Position numbers and translations under genes: made by a program
From: Xestospongia bergquistia
Lineage: Eukaryota; Porifera; Demospongiae; Haplosclerida; Petrosiidae
Assembly: GCA_963965975.1 (NCBI GenBank)
Contig: OZ014424.1
Span: 1,116,001-1,180,000, forward strand
DNA: 64,000 nt
Reading direction: 5' to 3'
The notes under the pieces: generated by a model
What the model was told of the DNA's origin: nothing
Seen by the model: the letters and a program-made list of their open reading frames with translations, nothing else
The model's database searches: none
Shown here: positions 1 through 64,000 of the stretch, piece by piece
Layout: each line of letters opens with the position of its first letter
Numbering within the stretch: position 1 is the first letter of the stretch

Positions 1-4085
<4,085 letters not shown>

Positions 4086-4098
4086 CTTCTCGTTTTAG

Positions 4099-4117
4099 AC
4101 AAACTTTCCCGCCACAG
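4099..4117 (-). promoter_or_regulatory. E2F-type box upstream of borealin-like start
   Basis: The + strand reads TTTCCCGCC just upstream of the minus-strand start codon at 4085. This is the classical E2F core, fitting a cell-cycle gene. The duplicated pseudogene copy has TTTTCTGC at the same place, so the box is lost there. Confidence 0.55.
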
Positions 4118-4514
4118 ATAGTTCCTAATTTAAGGAACTTTAAAAATACTTATTTATTTTCGTATAATTAGATCTATTATGGCTACTGACCTGCAAATGA
4201 GGGTTTCTCATGGCAAATTTGTTCCTAGTTAAAATTGGACCTAGGTCCAATTTATGCAAGTTAAATTTGGACCTAGGACCCAATTGAAAATTGAAATTGA
4301 AAGGTCTCGAGTCTAGTAAAGGAGAGTCCAATAATAAAAAGCACAGTTAGCACATCCATCAGCACTAGTAAATTGAAGTATTTCAATACAATTTTTATCA
4401 TACATGTGTAATTAAAAATAACATTTGTGTGTATTGATAGACACTGAACCCTAAACTTAAATTGTTAACAAACACCAAATTAAATAATAAATTAAAATAA
4501 ATATTATTAAACCA

Positions 4515-4664
4515 CATTGGTCGGGCGGGAATATATCAAGAGCACGTGTACACACCTAGCAAGGAAATGCGTGACCATCATTTTGGCGGGAAAGATCAGC
4601 CACTAGCACACGCCCGACGAGCCAAAATTACATAGTAGTAGTGTCCTGGCATTTCCCGCCAAAT
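4515..4664. promoter_or_regulatory. Cluster of three E2F-type sites with inverted CCAAT and E-box
   Basis: GGCGGGAA at 4524-4531, TTTGGCGGGAAA at 4582-4593 and its inverse TTTCCCGCCAAA at 4652-4663. An ATTGG (inverted CCAAT) lies at 4516-4520 and a CACGTG E-box near 4553. The density of GC-rich sites in an otherwise AT-rich stretch marks a probable promoter. No coding sequence follows on the + strand; a noncoding transcript through the minisatellite is possible. Confidence 0.5.
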
Positions 4665-4795
4665 TGTCATGGGTTTTTGCCTTGTGTTTGTCAAAATGAA
4701 GCGTGACAGAGATGTCTTGATAACATAAAAGGACTTCATGTTTCAAGGTTATACAAGGTAAAAGACCCCCGTGGGTCTTCGTCGCTACGACTCGT

Positions 4796-5492
4796 CTTTG
4801 ATTGTTCTCAGTTCTCTGATGGATTGATTGTTCTCAGTTCTCTGATATTTCGCTTAGCTTGTTCTCAGTTCTCTGATATTTCGCTTAGCTTGTTCTCAGT
4901 TCTCTGATGGATTGATTTTCAGTTATCTGATATTTTGCTTAGCTTGTTCTCAGTTCTCTGATGGATTGATTGTTTTCAGTTCTCTGATATTTTGATTGTT
5001 CAGTTCTCCAATGGATTGATTGTTCCAGTTCACTGATATTTTGATTCTTCTCAGTTCACTGATGGATTGATTCTTCTCAGTTCACTGATATTTTGATTGC
5101 TCAGTTCTCCAATGGATTGATTGTTCTCAGTTCTCTGATATTTTATTTTCTTCTCAGTTCACTGATGGATTGATTGTTTTCACTGATATTTTGATTGTTC
5201 AGTTCTCCAATGGATTGATTGTTCCAGTTCACTGATATTTTATTTTCTTCTCAGTTCACTGATGGATTGATTGTTTTTACTGATATTTTGATTGTTCAGT
5301 TCTCCAATGGATTGATTGTTCCAGTTCACTGATATTTTATTTTCTTCTCAGTTCACTGATGGATTGATTGTTTTCAGTTCTCTGATATTTTGATTGTTCA
5401 GTTCTCCAATGGATTGATTGTTCCAGTTCACTGATATTTTGATACTTCTCAGTTCACTGATGGATTGATTGTTCTCAGTTCTCTGATGTTCT
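4796..5492. repeat. Minisatellite, about 26-bp units in two alternating types
   Basis: Roughly 25 units built on TTCTCAGTTCTCTGAT. One type continues GGATTGATTG, the other ATTTTGATTG or, at the left end, ATTTCGCTTAGCTTG. The types alternate, giving a dimeric period of about 50 bp. No frame stays open through it. A 7-bp perfect hairpin AAGACCC-CCGT-GGGTCTT sits just upstream at about 4763-4780. Confidence 0.9.
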
Positions 5493-5654
5493 CTTGATGA
5501 AAAAGGTGAGTTGCTCTCCTGCTCATTCTCTTCTCTCTTCTTCCTTCAAGCCTTCTTTCCTCTTCTTTTTTATTTTTATTTTTATTTTTTTGGGCTATTC
5601 AGCCTATACACTATACACACACTCATACAATCTCTAAAAAATCATCTCCCTCCT

Positions 5655-5709
5655 GCCGCTCGGCGGCCTAAAAAAAATTTTTTTTTAATATCTCAGGCCG
5701 CCGAGTGGC
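5655..5709. repeat. GC-rich inverted repeat around an A8/T9 loop
   Basis: Arms 5655-5669 (GCCGCTCGGCGGCCT) and 5695-5709 pair over 15 bp with one G-T mismatch. The GC-rich arms stand out in a region that is otherwise above 65% AT. It may be the end of a small mobile element or a transcribed hairpin; nothing decides between them. Confidence 0.75.
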
Positions 5710-6032
5710 GGGGGGGAGCTCTGATCTTCTAGGGTGCGTGTGTGTGTGCTGTATGTGTGTGTAGGTTGGTGGTCCTTTTTCACTTCCTCTGTCTCTCTTC
5801 ACTCTCTATCCATCCATTCATTCACCAACAGTTAATAACTTCTCTCTTTTTCTTTCCCTGCAGGAGCAGCACTGGTGAAAAAGGTGAGCTGTCTTTCCAT
5901 CCATCCATCCATCCATCCACTTTTCATCTATTCTTTAGTATCCAGTTGTTATTCTTCTCTTTCTCCCTCTATGTTCTCAACTGGTGGACTGACTGGACTC
6001 TTGGGAACTCTCCATCTTCTTTTTTACTATTG

Positions 6033-6122
6033 TTGAATTGGAGACCTTCACTGGACTTCTTGGTGGATTGGAGACCTTCACTGGACTTCTTGATGGATTG
6101 GAGACCTTCACTGGACTTCTTG
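6033..6122. repeat. 30-bp direct repeat, three copies
   Basis: Three consecutive units of GGAGACCTTCACTGGACTTC plus flanking bases. A 182-codon open frame crosses them, but its remainder is low-complexity T-rich sequence, so it is not annotated as a gene. Confidence 0.9.
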
Positions 6123-6224
6123 GGGACTCTTCAACTACAGAGACAATTTTATTTTATATTTTTTATTTTTATTTCATTTTTTATATTTTCAATTTATTTT
6201 TATATTTTTATATTTTATTTTTTT

Positions 6225-6835
6225 TATTTTTTATTCTGTAATTTTTTTATAGTTTTTAATTTAAATAGTTTTGTCTTTAATCTTTTATAGTTTGTTCTAA
6301 AAAAAAGTTTTGGCTAAAATAAGTCAATCTTAACTTTAGTTTCAAAGGTTAATCTTTTTAAAATATTTTCTTTAATTTTTAAATTTTTTTTATTTTTTAT
6401 TCTGTAAATTAATTTTTTATAGTTTTTAATTTAAATAGTTTTGTCTTTAATCTTTTATAGTTTGTTCTAAAAAAAAGTTTTGGCTAAAATAAGTCAATTT
6501 TAACTTTAGTTTCAAAGGTTAATTTTTTCTTTTATTATTTCAAAGGTTAATTTTTTCTTTTATTTTTTATTCTGTAAATTTTTTATAGTTTTTAATTTAA
6601 ATAGTTTTGTCTTTAATCTTTTATAGTTTGTTCTAAAAAAAAAAAATTTAAGTAAGTCAATTTTAACTTTAGTTTCAAAGGTTAATTTTTTCTTTTATTC
6701 TGTAAATTTTTTATAGTTTTTAATTTAAATAGTTTTGTCTTTAATCTTTTATAGTTTGTTCTATAAAAAGTTTTGGCGAAAATAAGTCAATCTTAACTTT
6801 AGTTTCAAAGGTTAATCTTTTAAAAATATTTTCTT
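6225..6835. repeat. T-rich tandem array, about four units of 130-175 bp
   Basis: Each unit runs from TTTTATTCTGTAAATT through TTTAATTTAAATAGTTTTG, TTATAGTTTGTTCTA, an A-run, AAGTCAATCTTAACTTT and TTTCAAAGGTTAAT. Unit starts lie near 6229, 6403, 6562 and 6694. Units differ by small indels in the A and T runs. No coding potential. Confidence 0.85.
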
Positions 6836-7084
6836 TAGTTTGTTGTTCTCTTTTATAGTTTTTTCTCATTTTTCTCTTTTATTGTTTATATATTTTTTCT
6901 GATTTATAGCTTGTTATTTATTTCTTTTATAACTTGTTTTTTTAGTTTGTTATTTTATATCTTTTATAGTTTTATATAAAAACATTTTTTAAAGTCAATC
7001 TTAACTTTAGTAATTCAATTAGAATTCAATTTCTTGAATAAGTTTAGAATTCAGTTTCTTTTGAAACTGTAACTTTTTCAAACT

Positions 7085-7608
7085 TAACTCTTTCATCTTC
7101 TCTTCTCTCTAGAGACATACTACTTAAATAACATATATAATATTGTTCAACTTACTAGTGACTGCATTACTAAGTCCATAGTACCACCTTTAACTAAATG
7201 AGAAAAATGTACTCTCTCTCTCGCTCTCTTATATATTTGTTAACACACACACACTTACTTATAAACTCTGTCAATGGCATATTGTATATCTCCTAAATAA
7301 AAAATGATCATCTGACTATCACACATTACACTTACAGGTGGTATGGTACTCTAATAATCGAACACACTTAAGTGCCTCCCTTTCATATTTCTTACAAGTC
7401 AAGTCAATAATTCTGGGAACTAAACAGTACGTAATTACATGCAATGAGCTTTGAGTCAATTTTTTACATATTTACTTTAACATTGCATATCATGGATTAC
7501 AGCTTGAAGATGTTCCTTTGGTGTTACTTCAGTAACTTCTTTGACTTTATCTGCTGTCATCTGAGAACAATTAGCATCTACTTTTCTTGTTACCCTTGTC
7601 CTAGGCAT
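7085..7608 (-). pseudogene. Borealin-like pseudogene, 5' fragment
   Basis: Duplicate of borealin exons 1-5 with start codon at 7608-7606 (MPRTRVTRKVDANCSQ). It lacks 8 bases inside exon 2 relative to 3824-3845, which shifts the frame, and similarity ends inside exon 5 at about 7085, where T-rich repeats begin. The upstream E2F-type box is also lost. Confidence 0.85.
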
Positions 7609-7693
7609 CTCGTTTTAGACAAACTTTTCTGCTTGGTAATTTAAGGATCGGAACTTTAAAATATTTATTTATTTTCGTATAATTAGATCTATT

Positions 7694-9969
7694 ATGGCTA
7701 CTGACCTGGAAATGAGGGTTGCTGTCATTGGTACTGGAGTAGCAGGGCTATGTTGCTTAAGGCATCTCACTCGTTATCCAGAGTACTTCAAAGTACAAGC
7801 ATTTGAGCAGACCAACCAAATAGGTGGTACTTGGGTCTACACTGATAAAATAGGTCAAGATGAAGAGACTGGACTACCAATACACTCCAGCATGTATAAG
7901 AATTTGAAGTAAGAAAGAGGACTTATAGTATTGCTCAATAAATAGCTATGATTGACATTTTATACATAGTCCAGACTTTATTTAGAACTAGTCTTATATT
8001 CACTAGAATCTTACCTTTTAGGCTCCTAGGGTTGGATCCGGTAACCCAACCTCACCAATAATGTACTCAACTGGAAACTTATTGCATTTATAAAATCTAG
8101 AACACTTATTATGTGCATTATGTTTTTGCTCTTACATGTAGTGAGGTCTGTACTTTCTATAACCTCACCTATTAAATTGCAAAACCAACAGCCACACCCT
8201 CCACTATCAATAATAATCCTTGAACAAAGCATTGTCTTTTGCATGAACTTTGACCTGTGCTAGTGTACTCATAGTTTGCTCATACCTACTGCAACATCAT
8301 CTGTGCCTCATTTCAAGCACAGGTCCTTTACAACTCTATAACTATTGCGTCATCATTTCTATCATAGTTAGTATGCAATGAGGTGTCTTCTGATTTTTGA
8401 AGTACTAAAAGGAAAGATTAAAGAGACTCAAAGCTAACATGACCACTTCATAGCCCCGAAAAACCACTTCTGAGTTTGCATGGGTATTTTGCTGACAAAT
8501 GCCAACAATTATTAGCCAACAAAGGGTTAAATAATCAGTTGCATTGGCACCAATTTACAGCTTTGGGGGTTAAAGTTTATTAAGGAAATGTGGTACTTAT
8601 ATTGACCACTGTAGTATTCATGAAACAAATTGGAGATTACATTGTTAAAGTTTGACCATATGTTAGATTCAAAGTACTGATTTAGTTATACATCATATAA
8701 CAGTATCAACAAACTTAGTATTATTAGCAATTTATAATTTTTTCTTTTATTCCAATCTATCTAGAACTAACTTACCTAAACAAGTAATGTGTTATCCTGG
8801 CTTTCCATTTGACTCCAGTCTACCTTCATTTGTCCATCACTCTGATGTCTTACATTACTTAGAACAATATACTGAACATTACCAACTCTATCAATATATA
8901 CAGTTTTACTCTCAAGTAAAGAGAGTAACTCCTTCATGCTCATCACCAATGAATGTTATTAATCATAGAAATGGCTACCTTAATCCATTTGGAGTTACAA
9001 ATGGTACATGTTGGGAGGTGGATATTAAACATGTTCATTCTGACGATGAAAAAAAGAAATTTTTTGATGTTGTGTTAGTTTGCAATGGGTAAGTTAAATT
9101 ACATCAAATTGACGTCTATTGACTTGTTTTGCTTGTGAAATGTTGTTACATTTTTTTCTTACAGGCATTTTTTTGTACCTCATTACAATGTACGTGGTCT
9201 GGAACATTTTAAAGGAACTGTTCTACATAGTCATGAATATCGTTTACCAGATCCCTTTGAAGGACAATGTGTGCTTGTAGTTGGAGCTGGTCAATCAGGT
9301 ATTGATATATGTCTTGAAGTTGCTACTAAGGCAAGAACAGTTCTAGTCAGTCATCGTAAAGGACACATAACATCGCCACTACCAGGAAATATCTATGAAG
9401 TTAAAGGAATTACTTTTATTTCAGAAACAGGTTCTATACAACTTGATGATGGAGACACAGTCAAAGAGAAAGTTGATAGCATTATACTATGTACTGGATA
9501 TGAGTACGAGTTTCCATTTTTAACTCCAGAGTGTGGGATACAAGTTACTAACAATAGAGTACATCCATTATATAAACATATTGTTAACATAGTCCATCCA
9601 TCTATGGCCTTTATTGGACTTAACTTCACTGTAGTGCCACCAGTTTGCTGTGATGTACAAGTACAATATTATCTTTCTGTTCTTCTTGGTAGAACGAAAC
9701 TTCCTAGTCAAGAGGAAATGAAAGAAGAAGAAGAGGAAATGTTTTGTATACAAGTAGAGAAAGGAATTAAAGAGAGACACACTCATTTATTAGGTGATAA
9801 TCAATGGAGTTATTATAATGAGTTAGCAGAACTGGGTCAATTTGAACCACTTAAACCGGTCATTCAATCACTATACGATGAAGTGAAGATATATAGAAGT
9901 CTTGATGTTGCTAGATATAAAGATTTGAATTATGATGTTATTGATGACAAACATTGGTGTAAGAAATAA
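7694..9969 (+). CDS. Flavin-containing monooxygenase 1
   Basis: Exons 7694-7908, 8765-9088, 9165-9969; 447 aa. NADPH- and FAD-dependent enzyme that oxygenates nucleophilic N or S atoms of small molecules. The FAD dinucleotide motif VIGTGVAGL is near residue 11, the NADPH motif VVGAGQSG lies in exon 3, and the FMO signature FxGxxxHxxxY appears as FKGTVLHSHEY. LCTGYEYEFPFL matches the later [F/L]ATGY-type motif. TNLPKQVM at the start of exon 2 is a family hallmark. No C-terminal membrane anchor is visible, so a soluble cytosolic enzyme is likely. Start chosen at the first ATG, 13 codons before the GxGxxG motif. Intron 1 (856 bp) is far larger than in the paralogue at 16.8 kb. Upstream it faces the borealin pseudogene 85 bp away, an arrangement inherited from the block duplication. 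Confidence 0.93.
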
Positions 9970-10313
9970 TAACGTTTTCTTAATATGTTCTAATATTGAG
10001 CTATAGAACACTTGAAAGCAAATGTTAAATATCATAGCTCCTTTATAGTCTTACACGCACATCCTTAGAAAATGGCAGTAGTGGCATAATTAATGCTGTG
10101 TACCAATATGTTCGTCAGTTTAAATTATAATTTGTAATTAATAGAAGTGAGGTTTCAAGTATTTGGTGCTCTCTATTCATGCAAGCCTAACTTTGAAATT
10201 GAATATTGTTGGCAGACGTAGTATATGAAACCAAAAAATTCCCGGAATCAAATTCCTGGGATTACCACACCTTACTTCGAGTCTTAGACAGGCAAACGTT
10301 TTCAGAGTCGAAG

Positions 10314-13300
10314 ATGTCCGATTCTGCTTTGTCTAGTAGACCGAAGTATGACCAGTTAATAGAATTACTAGATACTCTAGTCAGTTGGCAAAAGTTTGGT
10401 ACTTTCTTACCTGGAATTAAGAGCGAACATATCCAAGTAATTGAATGTGAAAATAGAAGAATCGACCAACAAAAATCTGCTCTTCTTACAAAATGGCTGA
10501 GTGTTCATCCTGAGGCATCATGGCAGGATGTTACATCTGCACTAGAAAAAGCACAAGAACGTTATTTAGCGACAGAAATATATCAAAAGCTCAATGCTCT
10601 CCATCAACTGATGTTACAATCACCAACGATACCAAGCACTTCTCAAGGTATGTTTTAATTATTAATTCATTGTGTTATTTTTCACTTATTTTACTCAGTA
10701 TTAATAGAGTACATAGTTAATAACACACTATAAAGGGGTAGAAAAGGTTAGGGGTTAAATAACTTGGGTTTAGTAGATATAACCACTTATACCACTTATA
10801 CCACTTGTATCAGAAAGCAATAAAGGAAAAAATAAAATAATTATAATAACTTTTAATTTAGTGGGAAAGCATTAGTTCCTTTCTATTAGCTTATTAAATT
10901 TGTATTACCCAATTATGTTTCTTGCAAAAGAACTTACTTTTCATTAAGCCACACCATGTTAGTTAACACACACACACATATATAGGAAATATGAATGCCA
11001 ATAGTCACTATAAAAGTCTGTGTTAATGTTTTGTCTATTCACATACCCTCTTTGTCACTTAGTATGTTTAGTGGTTAAACTATATGCAAACAAGATCCTA
11101 ACAATATTCATACTTTTTGTGTTTCTATGAAAAACCTTAAATTGAGTTTTAATATTTTAGTTTCGTCTGTTTACGAAATTTTCTGATTGTCAGTATCCCA
11201 ACGTTAGTAAGATCTAAATTCACCTGTCATTTGTAGCCAGTAATAAATAATAATGATCATTATTGTTATTGTTACTCTCCATTAGTTCCACATATTCCTG
11301 TAAAATCAATATCATTAGAAAGTAAGGAAGAGGAAGACGAAATACGAACAACTTTAAAGAACCTACACAGTAATTTTAGTGACTTAATGGTAGCAGTTCG
11401 TTCAGCCTTTGACCACAAACTACAATGTCAACAACTAGTACTAGTGAACTTTACTAGATGGATTGAACATCAAATGAAATGGGTTGGGCAACTGAGTAAA
11501 GTCACTGATTTGAATGACATTTTTATGAAAATAGCTCCATATTTTGACTTCTTAGACTGTGAATTAATTGTAGACATGAGCGAAAAGTTTCTTGATGACT
11601 TAGGAGAAGACAAGGCCCTTATCAGTGAACTTAAAGAACATAAGATGAAAGCTGAAGCACTTGTTTCTTTATCTACAGTGGAGCAACTTAAAACTCAATT
11701 GAAAAGTATATTTTTTCCTCATCTATCAAATTTAACGAATATGCCTCAAATTTACATTGAATTACATAGCAAATGGAATGAAGCTACTATTGATGCACTT
11801 TATCGGCTAATAGGACAACTGCTTCCTCACAAATCAAAGCAATCAATTCTAAAGCATATTGAAATTGGTCCAGGCTCAGTTATTATTAAATACATTGTCC
11901 TAGAATTTCAAGCTGATTGTCTCATAGCTTATGCTAAAGGCAAACTACAGTTTATGCGTCTCATTGGTATCTTTTATCTAACAATTAATGGTGAACCTAT
12001 CCTTGAAGAAAATGAAAATATGAACTTTAGTTTTGATATGGCTCTTGTTGAAGCAGCCAAAGTTGGTCATGTTGAAGCAGCTCAGTTTCTACTTGATATA
12101 GGTGCTGACATTAATGTTGTTCTTATTGAAGCAGGAAGAATTGGTCATAATGAAGCAGCTCAATTTCTTTTGGAATGGAGAAGTACAACGCTTCCAAATG
12201 TTAAGCTTGGTAAGACATTTCATAACTATAATTTTATATTAAAAATGCACTAACTGAAATACTTAGATCTGGATGAGGTATTACATGTATTGGAAAGAAG
12301 CAATTTTTCTCCATCAAACTGGTTTTCTCTTGGACTTAGTCTCAACCTTCCAACACCAACATTAGTAGCTATTAAAGTCGAACACAGTAATAATGTATCT
12401 CAATGTCTACAGGAATGTTTATCTCAATGGTTGAATAAGACTGACAATGTAGTTGAGAAAGAACCAACATGGAGTTCATTAGCTTATGCTCTGAGAAGTA
12501 TTGGAGAAGTTGCTTCCGCTAGCAACATTGAAATCAGTAAGTAGTTTATAATACATGATCATAAATGAATATATTTTTAATTCTTATTTGAACAGAAACA
12601 GAGCTCTCTCATCCAGCCTGTCAAATATTACTAAAACACTATGAAAGACTTTCACAACTGATTCTTCCTGTAGAGACATTATTAACAGAAGGAGTTATCT
12701 GCAAAGAGGTATTTCACGAACTAAAGAAATCAGGAGGTTTATTAGTCAACAGTCCATTGAGATCACTATGTACTACAATGTCTAAGGACCACAAACAACT
12801 AAAGGTATTTGCCAGCATTTTACTTCAATCAAGAGAAACAATACAAGTAGCTCAGTTTATACTTGAGGAGTATGGTAAGTATAGAAAGTAAACTTCTCAG
12901 ATCAAATATGTTGTCTTCATTCTACATTTAGAGTTTACATTTTCTTCATCCCATCCACCTCAACAATCGGAAGCTAATACAGAAATATCTTGTTTCGAAA
13001 AGGGAGAAAGAAAACCTTCAGGTTTATATTTAAACACTTATAACTTCATAACATATGTATCATAACTCCATGTTTTAAACAGGTACAGAAACTACTATTG
13101 ATCAAATGAGAATGTACTTCAGTACACTTTTTAACACTGTTGCTCGTCTCATTGAAGATAAAGTCCCATCACTTGAAGACCTCAAAACATATCTCCAGAA
13201 ACATTTTGATGAACTAAGGCTTCAATTGGAATATGCTGAATCACTCAAGCAACTCATGTTCCTTATGAAAGACAAAGACACCATTATTGATATCAATTGC

Positions 13301-15666
13301 ATACAAGCCATTGTAAATCATTTGGATATTGAAGAGGTCAAAGATCATATTACAGCATACAAAATAACAATGGAAGAGTTCTGTGAGGAGACCACTCTAG
13401 ACATTTGTTGTAATGAGAGCTTCAGTACAGCTTCATCTTCTCTTCTCAAATGTGAGACTATTGAATTTGTTCTGGAGTGGGAGGCTAACAAACACTCGCT
13501 TAATGACATCAAAGATTTGTTACAAAAGGCTTTCAAAGATTTGAGCAAAAAACTTCAAGTCAGATACATACTAATCAGAAACAACTCAATCATCATTACC
13601 TGTCATGCTCCACAAAATATAACAGATATTCTACTAATAGAGGGGGAAAAGAATCTCGACATGTTGAAAGAGATTGGATTAAATAAACTGATTATTGGTT
13701 ACTATACCATTTGGGATAAAAAGAAGGTATGAAAACATTACTGTGGCTATATTCTACCAGTATTTGAATGCCATACTTTAATGGAAATTAATACTATAGT
13801 CTAATTCCTTAGAACTTAAATGTGTTGATTTGTTGAAGTATTGCATCTATTACTGTTTGGTTAGCTATGTGTTATGAAAATTGTAGTCAACTAGATTCAT
13901 ATCTATTGTGGTATGATAGGTGGCAGATCTTGAAAGCATCGTTCAGAGATTAAATGAATGTAATTGGAAGGACGTACAAGAAGATAAAGGTAGAATTAAC
14001 ATAAATGTATTTTATTTGATTGTAATGCATTAATAGCTGCTCTTGAGAAACAGTTGGAAGCAGCTTATCAATTATTACAAGAGAAAGAAAGTGAAGTAGA
14101 GAGATTAAAATCTACTCTCAAGAAACACCAAGGTAACAACATATAGATTATAAGTGAAAGACAATAAAATCAAAACATAGCCTCTTGCTCTGTATGATAG
14201 ACTTGTTTTGTTTTTCTTAACTGTATAGAGTCTGAATCATTGTTAACGACAAGAGCTAAAATGGACAGAGCAAAGATTTTGCATATAGAACAGTTAGAAG
14301 AGACTCTCCGAAGAAAAGAAGGTGACTACATTTACAGGTTCTTACAGGCACAACTTAATTTTTTCATAGCTATTGAGAAAGAGTTATTATCAGTGTCTTC
14401 TGAGAGACAGAAAGAGATAGAGACACTACAGGAGATAATCACAAAATTGACTCAACAACTATCAGACAAAGATAAACAGATTGAGGAGCTAAAGAAAAGC
14501 TTAAAAGGTAACTATCATTATAATTTATATTACATACCACTTTCTTCTAAATTTGTTACTAGATCTAGCATTCATATCAAAAGCTAGGAAACCATTTACT
14601 AACCAAGAATTTGAAGAGGTCCAAACAAAATCAAGTCAGGAAGAAATCACATCATCTACTAGTGAAAGTAACACAAACCAGATACTTTATAGTTTCAAAG
14701 TTTTGTGCTTACACGTCTACTCATGCCATCAGTGTTGAGATTCAAGGTTTAGGGGGAGGGGTCCGGTTATAATAATCTAAATATATGTATGAGGGACAGC
14801 CCCAAATGTCATTGACATGATTTATTTGTTATTATTGAATGTTTTGTTATTATTTTATAGAAGAAACTGGAAAAGTTGAATGGTTTGATGATATCAGTCA
14901 TGTTCGTCTTACCTCACCAACTACTGAACAATGTGAAGATGTAATGAGTGTATTAATGGAAGAGCAATTAACTGGGAAAAAATGGTGGATTAATCTTGTG
15001 AAATCATTAGCTGAAAGTGTTCTAGTGATTTTCAACAGTCTCAGTAAATGTGCAGTTAGAAGTCTCTATTTAGTGGACACACCTTTAGATGATACATGTG
15101 TATCTACGTTATCAGAAATACTCAGAACTAAAAAAGCATTGAAAACATTATCTCTAACTTCATCTCCAGTTACTGGTGGCATTGAGCAAATAATCGATGC
15201 TCTCTCTACCAACAACTCACTCGAAAAGTTATTATTGTGGCATATTGCTCTCACAGATGAAGATACAACTCATTTGTCAGACATGTTAGGTGTCAATAAG
15301 ATGTTAAAAGTACTAGTTCTTGTCAATTGTAATATTGATGACGACGGTATTCAACGTATTTGTGCAGGACTTGCTAAAAACGAAACATTGATTGAGTTGG
15401 ACATCAACAACAACTCTAAGATCACTTCAGCTAGTGCCAATACAATCATTAAACTAATTGAGACAACTACATCATTAACTGAGCTACATCTCCATAATAC
15501 TTCACTGAAAGACGATGATATCAAGACAATTTGCAACACTCTCACTACCAATGATACAATACAGACACTGAGGTTATCCAAACAACACCAGAATGATTGT
15601 GAGAAACTTGACAGTTATCAGTTTATTAAAGACAGGCTTCTTTTCAGTAATCTGAAAATAAAATAG
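10314..15666 (+). CDS. Death-domain gene A: Death-X-ANK-Death-CARD-like-Y-coiled coil-LRR protein
   Basis: Twelve exons: 10314-10647, 11286-12209, 12267-12536, 12596-12874, 12932-13021, 13083-13726, 13920-13989, 14037-14132, 14229-14321, 14370-14507, 14563-14667, 14861-15666; 1282 aa, all phases consistent. Order: Death domain (residues about 5-95, PKYDQLIELLDTLVSWQKFG...HPEASWQDV); helical module X ending GSVIIKYIVLEFQADCL; two ankyrin-like repeats (ALVEAAKVGHVEAAQFLLDI); a second Death domain (SNFSPSNWFSLGLSL); a CARD-like helical unit (VETLLTEGVICKEVFHEL); module Y ending NSIIITCHAPQNITDIL; coiled-coil exons; and about six ribonuclease-inhibitor-type LRRs. There is no P-loop, NACHT or NB-ARC. 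The domain set resembles NLR receptors and adaptors, so innate immune or apoptotic signalling is inferred. The exon 11 donor (GAAA|GTAACA) was chosen because it preserves phase; it is the weakest junction. Confidence 0.8.
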
Positions 15667-15784
15667 TTACTTCTAAAATTCAGTTTGATTCCTGTCTACT
15701 CTTTTTCTGAAAAGGAGGGCATCACTCTAATGGATTTTCTCACATCAAATCCAAGTAAGGTTTATATGCGCTAAATATTCATAT

Positions 15785-15789
15785 ATAAT

Positions 15790-15821
<32 letters not shown>

Positions 15822-15825
15822 ATAT
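15785..15825. repeat. (TA)n tract
   Basis: Interrupted TA repeat just downstream of gene A, at the boundary with an FMO relic. Confidence 0.9.
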
Positions 15826-15829
15826 GTTC

Positions 15830-16313
15830 AGCCAATGAGATTTGTTATCGTAGCCAGGGTCTGGATTTGTTAGACTTTGCTAAGACATCTCACTTATCCT
15901 AAGCACAAGTACAAGCTTACAGTACAGTCACTAATAATAGAATACATTTGCTATACAACACCTAATAAACATAGTCCATCCATTTATGGCATTGGTTGTA
16001 ATCTTTATAATACCATCAAAATATATTTTGATTGTTAAGTTCAGTATTATATTCTATTCTGGCAGGAAAAACTAACTTCTAGTCAAGTCAAAATGAAATT
16101 AAAGAAGATCAACAAGAGGAGTTCCAGAAGAAAATAGAAATGGCAATTGTAGAAATTTTGATGAACTGGCTTTAGCGGTCAGTTAAACCTGTAATTCAGG
16201 CACTATATATGGCAAAATCATCAAATCAAGAATTTGTGATATTACTAGACTTAAAAGAACTTAATTATGATGTCACTGTTGATAAACACTACTACATAAT
16301 ATAAACGTGCTGG
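15830..16313 (+). pseudogene. FMO pseudogene relic 1
   Basis: Decayed FMO pieces in order: a GxG-like start with GACTTTGCTAAGACATCTCAC, then ACATAGTCCATCCATTTATGGC (HSPSMA), CTAGTCAAGTCAAAATGAAA (SSQVKMK, the PSQEEMK region), and a C-terminal end LNYDVTVDKHYY near 16262-16300. Large internal parts are missing and several stops interrupt it. Confidence 0.8.
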
Positions 16314-16775
16314 AATTATGATTGTGCTTTTTTAATTTTTTTTTATTAACTTTAAATATTATCACAATAAAATTGAAAACATTGAAAGAGTGACTGTTAT
16401 TATCAGAAGTTTCACATTTTGTTATTATTAGTCAATTATATATATATATATATATTTATGTGTTTAGGAACACCTTATTTGGACAACAATAGTACTGCAA
16501 GTTGACATAGTCTGCCGTTTAGTAGCTACAGGTTGATCTAGTGCTCTGTAGTTATTTTAGCAATGAAATTATCAGTCTATGGCTTTGAGTATAAATTATC
16601 ACTCTATGGCTTAGGATTATGTAAGTGTTTATATAAGTATTTGATTATTTGTCTGGAAATGCTACTGACCCTTACAGGAGTTACCTTTAATAGAACATAC
16701 CAAGAAATGCCATCACTTCAGACTTTCTTTATAAAAGAATACTAGATTCGAATAAACCCTTTAAACACTTTATTC
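16314..16775. other. Gap upstream of FMO 2
   Basis: AT-rich sequence with a (TA)n tract near 16437-16455. It holds short open frames without recognisable similarity. It presumably contains the FMO 2 promoter; no clear TATA or initiator was identified. Confidence 0.5.
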
Positions 16776-18245
16776 ATGGATTCAACTGTCAAGCCATTAA
16801 GGGTTGCAGTCATTGGTACTGGATTCGCGGGACTTTGCTCCTTGAGACATCTTACTCGATATCCACTTCAATTCAAGGTACAAGCTTATGAACAGACTAG
16901 TCATATTGGAGGTATGTGGGCCTATACTGATAAAACTGGTCATGATGATAAGACTGGATTACCAATTCATAGTAGTATGCATCACAATTTGAAGTAAGTA
17001 ATATAATCTGTCAATGATAAATTAACCAATGTCCTTACCTAGAACTAACTTACCCAAAGAAGTAATGAGGTTACCTGATTTTCCATTTGACTCCAGTCTA
17101 CCTTCATTTGTCCATCACTCTGATGTCTTACATTACTTGGAACAATATGCTGAACATTATCAACTCTATCAATATATACAGTTTTATTCTCAAGTAAAGA
17201 GCGTGACTCCTAAACCAGGTAGATCAAAACATTAATAAAGTGATGTTAATACAGGAATAGTTATAGATTTAAACACATCAACATTTGACAATGTATATTG
17301 GGAGATAGACATTAAACATGTCCTCTCTGGCACAGAGAAGAAAGAACAGTTTGACATAGTATTAGTTTGTAATGGGTAAGTTACATCCCCCTCCTTCGTC
17401 CTAAATCCATCAAAATGACTGTATTTATTTTGTTCTACAGACATTATTTCAAACCTTACCACAATATTTTTGGTTTGATGCACTTTAAAGGAAGTATAAT
17501 ACACAGTCATGAATACCGTGTACCAGAATCATTCCAAGGACAACATGTTCTTATAGTTGGTGCTGGTTATACAGGAGTAAACATCTGTCTTGAAGTAGCC
17601 ACTAAAGCTAAACAAGTCTTACTTAGCCATCGTAAACAACCAATTAGACAACCATTCCCTAGAAATATTCACCAAATCAAAGGAGTTGCTGGTATTCTGG
17701 AAACAGGTTCTATACAACTAGATAACGGAGAGATACTTAAAGAAGAAATTAATAGCATTATACTATGTACTGGATTTGACTACCAGTTTCCATTTTTAAC
17801 TCCAGAGTGTGGGATACAAATCAGTAACAATAGAGTACATCCATTATATAAACATATTGTTAACATAGTCCATCCATCTATGGCATTCATTGGACTTAAC
17901 TTTATTGTAGTACCACCTGTCTGCTGTTTTGTTCAAACACAATACTATGTCTCTGTTCTCCTAGGAAGAGCGAAACTTCCTAGTCAAGAGGAAATGAAAC
18001 ATGAAGAAAAGGATTTGTTTCGTATACAAGTAGAGAAAGGAATTAAAGAGAGACATACTCATTTATTAGGTGATAATCAGTGGAGTTATTATAATGAGTT
18101 AGCAGAACTGGGTCAATTTGAACCACTTAAACCAGTCATTCAATCACTATATGATGAGGTGGTAAAGTTAAGGAGTCATGATGCTGCTACTTATAAAGAT
18201 ATTGACTATGAAATCATTGATGATAAACAATGGCGGAGAAAATAA
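16776..18245 (+). CDS. Flavin-containing monooxygenase 2
   Basis: Exons 16776-16993, 17043-17218, 17255-17375, 17441-18245; 439 aa. Paralogue of the enzyme at 7.7 kb, same predicted reaction. Motifs: VIGTGFAGL (FAD), TNLPKEVMRLPDFPFDSSLP, FKGSIIHSHEYRVPE (FMO signature), IVGAGYTG (NADPH) and LCTGFDYQFPFLTP. The last 190 residues are almost identical to FMO 1 (for example RVHPLYKHIVNIVHPSMAFI, then ERHTHLLGDNQWSYYNELAE), pointing to recent duplication or gene conversion. All introns are under 70 bp. An extra intron splits the region that is a single exon in FMO 1. Nothing looks broken. Confidence 0.93.
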
Positions 18246-19100
18246 AAATGTCATGATACATTTATGACACTTACTGATTAGTAGTTCTTATAAATTATTT
18301 TTTTCTTATTAATTTTATTACAAAATTAACAATTGATATTTAATTAGAATTAATACCTTTATACCAAATTATTAACAATACTTACTAAACATAGGTTAAC
18401 AATTTTACACTTACTACTTAACTTAGAACTTACTAGAACTGACAGATGTTAGTATTGTACCAGGAAGATAAGGAAGGTATGTGTGTTTAACCAATCTGTT
18501 ATAATACTTACTAAACATAGTATAATAATGTTAGAGCTATCAGAGGTACTACTCTTACTTAAAATGTACTGACAGACCTTATTGTACCAGGAATGTAACA
18601 CTTTGGGGTGAACCATTAGATTAATTTACATGTAAGAATACACAGAGACTGTTCAGCAGTAAAATAGTATCCTAAAAATTGTATTCTTTAGAATAGTCTG
18701 TTATAAAAGAACTACATTACACATCAATGTATTTAGTCTATCAAAACATCGGTATACCTACTATAATGCATTAATGTACCTAGTATAATGTATAATCAAT
18801 ACATATACTATATCTCTATATGCACACACATGTAATACTATACTTAGAACAGTTTATATAAGTAAGAGTTACATCCTTAGAATAGACTATTACAGGAAGT
18901 ATGGTATAGTTGCTTAGAAATCATAACAGCAGACTTGGATGCTTAGAACAGACAGCTCAGTGTATATATTAAAGAGAAAATGTCTATACCTGAGCGTAAG
19001 AGTGTTCTTAGAATAGATAACATTAGAGGTAACATGATTGTATGCATATCTGAGTTTACAAGTGTTCTTAGAGCAGACTCCTACAACCAATGGTCATGTT
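18246..19100. other. Gap without recognisable gene
   Basis: AT-rich sequence with loosely repeated phrases (TACTTACTAAACATAG, CTTAGAACAG, GTACCAGGAA). No long open frame, no structured RNA seen. Confidence 0.5.
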
Positions 19101-19104
19101 TTAA

Positions 19105-19494
19105 ATATGTTTTAACATAGTCCATCCATCAATGGTCTTTATTGAACTTAATTCTTTAGTGGTACCTTCATTATGTTGTGATATACAAGTACAATATTAC
19201 ATCTCTGTTCTACTAGGAAAAACTCAACTTAAAACTTCAGAGGAGATGCTAAGAGAAAGTGAAGATCAAATAAAATTAAAGAGAGGATTTAAAGTGAGAC
19301 ATGTTCATGCTCTTGGATATCATCAATGGACATATTACAAAGAGGTTGCTGAACAAGGCAAATTTGAGCAACTAAATCCAAAATTCCAGCTGCTATATGA
19401 TGAAGTAAATAGAGAACTTGAAATGTTACTATATATAGACAATTGGACTATAATGTTGTTAATAGTAATTATATTGGTATGGAAAAGTGGATAA
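19105..19494 (+). pseudogene. FMO pseudogene relic 2 (C-terminal part)
   Basis: Open over about 120 codons starting in the HSPSM region: ELNSLVVPSLCCDIQVQYY, VLLGKTQLKTSEEM, HALGYHQWTYYKEVAEQG, LNPKFQLLYDEV. It matches the last third of the two intact FMOs but has no upstream exons, no FAD or NADPH motif, and a replaced C-terminus. Confidence 0.85.
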
Positions 19495-19736
19495 TAGCAC
19501 CACAAATGTACTGATAGTATTCTATTAACAAAGTCTACAATTTTATATTTAATAGATATAGTATAATTTAACAATGTAATTGTTCTTATTCATTATTAGA
19601 TTACACAGCAGACTGCATAATTTGCATAATTCCAATTGACGAGGGCAACATCCTTTAAGTTTCAATAGTTAACAGAGTCACTGATATGACAGCATTACTA
19701 CAATACAAAACATACCTCATCAAATACTTGTTCATT

Positions 19737-20290
19737 ACTAAGTTTTATAATAATATACTAAGTTTTTATAAGGGACTGTCCTACCTTATAGTTTATTTGG
19801 AAAAGACTTTATACCTTAGGACAGATTTATCATTAAGTGTATACAGCTAAGTATACCTACAATAGAACATGACATTGTACCTATGTATGAGTAGGACTGG
19901 TTACATGAGATTAATTCTGTGCAGTAAGTATATTTATTTATTTTGTTTTAATTCATTTATTTAATTTTCAAAGTTCGTAGCATCAAATCTACATATGTGA
20001 ACAGTACATTCAACAGCAATCAATATACACTGACTAATACAGACCACATATACCATAGATACTATTAAATCACCATATTTCTGTAATGGTGAAAATACAG
20101 GATGTGGTTGTCATCTTAATTTGATCTACAAGTCACTTGACAGCCCAGTTATTAACATAATTTCATGTTATGAAAACTATGAATAATGTTAATCAATAAT
20201 ACATCACATGGTCTAATAATATTCACAAAAATACTAAATAAGGCAAGACTAAGAATTAACAAGTACATATATGGAAGTTACTATAATACA
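19737..20290. repeat. Duplicated upstream block, copy 1
   Basis: Strongly similar to 26047-26575 and partly to 32699-32885. Shared phrases include ACCTTAGGACAGATTTATCA, TGAGTAGGACTGGTTACATG and CATATATGGAAGTTACTA. Copy 2 leads into Death-domain gene C; this copy leads into an FMO relic. Confidence 0.85.
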
Positions 20291-20679
20291 GAAATAGTTA
20301 CAGATCTAAACACATCAAGATTTGACAATGTATATTGGGAGGTAGACATTAAACATGTCCTCTCTGGCACCAAGAAGAGAGAACATTTTGACATAATGCT
20401 AGTTTGCAATTGGTAAATTACATCCATCTCCCTACTCCTCATTTCATCAAAATGACTGTATTTATTTTTTTCTACAGAGATTATTTCAAACCTTACCGCA
20501 ATATTTTTGGCTTGGTGCACTTTAAAGGAACTATAATACATAGTTATGAATATTGTGTACCAGAACCATTCCAAGGACAACATATCCTTATAGTTAGTGC
20601 TGGCTATACAGGAGTAAACATCTGTCTTGAAGTAGCTACTAAACCCAAACAAATCCTACTTCAAGTTCTTTGTGAGTAG
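20290..20679 (+). pseudogene. FMO pseudogene relic 3 (exon 3 and part of exon 4)
   Basis: Contains a good copy of FMO 2 exon 3 (TDLNTSRFDNVYWEVDIKHV) and the first part of exon 4 (FGLVHFKGTIIHSYEYCVPE), with an intron of matching size. The NADPH motif is altered to IVSAGYTG and the sequence stops soon after PKQILL. No exons 1 or 2 on this side. Confidence 0.88.
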
Positions 20680-20959
20680 GCTTATTACTTTTTGTGTAGA
20701 TGGTTACCATGTGTGTGCCACATTGATGTCATCAAATGATGTAAATGATTGTTTCTGCTCTTAACATATTATTATTGAACTCGTTAATACAATACTATAT
20801 TTACAGTTATGGTATTATGGTATATCTTTTTCAGCCACCAATATTCATTGTCCATAACATCTTAGTCCAACTGTTTATAGATAGTGATATTTCAAGTTCT
20901 ATATTTACTTCATCATACAACAGCACAGTGAAGTTACTACTAACGAGTAAAGTCTAATA

Positions 20960-21310
20960 AAGGACATAGATGTGTTGACTATGTTGACAATATGTTTATA
21001 TAATGGATGTACTCTATTATTAGTGTCTTGTAGACCACACTCTGGAGTTATAAATGGAGACTCCACTTCCCAACATTTAGTCAACATATACTTAATGTAG
21101 CCATTCTTGTGCTTCATATGACTTGTTGATACTTAATACAAAGGATTAAGGAGTCACTCTCTTTACTTGAGTATAAAACTGTATATATTGATAAAGTTAA
21201 TAATGTTTAAGTAATGTAAGACATCAGAGTGATGAACAAATGAAGGTAGACTGGAGTCAAATGGAAAACCAGGATAACACATTACTTGTTTGAGTAAGTT
21301 AGCTCTTGAT
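20960..21310 (-). pseudogene. FMO pseudogene relic 4, inverted
   Basis: On the minus strand: exon 2-like sequence (NLLKQVMCYPGFPFDSSLPS region, about 21310-21165) and, at lower coordinates, a later segment (ESPFITPECGLQDTNNRVHP, about 21070-20965). The middle is deleted. Opposite orientation to all other FMO copies shows an inversion in this cluster. Confidence 0.85.
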
Positions 21311-22311
21311 AGATTGGAATAAAGAAGAAACTAACAATATACTTGTTGTTGACTTCCTAGTCTTGGCCCTAGCTGCAGGCCACTTATCCAGGCAAGGAAA
21401 ATGAACACACTTTAATATACACTTTTACTACTTTATGTTCACATAACATATGTACCTTAATACTTGAAATTAGTATTACTAAAGATTCAAAAGAAAAAAA
21501 AGAAAAAGTAATTATATGTACTAATATCTTGAAAACTATGTCAATTTCAAACCTTTAAATCAATCATTTGGAAAGAAGGGAAATCATACCACATGAGTTA
21601 TCAGTGAAATAACAGTTAAATATATTGTCTCCTAAAAGAAGTGTTACATTTTGTTTTCAATCTAAGAGGTTTTGTAGCAATGGTATAGTCACTAATAGTA
21701 TATTGGAAACATTGACGATGATGTTATCATTTTATTTTGATTATGAATATCTAATTAAAATTTATATTAGTCATTACATCATCATCCAGTAATTAAATAA
21801 TACATGTATTGGTACTAATAGTCTTACGTACCATGTCTATTCTGAAGAGAAAGGTGTGGAATGTGAGATTTAACTTAGTAGAATGTTATTACTTGATTGA
21901 TGATTAAAGTACTTACTATCATAATGTGTAAAAATATATCAGTAACACATAATATGTTTTTAGTGTATTTATAACAAGAGATACCATTTTACATATTTGG
22001 TCAAAATTATAACATTTCTCCATCCACTAACTGAGTTATACTATGAATAATATTGATCAGACTTCACATGATATTTATACTAATATTCATTGTTCTCACC
22101 GTTATTAGTCAAAAACACTGTACACGTGTCAGTTTTAAAAATATATTCATAATAATTATTGCCATATAAAGAACCTAAGGTTATTCAATACATAGTTGTC
22201 ATTGATAACCATTGCATTGTCATAGCAACCAAGAAAAATATAAGGATCAAGCTACTGCCGTTAGGTGTCAGTTACATACACTGTAAATTAATTGTGTCAG
22301 TAGATCCTGCT
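21311..22311. other. 1-kb gap upstream of Death-domain gene B
   Basis: AT-rich, no recognisable coding sequence, no strong repeat. Presumably holds the promoter of gene B. Confidence 0.45.
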
Positions 22312-24672
22312 ATGTCTGGTAAACCAAAGTATGATCAGTTAATAGAACTACTAGATACTCTAGTCGATTGGCAAAAGTTTGGTGCTTTCTTACCTGGAAT
22401 TGAGAGAGAAGACATTGAAGTAATTGAACATGAAAGTAGTAGTGTTGACCAACAAAAAGCTGCTCTTTTTGCAAAATGGCTTCGTCTTCATCCTGAGGCA
22501 TCATGGGATGATGTGCTGTCTGCTTTAGCAAAGTCACGAGAATATACTTTAGCTTCAAACGTATACCAAAACCTTAATGAAGTGACAACTTCAAGAATTG
22601 ATGTACAATTACAAGGTATTATAGATTTAAGATTACTTTGTTTTGGAGAAAGAAGACATCCAAACTACTCTACCATATCATACCATACATTCTGTAGATG
22701 ATGATAAAATATTAGTGGAAAAAGAAGAAGAAATACAGCAATTGACCAGGAAGAAAAGCAGTGAGCTATAGTTCTGTAGTGTATAATGATTTCAATATGA
22801 TTATATAGCTATTGATAAAGCATTAGTAGAGAAACAAGAAGAAATAAACCAGGTGAACAGAGAGAAAGAAGGTATGCCATATAATTATAGATGTTTATAC
22901 CGTGTATGGTTTGTTCTATAGCTATTGATAAAGTATTAGTAGAGAAACAAGAAGAAATAAACCAGGTGAACAGAGAGAAAGAAGGTACACCATATAATTA
23001 TAGATAGTTATACCAAATATGGTTTGTTCTACAGCTATTGATAAAATATTAGCAGAGAAACAGGAAGAAATAAACCAGTTGACTAGACAGAAAGAAGGTA
23101 AGGTATAATTCATATATTATTATTATTAATACAGTTATGTTTTATAGATAATGATAAAGAATTAGCTGAGAAAAAAAGAGTAATGCAACAGTTGGCCAGA
23201 CAAAAAGAAGGTGAGTTACAATATTGTTATTAATATAGAAAAAAAACCCTAGATATTCGGGTAAGGTAATATAATGGTAGGATTTATGGTATTATTCACC
23301 AAACAAAACTTTTATTCACCAAAATTCAATATATTTAGTTAGTACAACTATCATGGCTACATGTAATGCAAAATAATGAAAGCCATTAAGATGATTCTTA
23401 TAATAACTCTTGATATACAAACCACATTTAGACTCCTTACAACACTTAGTAATATGTTGTCCAGGCCTAAAAACTCCACTTCTACTCTAATACAATCTGA
23501 AGTTGTGTAATACATCTGTCAGCATTGTAATCCCTCTTACATTAACCAAACAAGCAGAAATCTTCATCAATGCATGAAATAATAGCAGGGGCTATAAAAT
23601 ATACTTGGTATTTCCACCAGACTTAAGATGACCATGTTTGCCACATGAGACATAAGATTCACTGAGAGAATTCCACTATCTTAGCCCACCATTCTTATCT
23701 TTGGCAAAGATACATCTGAGAATCATGGACATTTACAACAAATGCTGTTCCAACAATCAAGAGCAAGGTCCTCTCCCTCAAATTTATCTCATGCTCCAAG
23801 CAAAAAATGCAACATGGTGTTTTGGAAGCTCAGGCTCACCCATAACTCCCTGTTACCTTAGTATATATAGCCACTGATAATAATAGTTGTTCTAACTACT
23901 GAACAATTTTGAAAATAAAATTTTTGTTCGATTTGTATTACTGTAAATCCTATTAATAGTACATATTTAAACATGTTGTGTTACTACTTATTGTATAGTT
24001 TATTCATTTATTGTCATGCAAAGAATGCTTTGTAGTTGTGGTGTATGTGGTTGTGTGTTTTTCATATTATATAAGACTTACTGTATTCTCTTTGTTTTAT
24101 ATATAGGTGTCAAATGGCATAACGATAGTATTGCTCTTGTTGCACCTAGTACTGCAGATTGTGAAGCTATAATGAAAGAATTGAAGCAGCAAAAACAACA
24201 GCAACCAGACAAACATTGGTGGATTTACCTAAAATCATCCCCTCCCGACAGTTTATTTAAAATTTTCCATAACCTTAATAACTGTCTAGTGAAGGGATTA
24301 AGTATAACTGACTCTCCATTTGATACCAATTCTGCCTCTGAATTATCTCAAGCTCTTAGTAGTAATAAAACGATTCAACTTTTGCAATTGTCCTCTTCTC
24401 CCTTCCTACCTAATGGTCTGGAAATGTTGAGTAAATCTGTCTCTACTAACACTACACTCAAGAGATTGTGGTTGTGGGATATCAACAGTATTTCAGATGA
24501 AGATGCACCTTCTATTATTGAAATAATATCTAATAACAAATCATTGGAGGTGCTGCATCTTCACTGTCCAAACATTACACCATTCAGGAGAGAACATATC
24601 TCTGAAGCACTAGCTAAAAACAATACTATGACTGATGTATTAATTAATGGTCATTTTCTTCGTGGAAAGTAA
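22312..24672 (+). CDS. Death-domain gene B: short Death-coiled coil-LRR protein
   Basis: Exons 22312-22615, 22698-22760, 22809-22871, 22922-22984, 23035-23097, 23148-23210, 24107-24672; 394 aa. The first exon encodes a Death domain about 80% similar to that of gene A (MSGKPKYDQLIELLDTLVDW). Five coiled-coil exons follow, each exactly 63 bp and each flanked by phase-1 introns; three of them share the core VEKQEEINQVNREKE or a close variant. The last exon encodes RI-type LRRs (LQLSSSPFLPNGLEMLSKSV) and starts VKWHND, matching the equivalent exon of gene A. Modules X, Y, ankyrin, the second Death and the CARD-like unit are absent. The last intron is 896 bp and could hide further small exons. Likely an adaptor or decoy relative of gene A; function not shown. 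Confidence 0.78.
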
Positions 24673-25245
24673 CACACAGCAATTATTGTACACTTATTAA
24701 CAGTATGTGTGTGGTAAACTAGATATAGATTTGCTAATTTGTGTTAATTTGAGTAATGTATTTTATGATTGTGTTAACTATTTGTTATTAGATCAGTTCT
24801 TTCAGTATCAATGTTCATTGTTATTTAATAATGCTCTTCCTTGTATATCTTTTGTTAACCTTTGAATTGTCCTTACGAGGCCTCCTTGTATTTATATTTA
24901 TGGTAACTTTTAGCTAATATATTTCTGAGTGTTCAGTACATGACAAGACATGTGTCACTGTTATACATTTAAAAAAATTATTCACACACATATAAAGTGC
25001 AACAGGATATAAAATAGCTTCAAAGCTAATACAGTTTGTATCAATCTCATGTTTAAATATGGTAATATATTACATGTTTAAATATAATTATATATATAGG
25101 TATGTTATAGGTAGGTAATGGATAAAAGCTGAATAAAGTGTAGTTGAATTAAAATAAATAAATTATCTGTATTGGTCTGCACCCAACTAAGATGATTCCA
25201 TAACAATATGTGTGAGGTGTAAAATGAGTAGAAATATCTATAGTT
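24673..25245. other. Gap downstream of gene B
   Basis: AT-rich sequence without recognisable gene; ends at the first LINE relic. Confidence 0.5.
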
Positions 25246-25500
25246 GTCTTTACAACTGACTGAACAAGTAGCCCATGTTCCACTCACCCAAAGCCATTCT
25301 AAGTTGAAATTTTTGAACATCTTCAAGTAATTTTTTATCTTTAGAAGTGCATGGATCCTGAATAAGTGAGGTATGTTCAAGATGAAGTTGGATGATAAGA
25401 GGTATAAAGATAGAGCAATGAGTCAGTTCCAACATTTCTATATAACTGCCTGTTACAGTCCCTTTTCCCTCAGTGAAGCAGGTAGACATGTTATTCAATT
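25246..25500 (-). mobile_element. LINE (non-LTR retrotransposon) relic, C-terminal fragment
   Basis: Minus-strand translation contains GSYIEMLELTHCSIFIPLII and QDPCTSKDKKLLEDVQKF, the pattern P-x(4)-D-x-x-L-L-E-x-V-Q-x-x found after the reverse transcriptase of LINE elements. Short, with no upstream domains. Confidence 0.7.
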
Positions 25501-25684
25501 AGTTTGTTGAGAATTGTAAGCAATGAGAAGGATCAGCCCTCATTGTAACAGTGCATGAATGGTTCCAACTCTTGGAATAAAAACATTTTGGTTGTTTTTT
25601 TATTAAAGGAAGGCTTTTTACTTGGTTCCACATCAGGTGTTAATTAGAAAGTTAAATTTTAAAATAAATTCATAAATGTCTATC

Positions 25685-26046
25685 TGATTGTACACAGTGT
25701 TGTACTAAATGGTACAAAATCTACTAGTTTGCTGATTCTTTCTGGTGTGCCTCAAGGGTCAGTTTTAGGACCATTATTTTTTAAGTTACACATAATGATC
25801 TAACTTTTTTTCATAAATGATCTAACATTTTGTTGTGCTCAACAAAATTAAGCAAAAATATCATAATTATTTTATTTTGTACAGGCAGTTATATAGAAAT
25901 GTTGGAACTGACTCATTGTTCTATCTTTATACCTCTTATCATCTAACTTCATCTTGAGCATACCTCATTTATTTAGGATACATGCACTTAAAAAAAATAA
26001 AAAAATAAAAAAAAGATAAAAAAGATAAAAAATTACTTGAAGATGT
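25685..26046 (+). mobile_element. LINE relic with reverse-transcriptase motif, inverted to the preceding one
   Basis: Around 25700-25790 the + strand encodes VVLNGTKSTSLLILSGVPQG followed by SVLGPLFF, the typical RT motif GVPQGSVLGPLLF. From 25884 to 26046 it carries a copy of the same C-terminal segment present at 25303-25452 on the opposite strand, forming 150-bp inverted repeats. Stops and an A-rich stretch show it is dead. Confidence 0.8.
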
Positions 26047-26575
26047 TACTAAGTTTTATAATATACTAAGTTTGTATAAGGGATTGACCTACCTTGTAGT
26101 TTATTTAGAACAGACCTCATACCTTAGGACAGATTTATCATTAAGTGTATACAGCTAAGTATAGCTACAATAGAACATGACCTTGTACTTATGTATGAGT
26201 AGGACTGGTTACATGAGATTAATCCTGTGCAGTAGGTACATTTATCTATTTTGTTCTAATTCATTTAATTTTCAAAATTTGTAGCATTAAATCCATGATT
26301 GTCAACGCTACACTCAACAACAATCACAGACCACATCTCAGACACCTTTAAATCACCCTATTTTGTGACATAAGTGAAATACAGGATGTCGTTGCCATCT
26401 TAATTGATCACAACAACAACAGTTATTAATGTAATATTCATTGTTATGAAAACTATGAATATGTTGACCCACACGTGCACCATGACATGATCAAATAATA
26501 TTCACAAAAGTACTATATAAGGTAAGATTAAGAATAAAACTAGTACATATATGGAAGTTACTATTTATACTCACT
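26047..26575. repeat. Duplicated upstream block, copy 2
   Basis: Matches 19737-20290. It ends about 60 bp before the start codon of gene C and contains TACTATATAAGG near 26511, a possible TATA element for that gene. Confidence 0.85.
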
Positions 26576-26632
26576 GGTTATCTTGGCAACAACTCTGTTC
26601 TGATAGCATCTTCTATAGTTTATTTCAATTCA

Positions 26633-29600
26633 ATGATAATGACTGAAAATTGTAGAGGATCAAATGAACCTGTAGATACAACAATTTCTGAACTCAGAGG
26701 TAAGTCTGTTAAAAGTGTTATGAAGCCTTTTAAACAACTAAAATCCCTTTATATAGCTGTAAGTGCTAATGCAGGTCAAATGCGAAAGTTAATGAAGGAC
26801 ATACTTCAGGAACAGCACTGTCATTTACAACTAGCTTTAAAAAACTGCCTTTCACAAGTAGCTTCAGAAATGTTCACTAAAAAGTTAATTTCTGAACCTG
26901 TCAAAGATGAACCAACTTATGACAAATTAGTTGGTGATTTTAAAGCTGGAATAGAATTTAAAGATGTTTCAGAATTGCAAAAGTATTGGCAATCATTTAT
27001 TGAGATACTTTCTAATCAAAGTGGCTCTGCTGTTGGTGCAGCAGATTATTTAGCAAATGAGTTATCAAGGAGATTGAAGAGTCACAATGCTCCTCCTAGT
27101 ACATGTCCTTTACTCAATGACAAGGATAGCATCAAAATTGTAGATGTAGACAGAGAAGAGGAAATTATGGAAAAGCTAGAAGATCTTCATGAAAAATTTG
27201 CTGGTCTAATGAGACAAGTTAGAACTGAACTAAATAAGGAGATTGAAAACAAACGAACAACTCTTTCAGATATAGCTCGTTATGCGCAGGATTTTATAAC
27301 TTGGGAGAATATTGATTTCAGCAGTGTTCAAAGCATTGATGAGCTTTTTACAAAACTCCATTGCTATTTCGATTTTCTAGATTGTAGAGTTGTCATTGCA
27401 ATTTCTAAGGAATACATTACAAAAAATGATGATCTGATACATAAATTAGAAGGTCATTCTAAGCAATCACATAAATTTCGCAATATGCTATCAGTGAAGA
27501 CTCTTAGAGAAAGTTTATTGGAAATATACAATCCACACTTTAAAAATCCTGAAAACGCACCAACAGTTCACATTAAGTTGAACAATTCATGGGATGAAGC
27601 CCCTATAGAAGGATTGTACTTATTAATTAGAAAATTTCTTCCGAAACATGAGAAAGAATCCCTCATTAACCACATCCTAATCTTGTCAGGATCTGTACTT
27701 ATTAAATATATTGTCCAAGCATCCCAAGTCGATTGTCTCATAGGTTGTGCTCAAGGCAAGCTACAGTTTATGCGTCTCATTGGTATCTTTGGTTTAGTAA
27801 TCAATGGCACACCTATACTAGATGAAGATGAGAATATGAACTTTAGTTTTGATAATGCCCTTTTTGAAGCAGCAAAAGTTGGTCATAATGAAGCAGCTCA
27901 GTTTCTTCTGGACTTAGGAAGTAGTCTCGATGTGGCTTTTCTTGAGGCAGCAAAAGGCAGTCATGTCAGAGCAACTTGCTTTCTTCTAGAATTAGGAGCT
28001 AAGATTGGAACTTTGATGCCTCTGTGTGCTACATTAGGTAAAAATGATTTAAATTATAAGTTGTGAATATTATATTTCTTCAGATCTAAGTCAATTAGAT
28101 GAGATAGCAAAAGTGTTGAAAACAAATAATTTCTCTCCATCAAACTGGTTTCTTCTTGGACTTAGTCTCAGTCTTCCACAATCAACATTAGATGCTATTA
28201 AAGCTGAACACAGTAATAATGTATCTCAATGTCTACAGAAATGTTTATCTCAATGGTTGAGGAAAGCTGATGATGTAGTCGAGAAAGATGGACCAACATG
28301 GAGTTCATTGGCTGGTGCCCTGAGAAGTATTGGAGAAGTTGCTTCTGCTGAAATGATTGAAATTAGTATGCAATTTTATAATGTAGATTCAGATAATTAT
28401 TACATATCTTATTCAGGAATAGAGCTTTCCCATCCAGCCTGTCAAATATTACTAAAACATTCCAGAAAGCTTTCACAACTGATTCTTCCTGTGGAGACAT
28501 TATTAACAGAAGGAGTTATCTCCAAAGAGATATTTCATGAGCTAAAAAAATCAGGAAATTTATTAGTTAATGGTCCATTGAGAGCACTATGTACTACAGT
28601 GTCTAAGGACCACAAACAACTAAAAGCATTTGCCAGCATTTTACTTCAATCAAGAGAGACAATAAAAGTAGCTCAGTTTATACTTGAGGAGTATGGTAAG
28701 CAAGAAATAAGCTTCACTAATAAAAACCTTTGCTTTGTTTTGTAGAAACTACATTTACTTCACTACATCCATCTCAAATATCAGAAGGTATAGATGTCCT
28801 TTCTTTAAATGACCAAAAGATGGAAAAATCACCTCCAGGTTTGTTTATTATTTGTATTTTAGTTCTGATAATTTGATAATTAAACTAACACAGGAACTAC
28901 TTTTGATCAAATGAGAATGTACTTCATTATACTTTTTAACACTGTTGCTCATCACATTGAAGATAAAGTCCCATCACTTGAAGACCTCAAAACATACCTC
29001 CAGAAACATTTTGATGAACTAAGGCTTCAATTGGAATATGCTGAATCACTCAAGCAATTCATGTTCCTTGTCAAAGAGAAAGACACCATTATTGATATCA
29101 ATTACATACAAGCTATTGTAGATTACTTGGATATTGAGGAAGTCAAAGATCATATTGGAGCATACAAAATAACAATGGAAGAGTTCTGTGAGGAGACCAC
29201 ACTAGACATTTGTTGTAATGAAAGCTTTAATAAAGCTTCAACTTCTCTTCTCAAATGTGAGACAATTGAATTTGTTCTGGAATGGAAGGCTAATGAACAC
29301 TCACTCAGACATGTCAGAGCTTTATTACAAAAGGGCTTCCAAGATATGTCTAAAAAGGTTCAAGTGAGATACATAAAAGTGGACAGCAACTCTGTCATTG
29401 TAACTTGCTATGCTCCACGAAACATAATGGATATTCTACAGATGGAAGCAAAGAAGAATCTTGAACTACTGAAGGAGACTGGTATAATTGAACTAAAGAT
29501 CAGCTACCATTTTATTTGGGGTAAACATGCCAATAAAATACTAGCAGATAAGGAAGAAGAGATTGAGATACTACAAAAGAAAATAACTTCACTGTCCATA

Positions 29601-30034
29601 CAACTACTAGAGAGAAAAGAAATGTTGGCAAAAGACAATAAAAGTAAACAATGATGTCTCATTTAAATTTGACACCATAATTAACAAGAGAATACTTAGA
29701 CTGGCTGGCCAGACTCTCCATTATGACATGTGGAAGGACATGGAGGGACTGACCAGTCAGACTTGAGAACAACTGTAGTAGTGTACATATGGTTATGTTC
29801 TATAACTACTAATATATTATTTGTAGTTAAGGAGGAATTACTTTTAGTTAACTGTCTCTTTATATTAACTAGTATCTACTAATAAGTGCCTATGTTCTCG
29901 TTATAGCTGCATTACTAGAAAAACAAGAAGAGATAGAAATACTACAAGAGAAAATAACCTCACAGTCCTTACAACTACTAGAGTTAAAAGGAATGAACAG
30001 TCAATTAGCAAAAGGCAGCAAAAGTAAACAATAA
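26633..30034 (+). CDS. Death-domain gene C: X-ANK-Death-CARD-like-Y-coiled coil protein, two possible last exons
   Basis: Exons 26633-28037, 28084-28365, 28417-28695, 28746-28838, then either 28894-29654 (939 aa) or 28894-29520 joined to 29907-30034. Both endings are in phase and both finish SKSKQ-stop. It lacks the N-terminal Death domain of gene A; instead about 150 unrecognised helical residues precede module X (YFDFLDCRVVIAISKEY...GSVLIKYIVQASQ). Ankyrin-like repeats, a Death domain (TNNFSPSNWFLLGLSLSLP), the CARD-like unit (VETLLTEGVISKEIFHEL) and module Y (NSVIVTCYAPRNIMDIL) follow, and a short coiled coil closes it. No LRRs. The intron at 28366-28416 is only 51 nt, stop-free and a multiple of three. 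An ATG three codons into the frame (26639) is an alternative start. Function inferred as in gene A. Confidence 0.75.
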
Positions 30035-30179
30035 TACTTTATTTAAAATTAGCATTTATAATTCTCAAACATACATGTACTTAGTGTGGCTAGTCAGACC
30101 CTCCATTATGACATTTGAAGGACATGGGGGATCTGACCAGCCAATTTTATAACATTAGAGCAGTGTACATTATAGTTAC

Positions 30180-30800
30180 ATTCTACAACTACTTATATAT
30201 AAATTGTTAATAGAGAAACAAGAAGAAACAGAGCAGTTAATCAAAGAGTTAACTAAACAGAAAGAAAGTGAGCTGTATTACACGAGACAAGTGGAGGAGT
30301 TAACAAAGAAATTAGAAGTTGAGGCCAGAATGGGTAGGGCAAAAATATTAGAAATAGAAAAGTTAACCAGACAGAAAGAAGGTAAATTATAACTAATACT
30401 ATTTAGTATTTACCAGTACATACCATATATGTTCTATAGCTGCAGATAAAATATTAACAGAGAAAGAAGAACAAATCCAACAATTGACCAAGGAGAAAAA
30501 ATGTGAGCTATAGTTCTGTAATATATAGTCATTTCAATATGATTATATAGCTATTGATAAAGTATTGGTAGAGAAACAAGAACAAGTACAACAGTTGACC
30601 AGACAGAATGAAGGTAAACTACAGTATTGTTAATAGTATGCCATATGGTTGTATTTATTCAGCTATTGATAAAGTATTAGCAATGAAAGAAAAAGAAATA
30701 AATCAGTTGACCAGAAAGAAAGAAGGTAAGCTATATAATTATAGTTGTTCATGCCATATATGGTTATGTTCTATAGTTACTGATAAAATATTAGTTGTAA
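30180..30800 (+). pseudogene. Orphan array of coiled-coil exons downstream of gene C
   Basis: Four exon-like units with AG and GT borders, near 30211-30381, 30440-30500, 30550-30612 and 30661-30725, encode KQEETEQLIKEL, ADKILTEKEEQIQQLT, IDKVLVEKQEQVQQLTRQ and IDKVLAMKEKEINQLTRK. A fifth near 30779 (VTDKILVV) decays at once. They match the 63-bp exons of gene B. No LRR exon follows, so they are probably the tail of a gene that lost its 3' end, unless they are spliced to gene C. Confidence 0.7.
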
Positions 30801-31083
30801 GGTATTTTAATCTGTGACAACTGAAAAAAATATAGAGATAACAAAGTTGAAAGTACCAAAATAGGCTAGGTATCCATATATAAGGATGATGTTAATCATA
30901 TATTGTGACTGTTGCACAAAAAATTAGAATCCATTAATCACATCATTAATATTAAAGTACACATAATTATATTCAATAACACATCTGCTATCACACTGAT
31001 ACAGTTACTGAACACACATAACTATGTTGCTGATGTTTACATATTACTGTTTTAAAAGTGCTTACAGTTTTAATTTTATTATA

Positions 31084-32080
31084 ATGAAATCACTTCCTGT
31101 AGCTACCACTCTTCATGGACACACTTTGTTTGTTAGACCACAGTATGACCAGTTAATAGAATTACTAGATACTCTAGTCAATTGGCAAAAGTTTGGCACT
31201 TTTTTAACTGGAATTGAGAGACGAGACATTGAAAGGATTGAAGCTGACACATCAATTAAAGGAATTGACCAACAAAAAGCTGCTCTATTTACAAAATGGC
31301 TTAGTGTTCATCCTGAGGCATCATGGGAAGATGTGTTGTTTGCACTAGAAAAGTCACAAGAATATTCTCTAGTATCAAGGGTATATCAAAAACTTAATTC
31401 AACTTTATCAACAGCTTCAACTATTTCTCAAAGTATAATTATTATTGTAATAATTAATAATAATGTAATCTCATCATGTAGATCCTCAAGAAGTGGTAAA
31501 AACAGTCGTGTTTGAAAATGAAGAGGAAGAAGAACTTCAAGCTACATTAGAACATCTTGATAGAAACTTTAGTGTATTATTGGTAACTGTTCGATTATCT
31601 CTTGATTGTAAACTACAACATCAACAACTACTACTAGTGGAGTTTATTAGATGGATTGAACATCGAATGAACTGGGTTGGGGAACTGGATAACATTGTTG
31701 ATTCAAATGATCTTTTCAAGAAACTACATCCATATTTTGACTTTTTAGACTGTGGATTGATTGTTGATATGAGTGAAATGTTTCTCAATGATGAATGCTT
31801 TGGAGAAGACAAAAGAAGCCTTGTCAGTGAACTTAAAGAACACATAGCTAAGGCTAATACACTTCGTTGCTCATCTACTGTGAAAAAACTCAAACTTCAA
31901 TTAAAAAGCATATACACCCCACATCTAAGAGATCTAACAAGCATGCCTCAAATTAACATTAAATTACAAAATCCATGGAATGATGCCACTATTCAAGGAC
32001 TTTATCTACTAATAGGACATTTACTACCTTACAAGTCAAAGCATTCAATTTTGAACCATATTGAGATTGATACAGGTTGA
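31084..32080 (+). CDS. Death-domain gene D, truncated Death-X protein
   Basis: Exons 31084-31432 and 31482-32080; 315 aa. It carries the same Death domain (PQYDQLIELLDTLVNWQKFG) and most of module X (RWIEHRMNWVGELDNIV, PYFDFLDCGLIVDMSEMF, LYLLIGHLLPYKSKHSI). The frame stops after HIEIDTG, exactly where gene A continues GSVIIKYIV. No ankyrin, second Death, Y or LRR exon was found downstream. Either a 3'-truncated pseudogene or a short Death-only adaptor. The start at 31084 is tentative; an in-frame ATG lies 20 codons upstream. Confidence 0.6.
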
Positions 32081-33244
32081 TTTTATATTTAATGTATGCA
32101 TATAATTTTGTAATGTAGGTTTTATTTTTGTTTCATTCAATGCAAAAAAAGTATTCATTTCACTCTGATATGCTGATGCTGCAATTAGAATGAAATATAT
32201 TAAACATACAGAAGCTTTGCATAAATGCAAGTCAACTCAAAAGCAATGTCTGTCTCGATTCTGCACTCAAGCATAAACATTACCACAAGATGTAGTAGAT
32301 GGTATTCCACTATCTAGCCTGTTTCTTTATTTCCTTCACTGACAGATTTCTTCCTAGAGTTTTTTGTACCATCTTTGGCCAACTTTTATGATGGTATAAC
32401 ATCAAATAAGACAAGACAGATTACTTGATAGACAGAATGATGGTCAAAAAAATTAGAGAAGAAATATTCAGATAGAATTACTATTGCACAAATGCTTAGC
32501 AAGTGCCCTAGCTCATTTTCTAGTAAGTATAATTTTAACTCAAATGTATATACTAGATTTATTAGATATCCTTTACCTATACAACTGTTTCTTGACAAGG
32601 ATAAAGCAATTATGGCATATCTTAGTGGTCATGCATAACTATAGTATTACATGGAGAAATATATGGCTAGCTAACATATTGCAAATGTAAATCTAATCTG
32701 TTTAATTTTCAAAATTCTTATTATTTAACCTGCATTCAACAATTATCAATATACACAGACCAACACAGATCACACCTCAGACACTTTTGAATCACTCTAT
32801 TTCTATAATAGTGACCTCAGTGAAAAATATACAGGATGTGGTTGCCATCTTAATTTGAAGAGCAGGTGATGTTGCTGCTAAATTAAACAAATGAAATAGG
32901 GTTGATTTATTAGAAATCCCTTAGTTATAATATATGCCCTGTTAAACCACTTGCTTCCATGACAAGGATAAACCATATCTTAGTAGTCCTATCTAGTACT
33001 ATAGGATTACACGGAGAAATATATGGCTAAAATATTGCAGGTGTTTGTGTTGACTTACATGTCATGCACAATGCCCATATGTAAAAAAATTAAAGCTAAG
33101 ATTCAGATTAAACTAGGATTTGACAAGAAAGCGATGGTCCTGACACTTGTATGCAAGGAGGATATAGACACACCTTATACATTTCCTGCTACTTACTGGC
33201 TGTATCCTGTAAGTTACTATCTGATGACTCATGTCTATATCAAG
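32081..33244. other. Gap with a third partial upstream block
   Basis: 32699-32885 repeats part of the blocks at 19.7 and 26.0 kb (AATATACACAGACCAACACA, then ACAGGATGTGGTTGCCATCT). 32930-33244 is duplicated at 34890-35205 as the upstream region of the two MARVEL genes. No coding sequence recognised. Confidence 0.65.
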
Positions 33245-34685
33245 ATGTCTGAATCTTTAGAAGACATAGAGAATATAGTAGAAACTGATAATGGCAGTTC
33301 TTCTGAAGTCCAGACCAGCAGCAGATCAAGTGGCTATTGTAATGGGTACACAATAGACCACACTTACTTGAGAAGTATTGAAGGTATTTTGAGAGTAATC
33401 ACACTGGTGAGTGTAAAGAAGAGAGAAAGATCTTATAAGCTTTCCTTTGCTTTCTAGCCTCTTGCTGTCATTTTCATTGTGTTGGATGTGGCTGATTACA
33501 GAGGTGGTGGAGAATGGTTTAATTTATTTGTAGCAATTGGATGGATTATATATGCTGTTGTTACTATTATCATTGAAGTCTTCGTACCTGGTATCTATGT
33601 CTATAGATTAGTGGTAAGAAATTAGATGAATGACCATTTACTTTATTGACTTGAAAAAATCAATCAACTTTTGACATTGTAAATGACATTATATGAATTC
33701 CCTGATCAGTTTTCAGAGGATACCACATGTTATAAATTAATACCATCTTCTTTATAGCTAGGTGCATAGTTCATTAACCAATGCAACTATATGAATGACC
33801 CAACCTCTAAATTTAATATACCCCATAAAACAAATACTAAGACACATTGTCTATTGGTAATGAATTAATTTATATATACAAACAATATTGTTTAAGGTTA
33901 GTTTGGCGTGCCCACCAATGTTCAGTAAATTTTGTTTGAAGACTTTACATGACATAGACTATTCAGTATGCACAGTGTGGTTAATAACAAGTACTTATAT
34001 ATATACAAATTTAACTTCCATGTCATATTCAGCATTAATGTTGATAATTACTTTGTGCCTGTTGTCAGTAATGCTACTACATAGCGACAAATACCATACA
34101 ATTATAGTACAAGTTAATTGTACTAATTTTTTCCTATATAGGATGGTATCATGACCATGCTATATGCTTTGATGTGGGCTATAGCTAGTATCATATGTAT
34201 TGTTGATGCTGCAATTCGAAATAGTGGTGTTCTTGGAGGTGCTGCAGTAAGTTTCAAGATGAGATTACTGACCTACATAGTAGTAATTATCATAATATTG
34301 TAGTAACCACTATATACCAGTATATTGTGAAAAATTTTTAGGTAGTGTTGGTAGCACATACACATGTAAATATGTGAAAACACAATTCACTTTACTAAAG
34401 AAGTATGTTGCTATTATATCTATATTATATAGAGTACTTGAGATTTATCATACAGATCAAGAATATAATTGTTAAGTTTTTTGTTGTGTATAGTAGATTG
34501 GATTTATATGGGGTAGTAATAAGGTTTATTTTATTATAGGATGTTCATTCAACGTTGTATTTTTTCTTTAGTTTTTAGGAATCTTAATTACAGTCATGAT
34601 CATTACAAATGCAGTCATGGCATTGAGAACATGGCGTACATATGAAGGAGGAACTAGAGGTTCTGTGGCCCTTTTTGTCATTTGA
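33245..34685 (+). CDS. MARVEL-domain four-TM membrane protein 1
   Basis: Exons 33245-33406, 33458-33613, 34142-34246, 34572-34685; 178 aa. Short acidic, Ser-rich cytoplasmic N-terminus (MSESLEDIENIVETDNGSSS), then four hydrophobic helices: around LRSIEGILRVITLPLAVIFI, WFNLFVAIGWIIYAVVTIII, GIMTMLYALMWAIASIICIV and FLGILITVMIITNAVMAL. The second loop ends in a charged tail RTWRTYEGG. Length, helix spacing and the LRSIEGILR start fit MARVEL proteins of the CMTM/plasmolipin type, which work in membrane apposition and vesicle traffic. The start at 33245 was preferred over an upstream in-frame ATG because only this one is conserved in the tandem copy. Exact subfamily unknown. Confidence 0.75.
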
Positions 34686-35205
34686 TTCTGATCAATGAAA
34701 AAGTGCCGTGAACACTTTTAAAATATTGAGTTTCTTTCTGAATTTCTATTAAGTTTTCAGTATACTACATTTTAATTACCAAATCAGAACCAATTATTCT
34801 TTGAATAACAACTAAAATGTCATTTTCATTCGTGATTTTCGCATGATGCAATTAAGATGAGTATTGCGTTGAGTTATTAGAAATCCAGATTCCTTACCTA
34901 TACAAACTGATAAAGAACTCTTTTCATTACAAGGGTAAATCAATATGGCATAGACTAATAGTGACAGCTGTAGTACTAGTATTGTATAGAGAGATGGTTA
35001 ATTTATTGTGAACATTTTTGTTGACTTACACGTCAAGCATAAAGCCCATTACAAAAAGAAATAAAAGTAACATTCAGATTGAACTAGGATGTGACAAGAA
35101 AGTGTCTTGGCACTTGCATTTAGGGAGGATACATGACACATATATTACCTGCTACGTACTGGCTGTATCCTGTAAGTTACTCTGATCATTCATATCTGTG
35201 GTAAG

Positions 35206-36361
35206 ATGTCTGAATCTTTAGAAGATGTAGAAAAGATAGTAGAAACTGATAATGGCAGTTCTTCTGAAGTCCAGACTAACAGCAGATCAAGTGGCTATTG
35301 TAATGGTTGCAAAATAGACCACACTTACTTAAGAAGCATTGAAGGTATTTTGAGAGTACTTACAATGGTGAGTGTAAAGAATAAGAGAGAAGATGTTATA
35401 ACCTTTCCTTTACTTTCTAGCCTCTTACTCATATTTTCATTGTGTTGGATCTTGGTGATTACAGAGGTGCTGGAGAATGGTTTAATTTATTTGTAGCAAT
35501 TGCATGGATTATGTATTCTAGTGTCACTATTATCATTGAAGTCTTTGTGCCTGGTATTCATGTCCATAGATTAGTGGTAAGAAGTAAGATGCATAGCCAT
35601 TTTGTTTTGTTTATTTAAAAATCCATCAACTTTTGAAATTGTAAATAATATTATATGACTTCATCAGTTTTAGAGGATACTACATGACATAAATTAATAT
35701 ATTAATGAATGCCTTTTTACAGGGTTCATTTAACCAATGCAACAACAAGGAGGACCCAATCTCTAAATAATGATTTTTCTTATATATATAGGATGGTATT
35801 ATGACTATGATATTTGCTTTGATGTGGACTGCAGTTAGTATCATATGCATTGTTGATGCTGCAAGACATGATAGTGGTGTTCTTGGTGCAGCTGCAGTAA
35901 GTTTCAAGATGATATTGTACTGCTATGTCATGTGACTGATTTACTTGGTAGTGATTATCGTAATATTGTAGTAACCACTATATACCAGTATTGTGCAAAG
36001 TTTTTAGATAGTGTTGGTGTAGTACATGTACATGTACATATATGATAATAATGCACTTTGCTAAAGAAGTATATTGTTATTATATGTTTATTATTATGTA
36101 GAATACATGAGATTTATCATATAGATCAAGAATACAATTGTTATGTTTTGTTGTGTGTAGTGTAGTTGATAGAATTGATTATGAGCTAGCAATAAAGTTC
36201 ATTTTATCATAGGATGTCCATTCAACGTTGCATTTTTTCTTCATTAGGTTTTTGCAATATTGATTATGGTCATACTCATTGCAAATGCAGTCATGGCATT
36301 GAGAACATGGCATATATATGAAGGAGGGACTAGAGGTTCTGTGGCTCTTTTTGATGTTTGA
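35206..36361 (+). CDS. MARVEL-domain four-TM membrane protein 2
   Basis: Exons 35206-35367, 35421-35576, 35792-35896, 36248-36361; 178 aa. Tandem copy of the preceding gene with identical exon lengths for exons 1-3 and the same intron phases. Differences cluster in the loop (ADYRGGGEWF becomes GDYRGAGEWF) and in the last helix. The two intergenic upstream regions are also alike, so the duplication included the promoter. It ends GSVALFDV. Confidence 0.75.
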
Positions 36362-36745
36362 TACTTCAACAGAAAGTCATTAGTGCTGTGAACATTTTTT
36401 AAATATTGACTTTCATTATGATTTTTTTATCAAGTTTTTAGTGTATTCTTTGATTACTAAATCATAACCAAAAGATTCTTAGCAAAAACCCTGACATTTT
36501 AAACCGTCAGTCTGTCTTTGATCCATACATGCTTGCCTGAATAAAATTACAATACAACAATGTATCATTGCAAATAGGAAGTTTAGGCTGTAATGTAGTC
36601 AATAGGATCAGTATTTAATAATGTGCATTCAGTCACATGAGTACATGAAACAATAGAATCATTCTGAACAAGGAAATAATTAATTCCACATTAGTTCTTT
36701 ACACTGTGCGTATAATTAGAGATACAACCACGTGGAGAAAAAGTA

Positions 36746-39700
36746 ATGCAGTCAGAGAAAATTAGGACTTTACTAGCTGATTCTGGTGCCTTTATCAAGG
36801 GAGCTCCTTTACAACAGTGGTCTAGTAATGTAGTAACAATCAAGGATGTAGTAAATGAGATCAGAGATGCCAATACTCGCCAAAGATTACAAGTGTTGCC
36901 TTATAAGCTGACATTTCGTGAACCGTCACAAGCAGCCATTAGTCATGGTAAGGTAATACGGTATCAAAGACCAATATAGTACACGCAAGTGACACAACCT
37001 ATTATTATTATCAGTGGTTATTTGTTAGGACACATCTACCTATTATATTGAATCATTGATCATTCTACTCTGTTTGTATTGTAGTCTTGTTAGCCACTCC
37101 TCTTTGTATAAATTGCTGCCCTCGTAAGAACAGTGTTTTGTGAAGAGGATGGCCTCACAAGACTACAAATGTTACTATTTCACAATAACCATATTGCTAG
37201 TGTCTAGACATATACCAGAAGAGTACAGTGTGTCACATGATACATTAGTCAACTCAATTAATGTAGCTATAATACAGTAGTTATATCTTTAACTCACCTT
37301 AGTATTATGATGACTGTCTTCTTTCTCTTACAACATCGTTATAGTAACTGACTTTGCTAAGAAGACAGGAGATTATCACAGTCTCTCTGCAACTGATCTA
37401 CGTCTTATTGCCCTCACCTACCAACTAGAATGTGAGGAGGGGCCTAGCAAAGGAGAACAGCTGAGGACAGAACCTCTCAAAACATCAACTCAAGTAAACT
37501 GAACTAACAGTCTACTACCTTAGACTCTTAGCTTTTATAGTTATTTGCAGTACAATAGTACATTGTATATGTTGTGTATTGATAGAACAATGTTAGGGCT
37601 GTCAGGTTTGTATATGTTATGATTATGTTTTGATCATAACATGATTATCAATGTTTTTACTTAGCATTGATACTTGCAGTAAACATGTTATGAATCATGT
37701 TTAGTTTGTGTTAGTACATTGTTAAAAGTGTTTTAAACATAAAACTGTAACAATGTTAATTTATTGATAATATCTAATTTAACACTTTTAAATTGTGTAT
37801 TGTTATTGTATACACAGAACCCAATACAACGAGGAGGACAAGGTATTTTTACAGCTGGATTTTACAAAGGATATCAAGTGAGTCATCTGATATACGTACA
37901 ATTCTGGCATGTCTTGTTTTGTGATCTAATTGTTATAATACTTTTAAAAAACAAAAGTAAACGCAATTAACAAGCTTTGGAGATATAGCTGTATATTCAC
38001 CTAGTCTCTTATAAAACCAGCTGTTTTTAAATAGTGATAGGAATAGGATGTTAATACTACAACTGCTGGTTGATGTCCAAATATTTCAAACCACAGATAA
38101 GGAAAAAAAGCAGCTCTATATCATCATCAACAACAACAGACTCCATTAATAGTGACACAACACCACCTCCTATAACCAGTGATGCTACCAATATAGATTT
38201 ACCATCATCCTCAACAGAATTATCAGCTGAATCTACAACAGTGACCAACTCTTTGGATCTTTCACTTCAAGGATGTTATACCTTACCATGTGATAAAGAG
38301 AATGTCAACACTCCAGACACTAGTACTGTACAGCAATCATTGAATAATGAAATTGTAGCTGGACTGGAAACATTGTGTGTTGAAGACAATGAGAATGTGG
38401 AGTCAGATGTACTCACAAATAAATTAGATAAGGAGGACAATTGTGCTAGTGATGTTATGAAAGGAGAAGAGAAAAAAGAGATTACAAACAATAGTGAAGA
38501 AAATGAAGACGAGGAGATTGTTGAAGAAGAAGAACTTAGTGACAGTGATGATGAAGGATGGGTCACTCCAGAGAATATTCATGAAGTGTGTGAAAAGATG
38601 GGTGGAGTTATGGAGGAACAACCAGAAAAGGTTACAGTGGGTTGTATTACCACTGACTACTCTATGCAAGTAATAACCATGACATAATAACTAGCATATG
38701 TTCATGACATGGGCACTGCATGGTCTCCACATGGTCACCATACATCACGTGATGTCACTAGTTGTCACATGATCTGTACTTGTTATTGTTTTATTTATAG
38801 AATGTATTACTTCAAATGGGATTGCAAGTGGTATCAGTGGATGGTATGTTGATCAAACGACTACAAACATATGCTCAACAATGTAAAGCATGTTTCAAGT
38901 AAGAATAACTCATAACAGGTCCAGAAATAATACCTTTTACTTACAATCAATTTTAGTATTTTTTAAATCATGCAATAACATTGACACATTTTAGGCCAAG
39001 AACATCAAACATTTCTAATAAAATTTTGCTTTCATATTAGATATTGGTATCTTGAAACTCATCAATGATCTACTAGGTTATTGATTCACCCTTATATGAA
39101 TACCAGTGTTTAGAAACACTTAATATATTAGCAGAGATGTTGATTTAGTCATCTAGTGAATTGGAAAATCTCCAAAGTATTGCATTGTCATGTCCTATAT
39201 TAGAATCACAACACTGTCTTTTAAAGCAATATTTATTTTTAAATATCCCCTTTATTATTATAAACTAACCAGTATTATGTCTTCCATGTACACCAAATAT
39301 TTTTGATGGTTTATATATCCATCTTTTTAGGACATCATTTAAAATGGGGGCCTATTTTTGTCCCCACTGTGGCAACAAAACTATGATCAAAGTGTTGGCA
39401 CAAACAGCTGCTGATGGCACTGTACAATACCGCCCACTGAGCAATAAACAGTTCAGTCACAAAGGATTAAGGGTAAGTATCTTGTTAGTGATTGTAATGC
39501 ATTGATCATTGTGTATTGTAATGAAGAAAGTTGATATCAATGTTTGATATTAGACTAATGACCAACCTTTATTAGACTGGCATTAAAGGAATTTACCATA
39601 TTATAAAGGACAAAAATAAAATACCAGATAACTACTGGTGCAGTCAGTATACTCTTTAAGGATACTATTAAAATATTATAGTAAAATATTCTAGTGGTAT

Positions 39701-40236
39701 TATTTTACACTAAAAACTACAATTCCTTTAAATAAATGAAGTTAAATTAATTACTTATGTACTTTTAATTACATATAAATATATTCATAGTTGCCACCTC
39801 AACTAATCATATTTTAACAATGTGTAAAATATTCATCTGTTCCATAAATGGGTTAAATAAACTAATAAACTCTCAATAGGGTACACCACACATTATGAAT
39901 ATACTTAATAGAAATATTATAGTACAAGGAATTAAAAATTATCACTTAATCATCTGATTTTATTTTATTCATTGTTATTAGTATTCAATGCCTCTACCAA
40001 AGGGCGGTAGGCAACCAGACAAGCCTATACTTGCCCCTGATCAAAAGATAACTTTTCGACTACCCAGATCTAGAGAGAGACTCAACCCACTTGATCCGGA
40101 CTACATTGCACACGATTCACCATTCCAATTTAATGACGTTACAAGTCGTGGTGCACAAATAGCATTTCGACATGGAAGGAAGATGCAAGGAGGAGGATGG
40201 CATAGAAACCCTAATCAAGTTAGAAAGAAGAAATGA
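36746..40236 (+). CDS. NOB1: RNA-binding protein NOB1 (18S rRNA 3'-end endonuclease)
   Basis: Exons 36746-36947, 37345-37493, 37818-37877, 38097-38669, 38801-38898, 39331-39472, 39982-40236; 492 aa. NOB1 cuts 20S/18S-E pre-rRNA at site D in late cytoplasmic 40S precursors. The PIN nuclease domain shows its acidic residues in LADSGAFIKGAP, VVNEIRD, SATDLRLIALTYQLE and TTDYSMQ. Exon 4 inserts a long Ser/Thr-rich and acidic stretch (EENEDEEIVEEEELSDSDDE) followed by GWVTPENI, equivalent to the acidic linker and GGWITP of vertebrate NOB1. The zinc ribbon is CKAC...CPHCGNKT, and the C-terminus YSMPLPKGGR...NPNQVRKKK is conserved and basic. Somewhat longer than human NOB1 (412 aa) because of the linker. 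Convergent with OSGIN, stops 251 bp apart. Confidence 0.96.
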
Positions 40237-40487
40237 GTTTCAGTCAATCCTGATCGACTCAACTTGCAGTTATCAACATTGATAAAATAGCAAAGATAAT
40301 TTTAATAACTTTATAATATACAATAATGTAATACATCTATATTTCCTAAATCTTTAATAATAAGTTGGAATATAGCAAATTGTTCCAGTGAAATAAAAAT
40401 TGAAATATATATCAACAAAATACACAAACAATCAATAAACAGTACAACAGAGAAATAAATAGTACAATGCCAAACCAAGTAAACTTA

Positions 40488-42885
40488 TTACATTTCTTCT
40501 GTAGGAGATAGATTGAGTATGCTCTGTGCACAGCCCAGCCCACTACCAAAAAGAAACCTTACAAAATTGTCACCTGCAAGAGGACCAATAGAGTATAGAT
40601 TAGGGCAATTCTCACTTTGAAATGAATACAAGTCTACATTGAGTGGATTGTGTTTAGAGTCTACTGGTTGAGTGGGATTTATTGGTAATGTCTGCTTCAC
40701 ATCATCAGGAAGAAAGTCTAAATTTGCAATGCTACCCACCATAACAATGGCTGCACTGATTTCGATAGTTTTTAAACTGCCATCTTTGCAGCTGGTAAGT
40801 ACACAATATCCATCTTCAAGGAACTCGACCACCTTATGTTGGTCAAGTGGTGTGTAGTAAGGTGACTTCTCTTTGCCTTGCATTAAGTTCCAAATTGAAT
40901 GGTACTCGCGATACATACCATGTGGTAACTTTGTAAATATTAAACTGTTATCATCGGAGCCTTGATAAAAAGCGTGATAGAGAGGGATCTCATGATCCAT
41001 ACTGAACAGAACAGCATCTGCTGCAGACATACCGGCTCCTATGACAACAATTGGTTTCCGTGTTGTTTTAATATGTTCAACATGGCTCCTAAATTGTGAC
41101 ATGTTGTGCATGACAAAACATGCGTCCTCCATTGGCACATGTAGTCGTCTTGGTCTTGTGAGACCACATGCTAATACTAACTTTTTAGCTTTTACAGTGA
41201 TTTGTTCTCTTTTCTTTGTCAATCTACAGCAAGATTTTGTTGTTATTTGCCAACATGTATCAGTTTGTTCGATTGACGGACAACACACACCACAATCACA
41301 AGGATCTTCACACTCACACATTCTCTCAGTACATGACAAACCTTCGGAATCCATGTCTTCTTCAAAAGACGTGTCGCAAATAGAACGTGTAGTTAATCTT
41401 TCAACTTTATTAACGACTACACCGTCAATAAAATTGTTGGCCAAATTCATTTCTTTTACATATTTTAAGTAGTATTTTGCAACATCTCCAGCTGTTGCTC
41501 GTCTTTCCTCCAATTGGCTGGGTTTGCAACAACCTTCAGATGTCCTTTCCTTATCTTTCATATCCTCTTTCTTCCAGTCAAGAAACGAATAGATGGGTAA
41601 GTTCAACCACTCACATAGACTTAGTGTGAGCAGTGATTGCTCCATATAATGCCACACTCCTCCTGGTTTCCCCCAACCTAACACAATATGAGAACAACGT
41701 TGATTATCATCTTGAACCCATTTGAGCGATGAACGACGTTGTTCACCCATGTCTGCATTAGGATGAAAGAGGGTATCAAAAAGAAGGGAGACTGGATTGT
41801 TGGAACGTCCTTCTAGACCATCGGATAAGTATTGTAAATCCTATAGCATAAAAGTCCACATGTAAGAAAATGTTTTGACACAAAGTCACAAGAAGAAAGC
41901 AATTTCTATACATTACACAATATTAACATCAATGCTTTCAAATCAGACCACAGAATGTATTAATTATATGTTGACTTTATACACTCAGCACTTTTTCTGA
42001 TAACTTAGTTAATTAATTCAATAAAAACATTAATTTTATTAAATACTAATATTTTATGCTATCTTTATTTAGGAATGCCGACTAATTGAATGCATTATTG
42101 GACACAATTACAATATTGGTCCCTTAATTATGGATAGGTGATTATTATTATAAGATGTTTATTCTCTCACTTAAAATGTTTAGACTTGAAAGATAATTGA
42201 TTATTTATTCAAAGAGCTACAAGTATTTAAGCTAATATAAGCACTGTGAAAGAACGTTGTATAGAACTTTGAAGAGATGACAATTTTGTAGTGTTAGCAA
42301 CTACAAACTGAGTTTTATTTACCTGTTCTAACAGTGACATCTTGAGGTTTTTATCTAGTTTCGACTTTAAAATTCGGTTAGGATGCTTCCCATTGAAGTA
42401 AGGTTTGTAGCCAGAAAGCAGCAATGACAAGAAGATAGCTGAAGGACCATTGCCTATATAAGGAATTAATGTGTTATTAAGGAAACAGTACAGCTCAATT
42501 AGGATAGACAGCCTGGGGATAAAATGCCGGACAGGGGCAAGGTTTCTTGCTATATAGTTTAGCGATAAAGACTATACTTACCGATAACGGCTACATCAAC
42601 CTTAATTTCTCTCGGGACGGTAGGTTGAGAAGTGCTTTGCAAAGTATGTTCTGCGCCAGTTGTGTCATGCTCGCTATAGTCTGTGCAGCACTCATCGCCG
42701 CTACAATAAGCGGACTCTCTCCCGCCGCTGCACATTACTTCCATGACTTCTGGCCAATTCCTCAACACTAAGCGAGAAGGGCTCAGAACATGAGATCCAC
42801 TGGCAAGAGTGAGAAAATTTATATAAGGAGCTACATTAGTATCCTGACGTAAACGGACTCGTGAAATTAATGATTTAACTTCCAA
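40488..42885 (-). CDS. OSGIN-type oxidative stress-induced growth inhibitor
   Basis: Exons 42885-42582, 42453-42323, 41840-40488; 595 aa. OSGIN proteins are FAD-type oxidoreductase-fold proteins linked to oxidative stress and growth control. The dinucleotide motif IGNGPSAI is formed across the first exon junction; HPNRILKSKL, DLQYLSDGLEGRSNNPVS and LGWGKPGGVWHYM are strong family signatures, and a second site is VVIGAGMSAADAV. DFLPDDVKQ and the C-terminal GPLAGDNFVRFLFGSGLGCA are also typical. Two cysteine-rich inserts are unusual: MCSGGRESAYCSGDECC in exon 1 and, in exon 3, CTERMCECEDPCDCGVCC, where vertebrate proteins have a short loop. The start gives a longer N-terminus than vertebrate OSGIN; it lies 298 bp from the divergent PHLPP start. 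OSGIN1 versus OSGIN2 cannot be decided. Confidence 0.9.
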
Positions 42886-43182
42886 AGCAACTTATGGGTG
42901 GATCTCTGTTGTTGTGTTGCATTTGCAAACCCTATTTTTTCAGATAAACTTAACACATCTTTTGTAAAAAAAGAACTTAAAGAGTGGTTTCTACAGCAGA
43001 ACAGATCTCCAGTTACCATTAAAGAAATACTGAGGTATGATTAATATATATTATTATAATCATAACCATTTTATCTCGGTAAATATACCTTTATTGTTAC
43101 ATTCATTATAAATCATTGCTCTTCCTATGCACAATTGACAATCTATATTATTCTATAGAATATTCAAAAATCAGAAATAACC
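42886..43182 (+). promoter_or_regulatory. Divergent OSGIN/PHLPP promoter and PHLPP 5' leader
   Basis: Short spacer between divergent start codons. It appears to contain a noncoding PHLPP first exon ending CTGAG|GTATGA (donor near 43034), joined to CTATAG|AATATTC just before the start. A short upstream frame beginning ATGGGTGGATC (42894) ends at AGATAA, so it would not extend the protein. Confidence 0.45.
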
Positions 43183-44501
43183 ATGGCAACTCGTGTGTGG
43201 AATCAAGTGCCAGGTGCTATGTATTGGGGAGCAATGCCATCATCCCCTAACCCCTCTTTTAGCTCACTTCCTTCAGATCCAGTCTTAACCTCAAGCCCAA
43301 AAGCCAAGAGCAGTTCTCTTCCGCCTCGTGCTAGAAATATGAGCTTAAATTTTTACGATTTTGCAGACAATGTGCAAGATGAAAAAGGTTTGCAAGAGTG
43401 GATCAAGGAGGGACCAAACAGAGGAGCCATTCGTGTGTACCAGCCAGGCTCAACTTATTCTGAATTGATAAAATGTGATACACAAACACATGCCGATATT
43501 GTGATGTCCAAATGTGTCACTAATGATCTCTACGTTTATTATGCTGGTCAGTCATCTGAGCCATTGGGTTATGACAGTCGGCCATTGGATATACAGAACA
43601 ACTTCTTATACTCACTTGGATATACTGATCCTCAGAGAATTCAGTTTGAAGGGACTCGAGAAGATTTGGTCTACATGTTTAAGTTTGTAGCAGGTGAGAT
43701 ATTTTATGGCATTTGTAGAGCAAGATATATAGAGGATTTGATGCCTGGTATGTTACTGACACCCACCCACTAAACTTGAACTGTAAAAGTATGTCTAGCC
43801 ACACACAATATTATGAGTGAAATTAACAATTATGAGTTGATTTGCAGGAAATATAATACTACTACTCATAATTGATAATATGTCCATTAGTAGTTCTAGT
43901 AAATTTTTTGAGGATGCTGTCTTGACTTATGACTCTTGTTTTAAAACTACCAAAACACTATTAGAATATCATTCTGTCAATTGTATTCCAAATGTCTACT
44001 ATAGAGATAATATTGTATTTACAATTCTATAGAAATGTACTGTGTTATTTGTAAGAGTAAACAAAAGTTTGTCAAAAAGTACCAACAAAATGTCCAGTCT
44101 ATTCCAACATACTCCTTGTTAAGACTATAATTATTATTGTAATACTATATCTTGTTGTGTTTCATAGGCAAAGAGGAAAACAAAGCAGATGAGAGAGTAC
44201 AATTGACATGTACTATTAAAGTTAAAGAAATTGGAACGTTTGGGTTTTGGTCAAAGAGATTTTGTGTCCTTTGCGGATCACAGCTTCATATCTTTTCGTC
44301 GAGTCAACCCAAGGGGAAACCATCACTAACGCTGGATTTAGCTGGTGGGAAAATTACTGAGCAAGAAAACAAAAAGCATTTCTATTGTCTCCAAGTTGTT
44401 ACTAAGAAGAAAACAGTTCTTTTGTCTTTTGATAGTCGCTATGATCAGTCAGTTTGGCTTAAAAGGGCAGCCAAGGTAAATATTTAACTTTTGACATATA
44501 G

Positions 44502-44596
<95 letters not shown>

Positions 44597-47500
44597 TATC
44601 TATCTATCTTTCTCTCTCACACACTCTTTCTCTAGGTTGTTACAAAACATCCACTAGAAGCCAATCTTTCACGATGCAGTCTAAACAAAATTCCAAAATA
44701 TCTTTTTCTCAACAAAGATCTTGCTGCTCTCAACTTGTCACATAATTTCATGTTGGAAATGGTTGAGGCCTCTGTTAGTCCACAACCAGAAGGCTGGATC
44801 AACGACATTCATAAGTTCTCACATTTACGCATTCTCTCACTCAGTGACAACCATTTAGTTCATTTTCCAATCTCTGTCTGTAACATATTCACACTGGTTG
44901 AGCTAGATGTCTCCTGCAACAAAATCAAAGTCATACCACCTGATATACAAAGACTAAGGAGGTTAGTGTATTTGACTGTATCCTTAGTTATGAAGTGTCT
45001 GCTTGTGGAGAAGTTACCTTATAAATCTACACTAATTTAATTTAACAGTTTACTATATACAATGAAATTTGCATATGCTAGAATTTAATATCATAGATAA
45101 ATTATATTCAGCTTAGAATTAGTTCTTGTCACTAAGCAATTACTAAAGTTTGTAGATCTATTGATAGTAGACTTAAAACATAGTTGATTAAAAATGTTTT
45201 AAAACAAAAATTACTTATGCTTGTGTCCACTTGGTTACTACAACTGAATTACCTTAAATGAATCCTCTTATTTGAGGAAATCCATTAAACATTTAATTTT
45301 TGAGGTTTACCACCACTTTGAAAGAATCCTTTTATTAAAGAAACCATTTAACAATTCAATTATGGTTTGCTAGCTTTATTCAATTGACTACCACCACCCA
45401 AGCTCTTTGATGGTCTAACTAATAAACAAAAGGAATTAACTAAATAAGTTAGACAACAGAATTGTATCTACATGTAGACCAGTTTCATTAGCTCTAATCT
45501 GATATGTACACAAACTAGGAGATGTTTCCTCACAAGATTATAGTTATTAAAAATAGCAGCTGCTCTACATTATAGCAACTCAAGGCATTTAATTTTGTGT
45601 ATTAAATTCATTAAAAAGAATATGCACCTGTATTTGATGTAACCTATAGATTAGAATTAACATGTCTAATGAGGTTATTATTGAAGACAACTTACCAACC
45701 TCTTACATATTCTTATCATTTACTGTTAGCCAGTGTTTATAGATCAGTCAGAAGTGGATTATTAGTTGTATGTCCTTACCTCTAGTCTTAAACCCTAAAC
45801 ATTAACTATACACAGCAAGTATGACTTCCTGCCAGACCTACAGACACTACCTTATTACAACTCTTTCTTTCTGATTATATCATTGTGTCTCTATATAGTC
45901 TCACAACTTTATTGCTTCACTCCAATCTGATTTCAACTCTGCCATATCACTTACATAATCTTCATCGATTGACTACCTTAGTCATTGCCTTCAACAAGTA
46001 ATGATTATCTACAAGTTATTATAATATTTAATTGATTTTTAATTACAGATTTAAAACTGTGCCTCATATTGTGAAAGAATTGGAATCATTGAGAATTTTA
46101 ATAGCAGCTGGAAACAACATAACGTAAGTACATGTAGTCAAACATTAGAGTCTAACATATATACCAAAGCTATACCTCCTCTATCTAATACAGCTGCTTT
46201 TTTATATAACTTGTGTACATCTAAGTATGATCTTGTGGTTGTTGTGATCTACAGTGGTCCACTCAACGTAGGCATTTAAAATATGCTATCCATTGTGACC
46301 CATAGTGAAAAGCATTGACCAGTATGATACAGTCAGCATTTACTTTATATAACCAAATATGGCTCTTATAACAAAATACATACTATCTAATACAGCTGAC
46401 TTTATATAATTGGCATATACTAGCATCAACATTACTACCTGTCAGGTTGTAATCAGTTAAGGATATCCTGAGGTTGAAAAATACAATATTAGTATGGATT
46501 TATAGACTGTTAGGTTTCAGTCTACGGTTAGTAACTTTATTATATAACTTGTTACATTAGATGATCCAGAAGTAACTTGATATCATTGAATTCTTTTGTT
46601 CTTTCAGCTCTTATGATAGTATATCATTGTCTTAGTCATATACTCCCATATAAATTCAAGTATCATATACTCCCATATAAATTCAAGTGTATAATCACAT
46701 AATATATTACAAACATCCAGACAGTTTGTATAGAACATGTATCCTGAATATTGAGGTTGTCTTAATTCATAGTATTGTTTCAAAATTGACAAATAGTTTA
46801 CATAACCTTATTACATATAATATAATATAATATAATATAATATAATATAATATAATATAATATAATTTATTGTTGTATTTGAATTGAAGATCAATTCCTG
46901 AAGACATCAATCGTATTCAGACACTACAGATATTGGACGTGAGGTTGAACAAAATCAAAGACAATCTTCCCTCGACTTTGCCTGACCTCCCCATCTTTTT
47001 TAGTCTCAATATTAGAGGCAACTCTATTACCGACTTGGACATGAGACGAGCAAAGAACCTTCATGTCATCAACTGTTCTGATAACAATATACGTTCGCTG
47101 TCATTACACAAAGGAAAACTGAGTATGGTGAATGCAAGAAATAACAGTAAGTTACATAGGCACTTCTATTGTGTAGTTAACTATCAACCTGATAACACAT
47201 TCATCATAGAATTGGAAAAACATTGTGATAAATATTGATGAATGGAATAAGCGTACAACTTTTTTAAGCAATATGTTATACATTGTATGTATTTAAGTAA
47301 AATTTGAAAGTCATTCACAACAGAAGGTATTAGCTATCTACCATTTATTAATCCAGCTGCTGAGCTAAGCAACTATGACTTATGTAGAGCACTACAAGTA
47401 ACTTTGTGTTGTACTTTATAACTATTAATATAACTAGTACATATTGACTGTAAACAGTGATATTACATGGCAGATATCCACATACTGAGTACAGCTGGTA

Positions 47501-50500
47501 TTATCAAATAGCACTATATAATATTAATTGAGTACAGCTGGTATTATCAAATAGCACTATATAATATTAATTGAGTATAGCTGTATTATCAAATAGCACT
47601 ATATAATATTAATTGAGTATAGCTGTATTATCAAATAGCACTATATAATATTAATTGAATACAGCTGTATTATCAAATAGCACTATATAATACTAATTGA
47701 GTACAGCTGGTATTATCAAATAGCACTATATAATACTAATTGAGTACAGCTGTATTATCAAATAGCACTATATAATATTAATTGAATACAGCTGTATTAT
47801 CAAATAGCACTATATATTAATGTACTTATATCAATTAAATGACCATATTCAGTTGATCTTCTATTTCTTTATAGATATAACAAAGCTAACAGTTGTCTCT
47901 ACTCCTATTAACTTAACATCTCTTGATATATCAAGGTAAAGCAAATATATACATAATATTATGATATTTGCCAACATGATGGTAAGATACAAAATATACA
48001 TAATTATAAGTGGTAAAAGGTGATCAAATTGAAGCAAGAGAGAAACCACAACTCAACTTTTATTGATTGACAAGAATTTTATTGACTAAATTTGTAACTG
48101 GAAAACCCCTCTTGCTTTCAGGACCACCATTATGGATTCTTATTGTGCTCTTTTACAGTTAGTGATGATTTTGTTTTTATGTTATTGTGGGACAACAAAA
48201 TTACTGTTTACATCAGGGCCTCCAACCTCAAAATTTGATTTTCCCCTAGGGGAACTAAAATTTTTCCCTTTATTTCCCTAAATACAAAATTAGTAACCCC
48301 CTAAACCCCCCCTTAAGTTTTACAATATTTCCTTGAATTTTCCCTAGAAAAACCAATAGTTATCTTATACTTAAACCAATACTTAGTCATTGTCAGAGTC
48401 AGAACTTTCATCACTATCATACATTTCTAAGTCGACACATTTGCACATGGAACTGTCAGGTTTAAATTCCACACAAGTGCAAGGCAAGCTTCGTTTAGTC
48501 AAAATAATAGCATCTAAAGTTTTTGTTTTCATACTATTTCTTGTCTTGTTTTGTTGTATGCCTGCTAATCAGTAAATTTTACATGTATGCAATCATGCAT
48601 GTTTATCAAAAATAGATTTTAAACAGGCTATGAATTTATTATTAGTTATAAATATTATTAAAAGGTTTGAAATTATAAAATCCCTAAATTCCTTAATTTT
48701 TAAAAATTCCTCCCCTGGACCCTAAGTTAATCAATTATTCCCTAGTTTTAGGGAAATTTCCCTAACATTGGAGGCCCTGGTTTACATCCTGTAATGAATA
48801 ATTTTATACCAAAGTATGTTTTTGTCACTTCATTAAATGACTCATGAAAAAGACAAGCATATGTATTGATAATTATAGCATCATACTCCACTACAAATTT
48901 ATCGTATGATATTAAAAATAAATGTAAATGGCAAAAGGTGGTCATATTTGAAGCAAGAGGGTAGAGGGTGGTTTCTGCAGTAAGTTAGCTAGTAGCTACT
49001 GAGAAGGTACAAGAATTGATATACTGCAATCTAACAACACCAGAGAGTTATATAGTATATTGCTACTGATGTTTATAGTTATAGTTAACATATAACAACA
49101 CCAGAGAGTTATATAGTATATTGCTACTGATGTTTATAGTTATAGTTAACATACCAAAGTAATTATAATACTATATTAACTACATATGTACTCTGTATGA
49201 TACAACACAACATCATTCATCTTGTGTTGTGTACTACATATCTACTGTTACATATCTAGCCAACTGCAAAGGCCCTCTTCCTTTCTGGACCACCACTACG
49301 ACACTATTGGACTGCTTATATATTTACTGCAGATTTTCTTTTAATGCAGCTGTGGGACATTATTTTTTACATTCTACATCCTACTATGAATAATATTATA
49401 ATCATTGTGTCATTAGTTAGTAGTGATAGTACGTTAGCATGTTTTTATAACATGCAGTAAATGAGACAGAAAACAGTAGTCCAGAATGATCTTAGCTACC
49501 AGCTGCCACTCGTATAGCACTATTTGGCTCATACAACACCACAACCTGTATGAACCCAATAACATAGTTGCACATATATGGGATATAATACATCTTTGAT
49601 ATACCCACTCACTATACTATATATAATATGTGATATATAAATTATGGTAGTATGTACAAGTACATGTATATGTACATATATATGGGTATATAATGTTTTC
49701 TCATTCTATTAGGAATGAATTGACTCAGTTACCAGAGTCTTTAACTAATTTAATAAACCTAGACAAGTTAATATTGAGCTATAATAAATTATCCTCTTTA
49801 CCAAAAAAGTAAGTAATATATTTTAAATCCATAATTAAGTCATCATACAGTAGACATTACTTAATACTATCATAATAATTTATACTATATCAACATATAA
49901 TAATATTAAGATTATACTGAATGTACTGATATAATGGACTCAAGTTGTAATGTGTGCTAATAAACATATAATATAAATTACATACATATAGTTTACCCAG
50001 TGATGAAGGGTAATATAGACATTGTTAGGCTTGACTATAACTACCTTTATAACAATCTATTGTCAAAAAGTAATTGTTACTGTGAATTTCATCAATGGTT
50101 AGTGATATTTTCAAAGGATTCTACTTTTAGTAGAAGAATGTATGTATAAACATTTACTGTAAACCATTGTTCCTGTAAGTGAATTAGTAGAATATTTAGA
50201 ATTCTACCAACTCACTTATTGGTTGGTGATATATATAACACATTAATAGAGTGATATTTAATAATTGAAGACTAAACAATTAATAAACTCATTAAAATAA
50301 TTAGATTTCATGGTCAAAAATAAATGTGTAATTTTTACAACTTCATTCAATTATTAAATAACTATTCTCCACTAATTTATAATTAATAATTTATTACCTA
50401 TAATTATATTAATATTATTTGTTACTATAGTACATTGAAGACATTACCAAAGTTAACTGTATTACATTTAAGTAATAACTTACTTGTCAGTTTACCAACT

Positions 50501-53265
50501 ATTGGAGAGGAATGTTCAGTAGAGTCATTAGATGTTCACTCTAACAAATTAACAGAATTACCAGCAAACATCTTCTCTAGTTGTGTAAAGTAAGTAATAT
50601 TAACTTGATAATGGAGGGAGAGATCAATTAAACAGGAAAGGAGGGAGGGAAGTGTAACCTCAGACAATGCTTGTATTTATAGCTTATTATAACCTATAAA
50701 ACTACCATTATTAACATTGTTATAAAGCATTACTTTTGTAGTTTGCAATATGTGTTTCATTGTTATGGTATTAACAGAACTTCACATATTTTGAACTTGT
50801 TTTTTATGTAATGAGAAAGGGAGGAAAGAGAGAGAAGGGACTCTGAAATAACACCTGTTATTAAATCAATATTAGCTAATAGTTTGCATATTTCTATCAT
50901 TATTACTAACCACATATCATGTTACTTCATTGCCTTATTGTCCATTTCTGTTTACCTCTACAGACTCAAACAACTCAACATATCTAATAATCCTATCAAT
51001 GCTTTACCATTACTCACAAGGAAACATACACAACCATCACACCAGCATACAGCATCTCATCAACTCAGTGAACTAAGAGCATGTAATTGTTCATTGACTA
51101 GCGAGAGTATTGATATTATTGTGAGGTAAGTATAGTGTGAATAGAAATAAGATATCATTGTAACAGTCAGTGCCATTGTAAAAAAATAATACAGCTGTCA
51201 TATTAGTAATTAACTATTATCTATAAGACAGATTGTATTACACATGAATACTTTAGACAGACATAATTTAGTTAAGACACCTAATATGTGTAGATATAAT
51301 GTAATATATACATATACTATAAATGTAGATATGTGTATTGTGTACGTGTATTTTATATGTACATATATGTAATATACATATGTACTATAAATGTATAATA
51401 GTTGTAATTGTATTGACAAATGGATATCAGGCATAGTGCTATATACTACTGTTAGTAGTTGGGTGTTGCCAATAAACATGATAATTAATATGTTTACAAC
51501 TAGGACCAGCATATCAGTGTAAACAAATTAAATGTCTGTGATGTATAATGTTGTACAAAAGGGTTAATAATATTGTAGCATATTACAGTGGAGTTATTGT
51601 ATGAAGTAATTGTGTTTAAACATGTTAATGAGCAAATTAATAGATTATACAGCAATTTGAGCTCCTATAAATATAATGTTATTATTTATATTTTCTTTGA
51701 TTGTTTACAGCTTAAGAAAATTAAAACTACTTCATTTAGCATACAACTCACTGAAGACTGTTCCACCAGAGTAAGATGGTAGAAGATATATCATATATTT
51801 ATCTCTCCCCCCCCCCCCCTCTCTCTCTCTCTAGGCTATTTTCCTCTCTTTCTGAATTGGAATATCTCAATCTTGCTGGCAATCAAATACATACTCTCAC
51901 ACAGCCTCCATATCCATGTCCAAGACTTGTCTGTCTTATCCTTCACTCAAACAATCTCACAGAGCTACCTGAGTTTCCCAGTATGCCTGCCGTGGAAACA
52001 TTAGATTTATCTTGTAATAACCTCAAGAAAATGCCTCAGGTAAAGGAAATAAATGAGTAACCGATATCATCAGTTATAGGACATGTTCCACATATATGTG
52101 TATATCATAGACTATACCCATTTATTAAAATTTAATTAAAATATTTAAGTCACCAATAACAATAGTAGTAAAGTGGTAACAGCTATCAAGAGTACAATTT
52201 TATTCCTTTTAGTTGTTTAGGCGCCTCAGAACACTTGATCTTTCTTATAATAAAGACATGACAATTAAGCCAAGAGAGGTTGAAAATTTTCGGTGAGACA
52301 ACTAATAACTTAATTTGTCATAATTACAGTATTATCTACTCTTACAGTTATTTGCAGTTTTTTGGTCTTGAAGGCATTGGTGAAAGAGCTTTAGAAATAC
52401 GAAAAGTTTTAGGAGATTGTGTTGAAGTTGACAGCCTTACTCATCACGAGGTGTGGTCTTATGGCTCAGCTTGTATCAGAGGGACAAATTTATCAAAGAC
52501 TAATGAACGTTGTATGCAACAAGTAAAGATACCTGTCCTCAATGAGGAGAGACAAGATGGACTGTTTGCTATGATTGATGGAGGGAAAGCACCAGATGCT
52601 GCCACAAGAATTAAAAAGAAGCTCCCTCCAATTCTGAATGCTGAATTTTTAGCTAGTGAAGAAAGAAAAAAAGACAAGAGAGTGTTAGAGAAACACTTAA
52701 TATATTTGGACCATACCTTCCTAACCACACACAGGTTAGAAATTGGATGGATGGAAGGACAGTTAGATAGAAAGATAGAAGGACACAGATAGATAGACAG
52801 AGATAAGGAGAGATAGATATGTGATTAAATCAATAAATAGATGAACAGATTAATATACAGTTATTCTTACTAGGCGACTGGGACCAATTGGACTTAAATT
52901 CGGGGCATCTCTAGTGTTAGTTCATTTACAGAGGCTACCTAATGGTGACTTTGTACTCAATACTGCTAATACAGGGTTAGGTGATGCTATCCTTTGTCAT
53001 GGGAGTCAAGCAACATCACTTGCTTTGCCACATAATCCTACAACCAATCGAGAAGAGATCCAACGTGTTGTGGAACAAAGAGGGTTCATTTCTGAGGTAA
53101 GGAACATGGAACTTTGTCTTAAATTGTCAAATACATCTCCTCCTAAGTTTAATAATAGTACTAGTACAAATTTAAAAATATTCCAATATAATAAGGTCTT
53201 GTCATTCTCAGCCATGTACATGTACATTGTTATTATCTGCATCATTGTGTGTATTACAATATCTA

Positions 53266-53306
<41 letters not shown>

Positions 53307-54563
53307 ATACAGGATGATCGAGTCAATGGAATATGTGGTGTATCTCGATTGCTTGGATGCTACTATCTCCATCCTCAAGTAATACCTCTACCGAATACCA
53401 AGTCTATCATTCTACCTCACAATAGTAGTTACATCATTCTAGCCACTCATGGTCTCTGGAAATATCTGACTCAAAAGGAGATCATTCGAATGAGTCGAGC
53501 AAACTATGAGCCTAACCTATATGCTCGCCGATTAGCTGATATAGCTATTGGTTGTGGTTGTCCATTAGATGTATCAGTAGTTGTGATCAAGTTGAATTTA
53601 CGCAAAGTGTCAGCTTACTCAAGAAATGTTTTTGATAACTTGTCAGATCATCAAAAGAAACTCTCTGTTATATCAACAGAGAGTGGCCAGGAAGTTGCTT
53701 ACACTGATCAAGAGGAATATGAAAGTGACCTAGAAGAAGAGGAGGAAGAACTTACAAATATTGATGATCTCATGGAGGATGCTTTCATTGACAACGATAT
53801 TTTACCTAGTAAAGACAACAGCCATTTAGATTCTGAGGCTCTTCGTTCTATATCCCCAGAACAACTTGATGCCTTGATATTAACCGTTCCGACAGTACCA
53901 GAGATGACACCTATTGAAGAAGCAAGTTTAGATGGTGAGAGCGAGGATGATTTGATACTCAAAGGAAGCTTAATAGAGATAGATGATGAACAAGAAGACA
54001 GCGATGAGAACAAAGAAGAAAATATAAAGCCAGTAGTACATCTACCTCTACCTCCAAAAGAAGATGATCGCAGAACATCAGCTGTATCAGATGATATCCA
54101 ATCGTATGATGTAATTATTGACAAGAATGTTATACCACCTCTGGAAATGTTTAATGAACTTTCTGAGGTATCTCCGAATGACGAGTATGACTCTAAAACG
54201 TTTCCTCGTGAATCTGCCAATGCCTCAAAGTATCGCATAACGGATCCTAAAAAGATTGATTTTTCGCTAGATACATCTTATGAACAAACTCAAAGCGTAC
54301 CAATGATATCTTCTGATAATGACTCTGATGATGATAATTATGAACTGTCCCCGGCACAATTAGAAATGAGGAGACGATTTAGTGCTCCTAATCCCGAGAT
54401 ACTAAAAATGAACGAAGCCATTTCTCAAATTGACAACCGTGACAATGAAGCAAGACCTACTGATATGAGCAAAGTGAAAAGAAAGAGGTCATTTGTACAG
54501 ACATCGTATACTCGACTCAGTAGACATATTGTAGCCAGTGACTCTGCCTTGAAGCTACAATAA
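43183..54563 (+). CDS. PHLPP: PHLPP: PH domain and leucine-rich repeat protein phosphatase
   Basis: Sixteen coding exons: 43183-43693, 44168-44475, 44636-44961, 45899-45997, 46049-46123, 46890-47146, 47875-47935, 49713-49808, 50431-50589, 50964-51125, 51711-51770, 51835-52039, 52213-52292, 52348-52734, 52874-53096, 53313-54563; 1419 aa. PHLPPs dephosphorylate the hydrophobic motif of Akt and PKC. The start has an ACCATGG context. Order: Ser/Pro-rich N-terminus with a possible RA-like fold; PH domain (FGFWSKRFCVLCGSQLHIF...YDQSVWLKRA); about 20 LRRs (LRILSLSDNHLVHFP); PPM phosphatase domain (about residues 800-1085) with DGGKAPD, GDAILC, GVSRLLGCYYLHPQV and ILATHGLWKYLT; then a long acidic, disordered tail. 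The usual DN metal-binding pair near the domain end reads CGCPLDVSVVV, so D is displaced. No PDZ ligand at the C-terminus (SALKLQ). A polyadenylation signal AATAAA lies at 54684. Confidence 0.96.
44503..44632. repeat. (CT)n microsatellite in PHLPP intron 2
   Basis: Long CT run that serves as the polypyrimidine tract directly before the exon 3 acceptor (TCTCTAG|GTTG). Confidence 0.95.
46800..46866. repeat. (TATAA)n pentanucleotide repeat
   Basis: About ten TATAA units within PHLPP intron 5, some 25 bp before the exon 6 acceptor region. Confidence 0.93.
47493..47818. repeat. Tandem repeat, about 43-46-bp unit, about seven copies
   Basis: Unit TATTATCAAATAGCACTATA plus TAATATTAATTGAGTACAGCTG. 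Copies vary between GTACAGCTGG and GTATAGCTG versions. Located in PHLPP intron 6, just before exon 7. Confidence 0.93.
48010..48812. repeat. Foldback repeat family, copy 3, split by a MITE
   Basis: Left part 48010-48213 has GGTGATCAAATTGAAGCAAG, CTCTTGCTTTCAGGACCACC and GGGACAACAAAATTACTG. The tail resumes at 48780 with GTTTACATCCTGTAATGAAT, matching uninterrupted copies at 55.0 kb. The element in between is annotated separately. Lies in PHLPP intron 7. Confidence 0.85.
48214..48779. mobile_element. hAT-type MITE, 566 bp, with 8-bp target duplication
   Basis: Terminal inverted repeats CAGGGCCTCCAA and TTGGAGGCCCTG are perfect. The insertion is flanked on both sides by GTTTACAT (48206-48213 and 48780-48787), an 8-bp target-site duplication. 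CAGGG termini plus 8-bp duplications are diagnostic of the hAT superfamily. Subterminal stretches of CCCTA/TAGGG type occur at both ends. No transposase is encoded, so it is non-autonomous. Confidence 0.92.
48927..49400. repeat. Foldback repeat family, copy 4
   Basis: GGTGGTCATATTTGAAGCAA begins at 48937 and the inverse segment CCCTCTTCCTTTCTGGACCA ends at 49294. The tail carries TATTTACTGCAGATT, TGTGGGACA and ACATCCTACTATGAATAA. It contains a two-copy direct repeat of about 60 bp (49033-49152; core CACCAGAGAGTTATATAGTA). Confidence 0.82.
51800..51834. repeat. C-run plus (CT)n before a PHLPP acceptor
   Basis: Twelve or more Cs and a CT repeat form the whole polypyrimidine tract of the 64-bp intron 11, directly preceding the CTAG acceptor of exon 12. 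Confidence 0.92.
53266..53304. repeat. (TC)n microsatellite in PHLPP intron 15
   Basis: TC run just before the AATACAG acceptor of exon 16. The intron (53097-53312) happens to stay open in the exon 16 frame, so a longer frame starting at 52914 is an artefact of reading through it. Confidence 0.93.
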
Positions 54564-55011
54564 TATATAGTCCATGCATTCACATTTTATACTTGCTATT
54601 TATATAACTTTTGTTTTAATTTTAATTTGGAACATGTTATAAAGATATACATTTACAATAATTTTATATAAATGAGTATATAAAATAAACAGTCAGTGGA
54701 GCTACCAAGATTGTAAATCCAAGTATTGTAAAAATAAGCCAACAATGTTAGAATTACATAAATTAATTAAGTTGTATGTGAAATGTGAGTAAATGAAGTT
54801 AGTTATTTGTATGGATGTATGTGGTCATTTGTTTTGGCTTTTATTGAGCTTCAATAATGTCTATATTTTATGATTGTTACTATGTTTAACATAATTATAT
54901 TACAAATACATTGTAGACTTTATTAGTTTCTTATTGTTTGATTTGGTATACACTGTTAATAACAGGAATCATGATGGTCTATAACCTAGCAATAAAAATA
55001 TACATGAAGTA

Positions 55012-55330
55012 TAAGTGCCAAAAGGTGGTCATATGTGAAGGAAGAGGGGGGAAACCGGTTATTACAGTTTGTGAGCCAGAAATTGACGCTGCATTTTGAC
55101 ACAACCCTTGGATGTGCACTAAATTCAGTTGATTTGATAATATGAACTGTGTACTATTTTCGCAAATGTTTAAATTTTATGTGTGACAAGAAACTGTATT
55201 ACAAACCTCTTACTTTCAGGACCACCATTATGCCCCCTTCTTGTGCTTTTTTATATTTACTGATGATTTTATTTTTATGTTATTGTGGGACAACCAAATT
55301 ACCTGTTTACATCCTGTAATGAAAATTTTA
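55012..55330. repeat. Foldback repeat family, copy 5
   Basis: The clearest copy: GGTGGTCATATGTGAAGGAA from 55024 and the inverse CCTCTTACTTTCAGGACCAC to 55226, then ATTTACTGATGATTTT, GTGGGACAACC and TTACATCCTGTAATGAA. Confidence 0.85.
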
Positions 55331-55349
55331 TGTCAATATGATTGATTAT

Positions 55350-55650
55350 CCATGAAAAAGTGGCCAATTTTGAAGCTAGAGACACTTCTATACTGTTGAG
55401 AACAGTTTGCCAGAATCAACAGTAAGTTGAATACAACAACCCACTGAGGGATTTATTATACTGAGGGATATATTATATAGTTCTATAAGATATATTATAT
55501 ATATAGTTCTATAAGGTTCTGGTCTCTACACTTTCTGAGCCACTACCAGGGCAACATTTCTTCCTTTTTATGTTTAGTGTTGATTTTGTTTTGATGTGTT
55601 TGTGGGCTCAGTTTTCAGTTACATCCTGCAACAATGAATAACATTATTGA
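55350..55650. repeat. Foldback repeat family, copy 6, diverged
   Basis: AAAAAGTGGCCAATTTTGAAGC on the left; TTTTTATGTTTAGTGTTGATTT, TGTGGGCTC and TTACATCCTGCAACAATGAA on the right. Adjacent to copy 5 in the same orientation. Confidence 0.65.
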
Positions 55651-55801
55651 CTTTGTCAACTCAAACAAAACTAGTATTAATTTCCAATAAGAGCAATAAA
55701 TTTTATTGATAATAGATACTTATTATTATAAAATAAATGGATTAAAAACAGAGTTGATACCACAAAATCTTGTTAAAGCATGATAAGCGCCCATAATCTC
55801 T

Positions 55802-56746
55802 TTACAACTCCTTTTGCCACCGTCCTGTCTCCTTTTGTTTCTGTCTTGCTGCTTCAGTAGCGGCAAATCTCTCATTAGAACCCTCAATGGCTCCCAGCCG
55901 TCCTGCTTGATAATCTGCAAATGCCTGTTGGATTTCCTCCCAAGTATTCATAACAAAAGGTCCACGTCGCGATATTGGCTCATTAATGGGTTCTCCTGCA
56001 ATTAATAAAACCTGCATAACACTGTCACTTGCCGCCTCAATAGCGAGCTCATCTCCTTCTCCCAATATTCCCACTTGTCCCATCTTTGCTTCTTTCCTTT
56101 CGTTACCAAGGTAACCAGCTCCTTTCCAAACATAGGCAAACCCATTAAAATTGGATGGGACAGGTTGAGTAAACTTAGTCCCAGGTTGTAAATGTATATC
56201 TAAATACATCATAGGTGTCCGAGTATCAATAACAGCTTTAGTTCCCAAGGATTCTCCAGCGATTACTTTTATCCATACTTTTCCATTATCTGCCGTGACA
56301 ATGGGTATTTTTTCAGAGGGTGTATCTTGATATCTGGGTGGAATCATTTTGTCTTTAGCAGGCAAGTTAACCCATAATTGAAATCCTTCCATACGACCGC
56401 CATTTTTGATCATGTCATCTGGTGGCATCTCTGAGTGTATAACTCCCGAACCAGCCGTCATCCATTGGACCCAGCCCTCTTTTATCAGCCCAGAATTACC
56501 GGCACTGTCTTTGTGTTGCATGGCACCAGATATAATATAAGTCACAGTCTCAAATCCTCTATGAGGGTGATCTGGAGCGCCTACTGCTTCACCTGGCGCA
56601 TAGTCAGCAGGTCCCATATGATCCAACATTAGAAAAGGATCACACTCTGATATCTCATCACCAATGGGTCTCGTTACAACGAACCCACCTCCTTCACGAT
56701 GTTGGTGCGCAGTGATTAGCCTTGAAATACCTCGTGGAGAAGACAT
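55802..56746 (-). CDS. Pirin family protein (intronless)
   Basis: Single exon, 314 aa. Bicupin Fe(II)-binding protein; vertebrate pirin is a nuclear transcription co-regulator and some bacterial forms have quercetin dioxygenase activity. Metal ligands are visible in DHPHRGFETVTY and in SGVIHSEMP; other hallmarks are GWVQWMTAGSG, FQLWVNLPAKDKMIPPRYQD and IAGEPINEPISRRGPFVMNT. It is about 25 residues longer than human pirin, with a C-terminal tail rich in A, E, Q and K. It has no introns although nearly every neighbour is split, and details such as SPRGISRLITAHQHREGGGF look closer to bacterial and plant pirins. Horizontal acquisition or retroposition are both possible. Product certain, origin inferred. 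Confidence 0.95.
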   Translation of the reverse strand: MSSPRGISRLITAHQHREGGGFVVTRPIGDEISECDPFLMLDHMGPADYAPGEAVGAPDHPHRGFETVTYIISGAMQHKDSAGNSGLIKEGWVQWMTAGSGVIHSEMPPDDMIKNGGRMEGFQLWVNLPAKDKMIPPRYQDTPSEKIPIVTADNGKVWIKVIAGESLGTKAVIDTRTPMMYLDIHLQPGTKFTQPVPSNFNGFAYVWKGAGYLGNERKEAKMGQVGILGEGDELAIEAASDSVMQVLLIAGEPINEPISRRGPFVMNTWEEIQQAFADYQAGRLGAIEGSNERFAATEAARQKQKETGRWQKEL

Positions 56747-57006
56747 ATTAAACGTAGAATGGTTTATGCTAGTGGATCGACAAGTAAAAAAGCTTAAATA
56801 GAAAATAAAAAGCAGTTATTACGCTGACTGTAGCCACGTAGCACTAACACACCATGCTGCGTTGTATAATAAAGCAGCAAATTTAATTAGGAGGAGTGGC
56901 TAAGGAAATAAAATCTTATAAAAGGTCATAATGAAATTAATATAAATAGCATTACTTTTAGTGAATAATTATAGTACATGATTTGTTGCCATGGTAACAT
57001 AAGTTA

Positions 57007-58358
57007 TTATGTTCTCCCAGCACCTGTACTGATCAATGATCCAGTAATGGGTATAGCCTTCAATTCAGTTCTCCAACACAACCATTCGCTAACTATAGTA
57101 GTAATTCCAAAGGACACTAGATTAGTTAACCACCATGATAATGAACGAGGGAAACCCCCGTATGTAAGACAAAGTAAAAAGTGAAAGATATATACAGTTG
57201 CTGCAAAATCCAAGGACTGGTAAGAGTTGGTTACAGTGCATATTAAAAAAAAGGAAAAGAAAAGTTTAAAATTAAAATAATTTTTGACTTTTTAGAGTTA
57301 TAAAGACAACAAGACCTTTTCTAGTAGTAATAATAATAACAATAGTATAATAATTACTATATTTACTTTGTTGTTTTGTTCACAAGAATTAAAAGAATTA
57401 AGGATTAGCATATTAAATTAGTGCGCAAATTTTTCATAATTGGTTGTTAGAAGTTTTCACATGAAACCCTTTTCATTAACCAGGAGACAATTAATGCATA
57501 TCTTAAATATGCCAACATTATTTTTAAACAAATGAACTTTCACTCCAACAGTTTAAACCAGGGGTGTATTACAATTATATTCACATATTAGCATGTGTTT
57601 CTACATGTACAATATTATGACAATATTTAGAGTATTTATATAATGTATTAATATACACACTCACCTTCTTTGCTCTTCTAACAATCCACCACAACGCCAA
57701 TGCACTAAAAAAGAATTAAGATAAATCATTAGTCCATCTTTAAGCAAATAAAAGGGTTAAAAAAGTATGTATTAATGTATGTACGGACATTATACTACCA
57801 CCCAGATGTCAACACTTGACATTAGTGGTCCATGATATCCTGTTAACATAAAATATCTTGGTATATCACTTGCTGAATATGATAACTCTTAATATAGCAT
57901 TGATTAGAAGCATAATCTTGGCAGGTTAACAAGATTATAGGCCATGATCAATGCTGCTTTAACTAGAATATCCCCACAAAATGGCCACTGTTATTACCAT
58001 AGGTCTTTAATATATGTGCAATAACAGTTCCATTAGTATAACCAGTTGTACCAAGTCCTAATACTTACCCAGTACATGCATTTAATGTTGATGCTCCCAT
58101 AACTAGCCAACCATCGTATGTTCCTTCAAATTCCTATAATGGAGAGAGAGATAGAATTATTAATGTGGATTAGGACTATGTACAATATGTACTAACTCTG
58201 TAATCAAATATCTGGTCAATTGAGCGATGTATTCCTCCTATACTGTCTGCAATAACGATCCATAAGCCGAATGAAATGTAGAAACAACTCTGTAGCGCTA
58301 TAATTTGGGCTACAATGAGGACAGGGTCAAACACATTTGCTCTAAAACCAGATGCCAT
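57007..58358 (-). CDS. SYS1: SYS1 Golgi trafficking protein
   Basis: Exons 58358-58197, 58133-58069, 57704-57665, 57216-57007; 158 aa against 156 in human. SYS1 is a four-TM Golgi protein that recruits the ARFRP1/Arl3 GTPase. The N-terminus MASGFRANVFDPVLIVAQII matches the family start (FR-x-Y/V-DP-L-I-x-Q), followed by YISFGLWIVIADSIGG and SIDQIFDY. The last exon carries DFAATVYIFHFLLCLTYGGF, PRSLSWWLTN and WLCWRTELKAIPI, all characteristic. The second exon (GWLVMGASTLNACTG) and the tiny third exon (ALALWWIVRRAKK) were found only by splice phase. The start lies 108 bp from a divergent PQ-loop gene, so a shared promoter is likely. Confidence 0.94.
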
Positions 58359-58411
58359 CTTTTTGTTTGAATATTAGAGGGTTAAATTTAAAAACGTCAT
58401 ATTAACCGTAA

Positions 58412-58729
<318 letters not shown>

Positions 58730-58740
58730 TAAGTGTAGCT

Positions 58741-59510
58741 ACAATTTAATTATATGTGTAGGCATACCCAATATCATTGGATGTAGTTATGAATACTAAG
58801 ATCGTTCCAATTACATCATGAATACTATTTGTTAAGAAATAGTGTTGACGAGGTAGAATGTCATTAAAATCTACTGTTATTTGCATAGTACTAAAAATTG
58901 ATGTAGAACAATCTATTAAAATATAAATTTTGAACTTGTTAATAATAGACTTGTGATGTAATGTGATGTAATGCGTTATTGTTTACAATTATGACAGTGC
59001 AGTATATAAAATAAACAAAAATCTTAAATGATTATGAAACTGAAAATTATTGAGCAAACAATAAATAAAAAATTATTATTTTTTCTTGAATACAATATCA
59101 TAATTGAAGCTCACAAGGTTCTGAATTTAATTACCAAATGTTCCCATGCCAACAACTATAATTATCAATAACTAAGCACATTAATTATTGTCATAGAGCT
59201 GATTAGCAGTGATCGTGAACCTTGAATCTACTGATGATTCTGATTATCAAATATTTTGCTTTCTTGCATTATAAAGAATCTGGTCGGCAAACGCTACTGA
59301 TATTACTGGTACATGATTATGTTGTGATATTTACATCAGTACTTGTCCTCCTCCACCCCATGGGGCACTAATGTGTCTTGTCTATCAGGAAGAATAGTGT
59401 GTTTATTTAAATAAAACACACCGCTAATATATTAAAATATTTGAACAATACTCATTAAAGTTATCTTTAAATAGACAGTTCGTTTTAGGAAATCTCTTGT
59501 TACAGTGTAG
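58741..59510. other. Gap between PQ-loop exon and YHYH gene
   Basis: AT-rich; searched for further PQ-loop exons on the + strand and none were recognised. Contains a small duplicated TGTGATGTAATG phrase. Confidence 0.5.
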
Positions 59511-59513
59511 TAA

Positions 59514-60453
59514 TTAAGACATTGTCAATGCTGTCAGAACACTCATAACAGCTAACACAATAGAAAGAATAGGTTCACCTGCTGCAGCAGGAACAGCATC
59601 CTCATAGAGAGGATTAGGATCAGTAGCAACTCCTTCAGGACAACCATAGGTAGTGTTAGTAAAATTAAGCTGTCTGGGGTTGTTACTAACAACAGGACAA
59701 CCTTTAAAACATCCAATCATCCAAGGAAAGTCAAGAGGCATATGATAATGATATTGCATAGTACCATTAATCTCATGAGTGTGACCATGACAACTATCTA
59801 GCTGAGTCGGGAGTTTTCCACCTTGTGAGTACTGTCCATACATAGGAAATCCATCAAACATCCACCCAATGAGTACAGAGTGTTCCCCTGGGGTATCAAC
59901 TGGTAGTGCACACCTCTGTCGACCTGTACTGTTCAAAAAAGTGTTGCCAGTGTGGATATGATATTGTTGTTGCATTCCATCTGGATGTCCACCACACTGA
60001 TCTAGAGTAGCACCCTCAGAGTCATGTGCATCAACGTAGATCGTCAGTCCTCCTTCATCTGGACACTTTGACCCATGTCCACAAGGAGATCCTACACCAT
60101 ATACGACAACACCGTTTACTAACACACCAATGGCTCCAAATATTGGAGGAGGATCTGTTTTCAGATAATGGATGTTAAACTTCTCTCCAATTCTTTCACC
60201 AGTTGGTATTGGAACTTTTGCAAATCTTGGAGTGTGGGGTATTCGGAAGTTGTTGTTTCTCACACAAGCACTGTTGGGGTTGTTCCAATGAGGATTATCG
60301 TATGGAGGACAGGCTGGTGTTTGTAGTGTCTCTAGTGATGGTGACCCCATTGTAAGGGGTGGAGCTAGGACAGATCCCAGCGTTGCCGCATTGGGCCGTC
60401 ACTGAAGTGAACACTCCAAAGATCAGGAAAACAGGTAAATGAAGTTGTGCCAT
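59514..60453 (-). pseudogene. YHYH-domain secreted protein with frameshift, GPI-type tail
   Basis: The frame from 60453 encodes a signal peptide (MAQLHLPVFLIFGVFTSVTA) and QCGNAGICPSSTPYNGVTIT, then runs into a stop. The main YHYH domain continues in another frame from about 60320: CPPYDNPHWNNPNSACVRNN, GVGSPCGHGSKCPDEGG, HIHTGNTF, GWMFDGFPMYGQYSQGG, MQYHYHMPLDFPWMIGCFKG. Compared with the + strand paralogue, 14 bases are missing at the junction, explaining the shift. An internal ATG at 60350 would give 278 aa without a signal peptide. The C-terminus ends with small residues and a hydrophobic stretch (SIVLAVMSVLTALTMS), as in GPI-anchored proteins. Either recently inactivated or affected by a sequence error. 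YHYH proteins are of unknown function. Confidence 0.75.
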
Positions 60454-60548
60454 TTTTGCAGCCTTCGTCTGCTTATAGTTCAGCGCGTGGGCGTGGCTCA
60501 TTAATTTAGCATCGCTTGCAGCTTGTGACATCTAGCCCTCATAACAAA
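60454..60548. promoter_or_regulatory. Shared spacer of the YHYH head-to-head pair
   Basis: Only 95 bp separate the two divergent start codons, so one bidirectional promoter must serve both, or one gene starts inside it. CCACGCCC and GCGTGGGCG boxes near 60486-60494 stand out against the AT-rich background. Confidence 0.5.
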
Positions 60549-61424
60549 ATGTTTTTCGTTTCTCTTGTACTTGTTACTTGCTTTTCGCTTGCAATCAGTC
60601 AACAGCAATGCCCACCTGAGCGAGCTCAGTGTCCAAAACAGGCTCCTTATAATACAGTTAGCATTACAACTGATGCTACCTACCGGTATATAAAGACCAC
60701 AGGATGTCCTCCTTATGATAACCCCCGTTGGACCAATCCTGCAGCAGCATGTGTTCGACATGACCAGAATTACATGCTACCACTTCAACCAACTTTTGCC
60801 AAAACACCTATTCCAGTCGGTGAAGGAGATGTTCGATACGAAGGTATACTCTATCTCAAAGAAGATCCCAAACCAATATTTGGAGCTCTAGGTGTTTTGA
60901 CCAATGGAGTAATGGTTTTTGGAGTTGGCTCTCCCTGTGGTTTTAGCTCAAAATGTCCAGAAGATGGTGCACCAACTAAATATGTTGATGCTGTCGAATC
61001 TGAAGGTCATACTGTTGATCAGTGCGGTGGTCATGCTGCCCCAACTAACGATTATCACATCCATTCTGGTGTTGGACTCAACACCTCTTCAGAGCGGCAA
61101 GAATGTGTTATGCCTGCTGATATTCCTGGACAACATTCACAACTACTTGGCTGGATTTTTGACGGATTTGGTCTTTATGGCCGTTATTCTCAGGGTGGCG
61201 TTCTCCCTACTGACTTAGATGAATGTGGTGGTCATACACATGAGATCAATGGTACAACGGTGTACCATTATCACATGCCAGATGGTTTCCCTTGGACCAT
61301 TGGTTGTTTCAAAGGATGTCCACTTGTTAGTAATAACATGCACGAATTTAGTAACTTCACCAAATATGGCTGTCCTAATGGATTGAAGTATGATCCTCAT
61401 CCTCTCTATGAACGACAACCTTAA
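60549..61424 (+). CDS. YHYH-domain secreted protein, intact
   Basis: Single exon, 291 aa. Signal peptide MFFVSLVLVTCFSLAIS, then a Cys-rich mature protein: CPPERAQCPKQAPYN, GCPPYDNPRWTNPAAACVRH, PIFGALGVLTNGVMVFGVGS, PCGFSSKCPEDG, DQCGGH, DYHIHSGVGL, GWIFDGFGLYGRYSQGG, ECGGHTHEINGTTVYHYHMP and TIGCFKGCPLVSNN. The YHYH motif and the His/Cys pattern identify the YHYH family, found in bacteria, marine invertebrates and algae, function unknown; the His-rich motifs suggest metal binding (inference). It lacks the hydrophobic tail of its divergent paralogue, ending HPLYERQP, so it should be secreted. The start at 60549 was chosen because it opens a clean signal peptide. Confidence 0.88.
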   Translation: MFFVSLVLVTCFSLAISQQQCPPERAQCPKQAPYNTVSITTDATYRYIKTTGCPPYDNPRWTNPAAACVRHDQNYMLPLQPTFAKTPIPVGEGDVRYEGILYLKEDPKPIFGALGVLTNGVMVFGVGSPCGFSSKCPEDGAPTKYVDAVESEGHTVDQCGGHAAPTNDYHIHSGVGLNTSSERQECVMPADIPGQHSQLLGWIFDGFGLYGRYSQGGVLPTDLDECGGHTHEINGTTVYHYHMPDGFPWTIGCFKGCPLVSNNMHEFSNFTKYGCPNGLKYDPHPLYERQP

Positions 61425-62125
61425 TTGGCTATATAAATGTAATGTGTCAATAGTAACTAAACTATAATGCTGCAATATTAATATGTATATTTTGTCTATA
61501 TATGGTATGATTTATCGTAATTTGGAGGAAATGGAATTTTTTATTTTGTAGCTAAATCCTGACATTGCAATGTTTCTGAAATATTTGGAATGAGATTAAA
61601 ACTTAGCAACTATTCAGTCCCTTAGAAAAACAATATTACCATCTTTAGACAACTTTTTTGGAGAATTTACAGAAGCTATGTAACTGCTTAAAGACAGTGT
61701 CTTCATTTACACAAGCTTCAATCAGTCATACCCAATTAAAGGAGCTCTTTGTAAAAGTAATACTATTATTGGTTGCTATGTGTGTCACACACACACACAC
61801 ACGTGGTCCAAAACAATCTTAGGGCTACATTACCTGGTATGCTGATTATTCCAGGCGGAAATATGTTTCTACTTTTTAAACGCAAACATCTGACTAGCTT
61901 TCAGAAAATTATAAAAGCAAAATATTCTCTTGTATAGTCAGTATTGTATAATTTTTTTGCAATCCAATAAATATCCGCGTTTCATGATTCATTTGAAGAG
62001 ATAGCATGACAGTTTCATCACAACACCAAGAGACTTCCAGGAAGCTAGTGTAATTTAATGCCAGTAACCATATCACTTTAACAAGTCTCATCTGTCAGCA
62101 AAAACAGTCAATGAGTTTAATCAAA
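61425..62125. other. Gap with (AC)n tract
   Basis: AT-rich, no recognisable gene. A short (CA)n repeat lies at 61786-61802. Confidence 0.5.
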
Positions 62126-62290
62126 TAAAAATACAGCTAAAATATTAAACTATTTGAATAACACAAATATATTTTAAAAATTGTCTTAAAAAGTGGGCAA
62201 CATTAGGAAATGCCTTGTTAAAATGTAGTAATTAAGACACTGTCACCAACTTCAGCAGAAATAGCATCTCCGTAGAGTGTTAAAACAATC
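62126..62290 (-). pseudogene. YHYH gene relic, 3' end only
   Basis: Minus-strand sequence matches the end and 3' flank of the YHYH gene at 59.5 kb (LYGDAISAEVGDSVLIT against LYEDAVPAAAGEPILSI, with the shared flank TGTAGTAATTAAGACA). The rest of the gene is missing. Confidence 0.7.
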
Positions 62291-62329
62291 ACTCTATTTT
62301 GACAATCAACAATGTGTATGGTATTGCTT

Positions 62330-62850
62330 GCTATCATGACACCGAAAGTGATACTGGTAGGAAGTTAATGGCACAAACAGATAGAAATAACTTGGCCAGA
62401 GAAGCCAACAGAAATTTAGTAGAATCATCCCATTATCTGTATGAGGTTTATATACCTTATGCTATGAGGACTACTGAGCATCATGGGAAATGTAACACTT
62501 GAAGTGAAGAGATCCTACAGTATTTACCAGATAATTGTAGAAATGCACGCCCTCCTCATGTAACAATTCCAGTAACTAAAGTGGGTCATGTGACTCATTT
62601 CGATGAGGCTGTGTCAATCCTGAGTAGTGGAAGTGGCAGTAATGTAGGATTTGCCTTCAATGAAAAGAAATGAAAAGATTAAACATTAAAAGTATTTTAA
62701 GATTCTTTTAGAAAATTGACTCCCATGCATGTGTTATATCTGGAACTTATTCATATTGGTTTGTGTGCTTATCACAATCATCACATGAATCACCACGGTT
62801 ACTTGATGTTCCACCTAACTTTCATACAGATTTAGTTGGAGAAAGGTAGT
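62330..62850 (+). pseudogene. Pseudogene of the right-edge gene
   Basis: Aligns with 63130-63750: YEVYIPYAMRTTEHH, LPDNCRNARPPHVTIPV, KVGHVTHFDEAVSILSSGSG and SNVGFAFNEK, then decays with deletions (similarity returns around CAAGATTCTTTT-like and CAACCACCA-like segments). A stop follows GKCNT at 62502. Confidence 0.8.
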
Positions 62851-63236
62851 GTTAACAGGTTTGCTACAAAACAGAGCACTTCTTTTGCTTATAATGAATA
62901 AACATTCCAGACAGAATGTAGTTAAACTGTTAAAAAGATGTTATAGAAGATATTGCACATAAAGTATTTTGAAAATGTTAACCATCACTGATTATTGAAA
63001 CGAAATTAATGTGTTTACTATGCATCATTTGTTGTGCTAAATGTGTTTTTCATGCATACTAATAAGTAATAACAGTAATTGCAATGGCTCGTGGAAAGTA
63101 TGTGCCACTTTTTTATATAACTCAATGACACTTGATGTGACACTAGTAGGAACTTATTAGCACAAAAAGGTGAGTAAATCAGCCAGTGAAGCAACCAGAA
63201 TTTTGTCAAAGCAATTTCAATAATCTTTATTATACA

Positions 63237-64000
63237 ATGGCTCATTATGATTTAAAGTAAGTAATCCAAGTAATATAATGTTATAATTCCTTATTGCTGC
63301 TTTGTAGCTATTTGAGATCCAATGTTCTCCGTACTAGTGAACCATATGAGATATATATTCCAGAAGATATGGTAACCTTTGAACAGCATTGGAAGCGTAA
63401 TAGTTGGGATGAGGAAATACTACAAAGGTTGCCAGCTGCTTGTCGTAATGCACAGCCTCCTCAAGTAACAATTCCAGTTGTTAAAGTGGGTCATGTGACT
63501 CATTATGATGATGCTAAATCAATAGTGACAAGTGGACATGGTAGTAATGTAGGATTTACCTTTAATATAAAGATTGGCAAAGATGCAACATACAAGAAAG
63601 TAGCTCAAGATTCTTTTCAGAAACTTGGTCCTGACGCATCTGTAATGCCTGGAGCATATTCATGGTGGTCAGTATGCCTCCCAGATAATTTACAACCACC
63701 AAACCCACCACCACAGTTACTTAATGCTCCAGATGCTCTTCATGCTGTCCCATCACCTTGTCTTGCCTCTTCTTATGCCTCAGTGTATGGGACTATAGCA
63801 ATGATAACTGATTTTCGTGGCCTTCTCCAATCTTATTCTCAGTTATTTGGAAATGCAAGGATTACATTCAAATGTGGAGGCACATTACTTTACAGGAAAG
63901 AGGTTTGTCGAGTCATTATAGTATGTTGTAAAGTAGATGGACAAGATCCTCTTGAGCTACGAGGGTTCAGAGATTATGATTTTAATGAAACAATTACTCT
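63237..64000 (+). CDS. Unrecognised protein with a possible ADP-ribosyltransferase-like signature, 3' end outside window
   Basis: Exons 63237-63256 and 63308 to beyond 64000, at least 237 aa, open to the edge. The start MAHYDLN is followed by an N-terminal EIYIPEDMVTFEQHWKRNSW, then LPAACRNAQPPQVTIPVVK and VGHVTHYDDAKSIVTSGHG-SNVGF. The pattern H-x-T-x(4)-A-x-x-I-x(3)-G resembles the first strand and helix of ART/DarT-like folds. Later come MPGAYSWWSVCLPDN, SSYASVYGTIAMITDFRGLL and a Cys-rich segment ITFKCGGTLLYRKEVCRVII. I do not recognise the family with certainty. A decayed copy lies directly upstream, so the gene is part of a small local family. Confidence 0.6.

Follow-up and report, generated by a model that had tools for sequence, protein, structure and literature searches.

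Classical NLRs are driven by an ATPase motor, and most accounts of NLR sensing place the STAND NTPase at its core. The adaptors TRADD and PIDD combine TRADD-N or LRR parts with Death domains, have no NACHT domain and are not known to be expanded; PIDD is autoprocessed via ZU5 domains. Lamprey VLRs carry a diversifying concave LRR face. In the sponge Amphimedon, a huge expansion of Death-like/TRADD-N/ANK-or-LRR proteins (NCOA6 clade) has been described, with hundreds of copies in a single genome (Kaur et al. 2021, eLife, PMC8195603). Sponge NLRs such as those of Dysidea avara combine NACHT and LRR with CARD or DEATH domains and form large repertoires (PMC12909245). In highly variable plant NLRs, which possess an NB-ARC switch, the exposed LxxLxLxx positions of the concave LRR face are hypervariable and are regarded as the binding site (PMC8226289). 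Comparisons with these three papers below refer to the available parts of their text.

Gene A lies on the + strand at positions 10314-15666 of the window, a stretch of 64,000 nucleotides from the sponge Xestospongia bergquistia. As the first-pass annotation had proposed, it comprises 12 exons with GT..AG borders that translate, over exactly this interval, into a single open frame of 1282 amino acids followed by a stop. Ten of the 11 introns are in phase 1, and exons 2-5 and 8-11 belong to class 1-1. Exon 1 (10314-10647) carries the start codon and the first of the two Death domains already noticed (Pfam Death, E 1.6e-9), while exon 3 (12267-12536) carries the second (E 9.1e-5; 23.0 bits for a cut-off of 22.6, which it barely passes); both exceed the cut-off as single exons. 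Exon 2 (11286-12209) includes the X module (about 11286-12007), composed of a helical part and a TRADD-N-like alpha/beta part, then two ankyrin-like repeats (about 12008-12208). In a scan of exon 2 by itself these repeats score 21.8 bits with Pfam Ank and pass the cut-off of 21.1, but they fall below it in the whole protein. Exon 4 (12596-12874) corresponds to a putative CARD-like helical domain, and a similar domain occurs at all 30 Y loci, gene A included. Pfam CARD matches one of 20 aligned exon-4 domains (E 6.6e-4), exon 4 of gene A having no Pfam match; the best match of the exon-4 profile among solved structures, ribonuclease inhibitor (E 0.0048), is not considered meaningful. Exon 5 (12932-13021) is an open linker of phase 1-1 and exon 6 (13083-13726) contains the Y module, again a helical part plus a TRADD-N-like alpha/beta part. 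Exons 7-11 (13920-13989, 14037-14132, 14229-14321, 14370-14507 and 14563-14667) form the coiled coil that had been predicted ahead of the LRRs (residues 848-1014). Its best heptad register scores 0.82, equalled by one of 200 shuffles, and the stretch is matched at 21 of 30 Y loci, including that of gene A. Exon 12 (14861-15666) ends with the stop codon and carries an LRR domain with nine xxLxLxx strands. Matches to LRR models remain below cut-off in gene A; LRR_6 is above cut-off in both relatives scanned. A NCBIfam scan of six pieces gave no useful match.

This layout is already known as a kind from the sponge Death-like and TRADD-N expansion (PMC8195603), and gene A is most readily understood as members of two such families fused together. 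As in those proteins, Death-like domains (exons 1 and 3) precede the TRADD-N-like part, and a variable ANK/LRR C-terminus belongs to a large expansion; unlike them, gene A carries two TRADD-N-like modules and unites ANK with LRR in the same chain. The available parts of that paper contain no mention that we found of two families on different contigs or of concave-face LRR diversification. Gene A resembles sponge NLRs (PMC12909245) in its death-fold domains before the LRRs and its large repertoire, but TRADD-N-like modules and a coiled coil stand in place of NACHT. It shares with TRADD and PIDD the combination of TRADD-N-like or LRR parts and Death domains without NACHT; in contrast, its kind is expanded and Pfam lists no ZU5 for its protein. 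The earlier description of an NLR-like architecture without NTPase holds for the Death/LRR layout but not as a one-off NLR minus its NTPase, since the kind is published and the NACHT matches of the genome lie elsewhere.

X and Y are no orphan parts: each has at least 150 matches in the genome, its own included, and the two are mutually homologous. When the profiles are built from diverse members, 200 columns align with a probability of 97.4 and P 1e-11; with close relatives alone the signal is weak (probability 6.2, P 0.006). The two are copies of a single module in which a helical stretch is followed by an alpha/beta domain. The commonest Pfam signals of the alpha/beta domain are TRADD-N models, all below curated cut-offs. 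PF13820 (NCOA6_TRADD-N) matches 9 of 29 Y modules and PF20694 matches 7 of 19 X modules, five of which 19 were picked for having such a match. PF20694 does not figure among the matches listed for 28 close X modules, and neither model matches the X or Y of gene A itself. FcoT has a better best E than the TRADD-N models in 4 of 29 Y modules. In whole-genome searches at E<=1, however weak each match, all four PF13820 matches fall within Y modules and six of eight PF20694 matches within X modules; because the listed X and Y modules occupy 0.19 Mb of the 146 Mb genome, this is improbable by chance. An AlphaFold2 model of Y from a five-row alignment (mean pLDDT 67.8) shows helices, then strand-helix-strand-strand-helix-strand, in which helices are kinked and the last strand is split; the single-sequence fold was poor (mean pLDDT 41.5). 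With the five-row model as the only query, Foldseek gave no match at E<=0.001, and TRADD-N was absent from the structure matches listed, which neither excludes nor proves it. Alignment profiles of X and Y gave weak scattered matches to solved structures (best E 0.24), judged to be chance.

Two families can be distinguished. Family 1, Death1-X-ANK, is found mostly on contig C14, which holds 115 of the 150 X matches listed, and a Death1-like exon adjoins X at 22 of 30 X loci, gene A (L045) included. Family 2, Death2-CARDlike-Y-coiled coil-LRR, is found mostly on contigs C3 and C4. The LRR exon has 146 matches listed, its own included. Of the 150 listed Y modules, 44 are followed by such a match less than 3 kb downstream, against 7 of 150 in the upstream control; at 5 kb the counts are 54 and 20. 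Among the matches listed, X-Y fusions occur at four loci (gene A, gene C and two on C3), and X, Y and LRR are combined only in gene A. The presence of four related loci in 22 kb was borne out. Besides gene A, all on the + strand, gene B (part, 22303-24651) has a Death1-like exon (22303-22584; Pfam Death 2.2e-7) and an LRR exon (24109-24651). Gene C (part, 27128-29525) includes X (27128-27823), ANK (27824-28048), Death2 (28095-28364), CARD-like (28422-28694) and Y (28890-29525) elements, with no Death1 or LRR match found. Its Y exon gives E 0.024 with PF13820 and 0.042 with PF20694, and the Y parts of genes A and C are sisters at 100/99. Gene D (31126-32077) has a Death1-like exon (31126-31404) and an incomplete X (31490-32077).

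The idea of a large, fast-evolving receptor-like family is supported. In 12 LRR exons sampled from the 146, the exposed concave strand positions show a dN/dS of 3.48 (bootstrap 2.36-6.91), and their dN was not reached once in 5000 random draws of 45 columns; the strand leucines of these 12 relatives have a dN/dS of 0.35. Gene A shares with the 12 relatives an identity of 0.15 in strand positions 2/4/6, of 0.94 in the strand leucines and of 0.59 outside the strands. Among the 14 closest Y pairs, 13 have a dN/dS of 0.20-0.41 and one of 0.79. These LRR ratios compare paralogs within a single genome rather than alleles. This unexpected combination of a diversifying concave LRR face and a constrained Y looks like a ligand-receptor signature. 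The same exposed LxxLxLxx positions are hypervariable in plant NLRs (PMC8226289), but there NB-ARC is present and alleles were compared. An earlier report of LRR diversification in Death-like/TRADD-N proteins was not found in a chiefly open-access literature, as far as its available parts go; a term search of a sponge allorecognition transcriptome paper (PMC5450542) found nothing.

Our preferred reading, which we regard as somewhat probable, is that the product of gene A is a cytosolic receptor of immune type that works without an NTPase, a chimera of two expanded families that senses through its LRRs and signals through death folds by induced proximity. Phase-1 exon units would have joined a Death1-X-ANK member to a Death2-CARDlike-Y-coiled coil-LRR member. 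X/Y would be a mobile unit, a possibly death-fold-like helical bundle followed by a TRADD-N-like domain of RRM/ferredoxin type. The LRR face may bind a variable non-self or altered-self ligand, upon which the coiled coil would mediate release or clustering of the protein. A death-fold assembly could then nucleate on the TRADD-N-like, CARD-like and Death modules and draw in caspase or kinase adaptors; induced proximity would do the recruiting, with no ATP-driven ring. Oligomerisation through the coiled coil in place of an NTPase is plausible. Since gene A has a short ANK pair as well as two TRADD-N-like modules, it could link partners of both families. More tentatively, and at slightly below even chances, the genome may hold an NLR-sized, NTPase-free receptor system with Death, CARD-like and TRADD-N-like domains, a diversifying concave LRR face and switching by TRADD-N-like and coiled-coil parts; gene A would be a chimera of an LRR sensor and the ANK-bearing family, where two signalling repertoires meet. 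Here, 12 sampled LRR exons are extrapolated to the entire receptor family. If true, an early-branching animal has built a repertoire of intracellular receptors that is large, diversifies and lacks a STAND NTPase. The concave-face signature provides a concrete list of residues for testing, and the four listed X-Y fusions illustrate trading of whole exon modules between such receptors. Sponges discriminate self from non-self tissue, a role for which hypervariable LRR proteins would be an obvious, though purely conjectural, candidate.

Gene A might instead be an adaptor or scaffold in a TRADD or PIDD role, collecting death-fold partners with its LRRs as a protein-docking surface. This is unlikely: its stacked death-fold and TRADD-N-like modules and its coiled coil agree with such a function, as does the part of adaptor and switch that the available text of Kaur et al. 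(PMC8195603) assigns to TRADD-N, but concave diversification in the 12 relatives suits changing ligands better than a fixed docking partner. Rather improbable too is a locus of two adjacent genes encoding separate proteins, Death1-X-ANK (exons 1-2) and Death2-CARDlike-Y-coiled coil-LRR (exons 3-12). The halves do resemble separate families, given the neighbours of X and Y described above. However, exons 2 and 3 are separated by a 57-base GT-AG stretch of matching phase 1, which hardly suffices for a 3' end plus a promoter, and the ANK-Death2 order, again separated by a short gap, is also seen in gene C and the two C3 loci. That gene A is a decaying, functionless member is very improbable. Its tandem relatives are often broken, as in gene D, whose X match carries one TGA and two TAA and which is probably a broken copy, but the frame of gene A is open across 12 exons and, relative to gene C, its Y has a dN/dS of 0.34, its CARD-like exon one of 0.26 and its Death2 one of 0.59.

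The absence of P-loop, NACHT and NB-ARC stated in the first-pass annotation was confirmed. No NACHT, NB-ARC or other NTPase matches the gene A protein at E<=10 in the Pfam scan, and neither the protein nor any of the six frames of 9990-16500 contains the pattern [AG]xxxxGK[ST]. The longest sense ORF in the introns is 38 amino acids, so that no intron of gene A could conceal an NTPase. Of the features of a NACHT-LRR protein, gene A has the C-terminal LRRs and N-terminal Death but no central NACHT/NB-ARC. The genome has at least 95 NACHT matches, the nearest on contig C14 being 563 kb distant, and no same-strand NACHT lies within 5 kb of the 446 modules listed (0/150 Y, 0/150 X, 0/146 LRR). A hidden NACHT exon, a caveat raised at the outset, is rejected by these protein, intron, six-frame and neighbourhood scans. 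A classical NLR whose NACHT exon was recently lost or is hidden is thus largely refuted and scarcely credible, even though the Death, CARD-like and LRR parts resemble NLR ends and NACHT matches exist in the genome.

Two further candidates were set aside. The LRR changes fall at first and second codon positions and involve mixed bases; the codon listing, inspected informally, shows no apparent single-base pattern that would indicate targeted mutation. The ANK arm was also considered as a sensor. Loci with stops (L055, L070) or a short ANK frame (L064, L071) were excluded beforehand, and one of the 23 close family-1 pairs (X dS<0.25) is nearly identical, its ratio not being useful. In the other 22, ANK evolves faster than X (dN/dS 0.34-0.78 vs 0.14-0.37, with repeat misalignment possible), but its dN/dS does not exceed 1.

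Gene A (10314-15666) joins, in order, a first Death domain (Death1, exon 1), module X (exon 2), ankyrin repeats, a second Death domain (Death2, exon 3), a CARD-like exon (exon 4), module Y (exon 6), a coiled coil and an LRR exon (exon 12). The twelve-exon structure proposed in the first-pass annotation holds: all internal borders are GT..AG, and splicing yields an uninterrupted reading frame of 1282 aa plus a stop. Ten of its 11 introns are in phase 1, and exons 2-5 and 8-11 belong to class 1-1. Both reported Death domains score above the Pfam cut-off (the second by 0.4 bits) and the heptad score of the coiled coil was matched by 1 of 200 shuffles. The ankyrin and LRR signals are present in Pfam but weak. 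The original observation was right.

X and Y are two copies of one module, with a helical part and an alpha/beta part that we call TRADD-N-like because its Pfam matches are mixed and below cut-off, gene A's own X and Y matching neither PF13820 (NCOA6_TRADD-N) nor PF20694 (TRADD-like_N). Across the whole genome (146.5 Mb, 21 contigs) at E<=1, all four PF13820 matches lie within Y modules and six of the eight PF20694 matches within X modules; none reached the curated cut-off. Among 14 control genomes PF20694 matched in one and PF13820 in none. When Y modules were scanned singly, PF13820 was the most frequent family (9/29, best 0.0031); four of the 29 matched FcoT, whose best E was lower (9.9e-5), and three matched the GTPase family MMR_HSR1 (best 0.01). 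PF20694 was found in 7 of 19 mostly diverse X modules (best 3.2e-4), 5 of the 19 having been chosen for such a match, and TRADD-N models were absent from the matches listed for 28 close X modules. The Y exon of the related gene C (27128-29525) matches both models weakly. This kind of protein is already known: the accessible text of Kaur et al. 2021 (PMC8195603) describes 357 NCOA6-clade TRADD-N proteins in Amphimedon, mostly with 1-3 Death-like domains, TRADD-N and a C-terminal partner, most commonly ANK or SH3-LRR.

Neighbour counts suggest that gene A unites two layouts. Within 1.5 kb flanks of 30 Y loci (gene A's included), a CARD-like exon resembling exon 4 adjoins Y in all 30, Death2 matches in 18 (21 with either Death query) and the coiled coil in 21. 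Among 150 listed Y matches, an LRR match lies downstream within 3 kb in 44 (upstream control 7) and within 5 kb in 54 (control 20). Death1 adjoins X in 22 of 30 X loci, gene A's included. Death1-X-ANK and Death2-CARDlike-Y-coiled coil-LRR therefore appear to be two distinct layouts, with the LRR demonstrated in part of the second. On C14, the contig carrying gene A, some X-bearing open frames of ~2000 aa hold two X modules; at C14:1032811 with 1034497 and C14:978146 with 979829 (genome G000) a second, divergent X lies in the same frame (23-24% identity).

The LRR sample is small (12 of 146 listed matches, all from contig C4), and the nine xxLxLxx strands were set on gene A's sequence, from 17 pattern matches, after the variation had been seen. 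At the 45 exposed positions, over all 66 pairs, dS is 0.094 and dN 0.327 (ratio 3.48; bootstrap over genes 2.36-6.91), against dN/dS of 0.35 at strand leucines and 1.75 over the whole exon. The other 205 columns give 0.97 (dS 0.037), which shows weak constraint or conversion. No random set of 45 columns (0/5000) reached the observed dN, and shifting the strand register reduces it. By strand position, dN is highest at 4, 6 and 2 (0.69, 0.51, 0.37), middling at 7 (0.21) and low at 1 (0.029), the alternating pattern of a beta-strand. Among the 14 closest Y pairs dN/dS is 0.20-0.41 in 13 and 0.79 in one. In a gene pair matched by position, the LRR (L107/L108) has dS 0.042 and dN 0.091, and Y (L025/L028) dS 0.128 and dN 0.029. 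Hypervariable positions are placed as in highly variable plant NLRs, according to the available part of PMC8226289. Synonymous change is also raised at the exposed codons of the 12 exons (L097-L108; dS 0.094 vs 0.037 elsewhere).

Gene A's LRR, too distant from the 12 for dN/dS, shares 94% identity with them at strand leucines, 59% outside strands and 15% at positions 2/4/6. Its LRR face would sense a variable ligand, a role resting on the selection found in relatives, and the coiled coil, TRADD-N-like and death-fold modules may relay the signal through clustering. Set beside the diversification in relatives, an adaptor with a docking LRR appears unlikely. As far as the literature searched shows, it is new that X and Y are a single module in duplicate, that gene A fuses two families, and that an LRR family free of NACHT diversifies on its concave face.

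Among the listed matches, X precedes Y within 5 kb at only four loci, namely gene A, gene C and two further loci on contig C3, and has an LRR exon downstream at one, gene A. That gene A is two genes read as one is quite doubtful. For the fusion itself, the Y tree makes genes A and C sisters (100/99) adjoining the two C3 fusions (86/86), while the X tree places gene A within the Death1-X-ANK family, adjoining a C3 fusion (82/82), with gene C outside (AU p 0.022 for an A+C clade, 0.031 for A+C+C3). Since the trees disagree, either modules were exchanged later or fusion arose more than once, a provisional reading in view of the long branches. A decaying gene is very improbable, the frame being open over all twelve exons.

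The absence of an NTPase, also claimed in the first-pass annotation, is real. Pfam finds none in gene A at E<=10, and the pattern [AG]xxxxGK[ST] occurs neither in the protein nor in the six frames of 9990-16500. Ten introns measure 47-193 bases and the longest, of 638 bases, has sense ORFs of at most 38 aa, so that an NLR with a hidden NTPase is scarcely credible. At least 95 NACHT matches exist genome-wide; no listed match of Y (150), X (150) or the LRR (146) has one within 5 kb on its own strand. The whole listed family, beyond gene A, is without a neighbouring NACHT. On C14, 563 kb separate gene A from the nearest NACHT match listed.

The window holds other loci. In gene C, a 212-aa stretch ahead of X (26492-27127), without a Pfam match at E<=0.01, occupies the place of gene A's first Death domain. 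Gene B (22303-24651) has a Death1-like exon and an LRR exon, with no X or Y detected between them in the module scan; it is another rearrangement of these modules. Gene D (31126-32077) looks like a broken Death1-X copy with stop codons within X. Flavin-monooxygenase (FMO)-like copies lie between the receptor-like loci (9139-9966, 17373-18242, 19105-19491, 20392-20679); two ORFs among them match FMO-like (7.6e-30, 3.9e-26), 19105-19491 has no Pfam match at E<=0.01, and the others look partial by eye. Two short ORFs similar by eye (33005-33454, without a Pfam match at E<=0.01, and 35176-35493) are apparently a local duplication. A PHLPP-like gene (43159-45037) carries a PHLPP RA domain (3e-17), PH (4.9e-9) and LRR (3.9e-9).
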